A model generated the notes under the pieces. The model saw only the letters and a list, made by a program, of their open reading frames with translations, was not told the DNA's origin and searched no databases. A stretch of 64,000 bases of DNA from positions 35,822,001 to 35,886,000 of the forward strand of contig NC_080560.1 of the NCBI RefSeq assembly GCF_030253575.1. The letters run 5' to 3'. The translations under genes and the position numbers were made by a program. Below, in pieces: positions 1-64,000 of this stretch. Position 1 is the stretch's first letter; every line of letters starts with the position of its first letter. The DNA is from Rhododendron vialii (taxonomy: Eukaryota > Streptophyta > Magnoliopsida > Ericales > Ericaceae).

Positions 1-224
1 TATTAAGGGACAGCCCAAAATGAAATACTGGACACAAAAAAAGGGACGAAGGGAGTAGTTTTTTATAAGTTGAAAAGGTGATGTGAAAGTTTTGATTATT
101 TAATTTTGATCATGTCATTGTGGACATCTACATTGCTAACCTTAGTAACCTCTTAAATGAATAACTAAGTGATAATGTGGGAACTTTTGACTATCCATTT
201 TTTATTATTCCACCGTGGATGCTC
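1..224. mobile_element. Right half of a TAA-target MITE, with a Stowaway-like end nested in it
   Basis: Positions 1-55 are the right end of a Stowaway-like MITE (ending GGGAG followed by TA). It sits in the right half of a larger MITE that ends CCGTGGATGCTC at 224, followed by TAA. The same nested arrangement is complete at 19774-22485, so this is a paralogous copy cut by the window edge. Confidence 0.7.
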
Positions 225-406
225 TAATAGGAAGTCTCATAAGAGTTGCTTTTCAGAGGAAAGTAAAAAATTTCATTGGATTTTTAGTTAAGAGATTGAA
301 AAAGTGCAACCTGTGAGCAATTTTTCTAAATTCCTCTATGAGCAATTTTTTCAATTTTGTCTTTTTCCATCCAAACTTAACGCAGGGGGCATTTTCTTTC
401 TTCTAT

Positions 407-455
407 AAACTAAACATACTAACTGTTAAAAAAAAAAAAAAACTAAACATACTAA
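407..455. mobile_element. Micro-insertion: poly(A) tail flanked by a 16-bp target-site duplication
   Basis: Positions 407-422 and 440-455 are identical 16-mers (AAACTAAACATACTAA). Between them lie 17 bp, CTGTT followed by A residues. The paralogous flank of copy 4 (about 23,318-23,335) has one copy of the target and no insert, so this is an insertion. The structure fits LINE-type target-primed reverse transcription that copied only the last few bases and the tail. Confidence 0.75.
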
Positions 456-545
456 AGCACATTTTCTTTACAAATTTATAGAGATGTTATTCTCCTCGTA
501 TATTTCAATTAAAATACTCCCTTTATTTTATCAGCAATTAAAATA

Positions 546-782
546 CTCCTTCAGTCCCAAAATCTTTGATCTTTTAGAAATGCGTGTCCTTTTAGATTAC
601 TTATATTTTTTCATTTATAAAAATTTATGTGATTTAGAAAACTTTGTTTAATAGAATTAACCAAAATCTACATCAATTAGGATTCATATTACATAGTTTT
701 TAATATTCACACTGAAACATATAGGCAATTGAAAATGACGCACTATCTAAAAAGAGTGTTTAACATTTTGAGATGGAGGGAA
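546..782. mobile_element. Stowaway-like MITE
   Basis: It begins CTCCTTCAGTCCCAAAATC after TA and ends GATGGAGGGAA before TA. Terminal inverted repeats and TA target duplication follow the Stowaway pattern. A paralogous copy lies at 23395-23628. Confidence 0.65.
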
Positions 783-868
783 TACATTTTAGCATAAACA
801 TTTTGATTATTACCATTAGTCTGTAGTCCAATAGTATTGCGAAAAACACACCCTGAAATGTGGTGTTT

Positions 869-1313
869 ACTCTAGTGATTAATTTATGTAGAATAATTTT
901 CTGATTTTACCTTTATTCAATTTTTTTTTCATTTGTTAGTTTTACGCTAAACCTTTATGTGATATGGATGAGTAAAAACGAGAGGAATCGGAAAAGAAAA
1001 ATATTTTAACTTTTACACAAGTATTTTGGAAAAAATATTCAAAGAAAAGCTCAAAAAATTATTTTTTGGATTTTTTTCTTGAATATTTTCCAAAATACTT
1101 GTTTAAAATTCACAATTATTTACTTTTCCGATTCTTCTCGTCTTTACTCACCTATATCACATAAAAAATTTAGCGTAAAAAAATGTATTACAGAGGTGAG
1201 ATCTATACCAAAATCAGGTCGCTAAATTTAGCGTAAAACTAACAAATGCAAAAAATAAAATTTAAATAAGGACAAAACCAAAAAATTATGGTACATAAGT
1301 TAATCACTAGCGT
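869..1313. mobile_element. Fold-back MITE upstream of PPR copy 1
   Basis: Terminal inverted repeats are ACTCTAGTGATTAA at 869 and its near-complement ending 1313. Long arms follow, both containing ATTTGTTAGTTTTACGCTAA or its complement. The right arm carries about 50 bp absent from the left arm. The corresponding flank of copy 4 (about 23,690-23,740) lacks it but does not show a clean empty site. Confidence 0.7.
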
Positions 1314-1578
1314 GAATGAGGTTAGCAATTAAAAGAGGGATCATGTAAAAGTACTAAATTGCCCTTAACATGGAAAAGTTAATTCAATAGGTAAGGATAA
1401 TCTTCACATTGATAAAACACACAAAAAGAAATTGCTGTTGGATACAAGGTGAAAACCATCTTCTACTGTTTTTAATTTTTTTTTGAAAAAAAAAAGTTGA
1501 GAAATTACGACTTTGGGGACATGAAAACCATCTTTTCTACTACTCTTCCAATTTGGACAGAGAAGAAGAAAAGAGGCG

Positions 1579-3012
1579 ATGATGTCTCAGGTTGGTGTCT
1601 TTTCTCCAATCAGTCCCATGGACTCTTCCAATTTCCCAAAAGGTAATCTTCTCTCTCTACCTCCACACCCATCTCTGACTGTTTCCTTTCGTACTCATTC
1701 TCACTCTAGAAACCCTAGTTCTCCAAATACGAGTCCAGAAAACCGCCCACCACAGCCGAGAAAAAGGACCTCTGTTAACCCCAATGGACTCCGAGAAGCT
1801 CGCGAGTTTCCCAATCGGATCCCCCGAACGCGACCTTTTCCGCCCATTTTTAGTTTCACCACGGCGTTAGGGACTCTTGCGAAAAGGGGTCATTACACGG
1901 AGGCTCTCTCTCTTTTCGAAAAGTTGCGGTTACGAAGCGTTGGTGTAAATTTTTATACCTTGAACATCGCAATTAACTGTTACTGTCGCGTGAATCGAGT
2001 TGGTTTCGGGTTCTCTCTGCTAGGCAGCATCTTCAAACACGGTTTTAAACCGGATGTTGGCAGCTTTACCACGCTGTTAAGGGGACTTATTTTAGAAGAT
2101 AACGTTCCCGAGGCCGTGGAGTTATTCGAGATGTTAATGAGGAGGAGAGAGATTGAGCCCAACGAGTTTATGTATGGGACAGTTATTAATGGGCTTTGCA
2201 AGAAGGGAAACACGGGAGCGGCTGTTAGGTTGCTTAGGATCATGGAAGAGGGAAGTTGTAAACCGAACATAGTTGTGTATAGCACAATCATCGACGGTCA
2301 TTGCAAGAAGGGAATGGTGGATGATGCTTTGAACCTTTTTTACGAAATGAAAGAGAAAGGGGTTCAACCAAATGTTGTTACTTATAACTGTTTGATTAAT
2401 GGTTTAAATAAGTCTGGCCGGTGGAAGGAAGCTAATGGAATGTTGGGAGAAATGTTGGATATTCGTATTTCTCCAGACATCATTACCTTCAGTGTCTTGG
2501 TCGATGCACTTACGAAGGAAGGGAAGTTAAAAGAGGCAGAGGAAGTAATTGAAAGCTTGATTCAAAGAGGCGTGAATCCTAATGTAATCACGTACAATTC
2601 TCTAATACATGGATATTGTTTGCAAGGCCAGATGGATGAGGCAATGAGAGTGATGAATACCATGGTGGATAGGGGTATTCAAGCTGACATTCATAGCTAC
2701 AGCACTTTAATTGATGGATACTTCAAGAACATGAAAATAGATGAGGCTATGCATCTCTTTTCAGAAATGAATGAAAAATGCCTCCACCTAGATTTTGTTA
2801 CGTATAACACTTTGATTCGTGGCTTATGTGATTTTGGCCGGTGGAAGGAGGTTACAAGAGTGTTTGGAGAAATGTTGGGTGCTGGTATTTCTCCAGATAT
2901 TGAGACATTCAATATCTTTATTGATGGACTTACCAAGGCAGGGATGGTAAAAGAGGCAGAGGAAGTAATTGAAAGTATGATTCAAAGAGGTGTGGATCCT
3001 GATGTAATCTAA
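1579..3012 (+). CDS. Rf-like P-class PPR protein, copy 1 (11 motifs, C-terminally truncated)
   Basis: This is a 477-residue intronless open reading frame. Residues 1 to about 75 are rich in Ser, Pro and Arg and poor in acidic residues, as in an organellar transit peptide. From about residue 89, eleven 35-36-residue PPR motifs follow in tandem, each with the T-Y/F-x-x-L-I core and a Pro near the end (for example TYNSLIHGY). Such proteins bind organellar RNA one base per motif; close relatives are restorers of fertility and RNA-processing factors of mitochondria. By the residue 5/35 code the eleven motifs read roughly A U A ? A U A U G U U (inference). The frame ends at TAA 3010-3012, created by a TAATC duplication; PPR-like sequence continues beyond. 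The start is the first of two adjacent ATGs. The 5' leader differs from copies 2-4. It may be functional or a shortened derivative. Confidence 0.9.
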   Translation: MMSQVGVFSPISPMDSSNFPKGNLLSLPPHPSLTVSFRTHSHSRNPSSPNTSPENRPPQPRKRTSVNPNGLREAREFPNRIPRTRPFPPIFSFTTALGTLAKRGHYTEALSLFEKLRLRSVGVNFYTLNIAINCYCRVNRVGFGFSLLGSIFKHGFKPDVGSFTTLLRGLILEDNVPEAVELFEMLMRRREIEPNEFMYGTVINGLCKKGNTGAAVRLLRIMEEGSCKPNIVVYSTIIDGHCKKGMVDDALNLFYEMKEKGVQPNVVTYNCLINGLNKSGRWKEANGMLGEMLDIRISPDIITFSVLVDALTKEGKLKEAEEVIESLIQRGVNPNVITYNSLIHGYCLQGQMDEAMRVMNTMVDRGIQADIHSYSTLIDGYFKNMKIDEAMHLFSEMNEKCLHLDFVTYNTLIRGLCDFGRWKEVTRVFGEMLGAGISPDIETFNIFIDGLTKAGMVKEAEEVIESMIQRGVDPDVI

Positions 3013-3258
3013 TCTCATACAATACTTTAATGAAAGGATATCGTTTGCAAGGCCAAATGGACAAGGCAATGGGAGTGTTGAATACCATGGCGGATAGAGG
3101 CATTCAACCTGATGCCATTAGCTTCACCATTTTAAGAAATGGATATGGCAAGGACATGAAAATAGTCTAGGTGATGCATCGCTTTTTTGAAATAAGAGGA
3201 AAAGGCCTTCATCATGTTGTTCTTATTTATACCACCTTGATTCAAGGTGTATCTGTGA
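3013..3258 (+). pseudogene. Decayed C-terminal PPR coding sequence after the stop of copy 1
   Basis: Directly after the stop, another frame continues the PPR pattern: SYNTLMKGYRLQGQMDKAMG and then a motif with IQPDAISFTIL. A second in-frame stop (TAG at about 3168) and a degenerate half-motif ending TTLIQGVSVK follow. It joins the 3' flank shared by all copies at about 3258. The same remnant follows copies 2 and 3, so the truncation predates their duplication. Confidence 0.8.
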
Positions 3259-6200
3259 AGGTAAAATTCCATTCCTAAAATATGTAGTCATTATTATGTG
3301 ATACTCTTTTTTGCTTTTGCCTTTTCGTTTCTTGGTAATTTTAAATTTCCAATGTGATTCTTTAACTTTCTGGATATCACCTTTTGGAGCTGAAACAATT
3401 GTGTTTTGTTTCCCGTTCTATCTTGAACACTGATAAACTCTGTTTTACATTTTATCTGTCCCTTCTGTGGAGAAACTTTAACTGTTTATCCTTGTTCTTT
3501 CTTCTCCCATTGCTGCCTTGAGGTGGTTCATAGACATCCATAGTTAAGCCTTTAGCTTGGACCAATACTTTCACAAAACACCGAGGCGAGTACTAGTAGA
3601 TGAACCTTTTTAAGGCTTTTTCACCGCTTATACAAATAGGAAGAGAGATAGTTGAGGTCATCCCTAAGAATGACGAAATTTGAATTTTTTGGGAGATGTT
3701 TAAAACCCTTTCGTAATGCTTATCTATCACATGAGAACTGGTATTCATCTTCTAGTCTCTATACCTGTTTTGATTTGTGCATAACAGGGCTGGACCAGGT
3801 TTATGTAATGGGTACACACACGCATGTGAGCGCGTGCACACACACACATGTTGAGGTTTCAGCATGAAGATAATCTCAGTGGTATCTTTCAAATTCCTGC
3901 AGGAGTTCTAATATGGCATTGTGCACGAAGCTAAAGTTGTAAGGGAGGAGCACTGGATATTTAATTTGTAATCTGTTGTGGACTGTAGCTAATAGCAATA
4001 TGCAGCATACTCACTTGCATCTTTTAATTCAGTTTTGGCCACATTGATAGAGCTTTAAATTGAGCACCTGTGGTTTTCATTTGTTCTTGTGATTTCTGTG
4101 AGAAAGAAAGAAATCTAAGCTTCCTGTTTATTATTGTGCAAAATGCTAATTTTTTGCAAAAAACGGTAAGTATATAACCTTTAGAAAATCTTCATGAATT
4201 TGTTTTCCATGTTTTTACTTTGTTTCAGTAGATATGCTCTGGTTCCTTTTTTTTGCGTAGTTGGAATCTGCGGAATAGAGTTGGGATATTGCAATGAAGG
4301 ATTGTAGTATGAGGAATTGTAGTTGCAATTAAGGAATACTCGTCCTGCGGAGGAACCTATCTTTTTTCTCTTTTTATTTGTTAGAAACTTTTTAGGTTAC
4401 TTTAAAAGATAAAAACCTGCTGCCAATCTTTCGAATCTGTAGCCGTTTGTCACTCTCCATTTCTACTAACTTTTTGACCAAAAAATTATTTTCCCTTTTA
4501 TTTTGTGCTCACACTTGCTAAAAACGCTCGAAACGAAATTGAATAGATGTGGCTTTAGGCACGGGTATGCGGTAGTATTGTATTAATGGGTTTGAAGCTT
4601 ATCAAAAAAAAAATAATAATGCATCTATTGAAGTAGCCAAGTTTGCCCTCTCTCTTGTGGAAACTGCTCCGTAGGAACTATGTTCCTTTCAAGACTAAAG
4701 GATAATTTTCAGGTACTTGTATTTCTCTTTGCTTATTAGTTATGGTGATCAATGCAGTATATAAAGTGTACTAAGTCCTTTCTGAAACATATGTGCAGTT
4801 CGTTATAGAAGTTCAATAACCCTGTTTGCATAGGTTATTGCTTGAGCCATAATAAAAATTCAAATAGGGATGGTTTTCTTATCAATCAGCTCTTGTATGT
4901 ATTTTGTTTTTTCTTCGATCGGGATTATATGCGGATTAGATAGGAACAGGGATGAAACCAGGAATTTGACCACGCAAGGGCGATCATGCATGCGAGAAAA
5001 AAATATAAATACACATGCATAATCACGTAAATACATTAAAACTCAAAATAACATAAATACGTAAATCGGTTTATTTAATGAGATCGATCTTGATGTATGT
5101 GTCTTGTTTTTCTTTATTGTTCGTCTTTTTTTTCATTCATTACAACTGGACGAATTCAGTACATGGGGGCTTTCATGTTACTTGATTTTACCTGTCAAAA
5201 AACAAAGAATTAGAAGAAATCTAGAACAACACTTGGGACAATTGCTTGTAGAAATGGTCCTTTTTAGGTGAAATTTGGTGAGAAACCTCGACATACCTTA
5301 TTTTCTCACCAATTCATATGGTCCAACAGGGCTCTTGGAGAAATGAGAAATACTCCGTGCTAGTTGATCTCTTAAGTTGTTCACAAGTTGTCTTCTTTCA
5401 CTCAACCTGTACCGTCGTTTAATATATAGTTTAGTTCTTTTCTAATTGAACCATTTGTTGCTTGAAGTAAGATCCAAGCCGTCGATTACCGAGATGAACA
5501 GTCGGATTGGCTGCTCAGCACCGCTACCAAGCACCCCCGCTTGGCAGCATCTCCGGGTCCGCGACATTCTTAGCTTTCTGAAGTTGTAGAGAGGGTGATT
5601 TGTGAGTAAACTCCATACACTTCCTTTCATTTGGATTTTGGTTAATATCTATGTTGGTTCAAGCTAAAAGACCATGCATCATTTTGGGAAAGATTTCTAT
5701 GACAGGAAACGATTCTTGTTAACAATGATAGGTGTCTCCTTTCGGGACGCATTGCATCCTGCTTGAAACCCAAGTACTCTTATTTTCCCTTCACGTAAAT
5801 TTCAGATCAGGTGGGCTTGGAAAGGCTGAAGAACAAGGTTGAAAAGAACTCTTTTATCCCACACTTATGTCTATGGAGTAAAAATACGATGTCAGAATGC
5901 TGAGTTGGTCACAATGTTGAGTCGGTCACTCTTATATACTTATAATTGAATGATCTTATCCAATCCTCCCAGCTGCAATAACTTATAGCCTTATAGGAGT
6001 ATTTGTGTATCTAAGGTAGCATTCTTGTAAACTTTTTTGTCCAATATTTTTTTTCAGTATTTTTTTTAATTTTTCATTACTTTTTGTTTTTAGCTTTTCG
6101 TTATAATTTTTAGGATTAATCATCTGTTTCAATGAAAGAAATCTGAAAAATATAGAAATATGGACCATTATTGAAACAAATTTATGTAAGACGACACTTT

Positions 6201-6840
6201 AAACAAAAAAGATAACTGTTTGATACTTTTTGTCTTCAATGATTTTTTTTTTTCTTTTGGTCATAATTTTTCCATTTTAGACTCCTCTGGTTGTGACGGA
6301 TCATCAATCCAAAATGTATCAGGCAAGTTTAATAAAAATTAAAAAAAAATGAATAAAACACAAAAAAAAATTAAGTTTATAAAAATGCAAGAATGCATGA
6401 ACCAAATTACTAAAAATTTAGAAAAAAAATGAATAAAATACACACAAAAATTAAGTTTACAAAAATGCATGAGCCAAATTACTCAAGTTGGAATATGTAT
6501 TTGTTTGTTAAATTCAAGGTTGTTCAAGATTGATTTATTATGGCAAATGATTTTGGCACTCCAATTTTTTATGATGGCACTTCAAAATTTATCTTTTAGT
6601 GTGAAAATTATGCATAGCAAGATATACTAAAAAATAAATTTTAGAGTGCTATCGTCAAAAATTGGAGTAGCAAAATTATTTTCCTTTATTTCTTGGTTAG
6701 AAACACAAACTGATGATGCTAAAAGTGGATTTGACAATCCGAGAACACAGAAAAGCCTCTTGCAAAACAAGCCCAAATTGACCAGTGACCTGGTGGTCAT
6801 GGACTCTCTAATGAGAGTTGAGTTTTGTTTACTCTCTACT
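3259..6840. repeat. 3' flank of tandem unit 1
   Basis: About 3.6 kb of non-coding sequence repeated after copies 2 (10085-13970), 3 (17115-19465) and 4 (24483-26452). It includes an alternating purine-pyrimidine CA-rich stretch at about 3813-3850. No supported gene was seen. Unit 1 shares with unit 4 a segment (CTGTTGTGGACTGTAGC, about 3970) that units 2 and 3 have lost. Confidence 0.8.
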
Positions 6841-6879
6841 TAAGTGATGAACAACATCATTCTTCCTAGAAATGGTATG

Positions 6880-7137
6880 AATCTCACCATAAAGTGATGT
6901 CATACTTATCAAAAAATGTATTACATGGGTGAGACTTATACAATTTCAATCAATAAGAGAGAAGGTAATATTCGCGATCTTTTAAGAAGGGTGAACAAAA
7001 TTGTACTCCTCCAACGAAAACTAATTCTACAACCAACAATCTCTTTAAGAGAGGGTGAATATTACCCTCTATTTTATTGGTTGAAAATAGTGTAAATTCC
7101 ATCCCAGTAATACACTTTTTGAAAAGTATCATGAGTA
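6880..7137. mobile_element. Fold-back MITE between units 1 and 2
   Basis: About 100-bp arms form an inverted repeat: a left arm with ATGTATTACATGGGTGAGAC and a right arm with its diverged complement. The centre, near 7,010, contains TTGTACTCCTCC. Related copies lie at 14025-14265, 19480-19730 and 27054-27250, always in PPR-unit spacers or next to them. Confidence 0.6.
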
Positions 7138-7282
7138 ATTTCGCATAGATAGTATAGTAATATAGGTAAGGATAATATAGTAATTTCACGTGGTTAAAAA
7201 CACAAAAAGAAATTACTGTTGGATACAAGGTGAAAGGTGAAAACCATCTTCTTTAAAAAAATCTACTACCGCAGAGAAGAAA

Positions 7283-7297
7283 ATGGTGATAAGTTGA
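7283..7297 (+). promoter_or_regulatory. Upstream mini-ORF in the leader of PPR copy 2
   Basis: ATG-GTG-ATA-AGT-TGA encodes four residues 55 bp upstream of the PPR start. The same mini-ORF occurs in the leaders of copies 3 (about 14,407) and 4 (about 23,904) but not in copy 1, whose leader is rearranged. It matters only if transcription starts upstream of it, which the sequence does not show. Confidence 0.35.
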
Positions 7298-7351
7298 GAG
7301 ATTGCAAAGAGGAGGACCCCGCACATTCCACAGAGAAGAAGAAAAGAGGAG

Positions 7352-9838
7352 ATGATGCCTCAGTTTGGTGTCTCTTCTGCAATCAGTCCCATGGACTCTT
7401 CCAATTCCCCAAAAGGTAATCTTCTCTCTCTACCTCCACACCCATCTCTGACTGTTTCCTTTCGTATTCATTCTTACTCTAGAAACCCTAGTTCTCCAAC
7501 TACGAGTCCAGAAAACCGCCCACCACAGCCGAGAAAAAAGACCTCTGTTCTTAATCCCAATGGACTCCAAGAAGCTCGCGAGTTTCTCAATCGGATCCCC
7601 CGAACCCAACCTTTTCCGCCCATTTTTAGTATCTCCAAGGCGTTGGGGACTCTTGTGAAAAGGCGTCATTACACGGAGGCTCTTTCTCATTTCGAAAAGT
7701 TGCAGTTACGAGGCGTTCGTGTAAATTTTTATACCTTGAACATCGCAATTAACTGTTACTGTAGCGTGAATCGAGTTGGTTTCGGGTTCTCTCTGTTAGG
7801 CGGCATCTTCAAACACGGTTTTAAACCGGATGTTGGCAGCTTTACCACGCTATTAAAGGGACTTATTTTAGAAGATAAAGTTCCCGAGGCCGTGGAGTTA
7901 TTCGAGAAGTTAATGAGGAGGAGAGAGGTTGAGCCCAACGAGGTTATGTATGGTACAGTTATTAATGGGCTCTGCAAGAAGGGAAACATGGGAGCGGCTG
8001 TTAGGTTGCTTAGGATCATGGAAGAGGGAAGTTGTAAACCGAACATGGTTGTGTATAGCACAATCATCGACGGTCATTGCAAGAAGGGAATGGTGGATGA
8101 TGCTTTGAAACTTTTTTATGAAATGAAAGAGAAAGGGGTTCAACCAAATGTTGTTACTTATAACTGTTTGATTGATGGTTTAAATAAGTCTGGCCGGTGG
8201 AAGGAAGCTAATGGAATTTTGGGAGAAATGTTAGATATTTGTATTTCTCCGAACATCATTACCTTCAGTGTCTTGGTCGATGCACTTACGAAGGAAGGGA
8301 AGGTAAAAGAGGCAGAGGAAGTAATTGAAAGCTTGATTCAAAGAGGCGTGAATCCTGATGTAATCACGTACAATTCTCTAATTCATGGATATTGTTTGCA
8401 AGGCCAAATGGATAAGGCAATGAGAGTGATGAATACCGTGGTGGATAGGGGCATTCAACTTGACATTCAGAGCTACAGCACTTTAATTAATGGATATTGC
8501 AAGAACATGAAAATAGATGAGGCTGTTAGGTGGCTTAGGATCATGGAAGAGGGAAGTTGTAAACCAAACATGGTTGTGTATAGCACAATCATCGACTGTC
8601 ATTGCAAGAAGGGAATGGTGGATGATGCTTTGAACCTTTTTTACGAAATGAAAGAGAAAGGGGTTCACCCAGATGTTGTTACTTATAGCTCTTTGATTCA
8701 TGGCTTAAATAAGTCTGGCCGGTGGAAGGAAGCCAATGGAATGTTGGGAGAAATGTTGGATAGTCGTATTTCTCCAGACATCATTACCTTCAGTGTCTTG
8801 GTCGATGAACTTACGAAGGAAGGGAAGGTAAAAGAGGCAGAAGAAGTAATTGAAAGCTTGATTCAAAGAGGCGTGAATCCTGATGTAACCACGTACAATT
8901 CTCTAATTCATGGATATTGTTTGCAAGGCCAGATGGATAAGGCAATGAGAGTGATGAATACCGTGGTGGATAGGGGCATTCAACTTGACATTCAGAGCTA
9001 CAGCACTTTAATTAATGGATACTGCAAGAACCTTCAAATAGATGAGGCTGTTAGGTGGCTTAGGATCATGGAAGAGGGAAGTTGTAAACCGAACATGGTT
9101 GTCTATAGCACAATCATCGACGGTCATTGCAAGAAGGGAATGGTGGATGATGCTTTGAACCTTTTTTACGAAATGAAAGAGAAAGGGGTTCATCCAGATG
9201 TTGTTACTTATTGCTCTTTGATTCATGGTTTAATTAAGTCTGGCCGATGGAAGGAAGCCGATGGAATGTTGGGAGAAATGTTGGATAGTCGTATTTCTCT
9301 AGACATCATTACCTTCAATGTCTTGGTCGATGCACTTACGAAGGAAGGGAAGGTAAAAGAGGCAGAGGAAGTAATTGAAAGCTTGATTCAAAGAGGCGTG
9401 AATCCTGATGTAATCACGTACAATTCTCTAATTCATGGATATTGTTTGCAAGGCCAGATGGATAAGGCAATGAGAGTGATGAATACCATGGTGGATAGGG
9501 GCATTCAAGCTGACATTCAGAGCTACACCACTTTAATTAATGGATACTTCAAGAACATGAAAACAGATGAGGCTATGCATCTCTTTTCAGAAATGAATGA
9601 AAAGTGCCTCCCCCTAGATGTTGTTACGTATAACACTTTGATTCGTGGCTTATGTCATTTTGGCCGGTGGAAGGAGGTTACAAGAGTGTTTGGAGAAATG
9701 TTGGGTACTGGTATTTCTCCAGATATTGAGACATTCAATGTCTTTATTGATGGACTCACCGAGGCAGGGATGGTAAAAGAGGCAGAGGAAGTAATTGAAA
9801 GTATGATTCAAAGAGGTGTGGATCCTAATGTAATCTAA
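7352..9838 (+). CDS. Rf-like P-class PPR protein, copy 2 (21 motifs)
   Basis: This is an 828-residue intronless frame starting at a double ATG. Residues 1 to about 75 resemble an organellar transit peptide. Twenty-one 35-residue PPR motifs follow. Three consecutive 525-bp modules (7997-8521, 8522-9046, 9047-9571) each encode five motifs; they account for the 350 extra residues relative to copy 1. Modules join inside a motif, so motifs 9 and 14 are chimeras: first half from the SYSTLINGYCKN motif, second half from RIMEEGSCKP. By the residue 5/35 code the order is about A U A ? A Y G U A G G then G U A G ? U U G U Y (inference). Expected role is sequence-specific binding and processing of a mitochondrial or plastid RNA. 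The stop lies in a duplicated TAATC unit, as in copy 1. Confidence 0.92.
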   Translation: MMPQFGVSSAISPMDSSNSPKGNLLSLPPHPSLTVSFRIHSYSRNPSSPTTSPENRPPQPRKKTSVLNPNGLQEAREFLNRIPRTQPFPPIFSISKALGTLVKRRHYTEALSHFEKLQLRGVRVNFYTLNIAINCYCSVNRVGFGFSLLGGIFKHGFKPDVGSFTTLLKGLILEDKVPEAVELFEKLMRRREVEPNEVMYGTVINGLCKKGNMGAAVRLLRIMEEGSCKPNMVVYSTIIDGHCKKGMVDDALKLFYEMKEKGVQPNVVTYNCLIDGLNKSGRWKEANGILGEMLDICISPNIITFSVLVDALTKEGKVKEAEEVIESLIQRGVNPDVITYNSLIHGYCLQGQMDKAMRVMNTVVDRGIQLDIQSYSTLINGYCKNMKIDEAVRWLRIMEEGSCKPNMVVYSTIIDCHCKKGMVDDALNLFYEMKEKGVHPDVVTYSSLIHGLNKSGRWKEANGMLGEMLDSRISPDIITFSVLVDELTKEGKVKEAEEVIESLIQRGVNPDVTTYNSLIHGYCLQGQMDKAMRVMNTVVDRGIQLDIQSYSTLINGYCKNLQIDEAVRWLRIMEEGSCKPNMVVYSTIIDGHCKKGMVDDALNLFYEMKEKGVHPDVVTYCSLIHGLIKSGRWKEADGMLGEMLDSRISLDIITFNVLVDALTKEGKVKEAEEVIESLIQRGVNPDVITYNSLIHGYCLQGQMDKAMRVMNTMVDRGIQADIQSYTTLINGYFKNMKTDEAMHLFSEMNEKCLPLDVVTYNTLIRGLCHFGRWKEVTRVFGEMLGTGISPDIETFNVFIDGLTEAGMVKEAEEVIESMIQRGVDPNVI
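7997..9571 (+). repeat. Three tandem 525-bp modules inside PPR copy 2
   Basis: Matching GCT codons at 7997, 8522, 9047 and 9572 are exactly 525 bp apart, and the sequence between them is near-identical. Each module is 175 codons, five PPR motifs. Copy 1 has one module (2221-2745). Copy 3 has three: 15121-15645, a 420-bp one at 15646-16065, and 16066-16590. Confidence 0.95.
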
Positions 9839-10084
9839 TCTCATACAATACTTTAATGAAAGGATATCGTTTGCAAGGCCAAATGGATAAGGCAATGGGG
9901 GTGTTGAATACCATGGCGGATAGAGACATTCAACCTGATGCCATTGCTTCACCATTTTAAGAAATGGATATGGCAAGAACATGAAAATAGTCTAGGCGAT
10001 GCATCGCTTTTTTGAAATGAGAGAAAAAGGCCTTCATCATGTTGTTCTTACTTATACCGCCTTGATTCAAGGTGTATCTGTGAA
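9839..10084 (+). pseudogene. Decayed C-terminal PPR sequence after copy 2
   Basis: This is the same remnant as after copy 1: one more PPR motif in a shifted frame, a TAG at about 9994, then a degenerate motif that runs into the 3' flank. It also has a 1-bp loss near 9945 (GCCATTGCTTCACC against GCCATTAGCTTCACC), consistent with no coding constraint. Confidence 0.75.
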
Positions 10085-13000
10085 GATAAAGTTCCATTCC
10101 TAAAATATGTAGTCATTATTATGTGATACTCTTTTTTGCTTTTGCCTTTTCGTTTCTTGTTAATTTTAAATTTCCAATGTGATTCTTTAACTTTCTGCAT
10201 ATCACCTTTTGGAGCCGAAACAATTGTGTTTAATTTCCCGTTCTCTCTTGGACACTGATAGAATCTGTTTTCCATTTTCTGTCCTTTCTGTGGAGAAACC
10301 TCAACTGTTTATTCTTGGTCTTTCTTCTCCCATTGCTGCCTTGAGGTGGTTCATAGACATACATAGTTAAGCCTTTAGCTTGGACCGATACTTTCACAAG
10401 ACACCGAGGCGAGTACTAGGAGATGAACCGTTCTAAGGCTTTTTCACCTCTTATCCAAATAGGAAGGGAGATAGTTGAGGTCATCCGTAAGAATGACGAA
10501 ATTTGAATATTTTGGGAGATGTTTAAAACCCTTTTGTAATGCTTATCTATCACATGAGAACTGGTATTCATCTTCTAGTCTCTATACCTGTTTTGATTTG
10601 TACATAACAGGGCTGGACCAGGTTTATCTAATGGACACACGTGCGCACGCGCACTCAGACACACATGTTGAGGTTTCAGCATGAAGATAGTCTCGGTGGT
10701 ATCTTTCAAATTCCTGCTGGAGTTGTAATATGGCATTCTGCGCGAAGCTAAAGTTGTAAGGGAGGAGCACTGGATATTTGATTTGCAATCAGAAAGCATA
10801 CTCACTTGCGTCTTTTAATTCAGTTTTGGCACATTGATAGAGCTTTAATTTGTGCACCTGTGGTTTTCATTTTGATACGGTGCAGAGCATTTGTTCCTGT
10901 GATTTCTGTGAGAAAGAAAGAAATCTAAGCTTTCCATTTATTATTGGGCAAAATGCTACTTTGCAAAAATCGGTAAGTATATAACCTTTAGAAAATCTTC
11001 ATGAATTTGTTTTCCGTGTTTTTACTTTGTTTCAGCAGATATGCTCGGGTTACTGTTTTTTGCGTAGTTGGAATCTGTGGAATAGAGTTGGGGTATTCCA
11101 ATGAATGATTGTAGTACGAGGAATTGTAGTTGCAATTAAGGAATACTCGTCCCGCGGAGGAACCTATCATTTTTCTCTTTTTATTTGTTAGAAACTTTTT
11201 AGGTTACTTTAAAAGATAAAAACCTTTTGTCAATCTTTCGAATCTGTAGCCGTTTGTCACTCTCCATTTCTACTAACTTTTTGACCAAAAAATTATTTTC
11301 CATTTCATTTTGTGCCCACACTTGCTAAAAACGCTCGAAACAAAATTGAATAGATGTGGCTTTAGGCACAGGTATGTGGTAGTATTGTATTAATGGGTTT
11401 GAAGCTTATAAAAAAATAATAATAATGCGTCTATTGAAGTAGCCAAGTTTGCCCTCTAACTTGTGGAAACTACTCTGCAGTAACTATGTTCCTTTCAAGA
11501 CTAAAGGATAATTTTCAGGTACTTGTATTTCTCTTTGCTTAGTAGTTATGGTGATCAATGCAGTATAAAGCATACTATGTCCTTTCTGAAACAGATGTGT
11601 AGTTCGTTATAGAAGTTCAATAACCCTGTTTGCATAGGTTATTGCCTGAGCTATAAAAATTCAAATTGGGATAGTTTTCTTATCAATCAGCTCTTGCATG
11701 TATTAGGTTTTTTCTTCGATTGGGATTATACGCAGATTAGATAGGAACAGGGACGGAGCCAATAATTTCACCACGCAGGGGCGACCATGCATGCGAGAAA
11801 AAATATAAATACACATGCATAATCAAGTAAATACATTAAAACTCAAAATAACATAAATACGTAAATCGGTTTAACTAATGGGATCGATCTTGATGTGTGT
11901 GTCTTGTTTTTCTTTATTGTTCATCTTCTCCTTTTTCTTTCATCACAACTTGACGAATTCGGTACTTGGGTTTTTATATTATTTGATTTTACCGGTCAAA
12001 AAATAAGAATTAGGAGAAGTCTAGAACAACAATTAGGACAATTGCCGGTAGAAAATGGTCCCTTTTTAGGTGAAATTTGGTGAGAAACCTCGACATACCT
12101 TTTTTTCTCACCAATTCATACGGTCCAATGGGGCTTTTGGAGAAATGAGAAATACTCCGTACTAGTTGATCTCTTAAGTTGTTCACAAGTTGTCTTCTTT
12201 CACTCCCCCTTTACCGTCGTTTAATATATAGTTCAGTTCTTTTCTAATTGAACCATCTGTTGCTTGAATTAAGATCCAAGTCGTTGATTGTCGACATGAA
12301 CGGTCGGATCAGCTGCTCGGCACCGCTACCAAACACTCTTGCTTGGCAGCATCCCCGGATGCGGGACATTCTTAGCTTTCTGAAGTTGTAGAGAGGGTGA
12401 TTTGTTAGTAAACTCCGTACTCTTCCTTTCATTTGGATTTTGGTTAATATCTATTATCTATGTTGGTTTAAGCTAAAAGACCATGCATCATTTTGGGAAA
12501 GATTTCTATGATAGAAAATGATTCTTGTAAACAATGAAATGATAAGTGTCTCCTTTCGGGACGCATTGCATCCTGCTTGAAACCCAAGTACTCTTATTTT
12601 CCCTTCACGTAATTTTCAGATCATATAGGCTTGGAAAGGCTGAAGAACAAGGTTTTAAAGAACTCTTTTATCCCGCACTTGTGTCTATGGAGTAAAAATG
12701 CGATGTCAGAATGCTGAGTTGGTCACAATGTTGAGTCGGTCATTTTTATGTACTTATAATTGAGTGATCTCATCCAATCCTCCCAGCTGCAATAACTTAT
12801 AGGAGTATTTGTGTATCTTAGATAGCATTCTTGTAAACTTTTTTGTCCAAAAATTTTTTCAGTATTTTTTTAATTTTTCATTACTTTTTGTTTAACTTTT
12901 CGTTATAATTTTTAGGATTAATCATCTGTCTCGAAGAGAGAAATCTGAAAAATATAGAAATATGGACCATTGTTGAAACAAATTTATGTAAGACGACATT

Positions 13001-13970
13001 TTAGACAAAAAGACAAATGTTTGATACTTGGTCATAATTTTTCCTTTTTAGACTCCTTTGGTCGTGATGGATCATCAATCCAAAATATATCAGGCAAGTT
13101 TAATAAAAATTTAGAAAAAAAATGAATAAAATACGGAAAAAAAATTAAGTTTACAAAAATTGCAAGAATGCATGAACCAAATTACTAAAAATTTAGAATA
13201 AAATGAATAAAATACACAAAAAAACTAAGTTTACAAAAATGCATGAGCCAAATTACTCGAGTTGGAATATGTATTTGTTCGTTAAATTCAAGGTCGTTCA
13301 AGATTGATTTAGTATGGCAAATGATTTTGGCACTCTAATTTTTTACGATGGCACTCCAAAAATTATCTTTTAGTGTGAAAATTATACATAGCAAGGTACA
13401 CTAAAAAATAAATTTTAGAGTGCCAAAATTATTTTCCTTTATTTATTAGTTAGAAACACAAAATGATGATACTAGTGGCCGTTCGGCAGTGGCTGTTCGG
13501 CTAAAGTCAAGTGGCTTATATTTTTGTCTTTATTCAAATTTTTTTCGTATATGTTAGTTTTTCGTCAATTTTTTGGGGATTATTGCTTCATCATGACGAA
13601 AGGAATCTAAAAAGTAAAAAATTATGATCGAAACCTAATATTTTTGAATAAAGACAAAAATAAGCCAATAAGTCAATTTTTTCGTCTTTATTCAAAACAA
13701 ATGGATTTCGATCGTAATTTATTACTTTTTAGATTCCTCTTGTCATGAAGAAGCAATAATTCCTAAAAAATTGACAAAAAACTAACAAATGCGAAAAAAA
13801 TTGAATAAGAATAAAAAAATAAGCCAAGTGACTTATTTAGCCGAACGGTCAAAAGTGGATTTGACAATCCGAGAACTCCGAAAAGCCTATTGCAAAACAA
13901 GTCCAAATTGACTGGTGACCTGGTTGGTCGTGGACTTTCCAGAGTTGAGTCTTGTTCCCTCTTTGTTTAA
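10085..13970. repeat. 3' flank of tandem unit 2
   Basis: Homologous to 3259-6840. No supported gene. It shares with unit 3, but not units 1 and 4, a deletion of about 30 bp at about 10,790. It carries a MITE at 13475-13850 that is absent from unit 1 at the same place. Confidence 0.8.
13475..13850. mobile_element. Fold-back MITE (GCCGTTCGGC ends) inserted in unit 2
   Basis: Ends are GGCCGTTCGGC and GCCGAACGGTC. The arms contain TTTTTCGTATATGTTAGTTT and its complement and meet near 13,660. Unit 1 reads straight through this site (GATGATGCTAAAAGTGG at about 6712), so it is a recent insertion. A related element is at 30093-30457. Confidence 0.8.
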
Positions 13971-14024
13971 GAGGTGAGTAACATCATTTTTTTTATTGGT
14001 CGAAATAATATGAATTTCATTATA

Positions 14025-14265
14025 AAATGTTATCATACTTACCAAAAAGTGTATAACAGGAGTGAGACTTACACAATCTCAATCAATAAGAAGGAGAATA
14101 ATGTTCACCATCTTTTAGGAGGGTGAACAAAATTACACTACTCCAACGATAACTAATTCTACTACCAACACACTCTTTAAGAGAGGGTGAATCTTACCGT
14201 CCCTCTTATCGGTTGAAATGATATAGATTCTATCACTGTAATACACTCTTTGATAAGCACGACGA
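14025..14265. mobile_element. Fold-back MITE between units 2 and 3
   Basis: Same family as 6880-7137, at the equivalent position upstream of PPR copy 3, so it was copied along with the unit. Confidence 0.55.
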
Positions 14266-14475
14266 GTAATTTCACATGGATAATATAGTAATATAGGTAA
14301 GGATAATATAGTAATTTCACATGGTTAAAAACACAAAAAGAAATTGCTGTTGGATACAAGGTGAAAACCATCTTCTTTAAAAAATTCTACTTCCACATAG
14401 AAGAAAATGGTGATAAGTTGAGAGATTGCAAAGAGGAGGACTCCGCACATTCCACAGAGAAGAAGAAAAGAGAAG

Positions 14476-16857
14476 ATGATGTCTCAGGTTGGTGTCTCTT
14501 CTGCAATCAGTCCCATGCACTCTTCCAATTCCCCAAAAGGTAATCTTCTCTCTCTACCTCCACACCCATCTCTGACTGTTTCCTTTCGTACTCATTCTCA
14601 CTCTAGAAACCCTAGTTCTCCAACTACGAGTCCAGAAAACCGCCCACCACAGCCGAGAAAAAAGACCTCTGTTCTTAACCCCAATGGACTCCAAGAAGCT
14701 CGCGAGTTTCTCAATCGGATCCCCCGAACCCGACCTTTTCCGCCCATTTTTAGTATCTCCACGGCGTTAGGGACTCTTGCGAAAAGGCGTCATTACACGG
14801 AGGCTCTTTCTCATTTCGAAAAGTTGCAGTTACGAGGCGTTCGTGTAAATTTTTATACCTTGAACATCGCAATTAACTGTTACTGTAGCGTGAATCGAGT
14901 TGGTTTCGGGTTCTCTCTGTTAGGCGGCATCTTCAAACACGGTTTTAAACCGGATGTTGGCAGCTTTACCACGCTGTTAAAGGGACTTATTTTAGAAGAT
15001 AAAGTTCCCGAGGCCTTGGAGTTATTCGAGAAGTTAATGAAGAGGAGAGAGATTGAGCCCAACGAGGTTATGTATGGGACAGTTATTAATGGGCTCTGCA
15101 AGAAGGGAAACACGGGAGCGGCTGTTAGGTGGCTTAGGATCATGGAAGAGGGAAGTTGTAAACCGAACATAGTTGTGTATAACACAATCATCGATGGTCA
15201 TTGCAAGAAGGGAATGGTGGATGATGCTTTGAACCTTTTTTACGAAATGAAAGAGAAAGGGGTTCACCCAGATGTTGTTACTTATAGCTCTTTGATTAAT
15301 GGTTTAAATAAGTCTGGCCGGTGGAAGGAAGCTCATGGAATGTTGGGAGAAATGTTGGATATTCGTATTTCTCCAGACATCATTACCTTCAGTGTCTTGG
15401 TCGATGCACTTACGAAGGAAGGGAAGGTAAAAGAGGCAGAGGAAGTAATTGAAAGCCTGATTCAAAGAGGCGTGAATCCTAATGTAATCACATACAATTC
15501 TCTAATATATGGATATTGTTTGCAAGGCCAGATGAATGAGGCAATGAGAGTGATGAATACCATGGTGGATAGGGGCATTCAACTTAACATTCAGAACTAC
15601 AGCACTTTAATTAATGGATATTGCAAGAACATGAAAATAGATGAGGCTGTTAGGTGGCTTAGGATCATGGAAGAGGGAAGTTGTAAACCGAACATGTTTG
15701 TGTATAACACAATCATTGATGGTCATTGCAAGAAGGGAATGGTGGATGATGCTTTGAAACTTTTTTATGAAATGAAAGAGAAAGGGGTTCAACCAAATGT
15801 TGTTACTTATAACTGTTTGATTGATGGTTTAAATAAGTCTGGCCGGTGGAAGGAAGCTAATGGAATTTTGGGAGAAATGTTAGATATTTGTATTTCTCCT
15901 ACTGTAATCACATACAATTCTCTAATACATGGATATTGTTTGCAAGGCCAGATGGATGAGGCAATAAGAGTGATGAACACCATGGTGGATAGGGGCATTC
16001 AACTTGACATTCAGAACTACAGCACTTTAATTAATGGATATTGCAAGAACATGAAAATAGATGAGGCTGTTAGGTGGCTCAGGATCATGGATGAGGGAAG
16101 TTGTAAACCGGACATGGTTGTGTATAGCACAATCATCGACGGTCATTGCAAGAAGGGAATGGTGGATGATGCTTTGAACCTTTTTTACGAAATGAAAGAG
16201 AAAGGGGTTCACCCAGATGTTGTTACTTATAGCTCTTTGATTCATGGTTTAATTAAGTCTGGCCGGTGGAAGGAAGCCAATGGAATGTTGGGAGAAATGT
16301 TGGATAGTCGTATTTCTCCAGACATCGTTACCTTCAGTGTCTTGGTCGATGCACTTACGAAGGAAGGGAAGGTAAAAGAGGCAGAGGAAGTAATTGAAAG
16401 CTTGATTCAAAGAGGCGTGAATCCTAATGTAATCACGTACAATTCTCTAATACATGGATATTGTTTACAAGGCCAGATGGATAAGGCAATGAGAGTGATG
16501 AATACCATGGTGGATAGGGGCATTCAAGCTGACATTCAGAGCTACACCACTTTAATTAATGGATACTTCAAGAACATGAAAATAGATGAGGCTATGCATC
16601 TCTTTTTAGAAATGAATGAAAAATGCCTCCCCCTAGATGTTGTTACGTATGACACTTTGATTCGTGGCTTATGTCATTTTGGCCGGTGGAAGGAGGTTAC
16701 AAGAGTGTTTAGAGAAATGTTGGGTACTGGTATTTCTCCAGATATTGAGACATTCCATGTCTTTATGGATGGACTTACCGAGGCAGGGATGGTAAAAGAG
16801 GCAGAGGAAGTAATTGAAAGTATGATTCAAAGAGGTGTGGATCCTGATGTAATCTAA
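14476..16857 (+). CDS. Rf-like P-class PPR protein, copy 3 (20 motifs)
   Basis: This is a 793-residue intronless frame with the same transit-peptide-like N terminus as copy 2, followed by 20 PPR motifs. It has three modules like copy 2, but the second lacks 105 bp, exactly one motif: CISP is followed directly by TVITYNSL, where copy 2 has a complete ITFSVLVDALTKEG motif. The second module matches module 1 of copy 2 in private variants (KLFYEM, GILGEMLDICISP), suggesting exchange between genes. Residue 5/35 pairs read about A U A ? U G A Y A Y then ? U G G G A U G ? ? (inference). Motifs 19 and 20 carry unusual D and H at position 5. The stop lies in a four-copy TAATC tract. Confidence 0.92.
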   Translation: MMSQVGVSSAISPMHSSNSPKGNLLSLPPHPSLTVSFRTHSHSRNPSSPTTSPENRPPQPRKKTSVLNPNGLQEAREFLNRIPRTRPFPPIFSISTALGTLAKRRHYTEALSHFEKLQLRGVRVNFYTLNIAINCYCSVNRVGFGFSLLGGIFKHGFKPDVGSFTTLLKGLILEDKVPEALELFEKLMKRREIEPNEVMYGTVINGLCKKGNTGAAVRWLRIMEEGSCKPNIVVYNTIIDGHCKKGMVDDALNLFYEMKEKGVHPDVVTYSSLINGLNKSGRWKEAHGMLGEMLDIRISPDIITFSVLVDALTKEGKVKEAEEVIESLIQRGVNPNVITYNSLIYGYCLQGQMNEAMRVMNTMVDRGIQLNIQNYSTLINGYCKNMKIDEAVRWLRIMEEGSCKPNMFVYNTIIDGHCKKGMVDDALKLFYEMKEKGVQPNVVTYNCLIDGLNKSGRWKEANGILGEMLDICISPTVITYNSLIHGYCLQGQMDEAIRVMNTMVDRGIQLDIQNYSTLINGYCKNMKIDEAVRWLRIMDEGSCKPDMVVYSTIIDGHCKKGMVDDALNLFYEMKEKGVHPDVVTYSSLIHGLIKSGRWKEANGMLGEMLDSRISPDIVTFSVLVDALTKEGKVKEAEEVIESLIQRGVNPNVITYNSLIHGYCLQGQMDKAMRVMNTMVDRGIQADIQSYTTLINGYFKNMKIDEAMHLFLEMNEKCLPLDVVTYDTLIRGLCHFGRWKEVTRVFREMLGTGISPDIETFHVFMDGLTEAGMVKEAEEVIESMIQRGVDPDVI

Positions 16858-16866
16858 TCTAATCTA
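16847..16866 (+). repeat. Four-copy TAATC microrepeat at the stop of PPR copy 3
   Basis: Four TAATC units lie here, against two at the same site in copies 1 (about 3004) and 2 (about 9830). The first TAA in frame terminates the protein. The insert relative to one unit is 15 bp here (frame kept apart from the stop) and 5 bp in copies 1 and 2 (frame shifted). Confidence 0.9.
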
Positions 16867-17114
16867 ATCTCATACAATACTTTAATGACAGGATATCGTT
16901 TGCAAGGCCAAATGGATAAGGCAATGGGAGTGTTGAATACCATGGCGGATAGAGGCATTCAACCTGATGCCATTAACTTCACCATTTTAAGAAATGGATA
17001 TGGCAAGAACATGAAAATAGTCTAGGCGATGCATCGCTTTTTTGAAATGAGAGAAAAGGGCCTTCATCATGTTGTTCTTACTTATACCGCCTTGATTCAG
17101 GGTGTATCTGTGAA
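16867..17114 (+). pseudogene. Decayed C-terminal PPR sequence after copy 3
   Basis: One complete PPR motif (YNTLMTGYRLQGQMDKAM onward), then TAG at about 17,022 and a degenerate motif, as after copies 1 and 2. Because the TAATC insert here is a multiple of three, this motif is in frame with the main protein behind the stop codon. Confidence 0.75.
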
Positions 17115-19465
17115 GATAAAGTTCCATTCCTAAAATATGTAGTCATTATTATGTGATACTCTTTTTTGCTTTTGCCTTTTCATTTCTTGTTAATTTTAAA
17201 TTTCCAATGTGATTCTTTAACTTTCTGCATATCACCTTTTGGAGCCAAAACAATTGTGTTTTTATTTCCCGTTCTCTCTTGGACACTGATAGACTCTATT
17301 TTCCATTTTATCTGTCCTCTCTGTGGAGAAACCTCAACTGTTTATTCTTGGTCTTTCTTCTCCCATTGCTGCCTTGAGGTGGTTCATAGACATCCATAGT
17401 TAAGCCTTTAGCTTGGACCAATACTTTCACAAAACACCGAGGCGAGTACTAGTAGATGAACCGTTCTAAGGCTTTTACACCGCTTATACAAATAGGAAGA
17501 GAGATAGTTGAGGTCATCCCTAAGAATGACGAAATTTGAATATTTTGGGAGATGTTTAAAACCCTTTCGTAATGCTTATCTATCACATGAGAACTGGTAT
17601 TCATCTTCTAGTCTCTATACCTATTTTGATTTGTACATAACAGGGCTGGACCAGGTTTATCTATTGGACACACGTGCGCGTGCGCACTCAGACACACATG
17701 TTGAGGTTTCAGCATGAAGATAGTCTCAGTGGTATCTTTCAAATTCCCGCTGGAGTTGTAATATGGCATTCTGCGCGAAGCTAAAGTTTTAAGGGAGGAG
17801 CACTGGATATTTGATTTGCAATCAGAAAGCATACTCACTTGCGTCTTTTAATTCAGTTTTGGCACATTGATAGAGCTTTAAATTGTGCACCTGTGGTTTT
17901 CATTTTGATACGGTGCAGAGCATTTGTTCCTGTGATTTCTGTGAGAAAGAAAGAAATCTAAGCTTTTCATTTATTATTGGGCAAAATGCTACTTTTTTTG
18001 CAAAAATCGGGAAGTATATAACCTTTAGAAAATCTTCATGTTGATCAAAAAAAAAAAAAAAAAGAAAATCTTCATGAATTTGTTTTCCGTGTTTTTACTT
18101 TGTTTCAGCAGATATGCTCGGGTTACTGTTTTTTGCGTAGTTGGAATCTGCGGAATAGAGTTGGGGTATTCCAATGAATGATTGTAGTACGAGGAATTGT
18201 AGTTGCAATTAAGGAATACTCGTCCCGCGGAGGAACCTATCATTTTTCTCTTTTTATTTGTTAGAAACTTTTTAGGTTACTTTAAAAGATAAAAACTTTT
18301 TGTCAATCTTTCGAATCTGTAGCCGTTTGTCACTCTCCATTTCTACTAACTTTTTGACCAAAAAATTATTTTCCATTTCATTTTGTGCCCACACTTGCTA
18401 AAAAAGCTCGAAACAAAATTGAATAGATGTGGCTTTAGGCACAGGTATGCGGTAGTATTGTATTAATGGTTTGAAGCTTATAAAAAAATAATAATAATGC
18501 GTCTATTGAAGTCGCCAAGTTTGCCTTCTAACTTGTGGAAACTACTCCACAGGAACTATGTTCCTTTCAAGACTAAAGGATAATTTTCAGGTACTTGTAT
18601 TTCTCTTTGCTTATTAGTTACGGTGATTAATGCAGTATAAAGCTTGCTAAGTCCTTTCTGAAACATTTTTGAAACATGTGTAGTTCGTTATAGAAGTTCA
18701 ATAACCCTGTTTGCATAGGTTATTGCTTGAGCTATAAAAAATTCAAATTGGGATAGTTTTCTTATCAATCAGCTCTTGTATGTATTAGGTTTTTTCTTCG
18801 ATCGGGATTATACGCGGATTAGATAGGAACAGGGACGGAGCCAGTAATTTCACCACGCAAGGGCGACCGTGCATGCGAGAAAAATTGTAAATACACATGC
18901 ATAATCAAATAAATACATTAAAACTCAAAATAACATAAATACATAAATCCGTTTAACTAATGGGATCGATCTTAATGTATGTGTTGTTTTTCTTTATTGC
19001 TTATCTTCTTTTTTTCATTCATCACAACTGGATGAATTCGGTACTTGGGTTTTCATGTGACTTGATTTAACCAGTCAAAAAATAAGAATTAGGAAAAGTC
19101 TAGAACAACAATTAGGACAATTGCCCGTAGAAATGGTCCTTTTTTAGGTGAAATTTGGTGAGAAACCTCGGCATACCTTTTTTTCTCACCAATTCATACG
19201 GTCCAATGGGGCTCTTGGAGAAATGAGAAATACTTCGTACTAGTCAAGTTTACAAAAATGCAAGAATGCATAAACCAAATTATTCGAGTTGGAATATGTA
19301 TTTGTTTGTTAAATTCAAGGTCGCTCAAGATTGATTTATTTATTACTACTAGACACACAAACTACTGATCGCTAAAAGTGGATTAACGATCCAATAACTC
19401 CGAAAAGCCTCTTGCAAAACAAGTCCAAATTGACCAATGACCTGGTTTGTTGGTCGTGGACTCTT
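17115..19465. repeat. 3' flank of tandem unit 3, with an internal deletion
   Basis: Homologous to the unit 1 and 2 flanks up to about 19,242, where it jumps directly to sequence matching about 13,220 of unit 2. About 1 kb is missing. No supported gene. Confidence 0.75.
18027..18076. mobile_element. Micro-insertion with 14-bp target-site duplication
   Basis: AGAAAATCTTCATG occurs at 18027-18040 and 18063-18076. Between them lie 22 bp, TTGATC followed by A residues. Units 1, 2 and 4 have a single copy and no insert, so this is a clean insertion in unit 3. TTGAT-poly(A) resembles the 3' ends of plant LINEs. Confidence 0.85.
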
Positions 19466-19479
19466 CACAAAGTGATGTC

Positions 19480-19730
19480 ATGTTTACAAAAAAATGTATT
19501 ACAGGGATAAGACCTATACCATTTGAACCAATAAGATGGAGGATAATATTCAAGGAGAGTGAACAAAATTGCACTCCTCCAATGATAGGATAACTAATTC
19601 TACTACTAACACTCTCCTTTAAAGAGGGTGATCGTTATTCTCCCTCTTATCGGTTGAAATAGTGTAAATTACACCTATGCAATACACTTTTTTGATAAGC
19701 ATGACATTATTTTGTAATAGGATCCACGCT
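19480..19730. mobile_element. Fold-back MITE after unit 3
   Basis: Same family as 6880-7137, with arms around ATGTATTACAGGGATAAGAC and the complement AATACACTTTTTTGATAAGC. Confidence 0.55.
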
Positions 19731-20424
19731 ATTTCAACCAATAAAAAATATGATAATGTTTATTCTCTTTTAAGAGCATTCACAGTGGAATAACCAAAAT
19801 CATAGGGTTGCTAAAGTTAACAATATTTTTCTCAAAAAGTGCTCATAGTGGCTGTAGAGACCCGTAAATTTGTAAAAGTTGTTTAAATGTTTTATAAGAA
19901 ATAAAAAGGAGGAAATTAGTTTGGAATATTGAGATTTGGGACTAATGTGTTGAGGTGTTATACTTGAAGGGTAAGTGTGTGATGTGTGTGTAGTGTGTAT
20001 TTAGCATGTGTGTGAGTGTGCAGGGAATAACTTTCCCCATTTTCCTCTTCTCACTCTCCCGTCCATCTCCCTCTCTCGCCTCCCGCTCTCACTCTCACTC
20101 TCATTCAAAATTCCAACCAAATAACCCAAAAACTCACACAAAACTACCTCCAATCTTTTATTCCTACACGTATTGGAGCTCGTTTCTTGTCGGATTAAGC
20201 TCGATGGAGGAATATTCCATCCAGTTTCGAGATTTGGGGCTAGGGCTTAGAAAAACCCTTTGAATTCGTTCTTTAATCTTGAGGTGGTGAGTTCTAACTT
20301 TCGATATATGTTTTATAACATGATTCTTGTAGCTTGATTCTTGTTTGTGACCGTTGTTGTTGTTGTTGATGTCGTTGCTGCTGAGAAACCCATAAGAATC
20401 TGTTAAAAATCTGTTCGAAGGCCA

Positions 20425-20645
20425 TTGTTATCGATAATATTTTCCTTGTTATCGATAACATCTTGTTCCAAAGTCCAGAAAATCCATTGTTATCGATACC
20501 CTTAGTATTGTTATTGATACCTCTAAGTTCCAAAAGTCAGAAATTTACTTGTTATTGATACCCATTGTCTTAGTTATTAATACCCTTGCGTCTGAAATGA
20601 TTTTTGACCAAAAGGTATCGATACCATTGGCCTTGGTATCGATAC
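20425..20645. repeat. Dispersed array of TATCGATA-like palindromes in the solo LTR
   Basis: About eight copies of GTTATCGATA or close variants (GTTATTGATACC, GGTATCGATACC) are spaced by 15-50 bp. Inside an LTR these could be transcription-factor sites, but that is inference. Confidence 0.6.
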
Positions 20646-20890
20646 TTATTGTTTATCTCCAGCTTTCACTATTTTGCTTTATTTTTCACCGTTTTGGTTT
20701 TCAAACACCTCCTAAATGACTCTTAACTTAGTTACTTGTAGTTTAATGACTTGTTGAACATATTCATTTCTTTAATGCTCGTTTAGATATGATTTCACAA
20801 AAATATTTTATGTATCAAAGTTCGGTTTGAATGATATGAACATAACGATAAAAGGACTTCAAAACTTTATGGACACGACGAGAACATATC

Positions 20891-21040
20891 AGGACATTCC
20901 AAATGGGTAAAGTGTTTGGCAGAGGACATTGGGGTCCTTTAATTGGTTCGGCATGAGTTATATGCTCGTATTTGATACTTCAGGACATCCCGAATGTGTA
21001 AAGTGTCTGGCAGAGGACATTGGGGTCCTTTAATTGGCCC
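20891..21040. repeat. Direct repeat, period 91 bp, in the solo LTR
   Basis: AGGACATTCCAAATGGGTAA begins at 20891 and a near-identical block begins at 20982. Both continue through TTGGGGTCCTTTAATTGG. Confidence 0.85.
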
Positions 21041-21978
21041 AGTAAGAGCTTCGGCTCATAACACATGTACGAGACACGTTTTGATGTAAGGTGTTTTCAA
21101 TGTTTGTTCAATAAGACACATGAGTGGTTTTGAAAATGAAAGGTTGGAATCGAATTACTATTATTGCCATTTCCATTAGTTTTGGTTGCCATCTTTCATT
21201 CTGTGACCGTTCCTGCATTTCATCAACATACATTGTTAGATTAGAGCTTTCTACTGGGCTAGTGTAGCTCAAACCTTACATTATTTTTCAGGTACTAACC
21301 CAGGGCAATAGCTTCATGTTTGGAGTGCATGGATGTGGACATTCTTTTGAAAACTAACATGGAAGGGTTATTTAGCCATCTTTGTAAATCTATTTTTGGA
21401 AGATGTTTTTATAACTCTATTTATAAATCTTTTGATTAAGGAATATTGTAAGTTTTTAACTCTCTTTTGATATTCGGTAATTATGTTAATTTGGGTTTCG
21501 GAGCCAAAGATGTAATCTCTTGGAAACAGAAAGGTTAAATCATTTTGGGCTATCGTACGGATTAATGTGAGGTTTTCTTTATGAAAACCCTTTATATTTA
21601 TGTTGAAAATCGAGGGCGTGACAATGGCATAACAAAACTTAACAACCTCTTAACAACTTATCAAATTTTGTCCATTGGATAATCAAAACTAGCAACCTTT
21701 TGTCAATAACCAATAACCAAATTTAGTGGTCCCTCACATTTTCTTAATCAAGTACTCTTATCATTACATAAAAATCTTCTCTCTCTCTATTAAAAATAGT
21801 TTTTGTTTTTTTAAAAAAAAAAACAGTAAAATTGTGTTTTAAAACTATCTTTTTTTTCAAAAATTGTTATTTTAAAAAAATGTCTTTTTTTTCAAAAGCC
21901 ATTTTTTTTACAACTTTTTTCCTAAAAGTGTTTTTTTCAAAATAAAAGTTTTCAAAAAATTATTTTCTATTTCTAATA

Positions 21979-22253
21979 CTCCGTGCGTCCTTTTTTAAGT
22001 GTCTTGCTTCGTAACTCCAACTTATTAAAAAGACATCATCATTACACCTTTCACATCAACTTTTTCCTCCACTTTCCCCCCTACTTACCCATCATCATTA
22101 CACTTTTACTCACTAACTTTTCAAAATAAAATCTACATTTAGGGACAAAATAGACAATACACCAACTTTTACCCCCCTAACTTTACAAAATGGACACTTA
22201 TTAAGAGACAGCCCAAAATGAAATACTGAACACAAAAAAAGGGACGGAGGGAG
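21979..22253. mobile_element. Stowaway-like MITE nested in the TAA-target MITE
   Basis: It begins CTCCGTGCGTCC after TA and ends GGGACGGAGGGAG before TA. Stowaway-type inverted termini and TA target duplication. Confidence 0.8.
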
Positions 22254-22580
22254 TAACCTGTTTTTATTAGTTTGAAAACTATATTAAAAAAGTTGTTTTA
22301 TATGGTGACAATTTTTAGATTTTTACAAGTTGAAAATGCGATATGGAAAATTTTGGTTATTCAATTTTATTTATGCCATTGTGGACATGTACATTGCTAA
22401 CCTTAGTAACTTCTTAAATGGATAACTAAAAGATAATATGAGAACTTTTGATTATCCATTTTTGTTTATTCTACCGTGGATGCTCTAATAGGAAGTCTCA
22501 TAAGAGTTGCTTTTCACAAGAAAGTAAAAAATTTCATTGGGTTTTTAGTTAAGAGATTGAAAAAATGCAACCGTGCTTAA

Positions 22581-23212
22581 AGCATCAACAATGGATTAAT
22601 CAAAATTAAAATGTTGCTAAGGTTAACAATATTTGCTCAAAAAAGTGCTTACATTGGAATAATCAAACTTACCAACCTCTTAACAACTAATCAAATTTTA
22701 GTCATTGGATAACCAAAACTAGAAATAATCAAATTTAGTGAATTTCATATCTTTCCAATCAAGTACACTCATCATTACACAAAAACTATCTCTCCTCCAT
22801 TTTCACTCTCTCTTTTACTTTTTCAACCATATTGTCAAAAAAAAAAGTTTTTTTTTTTAAATTACACAAAACTGTTTTCTCAAAAAAAAAGAAGTTTTAA
22901 AATTTTTTGTTTTTTCAAAAATTGTTTTCCTTTTTCAAAATTATTTCAAAAATTTGTTATTGGGAAAATTTTGTATTTCTAATAAATTATTTTTATTAGT
23001 TTCAAAAGTATTAAAATAAAAGTTTTCTATATTAATAGATTTTAATTTTTTGTAGTTTGAAAAAGTTATACGACAAATTTTTGTTATCCAATTTTGATTG
23101 TACCATTGTGGACCTTAACGTTGCTAATGTTAGCAACCTCTTAAATTGATAATCAAAAGATGATGTGACTACTTTTGATTATCCAATTTTGATTAGTCCA
23201 CTATGAATGCTC
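22581..23212. mobile_element. TAA-target MITE upstream of PPR copy 4
   Basis: It begins AGCATCAACAATGGATTAAT and ends TCCACTATGAATGCTC, flanked by TAA. The unit 1 upstream region lacks it at the same place (about 310), so it inserted after the flanks were duplicated. Confidence 0.75.
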
Positions 23213-23394
23213 TAAGGAGAGTGAACAAAATTAAATTTATAAATTCCACTATGAGCAATTTTTTCAATTTTGTATTTTTCCATCCAAACTTAACGCAGTG
23301 GGCATTTTCTTTCTTCTAAACTAAACATGCTAAAGCACATTTTCTTTACAAATTTATAGAGATGTCATTTTCCTCATATATTTCAATTAAAATA

Positions 23395-23628
23395 CTCCTT
23401 CAGTTCCAAAATCTTTGATCTCTTAGAAATGTGTGTCATTTTAGATTATTTATATCTTTTGATTTATAAAAATTTATGTAATTTAAAAACTTTGTTTAAT
23501 AGAATTAATCAAAATCTACATCAATTAGGATTCATATCACATATTTTTTAATATTCACATTGAAACATATAGGCAATTGAAAATGACACACTATTCCTAA
23601 AAAGTCTAACATTTTGAGGCGGAGGAAG
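23395..23628. mobile_element. Stowaway-like MITE, paralogue of 546-782
   Basis: Same element and position relative to the PPR start as 546-782. This supports common descent of the upstream regions of units 1 and 4. Confidence 0.65.
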
Positions 23629-23971
23629 TACATTTAAGCATAATCATTTGGATTATTGTCATTAGTCTGAAGTCCAATAGGTATAGAACACACCCTGAAA
23701 TGTTTATAGGCCTGGGGAAAGGAATCCATAGAGCAATTGAAAGAGGGATCACGCAAAAGTATTGAATTACCCTTAAGATGGAAAAGCAAATTTAATCCAA
23801 CAGGTAAGGATAATATAGTAATTTCACATGGATAAAAACACACAAAAAGAAATTGCTGTTGGATACAAGGTGAAAGCCATCTTCTGCTACCGCAGAGAAG
23901 AAAATGGTGATAAGTTGAGAGATTACAAAAGGAGAACTCCGCACATTCCACAGAGAAAAAGAAAAGAGGAG

Positions 23972-24448
23972 ATGATGTCTCAGGTTGGTGTCTCTTCTGC
24001 AATCAGTCCCATGGACTCTTCCAATTCCCCAAAAGGTAATCTTCTCTCTCTACCTCCACACCCATCTCTGATGCATTTTGCAAGAAGAAAGAACTTGATA
24101 CTGCACTGTATGCTTTCATTAAAATTTCATCCAGGGGGTTACATCTTGACATTAAGACATAAAATGTTACGATACAAGGTCTTCGTGAAGAAGGCTTTCT
24201 GGATGAAGCAAAAGGATTCTCTGAAAATGGAACAGAATGGTTTGTTGCCTGATAGTATCACTTACTACGCTGCCGTCTGTGGTTTTCTTGATCAATAGAA
24301 AGTCAACGAGGCTTCGGTATTGGTTGGAGGGTTTTCCGTCACCAATGAATCTACTTTTCCCTTGACTATTGACCTTTCTGCTACTAAAAGACAGGACCCT
24401 TCTCTTCAAGAAGTGATCAAGAAGTTCTTGCGCAATGATGGACATTGA
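23972..24448 (+). pseudogene. PPR copy 4: internally deleted, N terminus joined to the ancestral C terminus
   Basis: The first 33 codons match copies 1-3 (start to PPHPSL), then the sequence jumps at CATCTCTGATGC into the last PPR motifs (DAFCKKKELDTALYAFIK, GLREEGFLDEAKG, NGLLPDSITYYAAVCGFLDQ) and a C-terminal tail ending FLRNDGH with TGA at 24446-24448. The junction shifts the frame. Further breaks are a TAA after LHLDIKT, a small indel near 24,220 and a TAG at 24296-24298. All the tandem motifs are missing, so it cannot encode a working PPR protein. It is valuable because it preserves the C-terminal region that copies 1-3 have lost. Confidence 0.88.
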
Positions 24449-24482
24449 AGTCAGTAGATTGTATAAATTCATTTTATCTTTG

Positions 24483-26452
24483 AAGATAAAGTTCCATTCC
24501 TAAAATATGTAGTCATTATTATGTGATACTCTTTTCTGCTTTTGCCTTTTCGTTTCTTGGTAATTTTAAATTTCCAATGTGATTCTTTAACTTTCTGCAT
24601 ATCACCTTTTGGAGCCAAAACAATTGTGTTTTGTTTCCCGTTCTCTCTTGAACACTGATAGACTCTGTTTTCCATTTTATGTGTCCCTTCTGTGGAGAAA
24701 CCTCAACTGTTTATTCTTGCCCTTTCTTCTCCCATTGCTGCCTTGAGGTGGTTCATGGACATCCATAGTTAAGCCTTTAGCTTGGACCAATACTTTCACA
24801 AAACACCGAGGCGAGTACTAGTAGATGAACCGTTCTAAGGCTTTTTCACCGCTTATACAAATAGGAAGAGAGATAGTTGAGGTCATCCCTAAGAATGATG
24901 AAATTTGAATTTTTTGGGGGATGTTTAAAACCCTTTCGTAATGCTTATCTATCACATGAGAACTGGTATTCATCTTCTTGTCTCTATACCTGTTTTGATT
25001 TGTACATAACAGGGCTGGACCAGGTTTATCTAATAGACACGCGCTCGTGCTCGCACACATACACACATGTTGAGGTTTCAGCATGAAGATAGTCTCAGGG
25101 GCATCTTTCAAATTACTGCTGGAGTTGTAATATGGCATTCTGCGTGAAGCTAAAGTTGTAAGGTAGGAGCACTGGATATTTGATTTGCAATCTGTTGTGG
25201 ACTGTAGCTAATAGCAATATGCAGCATACTCACTTGTGTCTTTTAATTCAGTTTTGGCACATTGATAGAGCTTTAAATTGTGCACCTGTGGTTTTCATTT
25301 TGATACGGTGCAGCGCATTTGTTCCTGTGATTTCTGTGAGAAAGAAAGAAATCTAAGTTGTCTGTTTATTATTGGGCAAAATGCTACTTTTTTTTGCAAA
25401 AAATCGGTAAGTTTATAACCTTTAGAAAATCTTCATGAATTTGTTTTCCATGTTTTTACTTTGTTTAAGTAGACATGCTCGGGTTACTGTTTTTTGCGTA
25501 GTTGGAATCTGCGGAATAGAGTTGGGATATTCCAATGAATGATTGTAGGTAGTATGAGGAATTGTAGTTGCAATTAAGGAATACTCCTCCTGCGCAGGAA
25601 CCTATCATTTTTCTCTTTTTATTTGTTAGAAACTTTTTAGGTTACTTTAAAAGATAAAAACCTTCTGCCAATCTTTTGAATATGTAGCCGTTTGTCACTC
25701 TCCATTTCTACTAACTTTTTGACCAAAAAGTTATTTTCCATTTCATTTTGTGCTCACACTTGCTAAAAACGCTCGAAATGAAATTGAATAGATGTGGCTT
25801 TAGGCACGGGTATGCGGTAGTATTGTATTAATGGGTTTGAAGCTTATAAAAAAATAATAATAATGCGTCTATTGAAGTAGCCAAGTTTGCCCTCTCCCTT
25901 CTGGAAACTGCTCCGTAGGAACTGGAGTATGTTCCTTTCAAGACTAAAGGATAATTTTCAGGTACTTCGTATTTCTCTTTGCTTATTAGTTATGGTGATC
26001 AATGCAGTAAAAAGTATAATAAGTCCTTTCTGAAACACGTGTAGTTCGTTATAGAAGTTCAATAACCCTGTTTGCATAGGTTATTGCTTGAGCCATAAAA
26101 ATTCAAATTGGGATAGTTTTCTTAACAATCAGCTCTTGTATGTATTACTCCCTCCGTCCCCTTATTATAGTCGAGTATTCCATTTTTGGATGTCCCTTAA
26201 TAAGTGTCAATTTGGTAAAGTTATTGGGTAAAAGTTGGTACATTGTCTATTTTGTTCCTAAAAGTATATTCCATTTTGAAAAGTTAGTGAGTAAAAAGTG
26301 TAATGATGATGGGTAAGTAAGGAAAGTGGAGGAAAAAGTTGATGTGAAAGGTATAATGATGATGTTTTTTTAATAAGTTGGAGTTACGAAGTAGGACATT
26401 TTAAAGGGGACGGAGGGAGTATGTTTTTTCTTCGATTATACACGGATTAGAT
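24483..26452. repeat. 3' flank of tandem unit 4 (truncated)
   Basis: Homologous to the other unit flanks until about 26,452 (after GGATTAGATAGGAA), where similarity ends. This is the right border of the tandem array. No supported gene. Confidence 0.8.
26148..26419. mobile_element. Stowaway-like MITE inserted in unit 4
   Basis: CTCCCTCCGTCCCC to GGGGACGGAGGGAG, flanked by TA. Units 1-3 read through the site (TGTATTAGGTTTTTTC), giving a natural empty site. Confidence 0.88.
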
Positions 26453-28070
26453 AGGAAAGGAAAAAAAGAAGGGTATTGATTTTAACACTCCGCTTTAATT
26501 TTTACCATTTACATACTTTTTTTGTGTGTCTTAACTTGGTGTGAATTTACTATATTGCCCCTTTATTTGCGGAAAAGGGAATTTATGAAAAGGTAACAAA
26601 TTATATTCACATGAATAAGGACAATGGAGTGTGGATGGTAAAAAAGAGAGTGAAAATCACTACCCAGAAGCTACAAATATAATATAGGTCCTCCATTTTT
26701 TAACACCCCTCTGCTTCTCAAAACATAGGATCCCATTTATTTAGGCGGATTAGTTATCTGAAACTTCCTAATCAATATTTTATATATGTATTTATTAGCG
26801 TTGTGCTCGTTCAATGCACTGGACCCAAAAAAAATCACATTAGTGTTTTTTCTTATCCCGTATGTTGAGCGGGCGCAACTAGTATAAAACTACCCATCTC
26901 ATATCGTGTATAACGTCTTGCGCAAAGTCTTGCTCCTCCACATTCGAGGCCGCGAGTTCGAAACTCTGTAGCGTCTGTTTTTGTTTGAATGCTGAAAATG
27001 GTTGAAGTACAAAAAACTTCTTCAAAATTGAAGCCAATGGGAGTTGAACCCACCTATTGGGGTGCAATTTTGTTCACCCTTCTTAAAAGATGATGAACAT
27101 TACGCTCCCTCTTATTGATTAAATAGTGTAGGTCCTACCTCTGCAATACACATTTTAATAAGTATGACATCATTTGTGATGGGATCCACACCATTTATGG
27201 TAGAGTCAACACCATTTCAACCAATAGAAAGTAGGGTAATTTTCACCCTATTGAAACAGTACCACAATGCCAACATAAACAACAATACCTATCACACAAA
27301 TAAAAATGCTAAATAATGAATTGCAAATAGTACAAAAAAACCACTGGTCTGTTCATTTTTTGTTAATGTTTTAGTATGTTTAAGTTCCAAGTTTTGTGCT
27401 CTTAGAAAAATATTTAACTATTTTTTGTTCTCGTTATATATTTTTCCTGAACGCATGCTCTTGTTATATTAGATTATGAGAATTTTTTTACTTTAAGCTT
27501 AAGAAGTGACCCCTCTATATAAAATTTTTGAATGCGCCACTACAAATAAGCACATAGAGTACGTACTAAAAATATCAATGGTTCTATAAACTAGTGTAAA
27601 ATGAGAATTATTAAGATCCGTGAGAATATTGGAATACACAGTCAGTATCAAATACTAGCAACTCAACCAAGCAAATAAGATCAGACGTTTTATTAAAATA
27701 ACCACCCCAACAACAACAAAATTGCACTTAATTTCAATCCATCTCCACGGACTTATATATTTAAAGGAAAAAAGGAAAAAAAAAAAAAAAAACCAAAGCA
27801 CAGTACAATAACATAGACTTCAAAGATAACAAGGTCAAAGAGATTGCATCCACTAACTCTTGTTGCAGAAGTAACCCAGGAGATTTGGGCCAAATGAGGA
27901 TGAGAAAATAATAAGTGCTTATTTTCTACGAGTTGGTCTATTCAAATTTTATTGAGAACAAATATTTCAAATCTTGTGACAACTGAAGGGTTAATTCGTT
28001 CATTAATTTCGAGACTGAGTAGTCAAATTAGGCGCAGATTGACTTAGACATCCGGTCATTAAAAGAACGA
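26453..28070. other. Intergenic sequence between the PPR array and GST 1
   Basis: No gene is supported. A MITE fragment of the 6880-7137 family is at 27054-27250. Two tRNA B-box-like strings (GCGAGTTCGAAACTC at about 26,950; the complement of GGGAGTTGAACCCACC at about 27,037) may come from SINEs. The rest is AT-rich and featureless. Confidence 0.5.
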
Positions 28071-28124
28071 ATTTTTTTTCCGGGTAGGAGTCTTATGGAG
28101 AGAATATCTTGTCCCTTTGTGGGG

Positions 28125-29306
28125 TCAATTCCATGTATACAATTGTCTAAAATTAGGTGGTGACTTTATACTAAGTACACCCCTGGCCCCACTTGGCCCA
28201 ACTCTAGCTATTTGTGCACCACTTTCTATCCTTAGCCACTGGAAGTAAATTACCATATTATCCCTGGGTGGCGGCTTGAACTTGATCACAGGGTGGTTGA
28301 GGAAATTTTCCATCCAAGCAGTGGTTGATGGGAATTGAATTGGGTCTACAATTTTCATGCACCCAACTTCCTCCCAAACAGGAAGGATATAGGAGATCCA
28401 TCCAAGCACAAGATCCAAATACCCCAAGCTTTCCCCTCCAAAAAACTTGGTTTTTTTCCCTTTGAGCTCTTCTTCTATCTTCTTCATGCCCTCCCTGACT
28501 TGTTTCAGAGCTCTTTCCTTTTCATCTCCTTGAGAACACAAAGAAATCCATGCATCCACAAAAAGCTATGAAAAAACACAGGTTATCATTTGATTGAAGA
28601 CGTGTTGAGAATTTGAAGGAAAATAAATTCATAAACATCCCATATATAGAAACTTTTACCCATTATTGCACACTCAAATACATGTGCAATTTGAACGTGG
28701 AATATGGCAGTTAAGAGGGCATTTAGTTGGAATACCGTGGCAGTTGAAAGGGATAGTTTTGGTAGTGTAAATCATAAGCCAGACTCAATTTTGAGTCCAC
28801 ACCAAAAGTTTCTCTCCATTTATATATAGAAAGAATAGATATTAAACCATGCATGGACAAAAGATTTTAGAAAATGCAGGATCCCATAAACAAAATTGTT
28901 TAAGTATGAATGATGGAATTGGGAACGTTCGCTAATTCTTAAAAAAAATCAAAACCGTTACCAAATACACCTGAATAAATTGAAGCTCACCTTCTCCTCA
29001 CCAAGATTAGCCAAAAACCGGGCGGTGGCTCTGTCATACGGATCTTGAGGCAAAAGTGGGACTTGTTTCCATGTCTCATCGATGTACTCGAGAATCACAA
29101 GGGACTCGAGTATCACTTTCTCGCCATGAATCAGCACCGGCACCTTCTTGTGAACCGGGTTCAGTTCCAAAATCAGAGGAGTCTTGTTATAGATATCTTC
29201 TTCAATGAATTCATACTCTACACTCTTAAGCCTCAGAGCCCACTCCACTCTCAGTGAATATGGGCTTATCCAAAATCCCACAACCTTTACTGCTTCCTTG
29301 CTCTCC

Positions 29307-29308
<2 letters not shown>
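28125..29308 (-). CDS. Tau-class glutathione S-transferase 1 (two exons)
   Basis: Exon 1 is 29308-28991 and exon 2 is 28565-28125; the intron (28990-28566) has GT-AG ends and phase 0. The product is 252 residues. The thioredoxin-fold N-terminal domain (about 8-83) has the [11 protein letters not shown] motif with the likely catalytic Ser15, the glutathione-site motif [10 protein letters not shown] and the ES pair before [11 protein letters not shown]. The helical C-terminal domain has [16 protein letters not shown]. Tau GSTs are cytosolic and conjugate glutathione to xenobiotics or act as stress-inducible binding proteins. After the usual end ([12 protein letters not shown], about 216) about 35 more residues follow, longer than the roughly 220-230 typical of the class. 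GST 2 is its tandem partner, about 3.2 kb upstream of it. Confidence 0.9.

Positions 29309-29356
<48 letters not shown>
29309..29356. repeat. (GA)24 microsatellite abutting the GST 1 start codon
   Basis: Forty-eight bp of pure GA repeat on the plus strand reads (TC)n on the coding strand and touches the ATG directly. It is presumably 5' UTR. Confidence 0.95.
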
Positions 29357-29359
<3 letters not shown>

Positions 29360-29394
29360 TTATTGCATTGATTAATTATATGTATGGTTGTGGG

Positions 29395-29475
29395 TATATA
29401 TAGGCATATAGGTAGCAATACCATTGCCCAAACTCGGAGGCCAATCAACCTTTGTTATCTGGGACGTCAATCTTG
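29395..29475 (-). promoter_or_regulatory. GST 1 promoter block
   Basis: Read on the minus strand, there is a TGACGTC (29469-29463), an as-1-like core known to drive tau GST induction by TGA factors. Next comes ATTGGCC (CCAAT-type) within the block GGAGGCCAATCAACC, then a TATATATA-like box at about 29,398. The same block occurs upstream of GST 2. Function is inferred. Confidence 0.5.
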
Positions 29476-30092
29476 ACCAAATGGCGGAGAAGGAAATTTT
29501 AACGGAGGGGCCAATTAAAAACGAAAACTTGTCGCAAGGCGTCATTTTTGAAAACTATTTCTTTTCCCCCTAGTTTTTTTATGTTAAGCTTGATGGCTTT
29601 TCGATGATTCGTTTACGAGTAATGAAACATGGTGGTGGCCGGAGGTATTCTTGCCCATTCCACTGCCACCGAATCATGGCCCGTTACTCTTCAAAGTCTC
29701 CCTAGCTTGGCCTATGAATACAAGTTTGCAAGAGGGAAACGGTTCCATTAATACCAATCAAATCCTCTCTTTTTTTTTGTAAACGAGGAACAACCCTGTA
29801 GCCGAGCTACTATTGGACCTGACTGCGCAATTCAAACCCAATTTTAAATATCAATACACAAACTTTCCAACTGGAGGATCAAGTCTTAGTTTTTTGTTGT
29901 CAAAAATTTTATGGTAAAGTTCTACACTATACATGAACCGAAAGATATTTCTTTCAAAAGTATCCCAGAGATGATTATTTAAGTCTCCCTATCCCAATTG
30001 GTCCTTAATTTAATAAGTATATCCCGTTAGTTGTATATGAGGTTTATTGATCATGACCACAATTGTCAAATCCCAATCGGTCATTAATTGAA
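29476..30092. other. Intergenic sequence upstream of GST 1
   Basis: No gene or clear repeat boundary seen. A short T-tract followed by GTAAACGAGGAACAACC (about 29,768) may be the end of an old retroposon. Confidence 0.4.
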
Positions 30093-30457
30093 TCCGTGCG
30101 GCTAAATAAGTCAATTGACTTATTTTTTAATTTTTATTTAAATTTTTTTCGTATTTGTTAGTTTTTCGTCAATTTTTTGGAGATTATTGCATCGTCATGA
30201 AAGAGGAATCTAAAAAGTAAAAAAGTATGATTGAAATTCAATTTTTTTTGAATAAAGACGAAAAAATTGGCTTATTGGCTTATTTTTGTCTTTATTCAAA
30301 AAAATTAGGTTTCAATTGTAATTTTTTACTTTTTAGATTTATCTTATCATGATGATGCAATAATCCCCAAACAAATTGACGAAAAGCTAACAAATACAAA
30401 TTTTTTTTTGAATAAGAACAAAAAAAATAAGACAGTTGACTTATTTAGCCGAACAGG
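30093..30457. mobile_element. Fold-back MITE, second copy of the 13475-13850 family
   Basis: Arms begin CCGTGCGGCTAAATAAGTCA and end TGACTTATTTAGCCGAACAGG. Both arms contain the TATTTGTTAGTTTTTCGTCA motif or its complement. Confidence 0.75.
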
Positions 30458-30861
30458 GAAGTACATTAATCCCGTTAATATATGAGGTTTATTGACCACA
30501 ATTCATAACATAAAAACAATTCAACCTTGACACATTTTGTTGGGAAAAAGAAAATTTTGTTCAAATGTTTTGATGAGCCTAAATATGAACAAAATCCATT
30601 TTAAATATGAATGAGAATTATCTCGTTATGGGAATTGAAAAAGCCAAGGATTGCGCCCGCTTGCCCTCACGGAACATCTAGATGAGATGGGGCTGGGACC
30701 CAGGATTTGTGGGCCCACGACCTGTAGTTCGAGATCTGTGATCTGGTCTAGATTGGTGTGGATTTAATTGTGTTTTATTGCGTCTGAATTGTTCAAGTGT
30801 GGATGGTCCAGTTGCGGAATCCATTGTACGCGACTGATTAATGCCGGATTGATTGCCTAGA

Positions 30862-31500
30862 TTTTTTTTTACAAGATCAAGGTCGATTTCGTATAACTCA
30901 ATTAACCAGATACATCTTTAGTCATCAAAACTTTCACTTCAAGCGCAATACAACCTGTTTGATGAACAAAAAACACTACTAAGACACTTAGAAGCTAGAC
31001 AATGTGCCACTTTGTTTTTCTCCCTGCAGCACCACAAAAAAGACCAATTCCTAGTCCTTGCCCATTCTTTGATGTCTTCCACCATGGTGCTAATTTCCCA
31101 AGGACAGGTTGCCTTGCCTTTGTATCTGCAATTGCTTTAACAAGTTCTAGACAGTCAGTTTCAAAGATTGCTTCATCAAATTTCATCTCCAAGGCAGTGC
31201 TGCAAGCAATCCTAAGGGCCCACGCTTCAATAACAATAGCTGAATCTGCTGCCACTCTATCAACACGCCAACACTGAGCTGCTCCACCACTATCTCTGAC
31301 GATAACGCCAAAGACAGCCACGCTGTGGGAGGATTTAAAAGCTCTATCACTATTAAACTTGATACCAAGCCAAGGAGGGGGAACCCATTTTATATCTCTG
31401 TTGGGTTTCACTGAGGGGCCCTTAGGAACTACAAACAAAGCTCTAAGATAATCACAGTTGGCTTCTAAAGCTCTGTGTATAGTCTCCTTTGGGTTAGGAG
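30862..31500 (-). mobile_element. 5'-truncated LINE fragment with RNase H-like domain
   Basis: An open frame at 31438-30995 encodes an RNase H-like (RVT_3-type) region: KFNSDRAFKSS, then GVIVRDSGGAA, EAWALRIACSTAL and FETDCLELVKAI. These hold the D, E and D positions expected of the fold. Such domains end plant LINE polyproteins. A T-tract at 30862-30870 would be the poly(A) tail on the minus strand. The reverse transcriptase is missing, so it is a dead fragment. Confidence 0.75.
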
Positions 31501-32255
31501 TTTTTATTCAACTCCTGGAGTTAATTGCTGAATTTGTTTTTTTCTCCAGAATTGAATACCCCAAATTCAATTCCCGATATTGAATATTATGTATTGAATT
31601 CTGTAACGAATTCAAAGGCTCCCCTATTGAATTCTGTATTGATTGTATAGGCTTCTCCTATAGCTATATAAAGAGGGTCCTTGGCTTAGTACACCAACCA
31701 GAGCTTCTTCTTCTCGAATCCTTCTTCTTTTTAGAGAGAGTGCAAATACAAGTGGACGGGTAGTCAAAGGTAGTGCTCTTACGGCTGAGTAAGACCGAGT
31801 CAACCATAGGAAATGAACACCGACAGAATCTCCAGAACCGGTGAGACAGCGAATTCGAAACACGGGCCTTGGTTTGAATTTCTACTACTCTTTTACAGTT
31901 TCAGTCTTGTTCAATTCAGTTACTGTAAATTTTGTTTATTGTTGTTTTTCGCACTGTTTTCCTACATGTGATTGTAGAATTTTTGTTAAGATATAGGCAG
32001 TTAAACACGCCCTGAATTGCTGTGTCCGTTTCTGGTCAATAAAGTCTTGCAATTAAGTTTAGGAGGCCAGCGTTTCCTTTATATATATAATATATGTAAC
32101 AAGCACAACTTATATTGATAAAATCTTGTACATATCAAAATGCCTAGCCCATAGGCCTAAAAAACAACATACACAACAATTGACCCAAAAGGTTGGATAC
32201 ATCAATCCTCTAAAAAAATTAACAAGAAAACAAAAGAAATTAAAAACGACAAACT
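31501..32255. other. Unassigned sequence with LTR-like promoter features
   Basis: Contains TATATAAAGAGGG (about 31,665), a CT-rich leader and an AATAAA at about 32,040, an order seen in LTRs. I could not find paired ends or a target duplication, so it is not called. No gene supported. Confidence 0.3.
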
Positions 32256-32354
32256 TTGTGCACGAGGCTCCCGTCATTGCGGGATCTAGGGAAGAGTTAA
32301 TGTATGCAACCTTACCCCTACCAACAGAGAGGTTGTTTCCGCAACTCAAACCTA
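32256..32354 (-). mobile_element. Au-type SINE fragment
   Basis: The plus strand reads GCACGAGGCTCCCGTCATTG, then GGGATCTAGGGAAGAGTTAA, CAACCTTACCCCTACC and GAGAGGTTGTTTCC. In reverse complement this is the body of the tRNA-derived Au SINE widespread in angiosperms (recognised from memory). The tRNA-like head is missing. Confidence 0.75.
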
Positions 32355-32504
32355 CATATTAAAAAGCCGCAAGAATGACAACTGCAATGTTGGAGCCACC
32401 GATCCTCTCATGGGTGTGGCTAGCGGAAGTTGGAGGAATCACGTCGTCGTTTGAGCTCACCATCCCTTCGTACGTACACCAATCAACACGAGGTGGGGAC
32501 TAAA

Positions 32505-33510
32505 TTAAATTGCACTAAGTTCATCTGTAATTATAGGTGATGATTTTATACCAAGAAAAGTCCTGGCCCCTCGTGGCCCAACTCTAGCTATTTGGGCAGC
32601 CATTTCTCTACTTATCCACTGAAAGTAAATTACCATCTTATCCCTGGGTGGTGGCTTGAACTTGATGATCACAGGGTGGTTGAGGAAATTTTCCATCCAA
32701 GCAGTGGTTGATGAGAATTGGATTGGGTCTACAATTTTCATGCACCCAACTTCCTCCCAAACAGGAAGGGTATAAGAGATCCATCCAAGCACAAGATCCA
32801 AATACCCAATGCTTTCCCCTCCAAAAAACTTGGATTTTTTCCCTTTGAGCTCTTCTTCTATCTTCTCCATGGCCTCCATGGCTTGTTTCAGAGCTCTTTC
32901 CTTTTCATCTCCTTGAGAACACAAAGCCATCCATGCATTCAAGAAAAGCTATACATCACAAAACCAAGATTATCATTCAATCATATCCGAAATGCGTCAC
33001 AAAGTTGAAGGAAAATAAATTGACAAACAATATCCCATAGAAACTATACATCTTAAAATTACATGCGTTGGACGTATAAGATTTTAGAAAATGTAGTATC
33101 ACACAAACAGAATTGTTTATAATGCATGTGTTCATAGAGAAAATTATGAGTTCTTGTAGTTGATCCGGGGAAATGTTCAATACGGAAGCTCACCTGCTCG
33201 TCTGCAACTTTAGCCCAAAATCGCGCCATGGCTCTGTCATAAGGATCTTGAGGCAAAAGTGGAGCTTGTTTCCATGTCTCATCGATGTACTCAAGAATCA
33301 CACGGGACTCGAGTATCACATTTTCTCCATGAATCAGCACTGGCACCTTCTTGCAAACCGGGTTCAGCTCCAGAAGCAGAGGACTCTTGTTGAAGATGTC
33401 CTCCTCGATGTATTCATACTCCACACCCTTGAGTCTCAGAGCCCACTCCACTCTCAGTGAAAATGGGCTTACCCAAAATCCCACAACTTTTACTACTTTC
33501 TTGCTTTCCA

Positions 33511-33511
<1 letters not shown>
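32505..33511 (-). CDS. Tau-class glutathione S-transferase 2 (two exons)
   Basis: Exon 1 is 33511-33194 (318 bp, the same length as GST 1) and exon 2 is 32948-32505; the intron (33193-32949) has GT-AG ends. The product is 253 residues and closely related to GST 1. It has [20 protein letters not shown] with likely catalytic Ser15, [10 protein letters not shown], and [13 protein letters not shown] (R replaces the L of GST 1 after ES). The C-terminal domain contains [20 protein letters not shown] and [16 protein letters not shown]. The C-terminal extension is also present and partly conserved ([14 protein letters not shown]). All splice sites and the frame are intact, so it is probably functional. 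Expected role is cytosolic glutathione conjugation or ligand binding under stress. Confidence 0.92.

Positions 33512-33573
<62 letters not shown>
33512..33573. repeat. (GT)n(GA)n compound microsatellite abutting the GST 2 start codon
   Basis: GT repeats (33512-33528) are followed by GA repeats to 33573, directly upstream of the minus-strand ATG. Same placement as at GST 1 but with a changed repeat type next to the codon. Confidence 0.95.
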
Positions 33574-33576
<3 letters not shown>

Positions 33577-33614
33577 TTATTGGCTTATTGCTAATGTATG
33601 GTTGTGGTTATATA

Positions 33615-33788
33615 CTCCCTCAATCCCGATTTATTTGTCCAATATCGAGTTTTCAACTTATTAAGGAAACAAAATTTGATCTATTGATTTGAAAATTTAG
33701 ATAATTTCATCCATTGACTTTGAAATTGAAGAGTCAATTTGGCACATATATAAGTCAAAAAATGGACAAACAAATCGGAATAGGGGAG
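33615..33788. mobile_element. Stowaway-like MITE in the GST 2 promoter
   Basis: It begins CTCCCTCAATCCCGATTTAT after TA and ends AATCGGAATAGGGGAG before TA. GST 1 reads through the equivalent site, so it separates the GST 2 start codon from its upstream promoter block by an extra 174 bp. Confidence 0.85.
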
Positions 33789-33804
33789 TATAATATAGGG
33801 ATAT

Positions 33805-33925
33805 ATAGCTAGCAATACAATTGCTGAAACTTGGAGGCCAATCAACCTAATTAGCTAGCAGTACAATTGCTCAAACTTGGAGGCCAATCAACCTTTTACC
33901 TTTGCAATCTTGGACGTCAATCTTG
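33805..33925 (-). promoter_or_regulatory. GST 2 promoter block, partly duplicated in tandem
   Basis: The block CTTGGAGGCCAATCAACC, preceded by AGCAATACAATTGC or a one-base variant, occurs twice (about 33,812-33,848 and 33,856-33,892). It is followed by TGACGTC on the minus strand (33919-33913). GST 1 has a single copy. This is the only non-coding sequence clearly shared by the two promoters besides the microsatellite. Confidence 0.55.
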
Positions 33926-34289
33926 ACTAATCATAAAGTAAACTAAGTTAGGTTTTCCTATCTCACATGAACACTCCGGTCTAATAGGATGACGTGTTCT
34001 CGTTGTCAGCTAACACACACTATGGAGTGTACTAGTGCGCGCCTTGTTGGTGTCCATCAAAATTTCACAAATATGATCCGAAAACCGTTTAGTTTGCGCA
34101 ATATATCATCAAGAGAAAAAATATTAACTTTAGTAGATACTGTACGACTTCTAGGGACACAGTTCTGATAGATACGTCCAAAACTGACGAACAAGAGGTC
34201 AACATATATAAAATCATTCTAGGCAGCCTTTTAAGCTATAGGATAATTAAAACAGGCCATAAATTGGTGGGGTTCATTTCTGGAATATT

Positions 34290-34359
34290 AAGTCTTGATG
34301 CAACTGCCCGAGGGGCGTTTTGGCGGATAAAAAAAAAAAAAAAAGAAGCCTTGATGCAA
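34290..34359. mobile_element. Short poly(A)-tailed insertion with 14-bp target-site duplication
   Basis: AAGTCTTGATGCAA (34290-34303) and AAGCCTTGATGCAA (34346-34359) flank a 42-bp insert: CTGCCCGAGGGGCGTTTTGG, CGGAT and a run of A residues. This fits a truncated LINE or SINE 3' end. Confidence 0.75.
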
Positions 34360-34757
34360 ATGAAGACTTTCTTGTTGCTTTATTCGCTTCACCAAAAAAA
34401 AAAAAAAAGTGAGAAATTTGAAGAGCCTGAGTCGACTCTTCAAATTGTACCAGAACATTTTGAAAGCCCAATCCACAGGGGCCCATTTCAAAGAAGCCCA
34501 AACTTGTATAAGCCCAATGACTTAAGAGCAAAACGGATTAGGCTATTGGGTCCAAGGCCCTAGCACAAATATCACGAATCATGGGCCCCAGCTCGGCCTC
34601 GGTTCGGGCAGGAGGCGGCCCATATGTGTGTTTAATGGGCCAAAGCACACATGTCCAAGGTCCTCACCCTCTGTAAAACTTGGGAAACCCGGCCCTTGAG
34701 ACTAAGGTTGAGTTTCTTTACGGGGCTGAATGGGCTTTTTCCTTCACAAAAGACAAA

Positions 34758-34888
34758 GGGAAAATGATGGCCCATGATGTGTTTTGATAATTAATACTCG
34801 TTAATGACATGCGAAGAACATTTATTAATGCTGAAAATGTCATTGGAAGGTATTAATTATCAAACACGTCCTTGGCCGTCATTTTCCC
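34758..34888. mobile_element. Mutator-type MITE, 131 bp, with 9-bp target-site duplication
   Basis: Inverted ends are GGGAAAATGATGGCC and GGCCGTCATTTTCCC; the arms extend through TTTTGATAATTAATAC and its complement. AAAGACAAA flanks both sides exactly (34749-34757, 34889-34897), and a 9-bp duplication is diagnostic of MULEs. Confidence 0.9.
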
Positions 34889-34976
34889 AAAGACAAAGGG
34901 GAAAGAAAAACCTTTTTAGTCCCGTAGTGAAACCCTAAATCCATTTGCTAACTTGAGACTTATAAACCATCAATAT

Positions 34977-35896
34977 GGGAAATGATTTTGCCATTCCCTT
35001 ATAAGTGTATTTTTGTACCAAAAATACACTTGCAGGGAAATGGTGTTAACAAAAAAGGGGGTGACAAAATCAGCAGCTTATTCACATCTACAAACAATGT
35101 TAGATGGGGATGATTATTTACCTCGGTCAATTTCTCATTCATCTTTTAATGAACTTAGTTTGTTCATTATGGTCATAACTTCCGGACTTGGAAAATATTT
35201 AAATTCACTTGACCCACCTCGAAAGATGTCTTTCCCACTTTGCTCGACTCAAGCAACTTTTGAACAAAATTAATCTTCATTTTGCAACAATTTATTCCTT
35301 GAGAGAAGCATTCCTAACTATTAACCCGATCAAACACAAGATGATTCGGGTCACTTTGCACTCTGCACACAAAATCAGACTGAAAAATATAGCCAACATA
35401 TTGCGATAACTTTTTCCTCCATGCCCGTCATGGCAAAAATTGTGGCAATAAACTCATGTTTTACTCAAGTTCAGGCGCGCTGCCAGTGTCGGCCACTATT
35501 TTCGCATTTTTGGTGGCGCGGGGATGTCACAATGAACTGTAAAGCAATCAATCGTTTGATTGACAAAAGGGTGATCCGTTGCTTTATTCCTTGTCACGGC
35601 CGGTGAGGGCAAGTTGCGAAACACCCCTTACAACTTGGAAAGCCAAGGCATAGCCGTCCACAGTACACCACGCTTTTTGTTAATAAATGATGACAACATT
35701 GAAAAGTGACACAAGAGAGGGATAATTAATTTTAGGCTGCTGATTTTGCCACTCCTTTTTTTGTTAACGTCACTCCCCTATAAGTGTATTTTTGGTGCAA
35801 AAATACACTTGCAGGGGAGTGACGTTAACAAAGCACCAAAAATACACTTACAGGGGAGTGACGTTAACGAAAAAGGGAGTGACAAAATCATTTCCC
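34977..35896. mobile_element. Composite fold-back element with about 650 bp of captured sequence
   Basis: Outer ends are GGGAAATGATTTTGCC and the complement ending CAAAATCATTTCCC. Each end is itself a small fold-back (AGTGTATTTTTGG with its complement). Inner borders are CAAAATCAGCAG (about 35,067) and CTGCTGATTTTG (about 35,737), also inverted. The middle has no long open frame; a weak resemblance to a gypsy RT segment (NCKAINRLIDK, about 35,535) is not enough to call. Confidence 0.6.
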
Positions 35897-36945
35897 TTAA
35901 TTTAATGAAGAGATTCAAATGCTCTGGAAATGTTTTCTAAATAATTTGGGTAAGATATATAGGTCAGCTGTTGATCGAATCACTTTGGATTTTCCGCATT
36001 CAACTCCATACTTTTCTAGGTTTATTTTTTTAACGCAAAAAGACAATAACATCGTCGTACAATATATGAGCGGGATAGAGATTGTTGGAGAAGATAAGCT
36101 TAATTAAGTCGACTTTGATGAACTTGAAACAAATAGTACTCATCCATTTGGCTAGCTAGCTTGCAAATCCTACTTAGGTGATTAAATTCAACATAAGTAT
36201 TTAAATTCATTGCAATAATATACTTAGGTGATCATCTTTTGTGTCCATAGTTTTGTATTATGTGATATGTCATTCATGTATTGATAGACCGTGCATGCAT
36301 CATTTGTCATATAGAGAAACATATTAATTCTATCAATTCATGTCTACGTATTATGTGATATCCAGAATGTGATCATCAAGTATTATAGTCACCATATATA
36401 GTATTCTCTTTTCGTAGTTACCACTATTTTTATTTACCCTTTGTAAACGCTATATTTAATTTCATTAGACTTATTTATGAGATTGCTCGTAAAAGCTCTC
36501 CAATATGCTTTTGCATTGGCACTCTAGAAATATTTATGAGATTTTTTGTAAACTTAATTAATGAAGTAAATTCGTTAACTTACGTTCAAAAACTAACATG
36601 TTGAAGTTAATGTATCTCACAAAATCATGCAAATAACTCACTTAATTAAGCTCTATTCGATAGATGAAAATTTTCCTACATATTGGAGATTTTTTTTTTT
36701 ACCTTTAAACAATAGTTTAACAACTAGCTAGTTTACAGATATTTGTTCAAGATAAGGGTGAAGAGTGTTCTTAAACTTTGTTCAAATAGTGGGTTAATCT
36801 TGATTATACTCCACGTATATTTATACATTATCTTTGAAAAACGAGGGTGTTCATATGCTGCCAGTAGACAATGTAGAGCCGCCGGTGGGAAAGATTATTC
36901 AATGTCTCTGGGGCAAGGACACGTGATCCCAACACCTCTTTCCAC
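35897..36945. other. AT-rich intergenic sequence
   Basis: No gene, RNA or element with recognisable ends was seen. Confidence 0.5.
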
Positions 36946-36949
36946 CACA

Positions 36950-37380
36950 AATTTGTGGAGAAGTGCTAGCCGTACCGACCAATTTCAAACCGAAACCGTA
37001 CCGACGGCCGCTCCGGGCTGTCTCCGGCCACCGGACGGCCGATCCGAGCCGTTCAAAAATTCTAAAAAAAAAAACCGAGGGGCCCCGCGCGAGAATAAAC
37101 GGCATCCGATGTGTGTAGGGTGGTTAGATCGAGTACCCTATTTTTCGCGTATATATATATACACGAGTATACACGAAAAATAGGGTACTCGATCTAACCA
37201 TCCTACACACATCGGATGCCATTTATTCCCGCGTAGGGCCACTCGGTTTTGTTTTTTAGAATTTTTGAACGGCTCGGATCGGTCGTCCGGTGGCCGGAGA
37301 CAGCCCGGAGCGGCCATCGGTACGGTTTCGGTTTGAAATTGGTCGGTACGGCTAGGATTTCTGAAATTTGTGTGGTCTCT
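36950..37380. mobile_element. Long near-perfect hairpin element A
   Basis: Arms of about 190 bp: the left arm reads CTAGCCGTACCGACC, GGCCGATCCGAGCCG and ATCGAGTACCCTATTTTTCG; the right arm is its complement to about 37,362. They meet at about 37,160 in TATATATATATACAC. GC-rich outer arms contrast with AT-rich surroundings. A sister element lies at 53415-53822. Confidence 0.8.
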
Positions 37381-38120
37381 ATAATTTTATGGCGATGATC
37401 ATCACACAAATATGAGGTTGAAAGAAAAATCGAAACACCGTGTGTACTTGTTTTTGGGACATGGTGTAATTTCTCCTATGCTGGACCATGGCAATCTTAA
37501 AGTTGAAGCGTAGTCTATATGAACTAATACCTATAAGAAAACAATTAAGGAAGTGGATTTGTGTTCTAATTTTACAATTTTGTAAATTTTTTAGTACCTT
37601 CTTCCGGTCACCCTGAATCGTACTTAGGTCTTGTTCTGCTAAGTTTTTTATTTTCCAAGTATTTATTTTTCGCGCAAATCATTATCTCATAATACATTAT
37701 TTTTAATTCAAAAAATAAGTATTTATCAATGAAACGAGGTCTTATTAAAAATAATGTTGTAAGGGATTGTGGGTCCCGTGGACCAAGTCATGGGTGGACT
37801 TTCCACTTGAGAAATCCAATAACTAATCTAGAGCGCGATCTCACGTAATGCCACCTCCGTCACTAACTTAGGACCCAAGATTTGGTAGTACACGTCATGC
37901 CACCACCAATGCTGCCGAAAGTTACAAATGAAAAAAAACAAAAACAAATTAGCCAATAAAGCACGCCCTTATGTGTCAAAAATACCCTTGGGCCATTATC
38001 GGTCTATAATTAATTAAGCAAAAAACTTGCTGGGGAGAAAGGTCCATTCAAATGAAATCAACGATAACAGTAGCATGTAATTCTCGATCGATGGGTATGG
38101 GCGCGGAGGGAGGATTGGAT
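37381..38120. other. Intergenic sequence between hairpin A and the next fold-back element
   Basis: No gene or element with clear ends was seen. Confidence 0.4.
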
Positions 38121-38449
38121 TGTCAATGGGCTGGATCCGATAAGACCCGAATTCGATAAGACTTGAATCCGATAGTGGTAATTCGGATCCGATTCGAAAA
38201 CTTTTTTACTTCAAAATTTTTAACAAAAAAAAAAAAATTTTAAAAAAAAAATTTTTCCGAAAAAAATTAAAAATAAAAATACTTCTTAAACATTTTTTTT
38301 TCAAAATAAAAAATAAAAATAAATAAAGTTCGGATTCGGATTGATAACGGATTTAATCCGATCCGTATTTGAATTACCGGATTCGGATTATCGGATCGAC
38401 GTTATCGAATATGGATCAGATTTTTCGGATCGGATCCGATCTATTGACA
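38121..38449. mobile_element. Fold-back element rich in GGATCCGA
   Basis: It begins TGTCAATGGGCTGGATCCGA and ends TCGGATCCGATCTATTGACA. Several GGATCCGAT-like motifs occur in both orientations around an A/T-only core. Probable MITE of unknown superfamily. Confidence 0.6.
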
Positions 38450-38755
38450 GGCCTAATTGGTAAACCTAATAGTGGACAATCTATGCAGGAAGAGGCTTTT
38501 AGAAAATTTTACCACTGAAATAGTACTTCCACTCTATACCTCAGAAAATCGAGGAACATATGAGGCGTTTTGAAGAACTATGTCCCCTAATCAAAACTTG
38601 AAGGCATTACAATGGCATGAAGTATGGACTTCATTTTCATAGTAATGGAACCCACAACCTCGTTGCACCTAAATACAAAACACAATCGTTAGACTAAGTG
38701 TCCCGGTTTAATAAGCTGTTACAATTATCTATATGTGTGCTTTAGAATTATCAGA

Positions 38756-38834
38756 CAGCTTTAATTAGCCTTGATTAAAAAAATGAAAAAAAAAAAATTG
38801 TGCCAAAGCCATCTTATGGTCCAGCTTTAATTAG
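38756..38834. repeat. 13-bp direct repeat flanking a poly(A)-containing insert
   Basis: CAGCTTTAATTAG occurs at 38756-38768 and 38822-38834. The 53 bp between include CCTTGATTAAAAAAATG and a further A-tract, but unlike the other micro-insertions the tail is internal. Tentatively a member of the same class. Confidence 0.45.
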
Positions 38835-39401
38835 GGATCGATGAAGAAAAATCCCTAGCTACAACATGGTTTTAAAAAGGTATGATTATAATGTATACTC
38901 TATTTTAACACTTTTAGTTTCAATTTAATTATCATAATCTAAATTGCAGCTTAATTAAGGCTCTTATAAATGGTCTTTTGTTTTGTGTGTAAGCGCTCTT
39001 TATTATAAATGGTTGTTCTAAAAGACACCATCTCAATGTTTATATGGGGAGAAGCATGTTCAAATAGTATTCCTTGCCGATTTTGGTTTTGATGAACTCC
39101 TTTACGATCCCTCTGGACCTTCTATATACTCGCTGCTATCTCATTTTGTTTGTTTTTGTTAACAAAAATTATGCTTTTATTTTTTTTATAAAATACAATA
39201 TACTTTCGTGTATAATTTTAAAATTTGTACTCCGATTTAAATAGTGTAAAAATCAAAGAATTATGCACGAAATTATTCACAATCCAACGAATAACGCAAT
39301 TTTTTTTGCAAATCAAATTATATATATAGGACGGCCGAGGAATATTTTTTGCTTGTACTTTTGTTTTTTAACAATATTTTTGCATGTTCTTGAGCAAGTA
39401 G
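38835..39401. other. AT-rich intergenic sequence
   Basis: No gene or recognisable element seen. Confidence 0.4.
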
Positions 39402-39409
39402 CCTAAGAT

Positions 39410-39987
39410 TAGGGGTGTTCAAGAAAACAGTTCGAACCGTAAAAATAGTCTGATCCGGACCGAACCGTCCGATTTGGTTTGGTTCCGCGATTTTACAATT
39501 GGGTTATGGTTCCAAAAAAAATAAGAATTGTTAATTTTGATTCGGTTTCTGGTTCTCAATTAATGAACTGTGATTAGAATCGAACCGGACCGTTTAAAAC
39601 TAAGATAAATATAGAAATACATATGTGCGTAATTAAATATGTATTTAAATTTGGTAGGTTAATCTTTTCCTTGCTAAACTTAATTTATTTAGAGATGAAA
39701 TCTCATTTGTTAGGAAAGCTTTTATTTTCTTCATTCCTTTTCTATTCCAGCAAATTATCTTCCTATTTCATTAATTTTATGAGTTCATATTTTATGAATA
39801 AGTGTTTAGATACTTATTGGATAAAACCGAAACTGAACCAAAACCGGACCGGTCTTGCGGTTTGGTTCTAGTTAGGTTCCATGCATATATTGGTTAGGTT
39901 CTGGTTCTCATTTTTCTAGAACCGTTTGAAATGGTCTTGTTACTGATTTTCTAGAGAACCGGACCAATCTAAACCGTGTACACCCTA
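39410..39987. mobile_element. hAT-type MITE, 578 bp, with 8-bp target-site duplication
   Basis: Ends TAGGGGTGT and ACACCCTA are inverted. Flanks CCTAAGAT (39402-39409) and CCTAAAAT (39988-39995) are an 8-bp duplication with one mismatch, as in hAT elements. Subterminal arms carry GGACCGAACCG-like motifs. The interior is AT-rich with no transposase. Confidence 0.82.
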
Positions 39988-40210
39988 CCTAAAATTGATA
40001 AGGGCATTGTTGTAATTACAGCAGAAGTGCGGACATTTTGCACCACGCATTGTGGGCCAAACTCAATATCACATCAAGAAAAGAACGTGGGATTTCCGTA
40101 TCCAAAAAAATAAAGAAGAAAAGAAAGAAAGAAACGAATATGGCATGGCCAAGTTCTGGTTATTAAGAACCTATTCAACATTCGCCTGTGCAAGAAACTC
40201 CAGAGAAAAT

Positions 40211-40215
<5 letters not shown>

Positions 40216-40248
<33 letters not shown>
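40216..40248. repeat. (CT)n microsatellite upstream of the DUF761-like gene
   Basis: Thirty-three bp of CT repeat, 28 bp before the preferred ATG, so probably 5' UTR. Confidence 0.9.
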
Positions 40249-40251
<3 letters not shown>

Positions 40252-40276
40252 CATCTCATTAGCTAACCAGCAGTTG

Positions 40277-40819
40277 ATGTCAAGCTTCAACTTGGCAAAG
40301 AAGCTCCTGCCCGCTAAGAAGGCGTGGAAGAGCCTCACCAAAAAACTACAATCGAAGCTTCACAAACTCATCAACATCTCAATATCCGCCAATAAAACCA
40401 CCCGAGGCCGTAAACCTCTGCGCTCCAGCCATAGCGTTCTGATTCCCCGGTCTTTCACCCGGCACCACTCTCCTCCTGCCTACCACTGCCACCACTCCGG
40501 CCACCAATACCTCCACAAGAACGTGCCGGCTATTTATGTGGACGAGCTCTTTGCCCGAGGCGTTAACAATCCATCGCATGCCGAGAAAATGATCTACCAA
40601 GATGAGGGGAAAAGTAGTAGTGCCAAACAAATGGGAGCAACAACCAGTACCGGTAGGGGTGAAAATAAGGCCGAGGGCAAAAAGGTCCTTTTACTGCCGC
40701 AGTGGCGGGGAATCGACGAGAGGGCAGAGGAGTTTATTTCCAAGTTTCGCGAGGATATGAGGATGCAGAGGAAGAAATCTATCGATGATTTCCATGAAAT
40801 GCTGGCTCGGAGTTGTTAG
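40277..40819 (+). CDS. DUF761-like (cotton-fibre-expressed family) protein, 180 residues
   Basis: The C-terminal region GIDERAEEFISKFREDMRMQ followed by RKKSIDDFHEMLARSC matches my recollection of the DUF761 signature (acidic AEEFI helix, then a basic FR-x-M/Q stretch and M-L-x-R near the end). The N terminus MSSFNLAKKLLPAKKAWKSL is basic and amphipathic, followed by a His-rich stretch. The frame is open from 40052, but the upstream 75 codons include the translated (CT)n tract, so I place the start at the ATG at 40277. Family members are mostly uncharacterised and linked to growth and stress phenotypes; no biochemical role is claimed. Single exon. Confidence 0.75.
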   Translation: MSSFNLAKKLLPAKKAWKSLTKKLQSKLHKLINISISANKTTRGRKPLRSSHSVLIPRSFTRHHSPPAYHCHHSGHQYLHKNVPAIYVDELFARGVNNPSHAEKMIYQDEGKSSSAKQMGATTSTGRGENKAEGKKVLLLPQWRGIDERAEEFISKFREDMRMQRKKSIDDFHEMLARSC

Positions 40820-41546
40820 ACAAACTTTACAATCGTTACGGGCCAAAGATTTATTTCGTCTCTAAAATTGAATTTCGAGTTACAATTCTACGGCTAGTAC
40901 GTAGTGCCTCGGGATGGAAATTTTAGAATGGAAAAAATTGGATGCCTCTATTTTGCTATATAGAAGTAGATAAAAGGTTGTGAAAAGATTAGTGTTAGAG
41001 ATTGATTTTGTTTCTTAGAACTAGTTTTATTTTTTATTTTTTCTTTTGTTTGGGGGTGATTTGCATGTAAAAAACTATAGGAAGCGTGCATGGGATTATT
41101 TGCTCATTGGTTTTGTGTTTAGCTATTGATGGGGTTTGTTTGCAAGTGTTACTTTATACATCGTGAATTATAGGTTTCCGATAAACATATAGATTTAATT
41201 ATTTGTTTGAGTGAGTGAGTGTGAAAGTCATATGTAAATTAATTAATCAGAATCTCCAAATCTGTTGACTTATTCTTGATGTGGGGGGACAACGCAAATC
41301 CGCTTGCAATCCCATGGGTTTGCTCGATCCCACGGACTTTGGCTCTCATATGGTCACGCGTTCAAGGCGTGCCGACGCTTTCTCGCTTCTGTTTGAATTT
41401 CATAATCTACTTATTGTCTTCTTCGACCTTGAGTTGTACGGGTTGGAGAGGGTTGCAATGCTTGATCGTGCTCTCCTCGTCACTCTTTCGATGCATAAAA
41501 AAAAAATGTCCCCAACAACTCACCCTCCAAAGTCCAAACCATCCTA
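40820..41546. other. 3' flank of the DUF761-like gene
   Basis: Probably 3' UTR followed by intergenic sequence. Overlapping frames at about 41,276-41,620 were inspected; they look like no known family and run into a MITE. Confidence 0.4.
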
Positions 41547-41891
41547 GGGTTTGTTTGGAACCTAAGAAAAATTTAAAAAAAGAAAAGAAAGGAAGAGAAA
41601 ATTATTTTTTTCTCATTTGATTGAGAGGAGACAGAGAAGGAAATAACAATGAATAAATAAAAATCTAGCACAGTATCCTCCCCATTTTCCTCAAAGTTTT
41701 CATTTTCTTTCTTTTTCCTAAATTCCAAACAAGCCATAAAGGAAAGGAAATGAAAGGACAATGGAGAGGGAAGTGCAGAGAAAAATCATTCTTTATTTTG
41801 CTATATTTTACTTCTTGTTTCGTTTCAAACCAAACAAGAAAAATTATTTTCCATTCCTCTTTATTCTTTTTCAAAGGTTCCAAATAAACCC
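41547..41891. mobile_element. Tourist-like MITE 1
   Basis: GGGTTTGTTTGGAACC to GGTTCCAAATAAACCC, with CTA and TTA on the outside. Typical PIF/Harbinger (Tourist) ends with a 3-bp target. Confidence 0.8.
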
Positions 41892-41894
41892 TTA

Positions 41895-42212
41895 AACTTT
41901 GTTTGGAACCCATGTAAAGAAAATAAAATAAAAGAAAATAAAAGAGAAGGAAAATGGGAGGAAAAATTTACTATTCACTACACTTGAAATTATTATTATT
42001 TTTATTATTTCTCTGTCAACTAAACAATCGGGGTAAATTTTTTTGGGTCCGGCTAAATACAACTGTGAATTTACTACATGTAGCCAATTCATAAAGGGGA
42101 ATTCAAAAATTTCCTATTATGAATTGGCTACATGTAGTAAATTCGCAGTTGTATTTAGAAGCACCAATTTTTTTTAACTTCCCTTTCTTTTCCATGGGTT
42201 ACAAACAGAGCC
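41895..42212. mobile_element. Tourist-like MITE 2, adjacent to MITE 1
   Basis: ACTTTGTTTGGAACCCATG to CATGGGTTACAAACAGAGCC, flanked by TTA on both sides. Only three bases separate it from MITE 1. A separate hairpin (42053-42158) lies inside it. It ends about 140 bp upstream of the MDH start codon. Confidence 0.8.
42053..42158. repeat. 106-bp hairpin with 41-bp arms nested in Tourist MITE 2
   Basis: Left arm 42053-42093 and right arm 42118-42158 are complementary with one mismatch (around TACTACATGTAGCC); the loop is 24 bp. No target duplication found. Confidence 0.85.
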
Positions 42213-42310
42213 TTACTCTCAAGACTCAATACGACAACGTTTTACTTTCTCACTCTCTCATCGAAGACTCATCTCATCTGTTGTGAATCCTGTTCAACTT
42301 CACTCCGTTT

Positions 42311-42312
<2 letters not shown>

Positions 42313-42347
<35 letters not shown>
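42313..42347. repeat. (TC)n microsatellite 3 bp upstream of the MDH start codon
   Basis: Thirty-five bp of TC repeat ends three bases before ATG 42351. Confidence 0.95.
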
Positions 42348-42349
<2 letters not shown>

Positions 42350-42881
42350 TATGGCGAAAGAACCAGTCCGCGTTCTAGTCACCGGTGCTGCAGGTGCAAT
42401 TTTTTTACGTTGCTGAAATCTCACTCATATGATCTTCAGATCTGTTTTATTTTTATTTTTATTTCCACTCACTTCTTGTTTTAATCACACTATTAAAACC
42501 TCATATTCTCGCCGCCATTATACCGATTTGACTCGAGACACACGGAATTAGGTTTCAATTACGTCCTTCATGACAACAGATTGATCATGGACACGTGCAT
42601 GCACATAGATGATAGACCCATGTCTGCCTTTTAATCCTACATTGGGCGTGCAATCCGATTCCAGCACTATGATGGAATCGGCCAAAAGTTAGCTTCTTCT
42701 TCTTTTTTTTTTTTTTCATGTTTTCTTATTTCATAAATATAAGTTACAGTTAAATGGATATATCTATTTCCTGTCAAACTGTATTTCTTTTTTATTTGTT
42801 CATTTAAAAATTAGTCCGTGTTCGAATTGGCTCGACTACCAGGAAAAAAAAAGAACGAGAAAAAGTCCTCAACTCTTACCC

Positions 42882-43092
42882 TAAGGGGTTGGCTTGGTGC
42901 TTCCTCCTAAGGTTAAGTTCGAAACCTCCCAGGTGTTATCATTTAGTTTGGGACCAGTCCATTCGGATTTATGCTCCAAATTTAATTGGGTTTCCAGCAA
43001 GTGGGCGGTGTGACTGGGCTTGCAAGATTAGTGGAGGTGCGAATAAGTTTGCTAGACACCTGAGTTATAAAAAACAAAAGGTCCCAACTTTA
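42882..43092 (+). mobile_element. tRNA-derived SINE in MDH intron 1
   Basis: AAGGGGTTGGCTTGGTG resembles an A box and AAGTTCGAAACC a B box. It ends GACACCTGAGTTATAAAAAA. Related copies are at 49846-50050 and 55081-55320. Confidence 0.65.
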
Positions 43093-45929
43093 CCTCGACT
43101 TATTATGCCCATGCCCTTATAGCCTATATGCGGTGGATGGATAGACTCTTGTAACCATGACATGGTTGCTATTTGCTTACATATACCTAATTTCTTTTGA
43201 AAAAAAGGAATAATTCCGCAAATATGTTTCCCAAAAATTGAGTTATAGTAAGAACCACGAAAACACGTATGGGTTCAAGGAAAGGATCTTGGGTAGATTT
43301 GAGTTTTTGGCTTACTCAAACACTCTAGGTTTTGTATATAGCCTTGTCTTGGGTTTTATGGTTTGGCATTTGGTGATTATATAGTGGGTATGTTACTGTC
43401 TTTTTCGAAGATTGTCAGTCCTGAACTTGGTTTGGGAAATGGGATATGTCTGATTCTATGTTATTTGGACTCACTTCTAAATATGTAAAGTTCCAACGTG
43501 TTTAGTTGGACTTCCACCAAGCAAACATGCTTTCTAGTTTTAAATTTACCATGATGACTCCTTTATAATGCATGAAATTGCCTACTGCACTGTGAAAACC
43601 CCATTTACCCTAGAAAATAAAAGGAATATACTAAGCACTTCGAATATTTCAGAGTGTCCCCATGTCGTTGAAATGTTAATCAATCAGATGGTTGATGGTT
43701 TGGTGCGTTGTTCTGATCTTGTAGTACTGGTCTGGAACTAGTTTGATGATGTTGTAAAATCGGAGGTCATTTAAGCCGAAAATTAGAGTGGATCGTATTA
43801 TGCTTTGTTTCACTTACTGGCTTTTATCGGGTGATTTGGTAGATTCTCTTATTTTTCATCCTTTGAGACTAGACATTAGTGGATTACATGTATGTTGTGG
43901 ACCTTGTGGTTGAAGCTTGGATTCGTGTGGGTGTGGGAGGCAACACAGGAAAAAGATTGCACTTGATTTTCTTTATTTGATATAATGAAGTAAAATTCCA
44001 TATCTTTTGTTTCCGAACGCGCGTCGGACATTTAAATTCAGCCTCGGCGTTTGAAGGTGTTAGGGATAGACAGTGGGCAATATGTGCTAGTTGAAATTGC
44101 ACCCCATTTCCAACTTCAAGGACCAAGAAGCTTAGCTGAGAATATTGAATCTGTACTATTTTGTATTTTTGCTTGCATGGTTTTTGTTATGTTGTCTAAT
44201 CTTAAGTGATTTGTTCTTTTTGGCCTAGAATGCGTTTTCGCTGTTCCTCTTAGTTTTTCCCTCTTTAATTGTCTTTTGGTTTATTGGAAGAACGAGTGTA
44301 TAACACATTGTAGTCTTAACTCTTGACTTATGTGCCTTGACATGGAGAAAAGATTTTGGATCTTATGCTCACGCATTGATCTGCAGACTGCAGTGAAGTA
44401 ACTTTTATAGTTAACCTAGTGTGTAGCTGTTTCAGAGTCACCTCAAGCTAATGTGTTTCGAGGCAGTGATTGTTGGCCATGTGGGGATTGTCGGCTGCCC
44501 CCTTGAGTTTGAATGGACGTATTTTGCTTTAAATGGTGTTTTAGCTCAACGTCAAGCCTGTATATTGTCACCGTCATTAATAGCGTAATACCTTAAAAAC
44601 AAATGCAATTATATCTTTTACAAATGGTTATAGACATTGGTGCTCTTTATCCGAGTGAAATGATTTCAGTTCTTTACATGCAAGTGGTGCTGGTTACTGT
44701 TGAAGAGTAATCTATATTGCCCTTTTTTTGAATCACCACATTAGCTTTAATTGTGTACGCGAGTACTGACTTGAAATTCAAGCATGGTAGTCATATAAAA
44801 GTGACCTACGCAGCGCCTAAGGACCTGCATCAAATTATTTTCCATTTGCTTAATTTCTCCATCTTTGAATTCTATGCTTTGAATGACAAGTGCAATATTT
44901 CCTGAAGGTTTTAATTTGTAACTATGGTTTGTTTAGTAAATAAGCTTCAGATACCATATATTTTTTTAATAGTGGGATTAGTTATCTAATAGGTGAATCT
45001 TTTTTAGAAACGCTGCTGTACCTTAGTATTAGCAGGAAAAATAATATTTTTCATCACAAGGACAACCCCAACTTTTTAACTGACCCTAAGACAAGGATGA
45101 GTCAGCTGGACTTAAAGCTACACTTAATTTGTGAAGCAATATGCTGAGAGCAGGCTGTTGGTACTTGCAGGACAAATTGGATATGCTCTCGTTCCCATGA
45201 TTGCCAGAGGAGTGATGTTGGGTCCAGACCAGTCCGTGATCCTTCACATGCTGGATATTCCATCTGCTACAGAGGCATTAAACGGAGTGAAAATGGAATT
45301 GGTGGATGCTGCATTTCCTCTTCTTAAAGGCAGGAACTCTTGATCCTTCCTTTTTCACTGCACGAATTCGATGGTGCATTATTGTACCCTACAATATGTT
45401 TTGTAGTTTATGTACATGTTATATGCTGAGATCTGAGGTGACAAATATGATCTGACATACAGTGAGTCTTAACTGTCAAATATAATATTCGTATCAGGTG
45501 TTGTTGCAACAACTGGCTTGCACTGGAGTCAACATTGCTGTCATGGTTGGTGGATTCCCTCGGAAAGAAGGTATGGAAAGAAAAGACGTCATGTCAAAGA
45601 ATGTTGCTATCTACAAATCTCAAGCTTCTGCTCTGGAAAAGCACGCTGCTGCAAACTGCAAGGTCCGTTTTGAGTCGACAGAACAATTATTTCTGGGCAT
45701 CTAATAGCTGATTATTTTTGAACAACCGGCTGTGGACCCATCAGAAGTCTTGGAATGCTACAACTTTTTCCCCTTCTAAACTTTATTTAGTCTCTCTATG
45801 ATATATATAGTCAATGCTTCCCTTTTATCGTTATATAGCCTGAGTTTGAAGTTCCTATCATTTGTCTACATTGGGAATTGCCGAATTTGCAAAGTATCCA
45901 TCGACGCACTGGTTCACGTAGGATTGGCA

Positions 45930-47060
45930 GTATAAGCTATCCTGGGATAGTAATCTTGGGATAACTTACAGCGAGGAAGCTTTTTCTGGGCCCAAAAAAC
46001 CTGCCCACGCCTTCCCTTGGAAGAAAATAATTGCACATAAGTGGGATAAAAGGGCCATATGCTGTCCTATCCAAGCTACCTCATCTTGAAGGCTAAGACC
46101 AGCCCTGCTAATACCATTTACTTGGAGAAAGTGAGCCCAGAGTCTAGCAGAATATTCACAACTGAAAAAGAGATCAGCATGTGTTTCTTGCTCCAATCCA
46201 CACAGACCACACCCATCATCAGTGACAACTCCCCATGCATGAAGCCTGTCTTAAGTAGGCAACCTGCCTAGGAATGCAATCCAATCAATTATTGCCCATC
46301 TGGGCCCATAATGTAAACACTAGATTACTTTGTGCCAAGGCACAATAGCAGCTTTAACTCTAATGTCCTCCCAAGCAAACTTGATAGTAAAAGAGCCACA
46401 GGGTGTAAAAGTCTATTGGACTGAAATAACTGAATCATCGCAAATTTTATTGGGTAGAAGAGATGTAAGAGTATTAGCAATAATATCTTGAGTAACACCC
46501 CTTTTCAATGATAGAACTGACCTTAGCAGCTAGAGCCCTTCCCACACTATGACCAAGGCTGTCTCCATACCTCAAGTGCAGAGGGCCTAAAGAATGCCAG
46601 TTGTCCCACCAAAGGAATGTGTTCTGTCCATTGCCCACAACACATTTTATTCAAGGCTGAACTAAATTTCTGAGTTTAAGAGGTTTCCTGATAGTCCAGG
46701 AAGCATTTTGAGGAATCTTTTTTTTTTTGCTCGGCCATTTTGAGGAATCTTCATAATCCAAAAGCAAGAGCTCTTGATTACATAGGTATGCACCCACTTA
46801 ACCCAGAGCGTATCAGATTTTTGACATACAGCCCAAATATGTTTAACCATTGCTGCCTTGTTCCAACCCTCAAGAACTCTGAACCCAAGGCCTCCTTCTT
46901 CCTTAGGTTTACAAACTGAGTTCCAATTAACCTTTGCCCCAGATGTTTTCATAGTAGGACCTGTCCAGAAGAATGCTCTTAGAGCGCTTTCAATGTTAGC
47001 CAAGATATTAAAAGGAACGACGAATGTAGAACTCCAAAAAATCTGAATGCTGAACATATA
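45930..47060 (-). mobile_element. LINE C-terminal fragment, antisense in MDH intron 3
   Basis: On the minus strand, the segment 47057-46662 encodes LINE ORF2 sequence downstream of the reverse transcriptase (FWTGPTMKTSGAKVNWNSVC, KEEGGLGFRVLEGWNKAAMV). After decayed sequence, 46196-45966 encodes the zinc-binding end (QETHADLFFSCEYSARLW). Several frameshifts separate them, so it is inactive. It lies wholly within an intron of the MDH locus. Confidence 0.8.
46704..46751. mobile_element. Micro-insertion with 16-bp target-site duplication, inside the LINE fragment
   Basis: CATTTTGAGGAATCTT occurs at 46704-46719 and 46736-46751. The 16 bp between read, on the minus strand, GCCGAGC followed by A residues. 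One of the shortest inserts of its class. Confidence 0.85.
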
Positions 47061-48636
47061 ATGCTGAACTCCAAATCTGAATGCTGAGCACTTTCATGCC
47101 GCAATCTTAATTGCCTGTTTACCCTATTTTCATTTCTGTTGCTTCTTTTTTCCTGGGATTGGGTGGTACAAGATTTTAGAACACTCAGTAATTTCCTGCA
47201 TAATTTTCTCCCTTAACCTTTCTTCGAAATTATCAAATTCTTCTTGTATCATACTTGCTTTGCATATGTTGTAGTTGTTTTTATTGATCTGTTGGGCTAT
47301 CAACCAGAGATTGGCTCGTACTCATCTCATAGCAGAATGAATTGCATCACATTTCAGATGCGTGAAGGAAATGACTAAACTTGATCTTTTTTATTCTTCC
47401 AGGTTTTGGTTGTTGCTAATCCTGCCAACACCAATGCATTGATCCTAAAGGAATTTGCACCATCAATTCCTGAGAAAAACATTAGTTGTTTGACAAGGTT
47501 GGACCATAACAGGGCCCTTGGTCAAATCTCAGAGAGATTGAATGTACCAGTATCGGATGTGAAAAATGTTATTATTTGGGGAAATCATTCCTCAACTCGG
47601 TATCCTGATGTCAACCATGCAACTGTGAAGACACCAGCTGGCGATAAGCCTGTCCGTGAGCTTGTTGCGAATGATGAATGGTATGAATTGTATTCATATC
47701 GTACTTTTGTACTCGCATATTTGTGTCATAAGTTATGTACTTTTCACCAACGAATTTTAATATCCTTGCGTAGGTTGCATGGTGAATTCATAGCTACAGT
47801 CCAACAGCGTGGAGCCGCCATTATCAAGGCTAGAAAGCTCTCTAGTGCATTGTCTGCTGCTAGCTCTGCCTGTGACCACATACGCGATTGGGTCCTTGGG
47901 ACTCCAGAGGTCAGTCTTGTTCTTTCGTTTTATACGAGCGAAAATCAACCCTCACATTCTGTCCTGCTGTATAGTCATTGGTATATTTACCGTAAACCAT
48001 CCCCAATTTATCTTTTCTTTTGCATCAACATTGTAGGGAACTTGGGTGTCTATGGGTGTGTACTCAGATGGGTCGTACAATGTGCCGGCTGGGCTAATTT
48101 ATTCTTTCCCTTTTACTTGTTGCAATGGACAATGGACAATTTTTCAAGGTAAGAGCATGGCTAATTATCATTTGATACTGAGTCATAGCATTAGAATTTT
48201 TATCATCAACTTTCTATGTTGATCAATCTTCAAATATTGTAGCATCCAGCAATGATTGTGGTATATTCCTTATAGTCCATCTTTGGCATTTAGATTTCCT
48301 TTCATTATTTAGATCGAAATGGCATGTAGTTTTTTGGCCAGGAGTATTGTCTTCCTATTATTCAATGGTTGGTTATATGAATTTGTCCTACATTTCACTA
48401 GTTCTTTAATTGCTTTGATAGTTGCTCTTTGGTAAAATTAGGGTGAATGGCATTTTTCTTGTCTTTTACGTGTTACTCAACAGTTCCCGATATGATGGAT
48501 GACTGCTTAGCAACTGTTCTGCTTTCCTTTCCATGTTTTAGGTCTCTCAATTGATGATCTTTCAAGGAAAAAGTTGGACTTGACAGCTGAAGAGCTCACT
48601 GAGGAAAAGGCTCTGGCCTATTCCTGCCTCACTTGA

Positions 48637-49845
48637 ATTCCCTCTTCCCCTTTATATTGCTGCAGTAAGTACTTCCATGATCTTTGTTTTAATGGAAGTT
48701 GGTTGGATTTACAAGGGATGCGTAATGATTGAGAAGCTGCTTGTTCAGCTCTTTCACACTTGTTATTTACATGATAATACATGAATTTTGAACTCTTGTG
48801 GAGGATAGAAGAAATCCTGGATGGGTAAATATACGAGATTAAGTTTTTGCTGGAATTTTCTTATTTTCCAGATAAGGGTGCCATGATATATGTGGTTTAG
48901 GCGTGAAAATATGCAGTTCTTTTTTTTGGTCGATACTGCTATATCATTTGTCATGTGCAGATATGCTTTCCTTTTAGAAATGTCACTTGTCTTCAAAAAT
49001 TGAAATGCTTGTTTCATTTCTTACTTTGCCGGAGTTGCGTAGATGCGAGAAATGTGCTCGAAGGTTGGATAAGGTCGGTTGGTGTTGAGCGATTCTTCTG
49101 GGGGGTAGTTAGAAACAGTGTTTCGGCCTCCTAAACAGACGAATACTTTCGTACTTGTGGGTTGGCTGAGTTTTTGCTCTCTTTATGAGGAGATTTCGGT
49201 AGGCAAACCATTCTATTTGCTATGCTTGCTTGTTACTGTCTCTGCGTGTTTACCTCGAAAAGCTGAGGCCTCCCTTACTAGATGGTGACCAACTAGGTAA
49301 CAAGCACTTTCTGCATGTCACTTTTCTCTTAATACTCCATCAATCTCTTGTATTTTTAAGTAGTCATCTAACGATTGCACTTGAATTTAAATCGGAAGAC
49401 ATGTATTTCCCTTGTTGCACCTTTATTCAAACCCCAAAGGGTACAGTCCTGGCGAGTTATGAAGGATAGTTTTGGAAAACCATATGCTTTGCACGTAAAA
49501 CTTCCAATGCTAGGAATTATCTAGGATTCTTTTGGAAGACTATATTAATTTACACTTGAATCTTCCAGAAGGTGGACTAACAATTAGGGGGAAAAGGAGG
49601 TTTATGGTACTACCTGTAGCTTTTGAAGCCCTTGCTGCATTATGGTCGGAGTACATTGATAGAAAAGGGGCTAATTGTGTAGGGAGAACTCAGTTATTTG
49701 ACCTTGCATAACCATTTAACCATGAATCAACTAGATATCTGTACTAGAGTAGCTATGAGTAGGGGCAACTTAAGATTGTTAAGTGCTTGTTGGAAACGAA
49801 GACAGAGAGATGGTGAAGGATAGAATGATAGAGGAGCTAATCCCA
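48637..49845. other. 3' UTR and downstream sequence of the MDH locus
   Basis: No further gene seen. A T-tract followed by GGTCGATACTGC at about 48,918 may be another short LINE tail but has no matching flanking repeat. Confidence 0.45.
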
Positions 49846-50050
49846 AGGGGTTGGCTTGGTGGTCAAGGCCTCAGACTTGAAGTTTGCCATCTCTTAAGTC
49901 TCAGGTTCGAAACTTCCTAGGTTCTATTAATTCCTATTAGGCCAGCTTATATGGGCTTAGATCCTGCGTTAGATGCGCCATTAGTCACCATGAATTAATT
50001 GAGGTAAGCGTGAGATGGTCCAAGTAGTTTGATTTATAAAAGAAAAACAA
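49846..50050 (+). mobile_element. tRNA-derived SINE
   Basis: AAGGGGTTGGCTTGGTGG (A-box-like) and CTCAGGTTCGAAACTTCC (B-box-like) are about 55 bp apart; it ends in GATTTATAAAAGAAAAAC. The tRNA-like head is better preserved than in the other copies. Confidence 0.75.
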
Positions 50051-50180
50051 CAATAGAAGAGCTAAGACATTTTACTGAACATCCATGTCATGACCCGTTC
50101 CAGCTGATTTGCTTAACTCTTAGCCTAACCACGTAGCTTAAAAGGTTACCTTCAAGTTATACAGTTGTTGCTCGTGGTCC

Positions 50181-51840
50181 CACTACAAGAAAATCGGAAT
50201 CTAGCAACTGTCAAAGCGTCATGACAGAACACAAAAAGCATCGCTAAAGGTTATACCAACGGTTCACCAACCGTTGGCCAAACCATTGCTAGATATCCAT
50301 CACCGTAGAGGTATAGCGACGGTTTTTTTAGTAACGGTTTCTTTAGCGATGCTTATAACCGTTGCTAAAGACAATATTTTTAAAAAAAAAAAATCACCAT
50401 TGTGGGACATAATGGCCACGTGTCCTCCATGTGTTGTTGACGTGGCACCCACATGTCGCCCGTGTGGCGCTGACATGGCACCCACGTGTGACGCTTATAA
50501 TCGTTGCTAAAGACATTTTTAAAATAAAAAAAAATCACCATTGTGGGACATAATGGCCATGTGTCCTCCATGTGTTGTTGACGTGGCACCCACATGTTGC
50601 CCGCATGGCACGTACGTGGCAACAAATTTTGCTCCTCCTGGGAATCGAACCCAGTACCTCGCATTCTTGTGTGCGCGTGCGTGTAAAATGAAGCACCTAC
50701 TAATATTTATACTATACTAATCAGATTTTTCTTAATCTAATTTTTTAAATTGTTTTTATACTATACAAACACCTACTAATAACTTTTTTTTTCCCCGATT
50801 GGAACCGTCTATTTTTTACATAGTAAAGAGTACATCCTTCGTACCAAGAATGAAATTAATCGGGTATTGCTACGCACTTGATCGGGCATAAAATTTTATT
50901 TTATTAATGAAATTTTTGTCTCAATAAAGAAGTTTTCTAAACTCGATCAAGCCAAATTTTTACAAGAATGGTTTAATCAATAAGGAAAACAAAATCAATG
51001 GTCTCGATCATCACGGTTGTGTTGTGGTTGAGTTGCTACTGTATGTTTAAATATAACACAAGACGTAGTTTGTTATGAATTACATTGAATGTATATATTT
51101 TATATGTAATTACAAACTCAATTTTTACAATCGTCAATCTAAACCGTTGGGATTTCGCGTCTCACTAATTTCGTCACTATCACCAACATCGAAGATCGTC
51201 AGATATTGGCGACCGCTTGATCGGAGCACATTTGATGCATCCCGAGCATTAAAGTATTAGATTGTAAAACCCGACCCACACCTCAGTCATTTTTTTTCCG
51301 ATTGAAACTGTCTATCTTTTACATATTAATGAGTACTTCATTCGTACCAAAAATGAAGTTAATCGGGTATCACTACACACTTGATTGGATAAAAAAACTC
51401 ATTTTGTTAATGAAATTGTGCCTCGATAAAGAAGCTTTCTAAATCCAATTGAGTCAAATTTTTATGAGAATTATTTAATCAACATGGAAAAAAAGTCAAC
51501 CGTCTCAATCAGTAGTTCGGGTTTGGAAAACAGATCGCATGAAAGAAAATTAGTTTTGGCGGTGTAAAAATCTACTAACGGTTAATGAAAACCGTCGCTA
51601 TTGTCCGGTTTATATTGGTTACTGGTAACCGTCGCTATAGTCTAGTTCTTAGTAACAATTATTAAAAATTATCACTGTGGTCTTGTAATCTACTAACGGT
51701 TGCATGAAAACCGTCGCTATAGTCCTGTTTTTAGTAACGTTTTGCAAACCATTACTATACACCATCTATACCGACGGTTTTTGTCGGTTTTTCCAAGCAT
51801 TACTAAAAATACTGTTGGGAATCCCAAATTTCTTGTAGTG
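50181..51840. mobile_element. Non-autonomous CACTA (En/Spm) transposon, 1,660 bp
   Basis: Ends are CACTACAAGAAAATCGG and CCAAATTTCTTGTAGTG, flanked by TCC on both sides (50178-50180, 51841-51843): the 3-bp duplication of CACTA elements. Subterminal regions hold many copies of ACCGTTGCTAAAG or AACCGTCGCTATAG motifs in both orientations, the usual transposase-binding arrays. No transposase. A 142-bp direct repeat lies inside. Confidence 0.92.
50347..50640. repeat. Direct repeat of 142-bp period inside the CACTA element
   Basis: GCTTATAACCGTTGCTAAAG (50351) recurs as GCTTATAATCGTTGCTAAAG (50493). The following AATCACCATTGTGGGACATA block recurs likewise (50392, 50533). The unit includes several ACGTGGCACCCAC strings. 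Confidence 0.85.
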
Positions 51841-51889
51841 TCCCTTATATACCAATTCATCATTCCCAAATTGGGCAATGTGGGATCTG

Positions 51890-52020
51890 ACAATCCAACT
51901 AGTTGTTGTTTTGGGTGAGATGGTCTTAATAGTTACTAGCAATGGTAATTGAACCTGAGACCTTAGAATGGATCAAACTCCTTAGTCTCAAGTTTTCACC
52001 AAGCCTTACCCCTAGTGGTT
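51890..52020 (-). mobile_element. tRNA-derived SINE head, minus strand
   Basis: In reverse complement it reads GGTAAGGCTTGGTGAAAAC (A-box-like) and TCTCAGGTTCAATTACC (B-box-like), about 45 bp apart, just outside the CACTA element. Confidence 0.55.
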
Positions 52021-53414
52021 TCCAACTATTGGTTATGGGTATTCATTTGCCTACTGAAGCAAGGGAATTTGATCAATCCGATTGCCAGTCCATCAGATTC
52101 GGTTCTTGCTTCGTTGAGTTTATATCGCGTGCAAGATTTGTTCATCAGGTAATTAGACAGGGCTACCAGCAGGGTTTGAATACAAGAAGTCTGGGCTTAT
52201 AGTTGAACCAAAATATCTTGCGATCACAAGCCTCTGGTCTAGCCTGAGAGGGTTCCTTTTCCACTTCCTAGTTTATGATAGAGAATTGACTGGGTTAAAA
52301 ATTAAGACAACCAAGTGACTTGGAAGAAACGTTGTAGCCGCCAGGGAAAAACGAACATACACTAGATGAAAGAGACAGAAAGCTTCAGGCACTGACTTGT
52401 CGCTGGGGACAAGGGTTATAAAGGGCGTTGGAAATTTGGGAGTAACTGAGATGGAAATGGGGAGAAAGATGTACAACAATGACCAAGAAAATTCAGAAGA
52501 AAGTTCAAAGGAACACATACGGTGCATTTCTACTTGGTTTCCAAGTAAAGACTTGAGCTGGTAAAAGTATTTCTACACAAGTAGTCAGTTCAATGGATAA
52601 GTGTGTTTTTTTTTTTCCCCTTTCATTTGAACAATGCAAATCCTATTCTACTACTAATCTAGGGGGAAGGGGATGGGGATGCGCTGGTGAGTTTTGAACC
52701 ATCACTTGGTACAAGAAGTATGAGGCGCCTACCACTTTGTTGTCACTCCATGGATAAGTTCAATGATGAGTAGTTGAAGTTTAAAAAGTGGGTAGGTTCA
52801 ATGATGAGTAATTGAAGTTTAAAAAGTGCGTAGGATATGTGAAAAGCATATGTGAATGCATGAAAGAGTATACATATCATTTTTTTTTTTTCAAAATAAC
52901 TCCAAATGTTCAGGTCAATTTATGCTCAATTCTAGGGGATTAGTCGCACCGTCAACTATCAGGGTTCGGTTAAAGTCAGGAAAAAATCTCACATAAGCTA
53001 GACTCACAAAAATTAGATTTCGAGACTGAGGCCTAAGATGGAGTAAACTCCTACGTATACTTACTCATTGGCGTTTAGATTGTAGTATCAATAGATGAAG
53101 GTGAAAAAGTGTATTAAATCCATAATTGCATAGCTTACTCAACACCCAGCAGAGCAGTTGTCAGCATAACCGTTAGTCTCTATGAGAAGCTAACGCACGA
53201 GGTGGCTGAAAAAGTTGGAAAATTAGAAACTTCCCGTTCACAATTAAATTAATTTAATTAAGAAGAAATTTGATTTTTCCCAGCAAATTCTGCCTTTTCT
53301 AGTCTTGTTTACTTTGTGAGAAAAAGCATAGTTAAAGGAGATCACTTTCCAAATAGTACAGTATTAAATATGGTAAGCACCCTTTTTTCCTCCTCCCTAT
53401 TTTCTTCTTTTTGA
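52021..53414. other. Intergenic sequence
   Basis: No gene supported. A tRNA-like fragment on the minus strand (complement of GAGTTTTGAACCATCAC, about 52,690) may be SINE debris. A phrase AAGTTCAATGATGAGTAATTG-like is repeated at about 52,757 and 52,797. Confidence 0.4.
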
Positions 53415-53822
53415 GTGATGCTACAGGTACCGATCCCGTCGGTATCGAAATCGTTGGGACGGCCGCGCCGGGCGGTCTCTGGCCACCGGACGGCCGATCC
53501 GAGCCGTCCAAAAATTCTAAAAAACAAAAAGAAGGGGGCTTACGCGGGAATCAACAGTATCCGAGGTGTGTAAGGTGCTTGATCCGAGCACCATTTTTTC
53601 GTGTATATATGTATATTCCAGCGAATATACATATATACACGAAAAAATGGTGCTCGGATCAAGCACCTTACACACCTCGGATGCCATTAATTCCAGCGCA
53701 ATCCCCCTCGTTTTTTTTTTTTAGAATTTTTGGACGGCTCGGATCGGCCGTCCGGTGGCCGGAGACGGCCCGGTGCGGCCGTCCCTACGATTTCGGTACC
53801 GACGGGGTCGGTACCAATATCA
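53415..53822. mobile_element. Long near-perfect hairpin element B
   Basis: Arms of about 190 bp begin GGTACCGATCCCGTCGGTA and end TACCGACGGGGTCGGTACC, meeting at about 53,622 in TATATTCCAGCGAATATA. The arms share CGGCCGATCCGAGCCG and a TTTTTCGTGTATA stretch with hairpin A, so they are one family with diverged ends. Confidence 0.82.
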
Positions 53823-55080
53823 TTTCTGCTTCTTTTTAGCAGCCCATGAACGGATTGCTCATTTTGAAAGGTAGATTGTTTCCTTTAGATATGATTTACC
53901 TCTCATAATTGAGTACAAGGTAAGAGGGTAATTTCACTTAAAATATTCAACTAGGTAATCATGGACTAGTAAGGGGCAAGAGGACACTTTTAACACATAC
54001 ACAAATCCAAAATTCCCGATGTGGGAAGCCAGCCCGTGACACAGGCTTGAAAGCCTCACCGATCCTTTGGAACCTGAGCTTGGCCCCTAGTCCACGGGGA
54101 AGTTGGCCAAGAACCTGGTTTTTTTTTAGTAGAGGGTGAGAGGGTAATTCTGCATAACTCACTCAACTAGGCAACTGCTAATAAATCTCAATCAACTAGA
54201 GGGCTCGATTGGAAATTCGAAATCAATTATGTGTTGCAAAATTGCAAGAAAATTATTTATGACCGATCTCTTTGCTAGGGCAGGTTTAATTGTTCATTTT
54301 TTACCATGCCGTAGCTTTAGAATTTCATTACTGGTAATATTTTTCTGTTCCAAACACGCGAAGGCAGGATTTACATGCAAAAAAGGATACTAATTAATAT
54401 GCAATGTATTATGTATCCTATCTCTACGTCTAATCATACTTTTTATAGAATTATTGTGTCTTTACATTTTAGTAAACGAATATACGTTTAGTTAAAAATA
54501 TGTCTATTGAGTTGGCCTCTCTTTGACCCTTTGACCAGAATCCTGGTTCCGTCACTACTAGCTATATTGGAAGCAGTTTCCAAAGCAAATGAAATATCTT
54601 TTCCGACTGTATATCAATGCATTTCTTTTCCGACTATACTGTTTTCATCTTTGCATCTTTACAGTTAACGAAAACTTTCTTCGCTGTTCAAAAAAAATTG
54701 CAGCCCGGAGTATGTATCGCATGTGAGATACGAACATGAGTATAATTAACAAAGCACAAAATCGATTAGATATTATAAAATTGTTGATAGTACAACTTTT
54801 TCACCATCAGTGACGGAAGATGTTACTAATAAAAATTGTGTACGTTCGCATCCTGATTCGTGTTTTCATTGCACGAATATATTTTATTGACGTATCGATA
54901 TTATTTCAAAACGTATTGAATCATAAGATATGCATTGCACGCAGCGCACCGTAATTGTCTTTTTTTTTTAAACATAAAATATAGTTAAAGATACGTATCG
55001 ATTTTATTGCAAACGCACCGATCGACCCGTAAGATTTGTCTCTTGAATAGTAGAACTTCAATAACACTAATGAAAACACA
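53823..55080. other. Intergenic sequence
   Basis: No gene supported. A segment at about 53,955-54,130 (CCCGATGTGGGAAGCC) looks repeat-derived but could not be assigned. Confidence 0.4.
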
Positions 55081-55320
55081 ATCTCAAGGGTTGGCTTAGT
55101 GATTAAGGCCTGAAACATAAAAGTTTGCTTCCTATTTACTCTTAAGATATGAGGCAAGAAATTTCTCATGTGCTGTCAATTCATTTGGGGTCAATCCATA
55201 CAAAGCTTTACTTTGGCTTTAATTGGATTTCCCGTAAGTGAATGTTGGGATTGGACCCTCAAGATTAGTCGAGGTGCGTGTAAGCTGATCTGGACAACTG
55301 AGTTATAAAAAATACTAACA
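55081..55320 (+). mobile_element. tRNA-derived SINE
   Basis: TCAAGGGTTGGCTTAGTG (A-box-like) starts it, the body matches 42882-43092 (AAGATTAGTCGAGGTGCG) and it ends AACTGAGTTATAAAAAATAC. The B box is degenerate. Confidence 0.65.
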
Positions 55321-55723
55321 TAAAGCAACCCTCATCAAAATACTTGTACTAATAATATACAATAATTAATCATACAAGAGACTGTGTTCAGGAGAAAGAC
55401 ATAAAAATTTGGTCTTTTCATCATAAAATACTCAAAAAGCCACACTAAACCCTCTAATATTGTTTACAAAACAATTGTCAAGTCAAATTTTGATTCCCCT
55501 TTTGGCCTTCAACTCACTAACCACTTAACCTTGTACTACAATCTTTTGCCACTACCGAAGACTTGCTTTTTATTTCATTGACGAAATGACCCTTGCTTTT
55601 GGACTTGGAAAAAACTGTCACATTTGGAATTTTGCGTCCCAAAAAAAAAAAATTTGCCCCCAAAATTCCAAATTTTCTAGTGACACGAATATGAAAATAT
55701 AATGCTAATTAATAAAACGGTGT

Positions 55724-58129
55724 TCAAAATTCTGGTAATTCAGGTAGACCACTAGCTTTGACCAGAAGGTTGTACCAAAAGTCCATGCCATCGTCCGTCG
55801 TCGTGTTAATCAAAGTTTTTGCCGGAGATAGTTGAAATCCGAATCCCAAGTCGTCGGTGGAAATGGAATTCTTGGCTGATAATTCTTCGGACCAAAAGCT
55901 GTCATCGATGTGAGGAAGCGTTTCTGAGCCGTATATTTGATCGTTGTACTTAAAAACCGTGTTGTTCGGCAATCCAATTTGGTCTGTCACCGATGAGAAT
56001 TCACTAGAAGAGTCCTGGGGAGAAGCCGGTTCATACTTGATGCTCTCGATTCCCGGATTTGGATTAAGGCATGTACTAAAATCCGTTGCTTTGGATTCAT
56101 GACTCGAACCATTGGAATCCAATTTGCAGGATCTCTGATAGTTTTCGAGCCTTTTCTTCAAGTGGGTGTGCCACACGTTTTTTATCTCATTGTCGGTTCG
56201 ACCCGGTAATCTCGCTGCGATTGTAGACCATCTGAAAATCGGACAAAAACATTCGTATTAAGATATTCGCATGAGTTTGGCGTTCAGTATTTATTTAATT
56301 GCCTCGCCAAAAAAAACAAAAAAAAAAAAAAGTTTCTATTTTTAATTGAAATGGGCATTTTTAATTGAAATGGGCAACAAGAAAGCCTGTCTTTATCTCT
56401 TAGTAGTTTATGCAATCATGATTATTAAAGTGCACAATATCCCAAGGAGATTTGAGCTATGCATAGAGATGTGAGGACCTTTGATGTCTAAGATTGCCCT
56501 CTTTTATTTCCTTTAACGGTCAGGGGTGCTCGGACCTGCTTACGCACCTTAACTAGTTTCCTCTCCCGTCCGATCAAAGGCGGCTCCATCCATGCCGCGA
56601 CAAGAAATTACTTTCTTGCGACACGACTCAAGAATCCAATCTGAGCAATTGTGTTGGGATCAAAATCCACCAACTAACCCGACTATCCCTAGGGCTAGAT
56701 TGGCCTTTCTTTTAATTTTACAGATGACACAAAAGAGAATCTTTTCAGCCCTACTTGTCTAATATTCTCCATAAAAATTGTTATGCATAGGTGATAGAGA
56801 GATTTTTGTTAATAAAAAACCAATGGGGAAAGCAGAGTCACATTATGAGCATGAAAGCAATACAATAATGGACAAAGCAGAATCAAAACAGAAACTGCGA
56901 TTGAACAGAAACAGAGCAGTGTTTGAAGCTATTATGACATATAGCCGGGGGCTCAAAGGACCCTTTAAATCTTCGAAAAAAGATTGCAAGAAGAAAGGCT
57001 TTTTTGGTTAGATGCACCCGGCCGCGCATGATGAATTAACAAAATGCACGGCCTTGGTTGGGCACGGGCCCTTGAGAACCCCATACCAATTGCTTGGATG
57101 CGTTTGAAAGCCTCAAGACGACTTGCAGAAAAAATGGCTGCGGCGAGTCCAATGACCTTACCCGGGATGCGTCTATTTCGCATATTCTGAAGCAAAAAAT
57201 CCCTTTCTTGCCACAATTATCATAGGCGTTTACGATCAGGTGACAAAAAAATTGGCTTATTCTTGAGCCTAATTTAGGACTACAATATTTTTATCTGCAG
57301 AGTAATTTGATCATGGAATTCAATTATTGTAGTACCCCATCGACCTAACTGTGCAAGTTGCATCATCCGGGGGAATCCAAAGCAGAATCAAGCATAAAAA
57401 ATTATCATGCTTCTACATGTCAGGTGAAGTAGTTAATAAATTTTCTCAAATTAAAAAACATGCCGGAGCAATGTTCCCTCCAATCTCACCGTCCGTCTCG
57501 GAAATCAATGATTTGGGTTTTAAAAAAACTCTTACATAGAAGAGTCTTTTAAAATTTGGACCGTTCAAAATACTTTTGGACGGAGAAATTAGTGCAGTGA
57601 AGGAGAGGTGGAAAGGAGCGGTAGGCCTAGACTTTTGGTTAATTAATTGTGTAAGTAAACACACCTATTCCCAAGCGTTCCATGCAACTTGATGATTGTC
57701 TCCTCCTCTTCTTTAGTGAAATTCCCTCTCTTAATATCTGGTCGTAAGTAATTAGTCCAACGGAGTCTGCAACTTTTTCCGCACCTTAATAGACCTATAT
57801 TGAAACCATACCACCATCAAAATCATACTTTGAGAGAGAGAGAGAGTCTTAAAGATGCTTTCAATTTTTAGAACGTTAAACAAAAATTTCGTAAATGGTA
57901 AAAGATCGGAAGATGAAACATAAGTGTGATTTGCTTTGGTTAATGAAAAAATTGGTTGGACATGTTCATGAATCATATATACAATTTAGTACATACCAGC
58001 TTGCTTAGGAAGAACTCGCCAGTTGGAATGGCCGTTTTTGTGAATATAAGAGATCAAAATTTGATCTTCTTCATGTGTCCATGGCCCCTTTTTTAATCCC
58101 ATCTTCTCACAGCAAGGAGCTCTTCCCAT
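55724..58129 (-). CDS. R2R3-MYB transcription factor, MYB13/14/15 type (three exons)
   Basis: Exons are 58129-57997, 57794-57665 and 56231-55724, with GT-AG introns of 202 and 1,433 bp; the product is 256 residues. R2 (about 13-63) starts from [17 protein letters not shown] and has Trp17, 37 and 57. R3 (about 66-114) has Phe70 in place of the first Trp, then Trp89 and Trp108. Intron positions match the usual R2R3-MYB pattern. Residue 19 is His where Pro is usual. The C terminus has the subgroup 2 motif [10 protein letters not shown] (196-205) and an acidic, hydrophobic end GMDFW...LPELPEF. Subgroup 2 factors act in the nucleus in cold, wounding, defence and stilbene or lignin regulation; which applies is not shown here. 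The frame is complete. Intron 2 has GC-rich unassigned sequence at about 57,005-57,200. Confidence 0.93.
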
Positions 58130-58132
58130 CTT

Positions 58133-58135
<3 letters not shown>

Positions 58136-58170
<35 letters not shown>
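58136..58170. repeat. (TC)n microsatellite 6 bp upstream of the MYB start codon
   Basis: Thirty-five bp; reads (GA)n on the coding (minus) strand, in the presumed 5' UTR. Confidence 0.95.
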
Positions 58171-58172
<2 letters not shown>

Positions 58173-58316
58173 GCCCAAGTGTTTTTGAAGGGGCAACGGT
58201 GGGCTATTTGTGGGCTATTTATCCTCGAGAACAAGATACTGTTTGGCAACTCGAAATAATCCACGGACGTACGGCATCGGTTTTCAAAATAGTTATAGCT
58301 GGAAATTTCAAGGAAA

Positions 58317-58320
<4 letters not shown>

Positions 58321-58374
<54 letters not shown>
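58321..58374. repeat. (CT)27 microsatellite in the MYB promoter
   Basis: Fifty-four bp pure CT repeat about 190-245 bp upstream of the MYB ATG, reading (AG)n on the coding strand. Confidence 0.95.
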
Positions 58375-58377
<3 letters not shown>

Positions 58378-58729
58378 ATGACTGAATATTTAAAATTTAC
58401 CAATGAAGGGGTTGATTCAACTGTGGGAACCCGAACTTCCGGGATGTTGCCGAGCAAATGCAGAGCGGTTGATCCGTCCGTTCATTCTGGTACGGATTTA
58501 CGATTCGGATCTAATATGAGTACATACAAGTTTGAACCCTTCATTACTCAATTAAAATCCGATCTGTTAATTGCCGACATGAACGGTTAAATTAGTGCCC
58601 TACATAGAGATGGTGATTATTTAATTTACCAATAGGGTTGGTAACACCATCCACATGAGTGACATGCATAATGAGACTCTTGTTTCGGTCGAGACATACA
58701 TACTGTGATGTCCCACAAATAATGGTGGA

Positions 58730-58777
58730 AAAGGTGGGTCACCTTTTTTTTTTTAATCAGCAAAGGTGGGTCACCTT
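58730..58777. mobile_element. Micro-insertion with 16-bp target-site duplication
   Basis: AAAGGTGGGTCACCTT occurs at 58730-58745 and 58762-58777. The 16-bp insert reads, in reverse complement, GCTGATT followed by nine A residues. Confidence 0.85.
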
Positions 58778-59436
58778 AGGGCATACAAATTCCATTTTTT
58801 GGTTAAGTTTGGCATTAGACAAAGTAGGAGTGGCCAAATCAAAACTACACACATTACATTTTGTGAGGGCAGAGGCTTAGAACGCAGAATCCAAAAGTCG
58901 GCATTCTAGAAATTTTCGATCGCTAGTGATGGGTTTGCTTCGCACCGTGGGTCGCCCATCTCTGTTCTCTGTTTCTAATTTCAAGAAAAATGTTGGAGAC
59001 GAAAGAGGGAAATTAACTATATACATATTTGGATCCTTTGGTGTAATTGCTCTCGACTTCGGCATTAACTTTACACTTGCAACTCATACGGTCGAGAGGG
59101 TATTTGCAACCTTAAGTACTCATGAATCAATTGTGTTACTTGCGTAGCAGAAAGAGTGATCATTGATTAAATTACAATTTGATGATATACGGAGAGAAAG
59201 AGAGTTAATTTTTTATGGAGTTGAAATTAATAAGACCGACCATCATGCTGCAGTTTCAAAATATGAAAATTAGCCAGGAGGATTGATTGTGACAAGGATA
59301 GCAACGAAATAATCTAGCGATGAATACTTAAGTTTTGTGGTTATGGTTATGAAATTGAAAGCATAGCACTGGTAATTTTGAAACCATATATATTATATAA
59401 ACCGTTTTGCATAATGATGAATGTTAAGTCTAGTTT

Positions 59437-59485
59437 GATATAGTTGTGCTTCTTCTTTTTTTGGTAAATCGATATAGTTGTGCTT
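59437..59485. mobile_element. Micro-insertion with 15-bp target-site duplication
   Basis: GATATAGTTGTGCTT occurs at 59437-59451 and 59471-59485. The 19-bp insert reads, in reverse complement, GATTTACCAAAAAAAGAAG. Confidence 0.8.
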
Positions 59486-59743
59486 GATTGTAAATTTCAT
59501 TTAAGTGTAAATAATAGGTGCCCCACTAGTGAAATTTGTGGGTCTGTATGACAATGGTGGAGTATGACAAGGTACGTAATAGTACTCCCTAACAGAGGTA
59601 ATGATATACCATACTTGCACTTTCATTTTGCGAATCAAAAAAGCGAATATTAAATTTTGGAGCTTACTTTGATATCCATTTATTTTCTTTGAGAATATAT
59701 ATCAAGTGTATTAATAATTATATTGATCGGATATTAACATATA

Positions 59744-60024
59744 CTCCCTCCGTCCCCTTTTTAAAGTCTAGTATTCTATTTTGGATTGTCCCTTATTAAG
59801 TGTCCATTTTGAAAAGTTAGTAGGTAAAAGTTAGTACATTTTTCATTTTGCCCCTAAAAGTAGATTTCATTTTAAAAAGTTTGTGAGTAAAAGTATAATG
59901 ATGATATCTCCATAAAGGGTGAGTAGAAAAAATAGAGGTAAAAGTTAATGTGCAATGTGTAATGATGATATTTTTTTAATAAATTAAAGTTATGAACCTG
60001 ATACTTAAAAAGAGACAGAGGGAG
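59744..60024. mobile_element. Stowaway-like MITE
   Basis: CTCCCTCCGTCCCC to GACAGAGGGAG, flanked by TA. Confidence 0.85.
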
Positions 60025-60200
60025 TATATTTTATCTAACAAGAAGTTGACACATTGTATATCGATCATATTTCTCTTAAATCAAAAGTTTGGGGATCATA
60101 TGTTGACTGATTTCGATACATATGATTTTCGATATATTGCTCTACCTCTTAAAAAGAGAGAGAGGATATATCATACTATTAATCGTATGGATTCCACGTA

Positions 60201-60443
60201 CTCTCTCCGTCCCTATTCTTTTGTCCCTTTTGGGAGTCTGTGCCATTTTTTAATTGATTATATCTTGCAATTTATAATGTTTTAGGTGATTTTAAAAATA
60301 TCGTTTAAAAGAGCTTATTTAAATCTATCAAATAAGATCTATATTCCATATAATCGATATTACCGATTAAAAGTTATACGGAGTAATTAGTTTCTTAACT
60401 GGTTAAGATAGAACGAGGGATAATAGAAAAGAGACGTATGGAG
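60201..60443. mobile_element. Stowaway-like MITE
   Basis: CTCTCTCCGTCCCTATTC to GACGTATGGAG, flanked by TA. More diverged than the neighbour at 59744. Confidence 0.7.
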
Positions 60444-61706
60444 TATTAAATACCGAAGAAAACTCTGTTCAAGGTCAAGATTGTCCCAGTCAATTTCTGG
60501 TGATGGTTCTGAAGCTGCATTCAACCCCTTCTGCTGCTAGCCTGCTACTTGATCCAGCTGCTATTTCTGCCTTTTCTGCCCTCCTTGTTTGACCTTGTCT
60601 GTATTGGTTAAATTGGCCCTGTTTCTTGTTCTTCTGTCCGATAGTCTAGTTTTGGTTGGCACATTGGGTTGGGGCCGATGCAGCATATGATTCAGCCTCG
60701 TAGGGACAGGAATGGGGGATGCTGCATGCCAATTAAGCACCCCTGTTAAGAGGGAGTCGAGTGGCCCATTCAGCTGTTAATCTTGGCAAACGACGGCTCA
60801 ATTACAAATTATCCGATTTTATGATCAACTAGGATCGATCGAAGCCTCGGAAGTCCAAACGATGCTTAATTGTAAATTATCTGATTTGACAAAATATGGA
60901 CGAGCTCCAATTGGGCCTAAACTTGGTGGGCTGACTTATTTTTGCATTGCGGTCAAGACACACCACCCTAAGATTGTGATGTGTGGTGTTTTTCGGCCTG
61001 AAACATTCGTTTAGGCCCTCAATTGGATATTTTGTCATTTTAGGAAAGTTTTAATTCGTTAATAACTCTTAGACCCTAATTTCTTATTAGTCAGTTCTTT
61101 TGGGGAAAATCTTGTTTTTCTTTCCCGTCTTCAATTTTAGGAGTTTCTCAAATTATGAAACTTTTTATTTTTCGCATTATTTTTTTAGGGCTTTGGGTTA
61201 CTACCTATATAAAGGGTTGTGGCCTAATATTTTGATCAACCCACACATTAATAATATTCAGAATTTACCTCTTTTCCTTGTACGCAAGGTTTACTCGTGA
61301 ATTCGAGTTGTTTATCTCGTTTGGACTAGTACGTTAACTAGTCTCTTATGAATTCCGCTGCATCAATCTTGATCGAGCAATGGATGGTTCAGATCTTTAC
61401 ACGCTTAGATTCAACCTAAGCCATCCATGCTGAGATGAACGGCTGGATGCCGCTCGGCATTCGCTTGGTAGGCGGGTTCTTTTTTCTTTTTTTTTATCAA
61501 CAAAAGTAACATTTTATTTAGGGATAGCGAAAGAGATTCCAACCAAAAGTTGAAAAATACAGCCAGTGAAACAAAGCCCAAAAAACAACTCCGGGATGTA
61601 CCCGGGTCATTGGGATGTTAGTTTGCGATTGTGATGCCGTCTGTGTCCCTCCTCCTTTTAATTTTTGTAATTTATTTTATTAATTAATAAAATCTTCTTT
61701 CCCTAG
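60444..61706. other. Intergenic sequence with retroelement-like pieces
   Basis: ACCTATATAAAGGGTTGTGG (about 61,203) looks like an LTR or TRIM promoter, but paired ends were not found. At 61,484-61,625 on the minus strand a segment ends TTTTGTTGATAAAAAAA after AAATAAAATG, a typical plant LINE 3' end. No gene supported. Confidence 0.45.
61484..61625 (-). mobile_element. LINE 3'-end fragment
   Basis: Read on the minus strand: unassigned sequence, then ATCCCTAAATAAAATG, ACTTTTGTTGAT and a poly(A) tail. It shows what the full tail of the micro-insertions may have looked like. No target duplication was recognised. Confidence 0.55.
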
Positions 61707-61755
<49 letters not shown>

Positions 61756-61765
61756 AAAAGGGGGG
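61707..61765. repeat. Homopolymer block C39-A14-G6
   Basis: Thirty-nine consecutive C, then fourteen A, then six G. Such a C run can form an i-motif (G-quadruplex on the other strand), and it is also a classic place for assembly or polishing error. Confidence 0.85.
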
Positions 61766-64000
61766 AAAGTTTAAGGATACACTCAATGACAAATAGGGAA
61801 AACGTACTAGTGGGATCGTACTGGTTGAATGTATTGTCTATCGATGTATTTTTTTAAAAAAATATTTTGTGGGTTTTTTTAAAAATATTTTGGAGTAGTT
61901 ATTTTATCAGCGTTGATTTTGGTAAATAAAGATATAAGTCAAGTCTCGTTTATTGACTGGCGGCTTACGCGACGAACCTATAGGGCCTGTGCTCAACTAT
62001 TATTCATGAATCTCATAAACAGATGACAGCTAGCAATATCTAAAGAACAATGCTACGGACACAGACATTCGTACGTAGATTCGGACATAAATATTGTGTT
62101 ATGCAGTGTTTCGATGCACATGAGTCCAGCACACTAAATATGAAGCCATATACATCGGATATGCTTCCAAACACATCATTGTCCAGATTTTCCCCCCGAT
62201 GTCTGTGCCCGCGCGCAGCATGTTCGATAGATAAATGAATTAGATCACTACTTGTTATAATGTTCTTCTCCGAGAAAATTCAAATGATTTTTTTTTCTCT
62301 TTTTAACTTGATTGTATTGATAGAATATATTCCGTCAATATCCCAAACTTGACAATGAAAAATGCTTTGTTTGATGTGTATGAGTCTCACCTGTATCATG
62401 CAGGAATCCATGGAACGACTTCGAAAACATCTGTTGTGGTCGCACTTGTCTTAAAGGGACTTTTAAAATCCTGAATAGCTCATACTGTTGTACTTGCAAT
62501 AAGTGCTTTCATTTTTATAGGCAGAGCTTTTTGCACAAACCGTTTTAGAGTAAAAATAAACATTTCAAGGGTGAATGGAAGGAACGGTAAGAAGTGACAA
62601 GTCTTCAGCACACACATCCTTTTTGTGGCTTGTTTTATTTTTGGAAGTATACGTACCCCTTGGGAATTTTTGTGGTTCGAGAAAGGAAAAAAAAAAAATT
62701 TAACGTTTAATTTTTATTTTAAAGTTTGGACCATTGGATGCAAAGATGAACGACTGTGATTGAACTGCATGGACTCTCTGTAGCTGGACTGTAGAGAATT
62801 CGCCTCCTTAAATTAACAACATATATTGCTCCTTACTCAGAAATTTGTCCCATCCACTATTTTACTAGTAATAAATATACTAATTAAGAGAAGGAAAATA
62901 CTTTCGTATTTATTTTGTGGGAAATTTTGAAAAGCTACGCAATGAGATTGAAGGGAAATATGCAATTTAAAGAAAATACTATTAGTGGGGAAATTGCTAC
63001 ATTTCACTTCTCACTTCTCCAGGGGATGCATTGAAATTCTATACCAAAATTAGTTTTAGTGACAGTACTTGTCCCAAGTGTGAATCACTGTGCAAAAAGT
63101 GCATTCATTTCACGAGATGCACTGCTTTGGAATGTTCTTTATTGACAACTTTTCAAATAGACCACCTCACTTCACGCAAACGCGTAGAAAAGACTTTGAG
63201 AGGACAAACACTATGGGTTTGCACATTGTTAAGATGGGTGTGGATAATGAGGTAGTAGTTAAGAAAGGTGGTTTTTAATCTATTGTTATTTTGCCCATAA
63301 TCATTATTTAATGGCATGTTAAAGTAGTTGTTAATAGTTAATAGTTAATTTTTGAAGGGGCGATAATGAAATCAGTTTTGTGACACTGCTTCAAAAAAGA
63401 GAGACACCAAACTGGTGCGCTCCCTTCGTATATTAGAATAGATAACAAATTGAATAAGTTGGCGCGATGGTTAGTCCTCCATATTCGACATGAGGTCATA
63501 CAATCAGTCGTTTTCTTTTCAAATAAATAAGCATTTTATTAAGAAACCAATAAATAATTATTTGTTTTGTTATCTAGAAAACAGTAAATAAGTCAAAGCA
63601 CCGCCCAAAGGCATCGAATCCAAGTGCTGCAGGGGGGGGGGGGGGGGAATAGCCACATTCCACCAACTAAAATAAGTTTTTTTTTCCGATAAAAAAATTA
63701 AGAAAATAAGTATTTTTTTAAAAATTAAAGATAATGTATTGTGAGAGAATGATCTGTATTGTAAAACAGAAAATAAGTATTTAAAAAATAAGAACATTAG
63801 TGAAACGGGACCTAGAGTGGTCATGTATATAGCAAGAAGGTTGATTGAGTGGGCAAGAAGCAATAATGAAGGGTTTTAATTATCTTTCAAGGGGTCGTAA
63901 CGTCAACTCCCGCAAAGGGAAAACAATTCAAATGTTAGGGCTATTAAAGGTTTCTCTAGTCCATAATTTTAGAATTTTGAAATTAGTAAATGTGGGCGTA
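61766..64000. other. Right-end intergenic sequence
   Basis: Small frames (for example 63,031-63,278) overlap each other and show no known domain. No RNA gene seen. A G16 tract is at 63632-63647. Confidence 0.45.
63632..63647. repeat. G16 homopolymer
   Basis: Sixteen consecutive G in AT-rich surroundings, preceded by GTGCTGCA. Confidence 0.9.

Follow-up and report, generated by a model that had tools for sequence, protein, structure and literature searches.

How neighboring PPR genes come to differ in length by whole blocks of repeats is the question raised by this locus. The window, a stretch of 64,000 nucleotides, carries three open reading frames (A, B, and C; Table 1) that a previous sequence-only reading had described as RFL-type PPR genes with an in-phase five-motif module of 525 bp, reused in adjacent genes in 1, 3, and 3 copies and originating through repeat gain and loss. 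All these points were supported by the current analysis, which confirmed the copy numbers as well as the seven intervals between the listed codons (six of 525 bp and one of 420 bp) and the arithmetic of the protein lengths (477 + 1 + 350 = 828 and 828 - 35 = 793). The best explanation, which can be assigned a probability of about 75%, is that A, B, C, and a gutted fourth unit, D, are tandem duplicates of a single RFL-type P-class PPR gene, the lengths of A, B, and C being different because a five-repeat block was copied by recombination.

The products of A, B, and C match the Pfam families PPR_2, PPR_1, and PPR (PPR_2 E values of 5.5e-130, 1.1e-245, and 4.2e-220, respectively) and, as in P-class PPR proteins, consist of tandem 35-aa motifs, spaced exactly 35 aa apart, with no PLS pattern. 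Counting the degenerate types 1-3, there are 11 motifs in A, 21 in B, and 20 in C; RFL arrays are described in the accessible part of PMC5075784 as having about 15 to 20. Motif types follow the canonical arrays of paralogs L010-L014, where each of types 1-14 is found once, L010, L011, and L014 being themselves the references for the typing. The N termini of all three proteins are rich in Ser, Pro, and Arg, and one extra codon precedes the first motif in B and C (273 versus 270 nt), which accounts for the single added residue. The genes are clustered in the RFL manner: A through D stand in tandem, paralog L009 lies 45 kb upstream, and more paralogs are found at 36.4 to 37.3 Mb of the same contig. 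The spacer behind A is duplicated behind B and C, with 3 to 7% divergence among the units, which shows that gene and spacer were duplicated together in tandem.

Table 1. Features of the PPR gene cluster (positions within the window)
Feature	Position	Strand	Description
Gene A	1579..3012	+	Truncated RFL-type PPR protein, 477 aa; types 1-4, 5-9, 6', 7'
A, sole module	2224..2748	+	525 bp, crossover codon to crossover codon
A, stop	3005..3014	+	(TAATC)2, stop two residues beyond motif boundary
A, remnants	3013..3260	+	Untranslated PPR remnants behind stop
A, spacer	3260..6649	+	Spacer, duplicated behind genes
Gene B	7352..9838	+	828 aa; types 1-4, [5-8, 9/4]x2, 5-9, 6', 7'
B, module 1	8000..8524	+	525 bp
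B, junction motif	8465..8569	+	Chimeric: type 9 through codon 20, type 4 after
B, module 2	8525..9049	+	525 bp
B, junction motif	8990..9094	+	Further copy
B, module 3	9050..9574	+	525 bp
B, stop	9831..9840	+	(TAATC)2
B, remnants	9839..10085	+	Equivalent of A remnants
B, spacer	about 10085..13423	+	Equivalent of A spacer
Gene C	14476..16857	+	793 aa; layout of B without type 7 in middle module
C, module 1	15124..15648	+	525 bp
C, junction motif	15589..15693	+	Further copy
C, module 2	15649..16068	+	420 bp; lacks type 7, with motif 6 joined at codon 34/35
C, junction motif	16009..16113	+	Further copy
C, module 3	16069..16593	+	525 bp
C, stop	16850..16869	+	(TAATC)4
C, remnants	16858..17115	+	Equivalent of A remnants
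C, spacer	about 17115..19244	+	Equivalent of A spacer
Unit D	23802..26147	+	Fourth tandem unit; most of PPR array gone, N-terminal leader and C-terminal tail retained

The seven module copies share 91.0 to 97.1% pairwise identity. When B is compared with itself at a lag of 525 bp, identity peaks at 96.6% over 525 bp, against a background (starts outside positions 6000-18000) with a mean of 0.27, a standard deviation of 0.026, and a maximum of 0.43. For A, the overall lag-525 identity is 0.341, and positions 2221 and 2746, previously listed as a matching pair, do not represent a repeat: the match is limited to the GCT codon and the motif phase. Near-identical tandem repeats commonly cause assembly errors, and the sequence-only reading had itself raised the possibility that the extra modules arose when copies of a single gene were misassembled. 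The evidence went the opposite way: 66 of the 525 aligned sites differ between module copies, the spacers differ as well, and the junction motif described below is present solely in the expanded copies. Further, the R. vialii haplotype A assembly, if it is the source of this sequence, was built from HiFi reads, the typical length of which spans each of these genes. Because the copies diverge, misassembly was rejected as highly improbable.

The sites listed in the sequence-only reading all carry a GCT codon and correspond to a crossover codon, at which type 9 is joined in phase to type 4. Alignment of the junction to both parents (for 8465-8569 and 15589-15693) showed that motifs B9 and C9 match type 9 up to codon 20 and type 4 beyond it; positions 2221 and 2746 of A mark the un-recombined parents of this junction. 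Such a motif was probably generated in the lineage leading to B and C, when a misaligned exchange fused motif 9 to motif 4, in each at codon 20, at a common GGCT. This exchange would have duplicated types 5-9 (525 bp), both in frame and in PPR phase, and the resulting two near-identical modules could have become three via ordinary unequal crossing-over and gene conversion. The same processes probably moved blocks from one of these genes to the other and deleted one motif, type 7, from the middle module of C, which is why that module has only 420 bp. While the outcome is directly visible in the sequence, unequal crossing-over and gene conversion are the putative mechanism. Mosaic sites are consistent with it: module 1 of B matches module 2 of C from offset 110 through types 5-6, and in type 8, copies 1 and 2 of each gene cluster together. 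At 0 to 10 synonymous changes per comparison, the synonymous divergence between same-position modules of B and C (0.10 for module 1 and 0.061 for module 3) exceeds that of the B-C spacer (0.030), whereas Ks values for module pairs inside B (0.061 to 0.087) are similar to the A-B distance (0.069 in the spacer). With the modules of B diverged from one another as much as A has from B, A could have gone back to a single module rather than keeping one throughout.

The six window modules (leaving out the short one of C) form a single clade with support of 100/99, with L009 outside. In blastn searches with module 2 of B, one module was found in L009 (88.2% identity), whose frames are broken and whose further matches (79% and 74%) are older four-motif copies, and one each in L015, L029, L032, L035, L037, L042, and L049 (81 to 87%), the matches in L029 and L042 being partial and the module of L049 being split by a 537-bp insert. 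A candidate second module at 36.41 Mb proved to be part of a single module interrupted by an insert of 537 bp. As the nearest paralogs examined have one module, the three-module state is derived. The junction parents, the junction motif, the unexpanded paralogs, and the expanded copies all survive together, making this cluster a base-resolved case of a plant lengthening an RNA-binding array.

The closest known system is the radish Rfo locus (PPR-A, PPR-B, PPR-C, PPR-1, and PPR-2), which, according to the available portion of PMC2848758, similarly contains clustered RFL-type PPR genes with a five-repeat block in tandem (repeats 8-12 and 13-17) and intragenic recombination between neighbors. It has two block copies in a stable 17-repeat array common to rapeseed, whereas the window has three young copies, a 1-versus-3 difference between neighbors, and a readable junction. 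The module can be called unusually clean, as it was previously, with respect to the identity of its copies but not as a type of event, since duplication of a five-repeat block has already been published. In rice RFLs, motif gain and loss via unequal crossover have been reported (PMC5075784). This earlier work likewise found variation at residues 5 and 35, and its accessible part describes no fixed 525-bp module. Judging by titles and abstract openings, none of the papers found on Rhododendron, pentatricopeptide proteins, and male sterility dealt with Rhododendron restorers. The window cluster is best read as birth-and-death evolution of RFL genes, a fresh example of a known process.

The sequence-only reading had also proposed five as a general step. 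Among 40 other loci examined in the same genome, 10 have a two-motif unit, one has a seven-motif unit, and only one has types 5-9 in three copies; besides, C lost a single motif and the window genes themselves retain traces of an older four-motif step. The genes L033 and L045-L048 resemble the window genes in being RFL-like and growing by in-phase motif blocks but use a two-motif unit (types 2-3, N-terminal), present in six copies in L046. The single five-motif case, L022 (contig C1, 909 aa), has types 5-9 three times at 525 bp, like the window genes, but differs from them in that its own junction falls at a motif boundary, its copies are 84 to 93% identical, and its array continues to types 10-12. 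Module transfer between contigs C4 and C1 was considered and rejected, as the L022 copies belong to another clade and share just 70 to 72% identity with the window module; the sequences indicate that types 5-9 were amplified in L022 independently. This recurrence and the radish block duplication (PMC2848758, as available) could mean that growth by five is favored for structural or functional reasons, with selection mainly keeping five-motif increments that suit a protein or RNA partner working in fives. Such a preference is unlikely, given the units of two and seven, the older four-motif unit, and the one-motif loss, and no ancestral five-motif period was found in 26 RFL arrays, where the mean motif identity at lag 5 was 0.276, compared to 0.277-0.305 at lags 1-4 and 6-8.

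The lengths given above are those of truncated proteins, a point that the sequence-only reading had missed, as all three frames end at a common secondary stop, created by a TAATC duplication, with decayed motifs downstream. The presence of this stop in all three genes suggests that it removed the C terminus before the genes multiplied. Among the A remnants, typing recognized one type 8 motif and inspection by eye a 9-like and a 6-like one; the B remnant carries a 1-bp deletion. The post-stop remnants differ at 9 of 245 (A-B) and 11 of 246 (A-C) positions, too few for Ka/Ks. Functional restorers have complete C-terminal repeats, whereas here the stop cuts the array. In radish Rfo, deleting the last PPR repeat alone abolished restoration (PMC4240901, available portion), so this truncation counts against restorer activity. 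It could even be that the stop inactivated the cluster and the module number now drifts without function, as suggested by the mostly missing array of D, the broken frames of L009, the deletion in the B remnant, and the lack of evidence for selection in L022, a comparable gene. Decay of this kind is a real but distinctly less probable alternative, as the three frames remain open over 477 to 828 codons despite the spacer divergence, and codons evolve differently in the scaffold and at RNA-contact residues.

In nine motif groups (types 1-3 left out), variable columns made up 12 of 18 at residues 5/35 and 42 of 297 elsewhere (P = 1.7e-6), and omega was 2.91 at residues 2/5/35 versus 0.39 elsewhere, although neither the columns nor the pair-summed counts are independent, since conversion can spread a single change. 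Synonymous changes were not enriched at 5/35 (1/18 versus 24/297), and a codon-matched control gave 11/16 versus 6/29 (P = 0.002). With all twelve groups the excess is weaker but still holds (13/24 versus 58/396; P = 1.8e-5), types 1-4 by themselves having none (1/8 versus 19/132). Types 9-11, compared between genes only, also vary mostly at 5/35 (4/6 versus 12/99; P = 0.005), which would be post-truncation divergence if the stop is ancestral and argues against decay. Diversifying selection at RNA-contact residues, a hallmark of RFLs, is thus seen in motif types 4-11 of the window genes, which probably encode restorer-type proteins that bind RNA in organelles, with RNA binding, targeting, and restorer role all putative. 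The code residues of L022 showed no enrichment (3/10 versus 56/165, P = 0.72; omega of 0.62 versus 0.76), nor did those of the two-motif arrays L045-L047 (4, 3, and 4 pairs, with repeats from one search string); these results speak against a general rule.

Within B, the 5/35 pairs are SN, NN, SD, ND, and SN in module 1, SD, SD, SD, ND, and SN in module 2, and SD, CD, ND, ND, and TD in module 3. The RNA footprint, previously surmised to change in blocks of five bases, is therefore not a repeated 5-mer, and as the contact residues have changed faster than the scaffold, the modules do not appear to read the same five bases. Each extra module would lengthen the RNA-contact surface, and changes at residues 2, 5, and 35 could then provide module-specific specificity. 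A more speculative and rather doubtful extension is that types 5-9, with a 5' edge falling somewhere from mid-motif 4 to the beginning of motif 5, form a preferred RFL expansion cassette amplified independently in unlinked genes, that even C-terminally truncated RFLs remain under diversifying selection after expansion, and that length and specificity coevolve in five-nucleotide steps. Because the same five types recur in a gene that is not linked to this cluster, other genomes can be used to ask whether there are preferred breakpoints. The combination of a conserved scaffold with fast-changing contact residues in fresh copies suggests a shift of specificity soon after duplication, and such an early change is a prediction of the nuclear-mitochondrial arms-race model.

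A tandem cluster of PPR genes occupies the window's first 27 kb. It comprises three neighbouring genes of the restorer-of-fertility-like (RFL) type, A, B, and C, and a fourth unit, D, in which the leader is fused to the C-terminal PPR tail in one 156-aa frame. Spacers were copied along with the genes: in the window self-comparison, for example, positions 2220-6228 and 9046-13029 are 91.6% identical. The 3′ spacer, compared over ∼0.95 kb, diverges by 0.069 between A and B, 0.066 between A and C, and 0.030 between B and C, and that of unit D differs from those of A, B, and C by 0.063, 0.058, and 0.053, respectively.

Features of the window (positions in nucleotides)
Feature	Position	Strand	Size or repeat	Remark
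Gene A, open frame	1579-3012		477 aa	Pfam PPR_2, E 5.5e-130
TAATC repeat at stop of A	3005-3014		(TAATC)2	
Gene B, open frame	7352-9838		828 aa	Pfam PPR_2, E 1.1e-245
TAATC repeat at stop of B	9831-9840		(TAATC)2	
Gene C, open frame	14476-16857		793 aa	Pfam PPR_2, E 4.2e-220
TAATC repeat at stop of C	16850-16869		(TAATC)4	
Unit D, fourth tandem unit	23802-26147			Leader and C-terminal tail kept; PPR array mostly gone
RVT_3	30998-31507	-		Domain match, exon/fragment
GST, N-terminal	33062-33607	-		Domain match, exon/fragment
Palindromic repeat	36942-37375			MITE-like
DUF761	40016-40816	+		Domain match, exon/fragment
Malate/lactate dehydrogenase, C-terminal	47385-48149	+		Domain match, exon/fragment
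Palindromic repeat	53426-53815			MITE-like
Myb	55727-56257	-		Domain match, exon/fragment

The genes were split into 35-codon motifs, and every motif was typed by comparison with L010, L011, and L014, three canonical RFLs from this genome whose arrays run from type 1 to type 14; two loci outside this reference set, L012 and L013, were also typed 1 to 14. The motif order in A is 1-4, 5-9, 6, 7 (its motif 5 was automatically typed as 8, yet has 93 to 97% identity with type 5 in the other two genes). In B, motifs 1-4 are followed by two copies of a block made of types 5-8 and a junction motif that starts as type 9 and ends as type 4 (typed as 4), and then by 5-9, 6, 7. Gene C has the same order, except that its middle module lacks type 7, exactly one motif having been deleted with the joint at codon 34/35, and has its chimera typed as 9. 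The module is exactly 525 bp long, and its seven copies are 91.0 to 97.1% identical in pairwise comparisons. The switch from type 9 to type 4 falls at a GCT codon, where GGCT is common to both parents; the codons listed in the sequence-only reading proved to be this very codon. The window genes also retain an older four-motif step: motifs 10 and 11 of A are 77% and 81% identical to motifs 6 and 7, and a type 8 motif comes next, behind the stop.

All three frames finish with DP(D/N)VI followed by TAA, two residues beyond a motif boundary, and the proteins lack the C-terminal motifs present in canonical RFLs. Their end point is set by a short tandem repeat of the pentanucleotide TAATC. PPR sequence goes on past the stop; its reading frame is shifted in A and B and unchanged in C. 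An additional stop, located in the second motif past the TAATC site, is common to A, B, C, and L009, a relative at another locus. The latter has no TAATC repeat of at least 2 units and is open at this site, but contains other stops and frame breaks.

Searches with module 2 of B (blastn) found a single module in L009 (88.2% identity; extra matches of 79% and 74% are older four-motif copies) and one each in L015, L029, L032, L035, L037, L042, and L049 (81 to 87%), partial in L029 and L042 and split by an insert in L049, so that one module is the ancestral state. The insert in L049 (C4:36408500-36414500, on the same contig as the window) is a 537-bp stretch unlike the module. Exchange among copies would explain both the mosaic sites (starting at offset 110, m1 of B matches m2 of C across types 5-6, but type 8 groups m1 of B with m2 of B and m1 of C with m2 of C) and the raised synonymous divergence between B and C in the same-position modules compared (0.10 for m1 and 0.061 for m3, against 0.033 for motifs 1-4; all from small counts); the B-C spacer divergence is also below that of m1 and m3. 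Module pairs within B differ by 0.061 to 0.087 at synonymous sites, close to the A-B distance, and A may therefore have either kept or regained its single module.

The comparison set comprised 40 further loci, a selection of the best among 169 matches to gene A, some of them perhaps not RFLs. An in-phase internal repeat, i.e., at least one stretch of 150 bp at ≥85% identity, was found in 12 of these 40, with a two-motif unit in 10 (L015, L019, L026, L033, L036, L042, and L045-L048, the first three as well as L036 and L042 only just reaching these values), a five-motif unit in L022, and a seven-motif unit in L040. Two more loci have repeats solely out of PPR phase (L025, lag 1308; L028, lag 186). 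On another contig, L022 carries types 5-9 three times, with the junction at the motif boundary and copies that are 84.0, 86.1, and 92.8% identical. Because a tree of 15 sequences placed the six full window modules in one clade (100/99) adjoining L009 and the L022 modules elsewhere, the two expansions are independent. That one block was repeated in two separate genes is suggestive, but the count is two events. The sequence-only claim of growth in steps of five holds for the exact 525-bp unit of the window genes but is not supported as a general step, since units of two or seven motifs occur at other loci; given these and the older four-motif step, block growth is general, and five is one outcome.

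In the RFL-like genes L045-L048 (C4, 37.05-37.09 Mb), the repeated two-motif units are N-terminal (types 2-3; ∼85 to 90% identity at a lag of 210 bp), and L046 has six of them. The junction motif of L040 (C4:37107500-37113000) resembles a type 11/type 4 chimera, and its first block contains an apparent 3/4 fusion. An odd motif order, 1-4 and then 6, 4, 5, 6, etc., is found in both L038 and L039 (C4, 38.12 and 38.09 Mb), which lie 34 kb apart and are 97.6% identical over 3.55 kb; this is perhaps another block duplication.

For counts of variable columns, homologous motifs were sorted into nine groups (types 4-11 plus the chimera) or into twelve (types 1-3 added). In the nine groups, residues 5 and 35 were variable in 12/18 columns versus 42/297 for the rest (P = 1.7e-6), with no excess of synonymous variation (1/18 versus 24/297); in the twelve, the counts were 13/24 versus 58/396 (P = 1.8e-5), types 1-4 by themselves showing no excess (1/8 versus 19/132). 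Inclusion of residue 2, the third RNA-contact residue, gave 17/27 versus 37/288 (P = 2.1e-8) and 18/36 versus 53/384 (P = 1.4e-6), respectively. Omega in the nine groups was 2.91 at residues 2/5/35 and 0.39 elsewhere (from pair-summed, non-independent counts), and a control limited to Asp, Asn, and AGY-Ser codons gave 11/16 versus 6/29 (P = 0.002). The excess at 5/35 was seen within the B modules alone (P = 0.02), and the code-residue test gave P = 0.0005 within C and P = 0.005 for types 9-11. No excess was found in L022 (3/10 versus 56/165; P = 0.72) or, likewise, at the code residues of the two-motif arrays L045-L047. The pattern thus suggests selection for new RNA specificity in the window genes but not in L022.

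In rice RFLs, one or several motifs at a time have been duplicated or deleted, which is ascribed to unequal crossover (PMC5075784). Restoration by Rfo was lost when its final repeat was deleted (PMC4240901). The window cluster is thus a clear further example of an established process, of moderate interest for its readable junction, neighbours with one versus three modules, independent recurrence of the block, and the selection contrast.

Two palindromic repeats of ∼400 bp lie in the rest of the window, each ∼91% identical to its own reverse complement and with ∼81% mutual identity.
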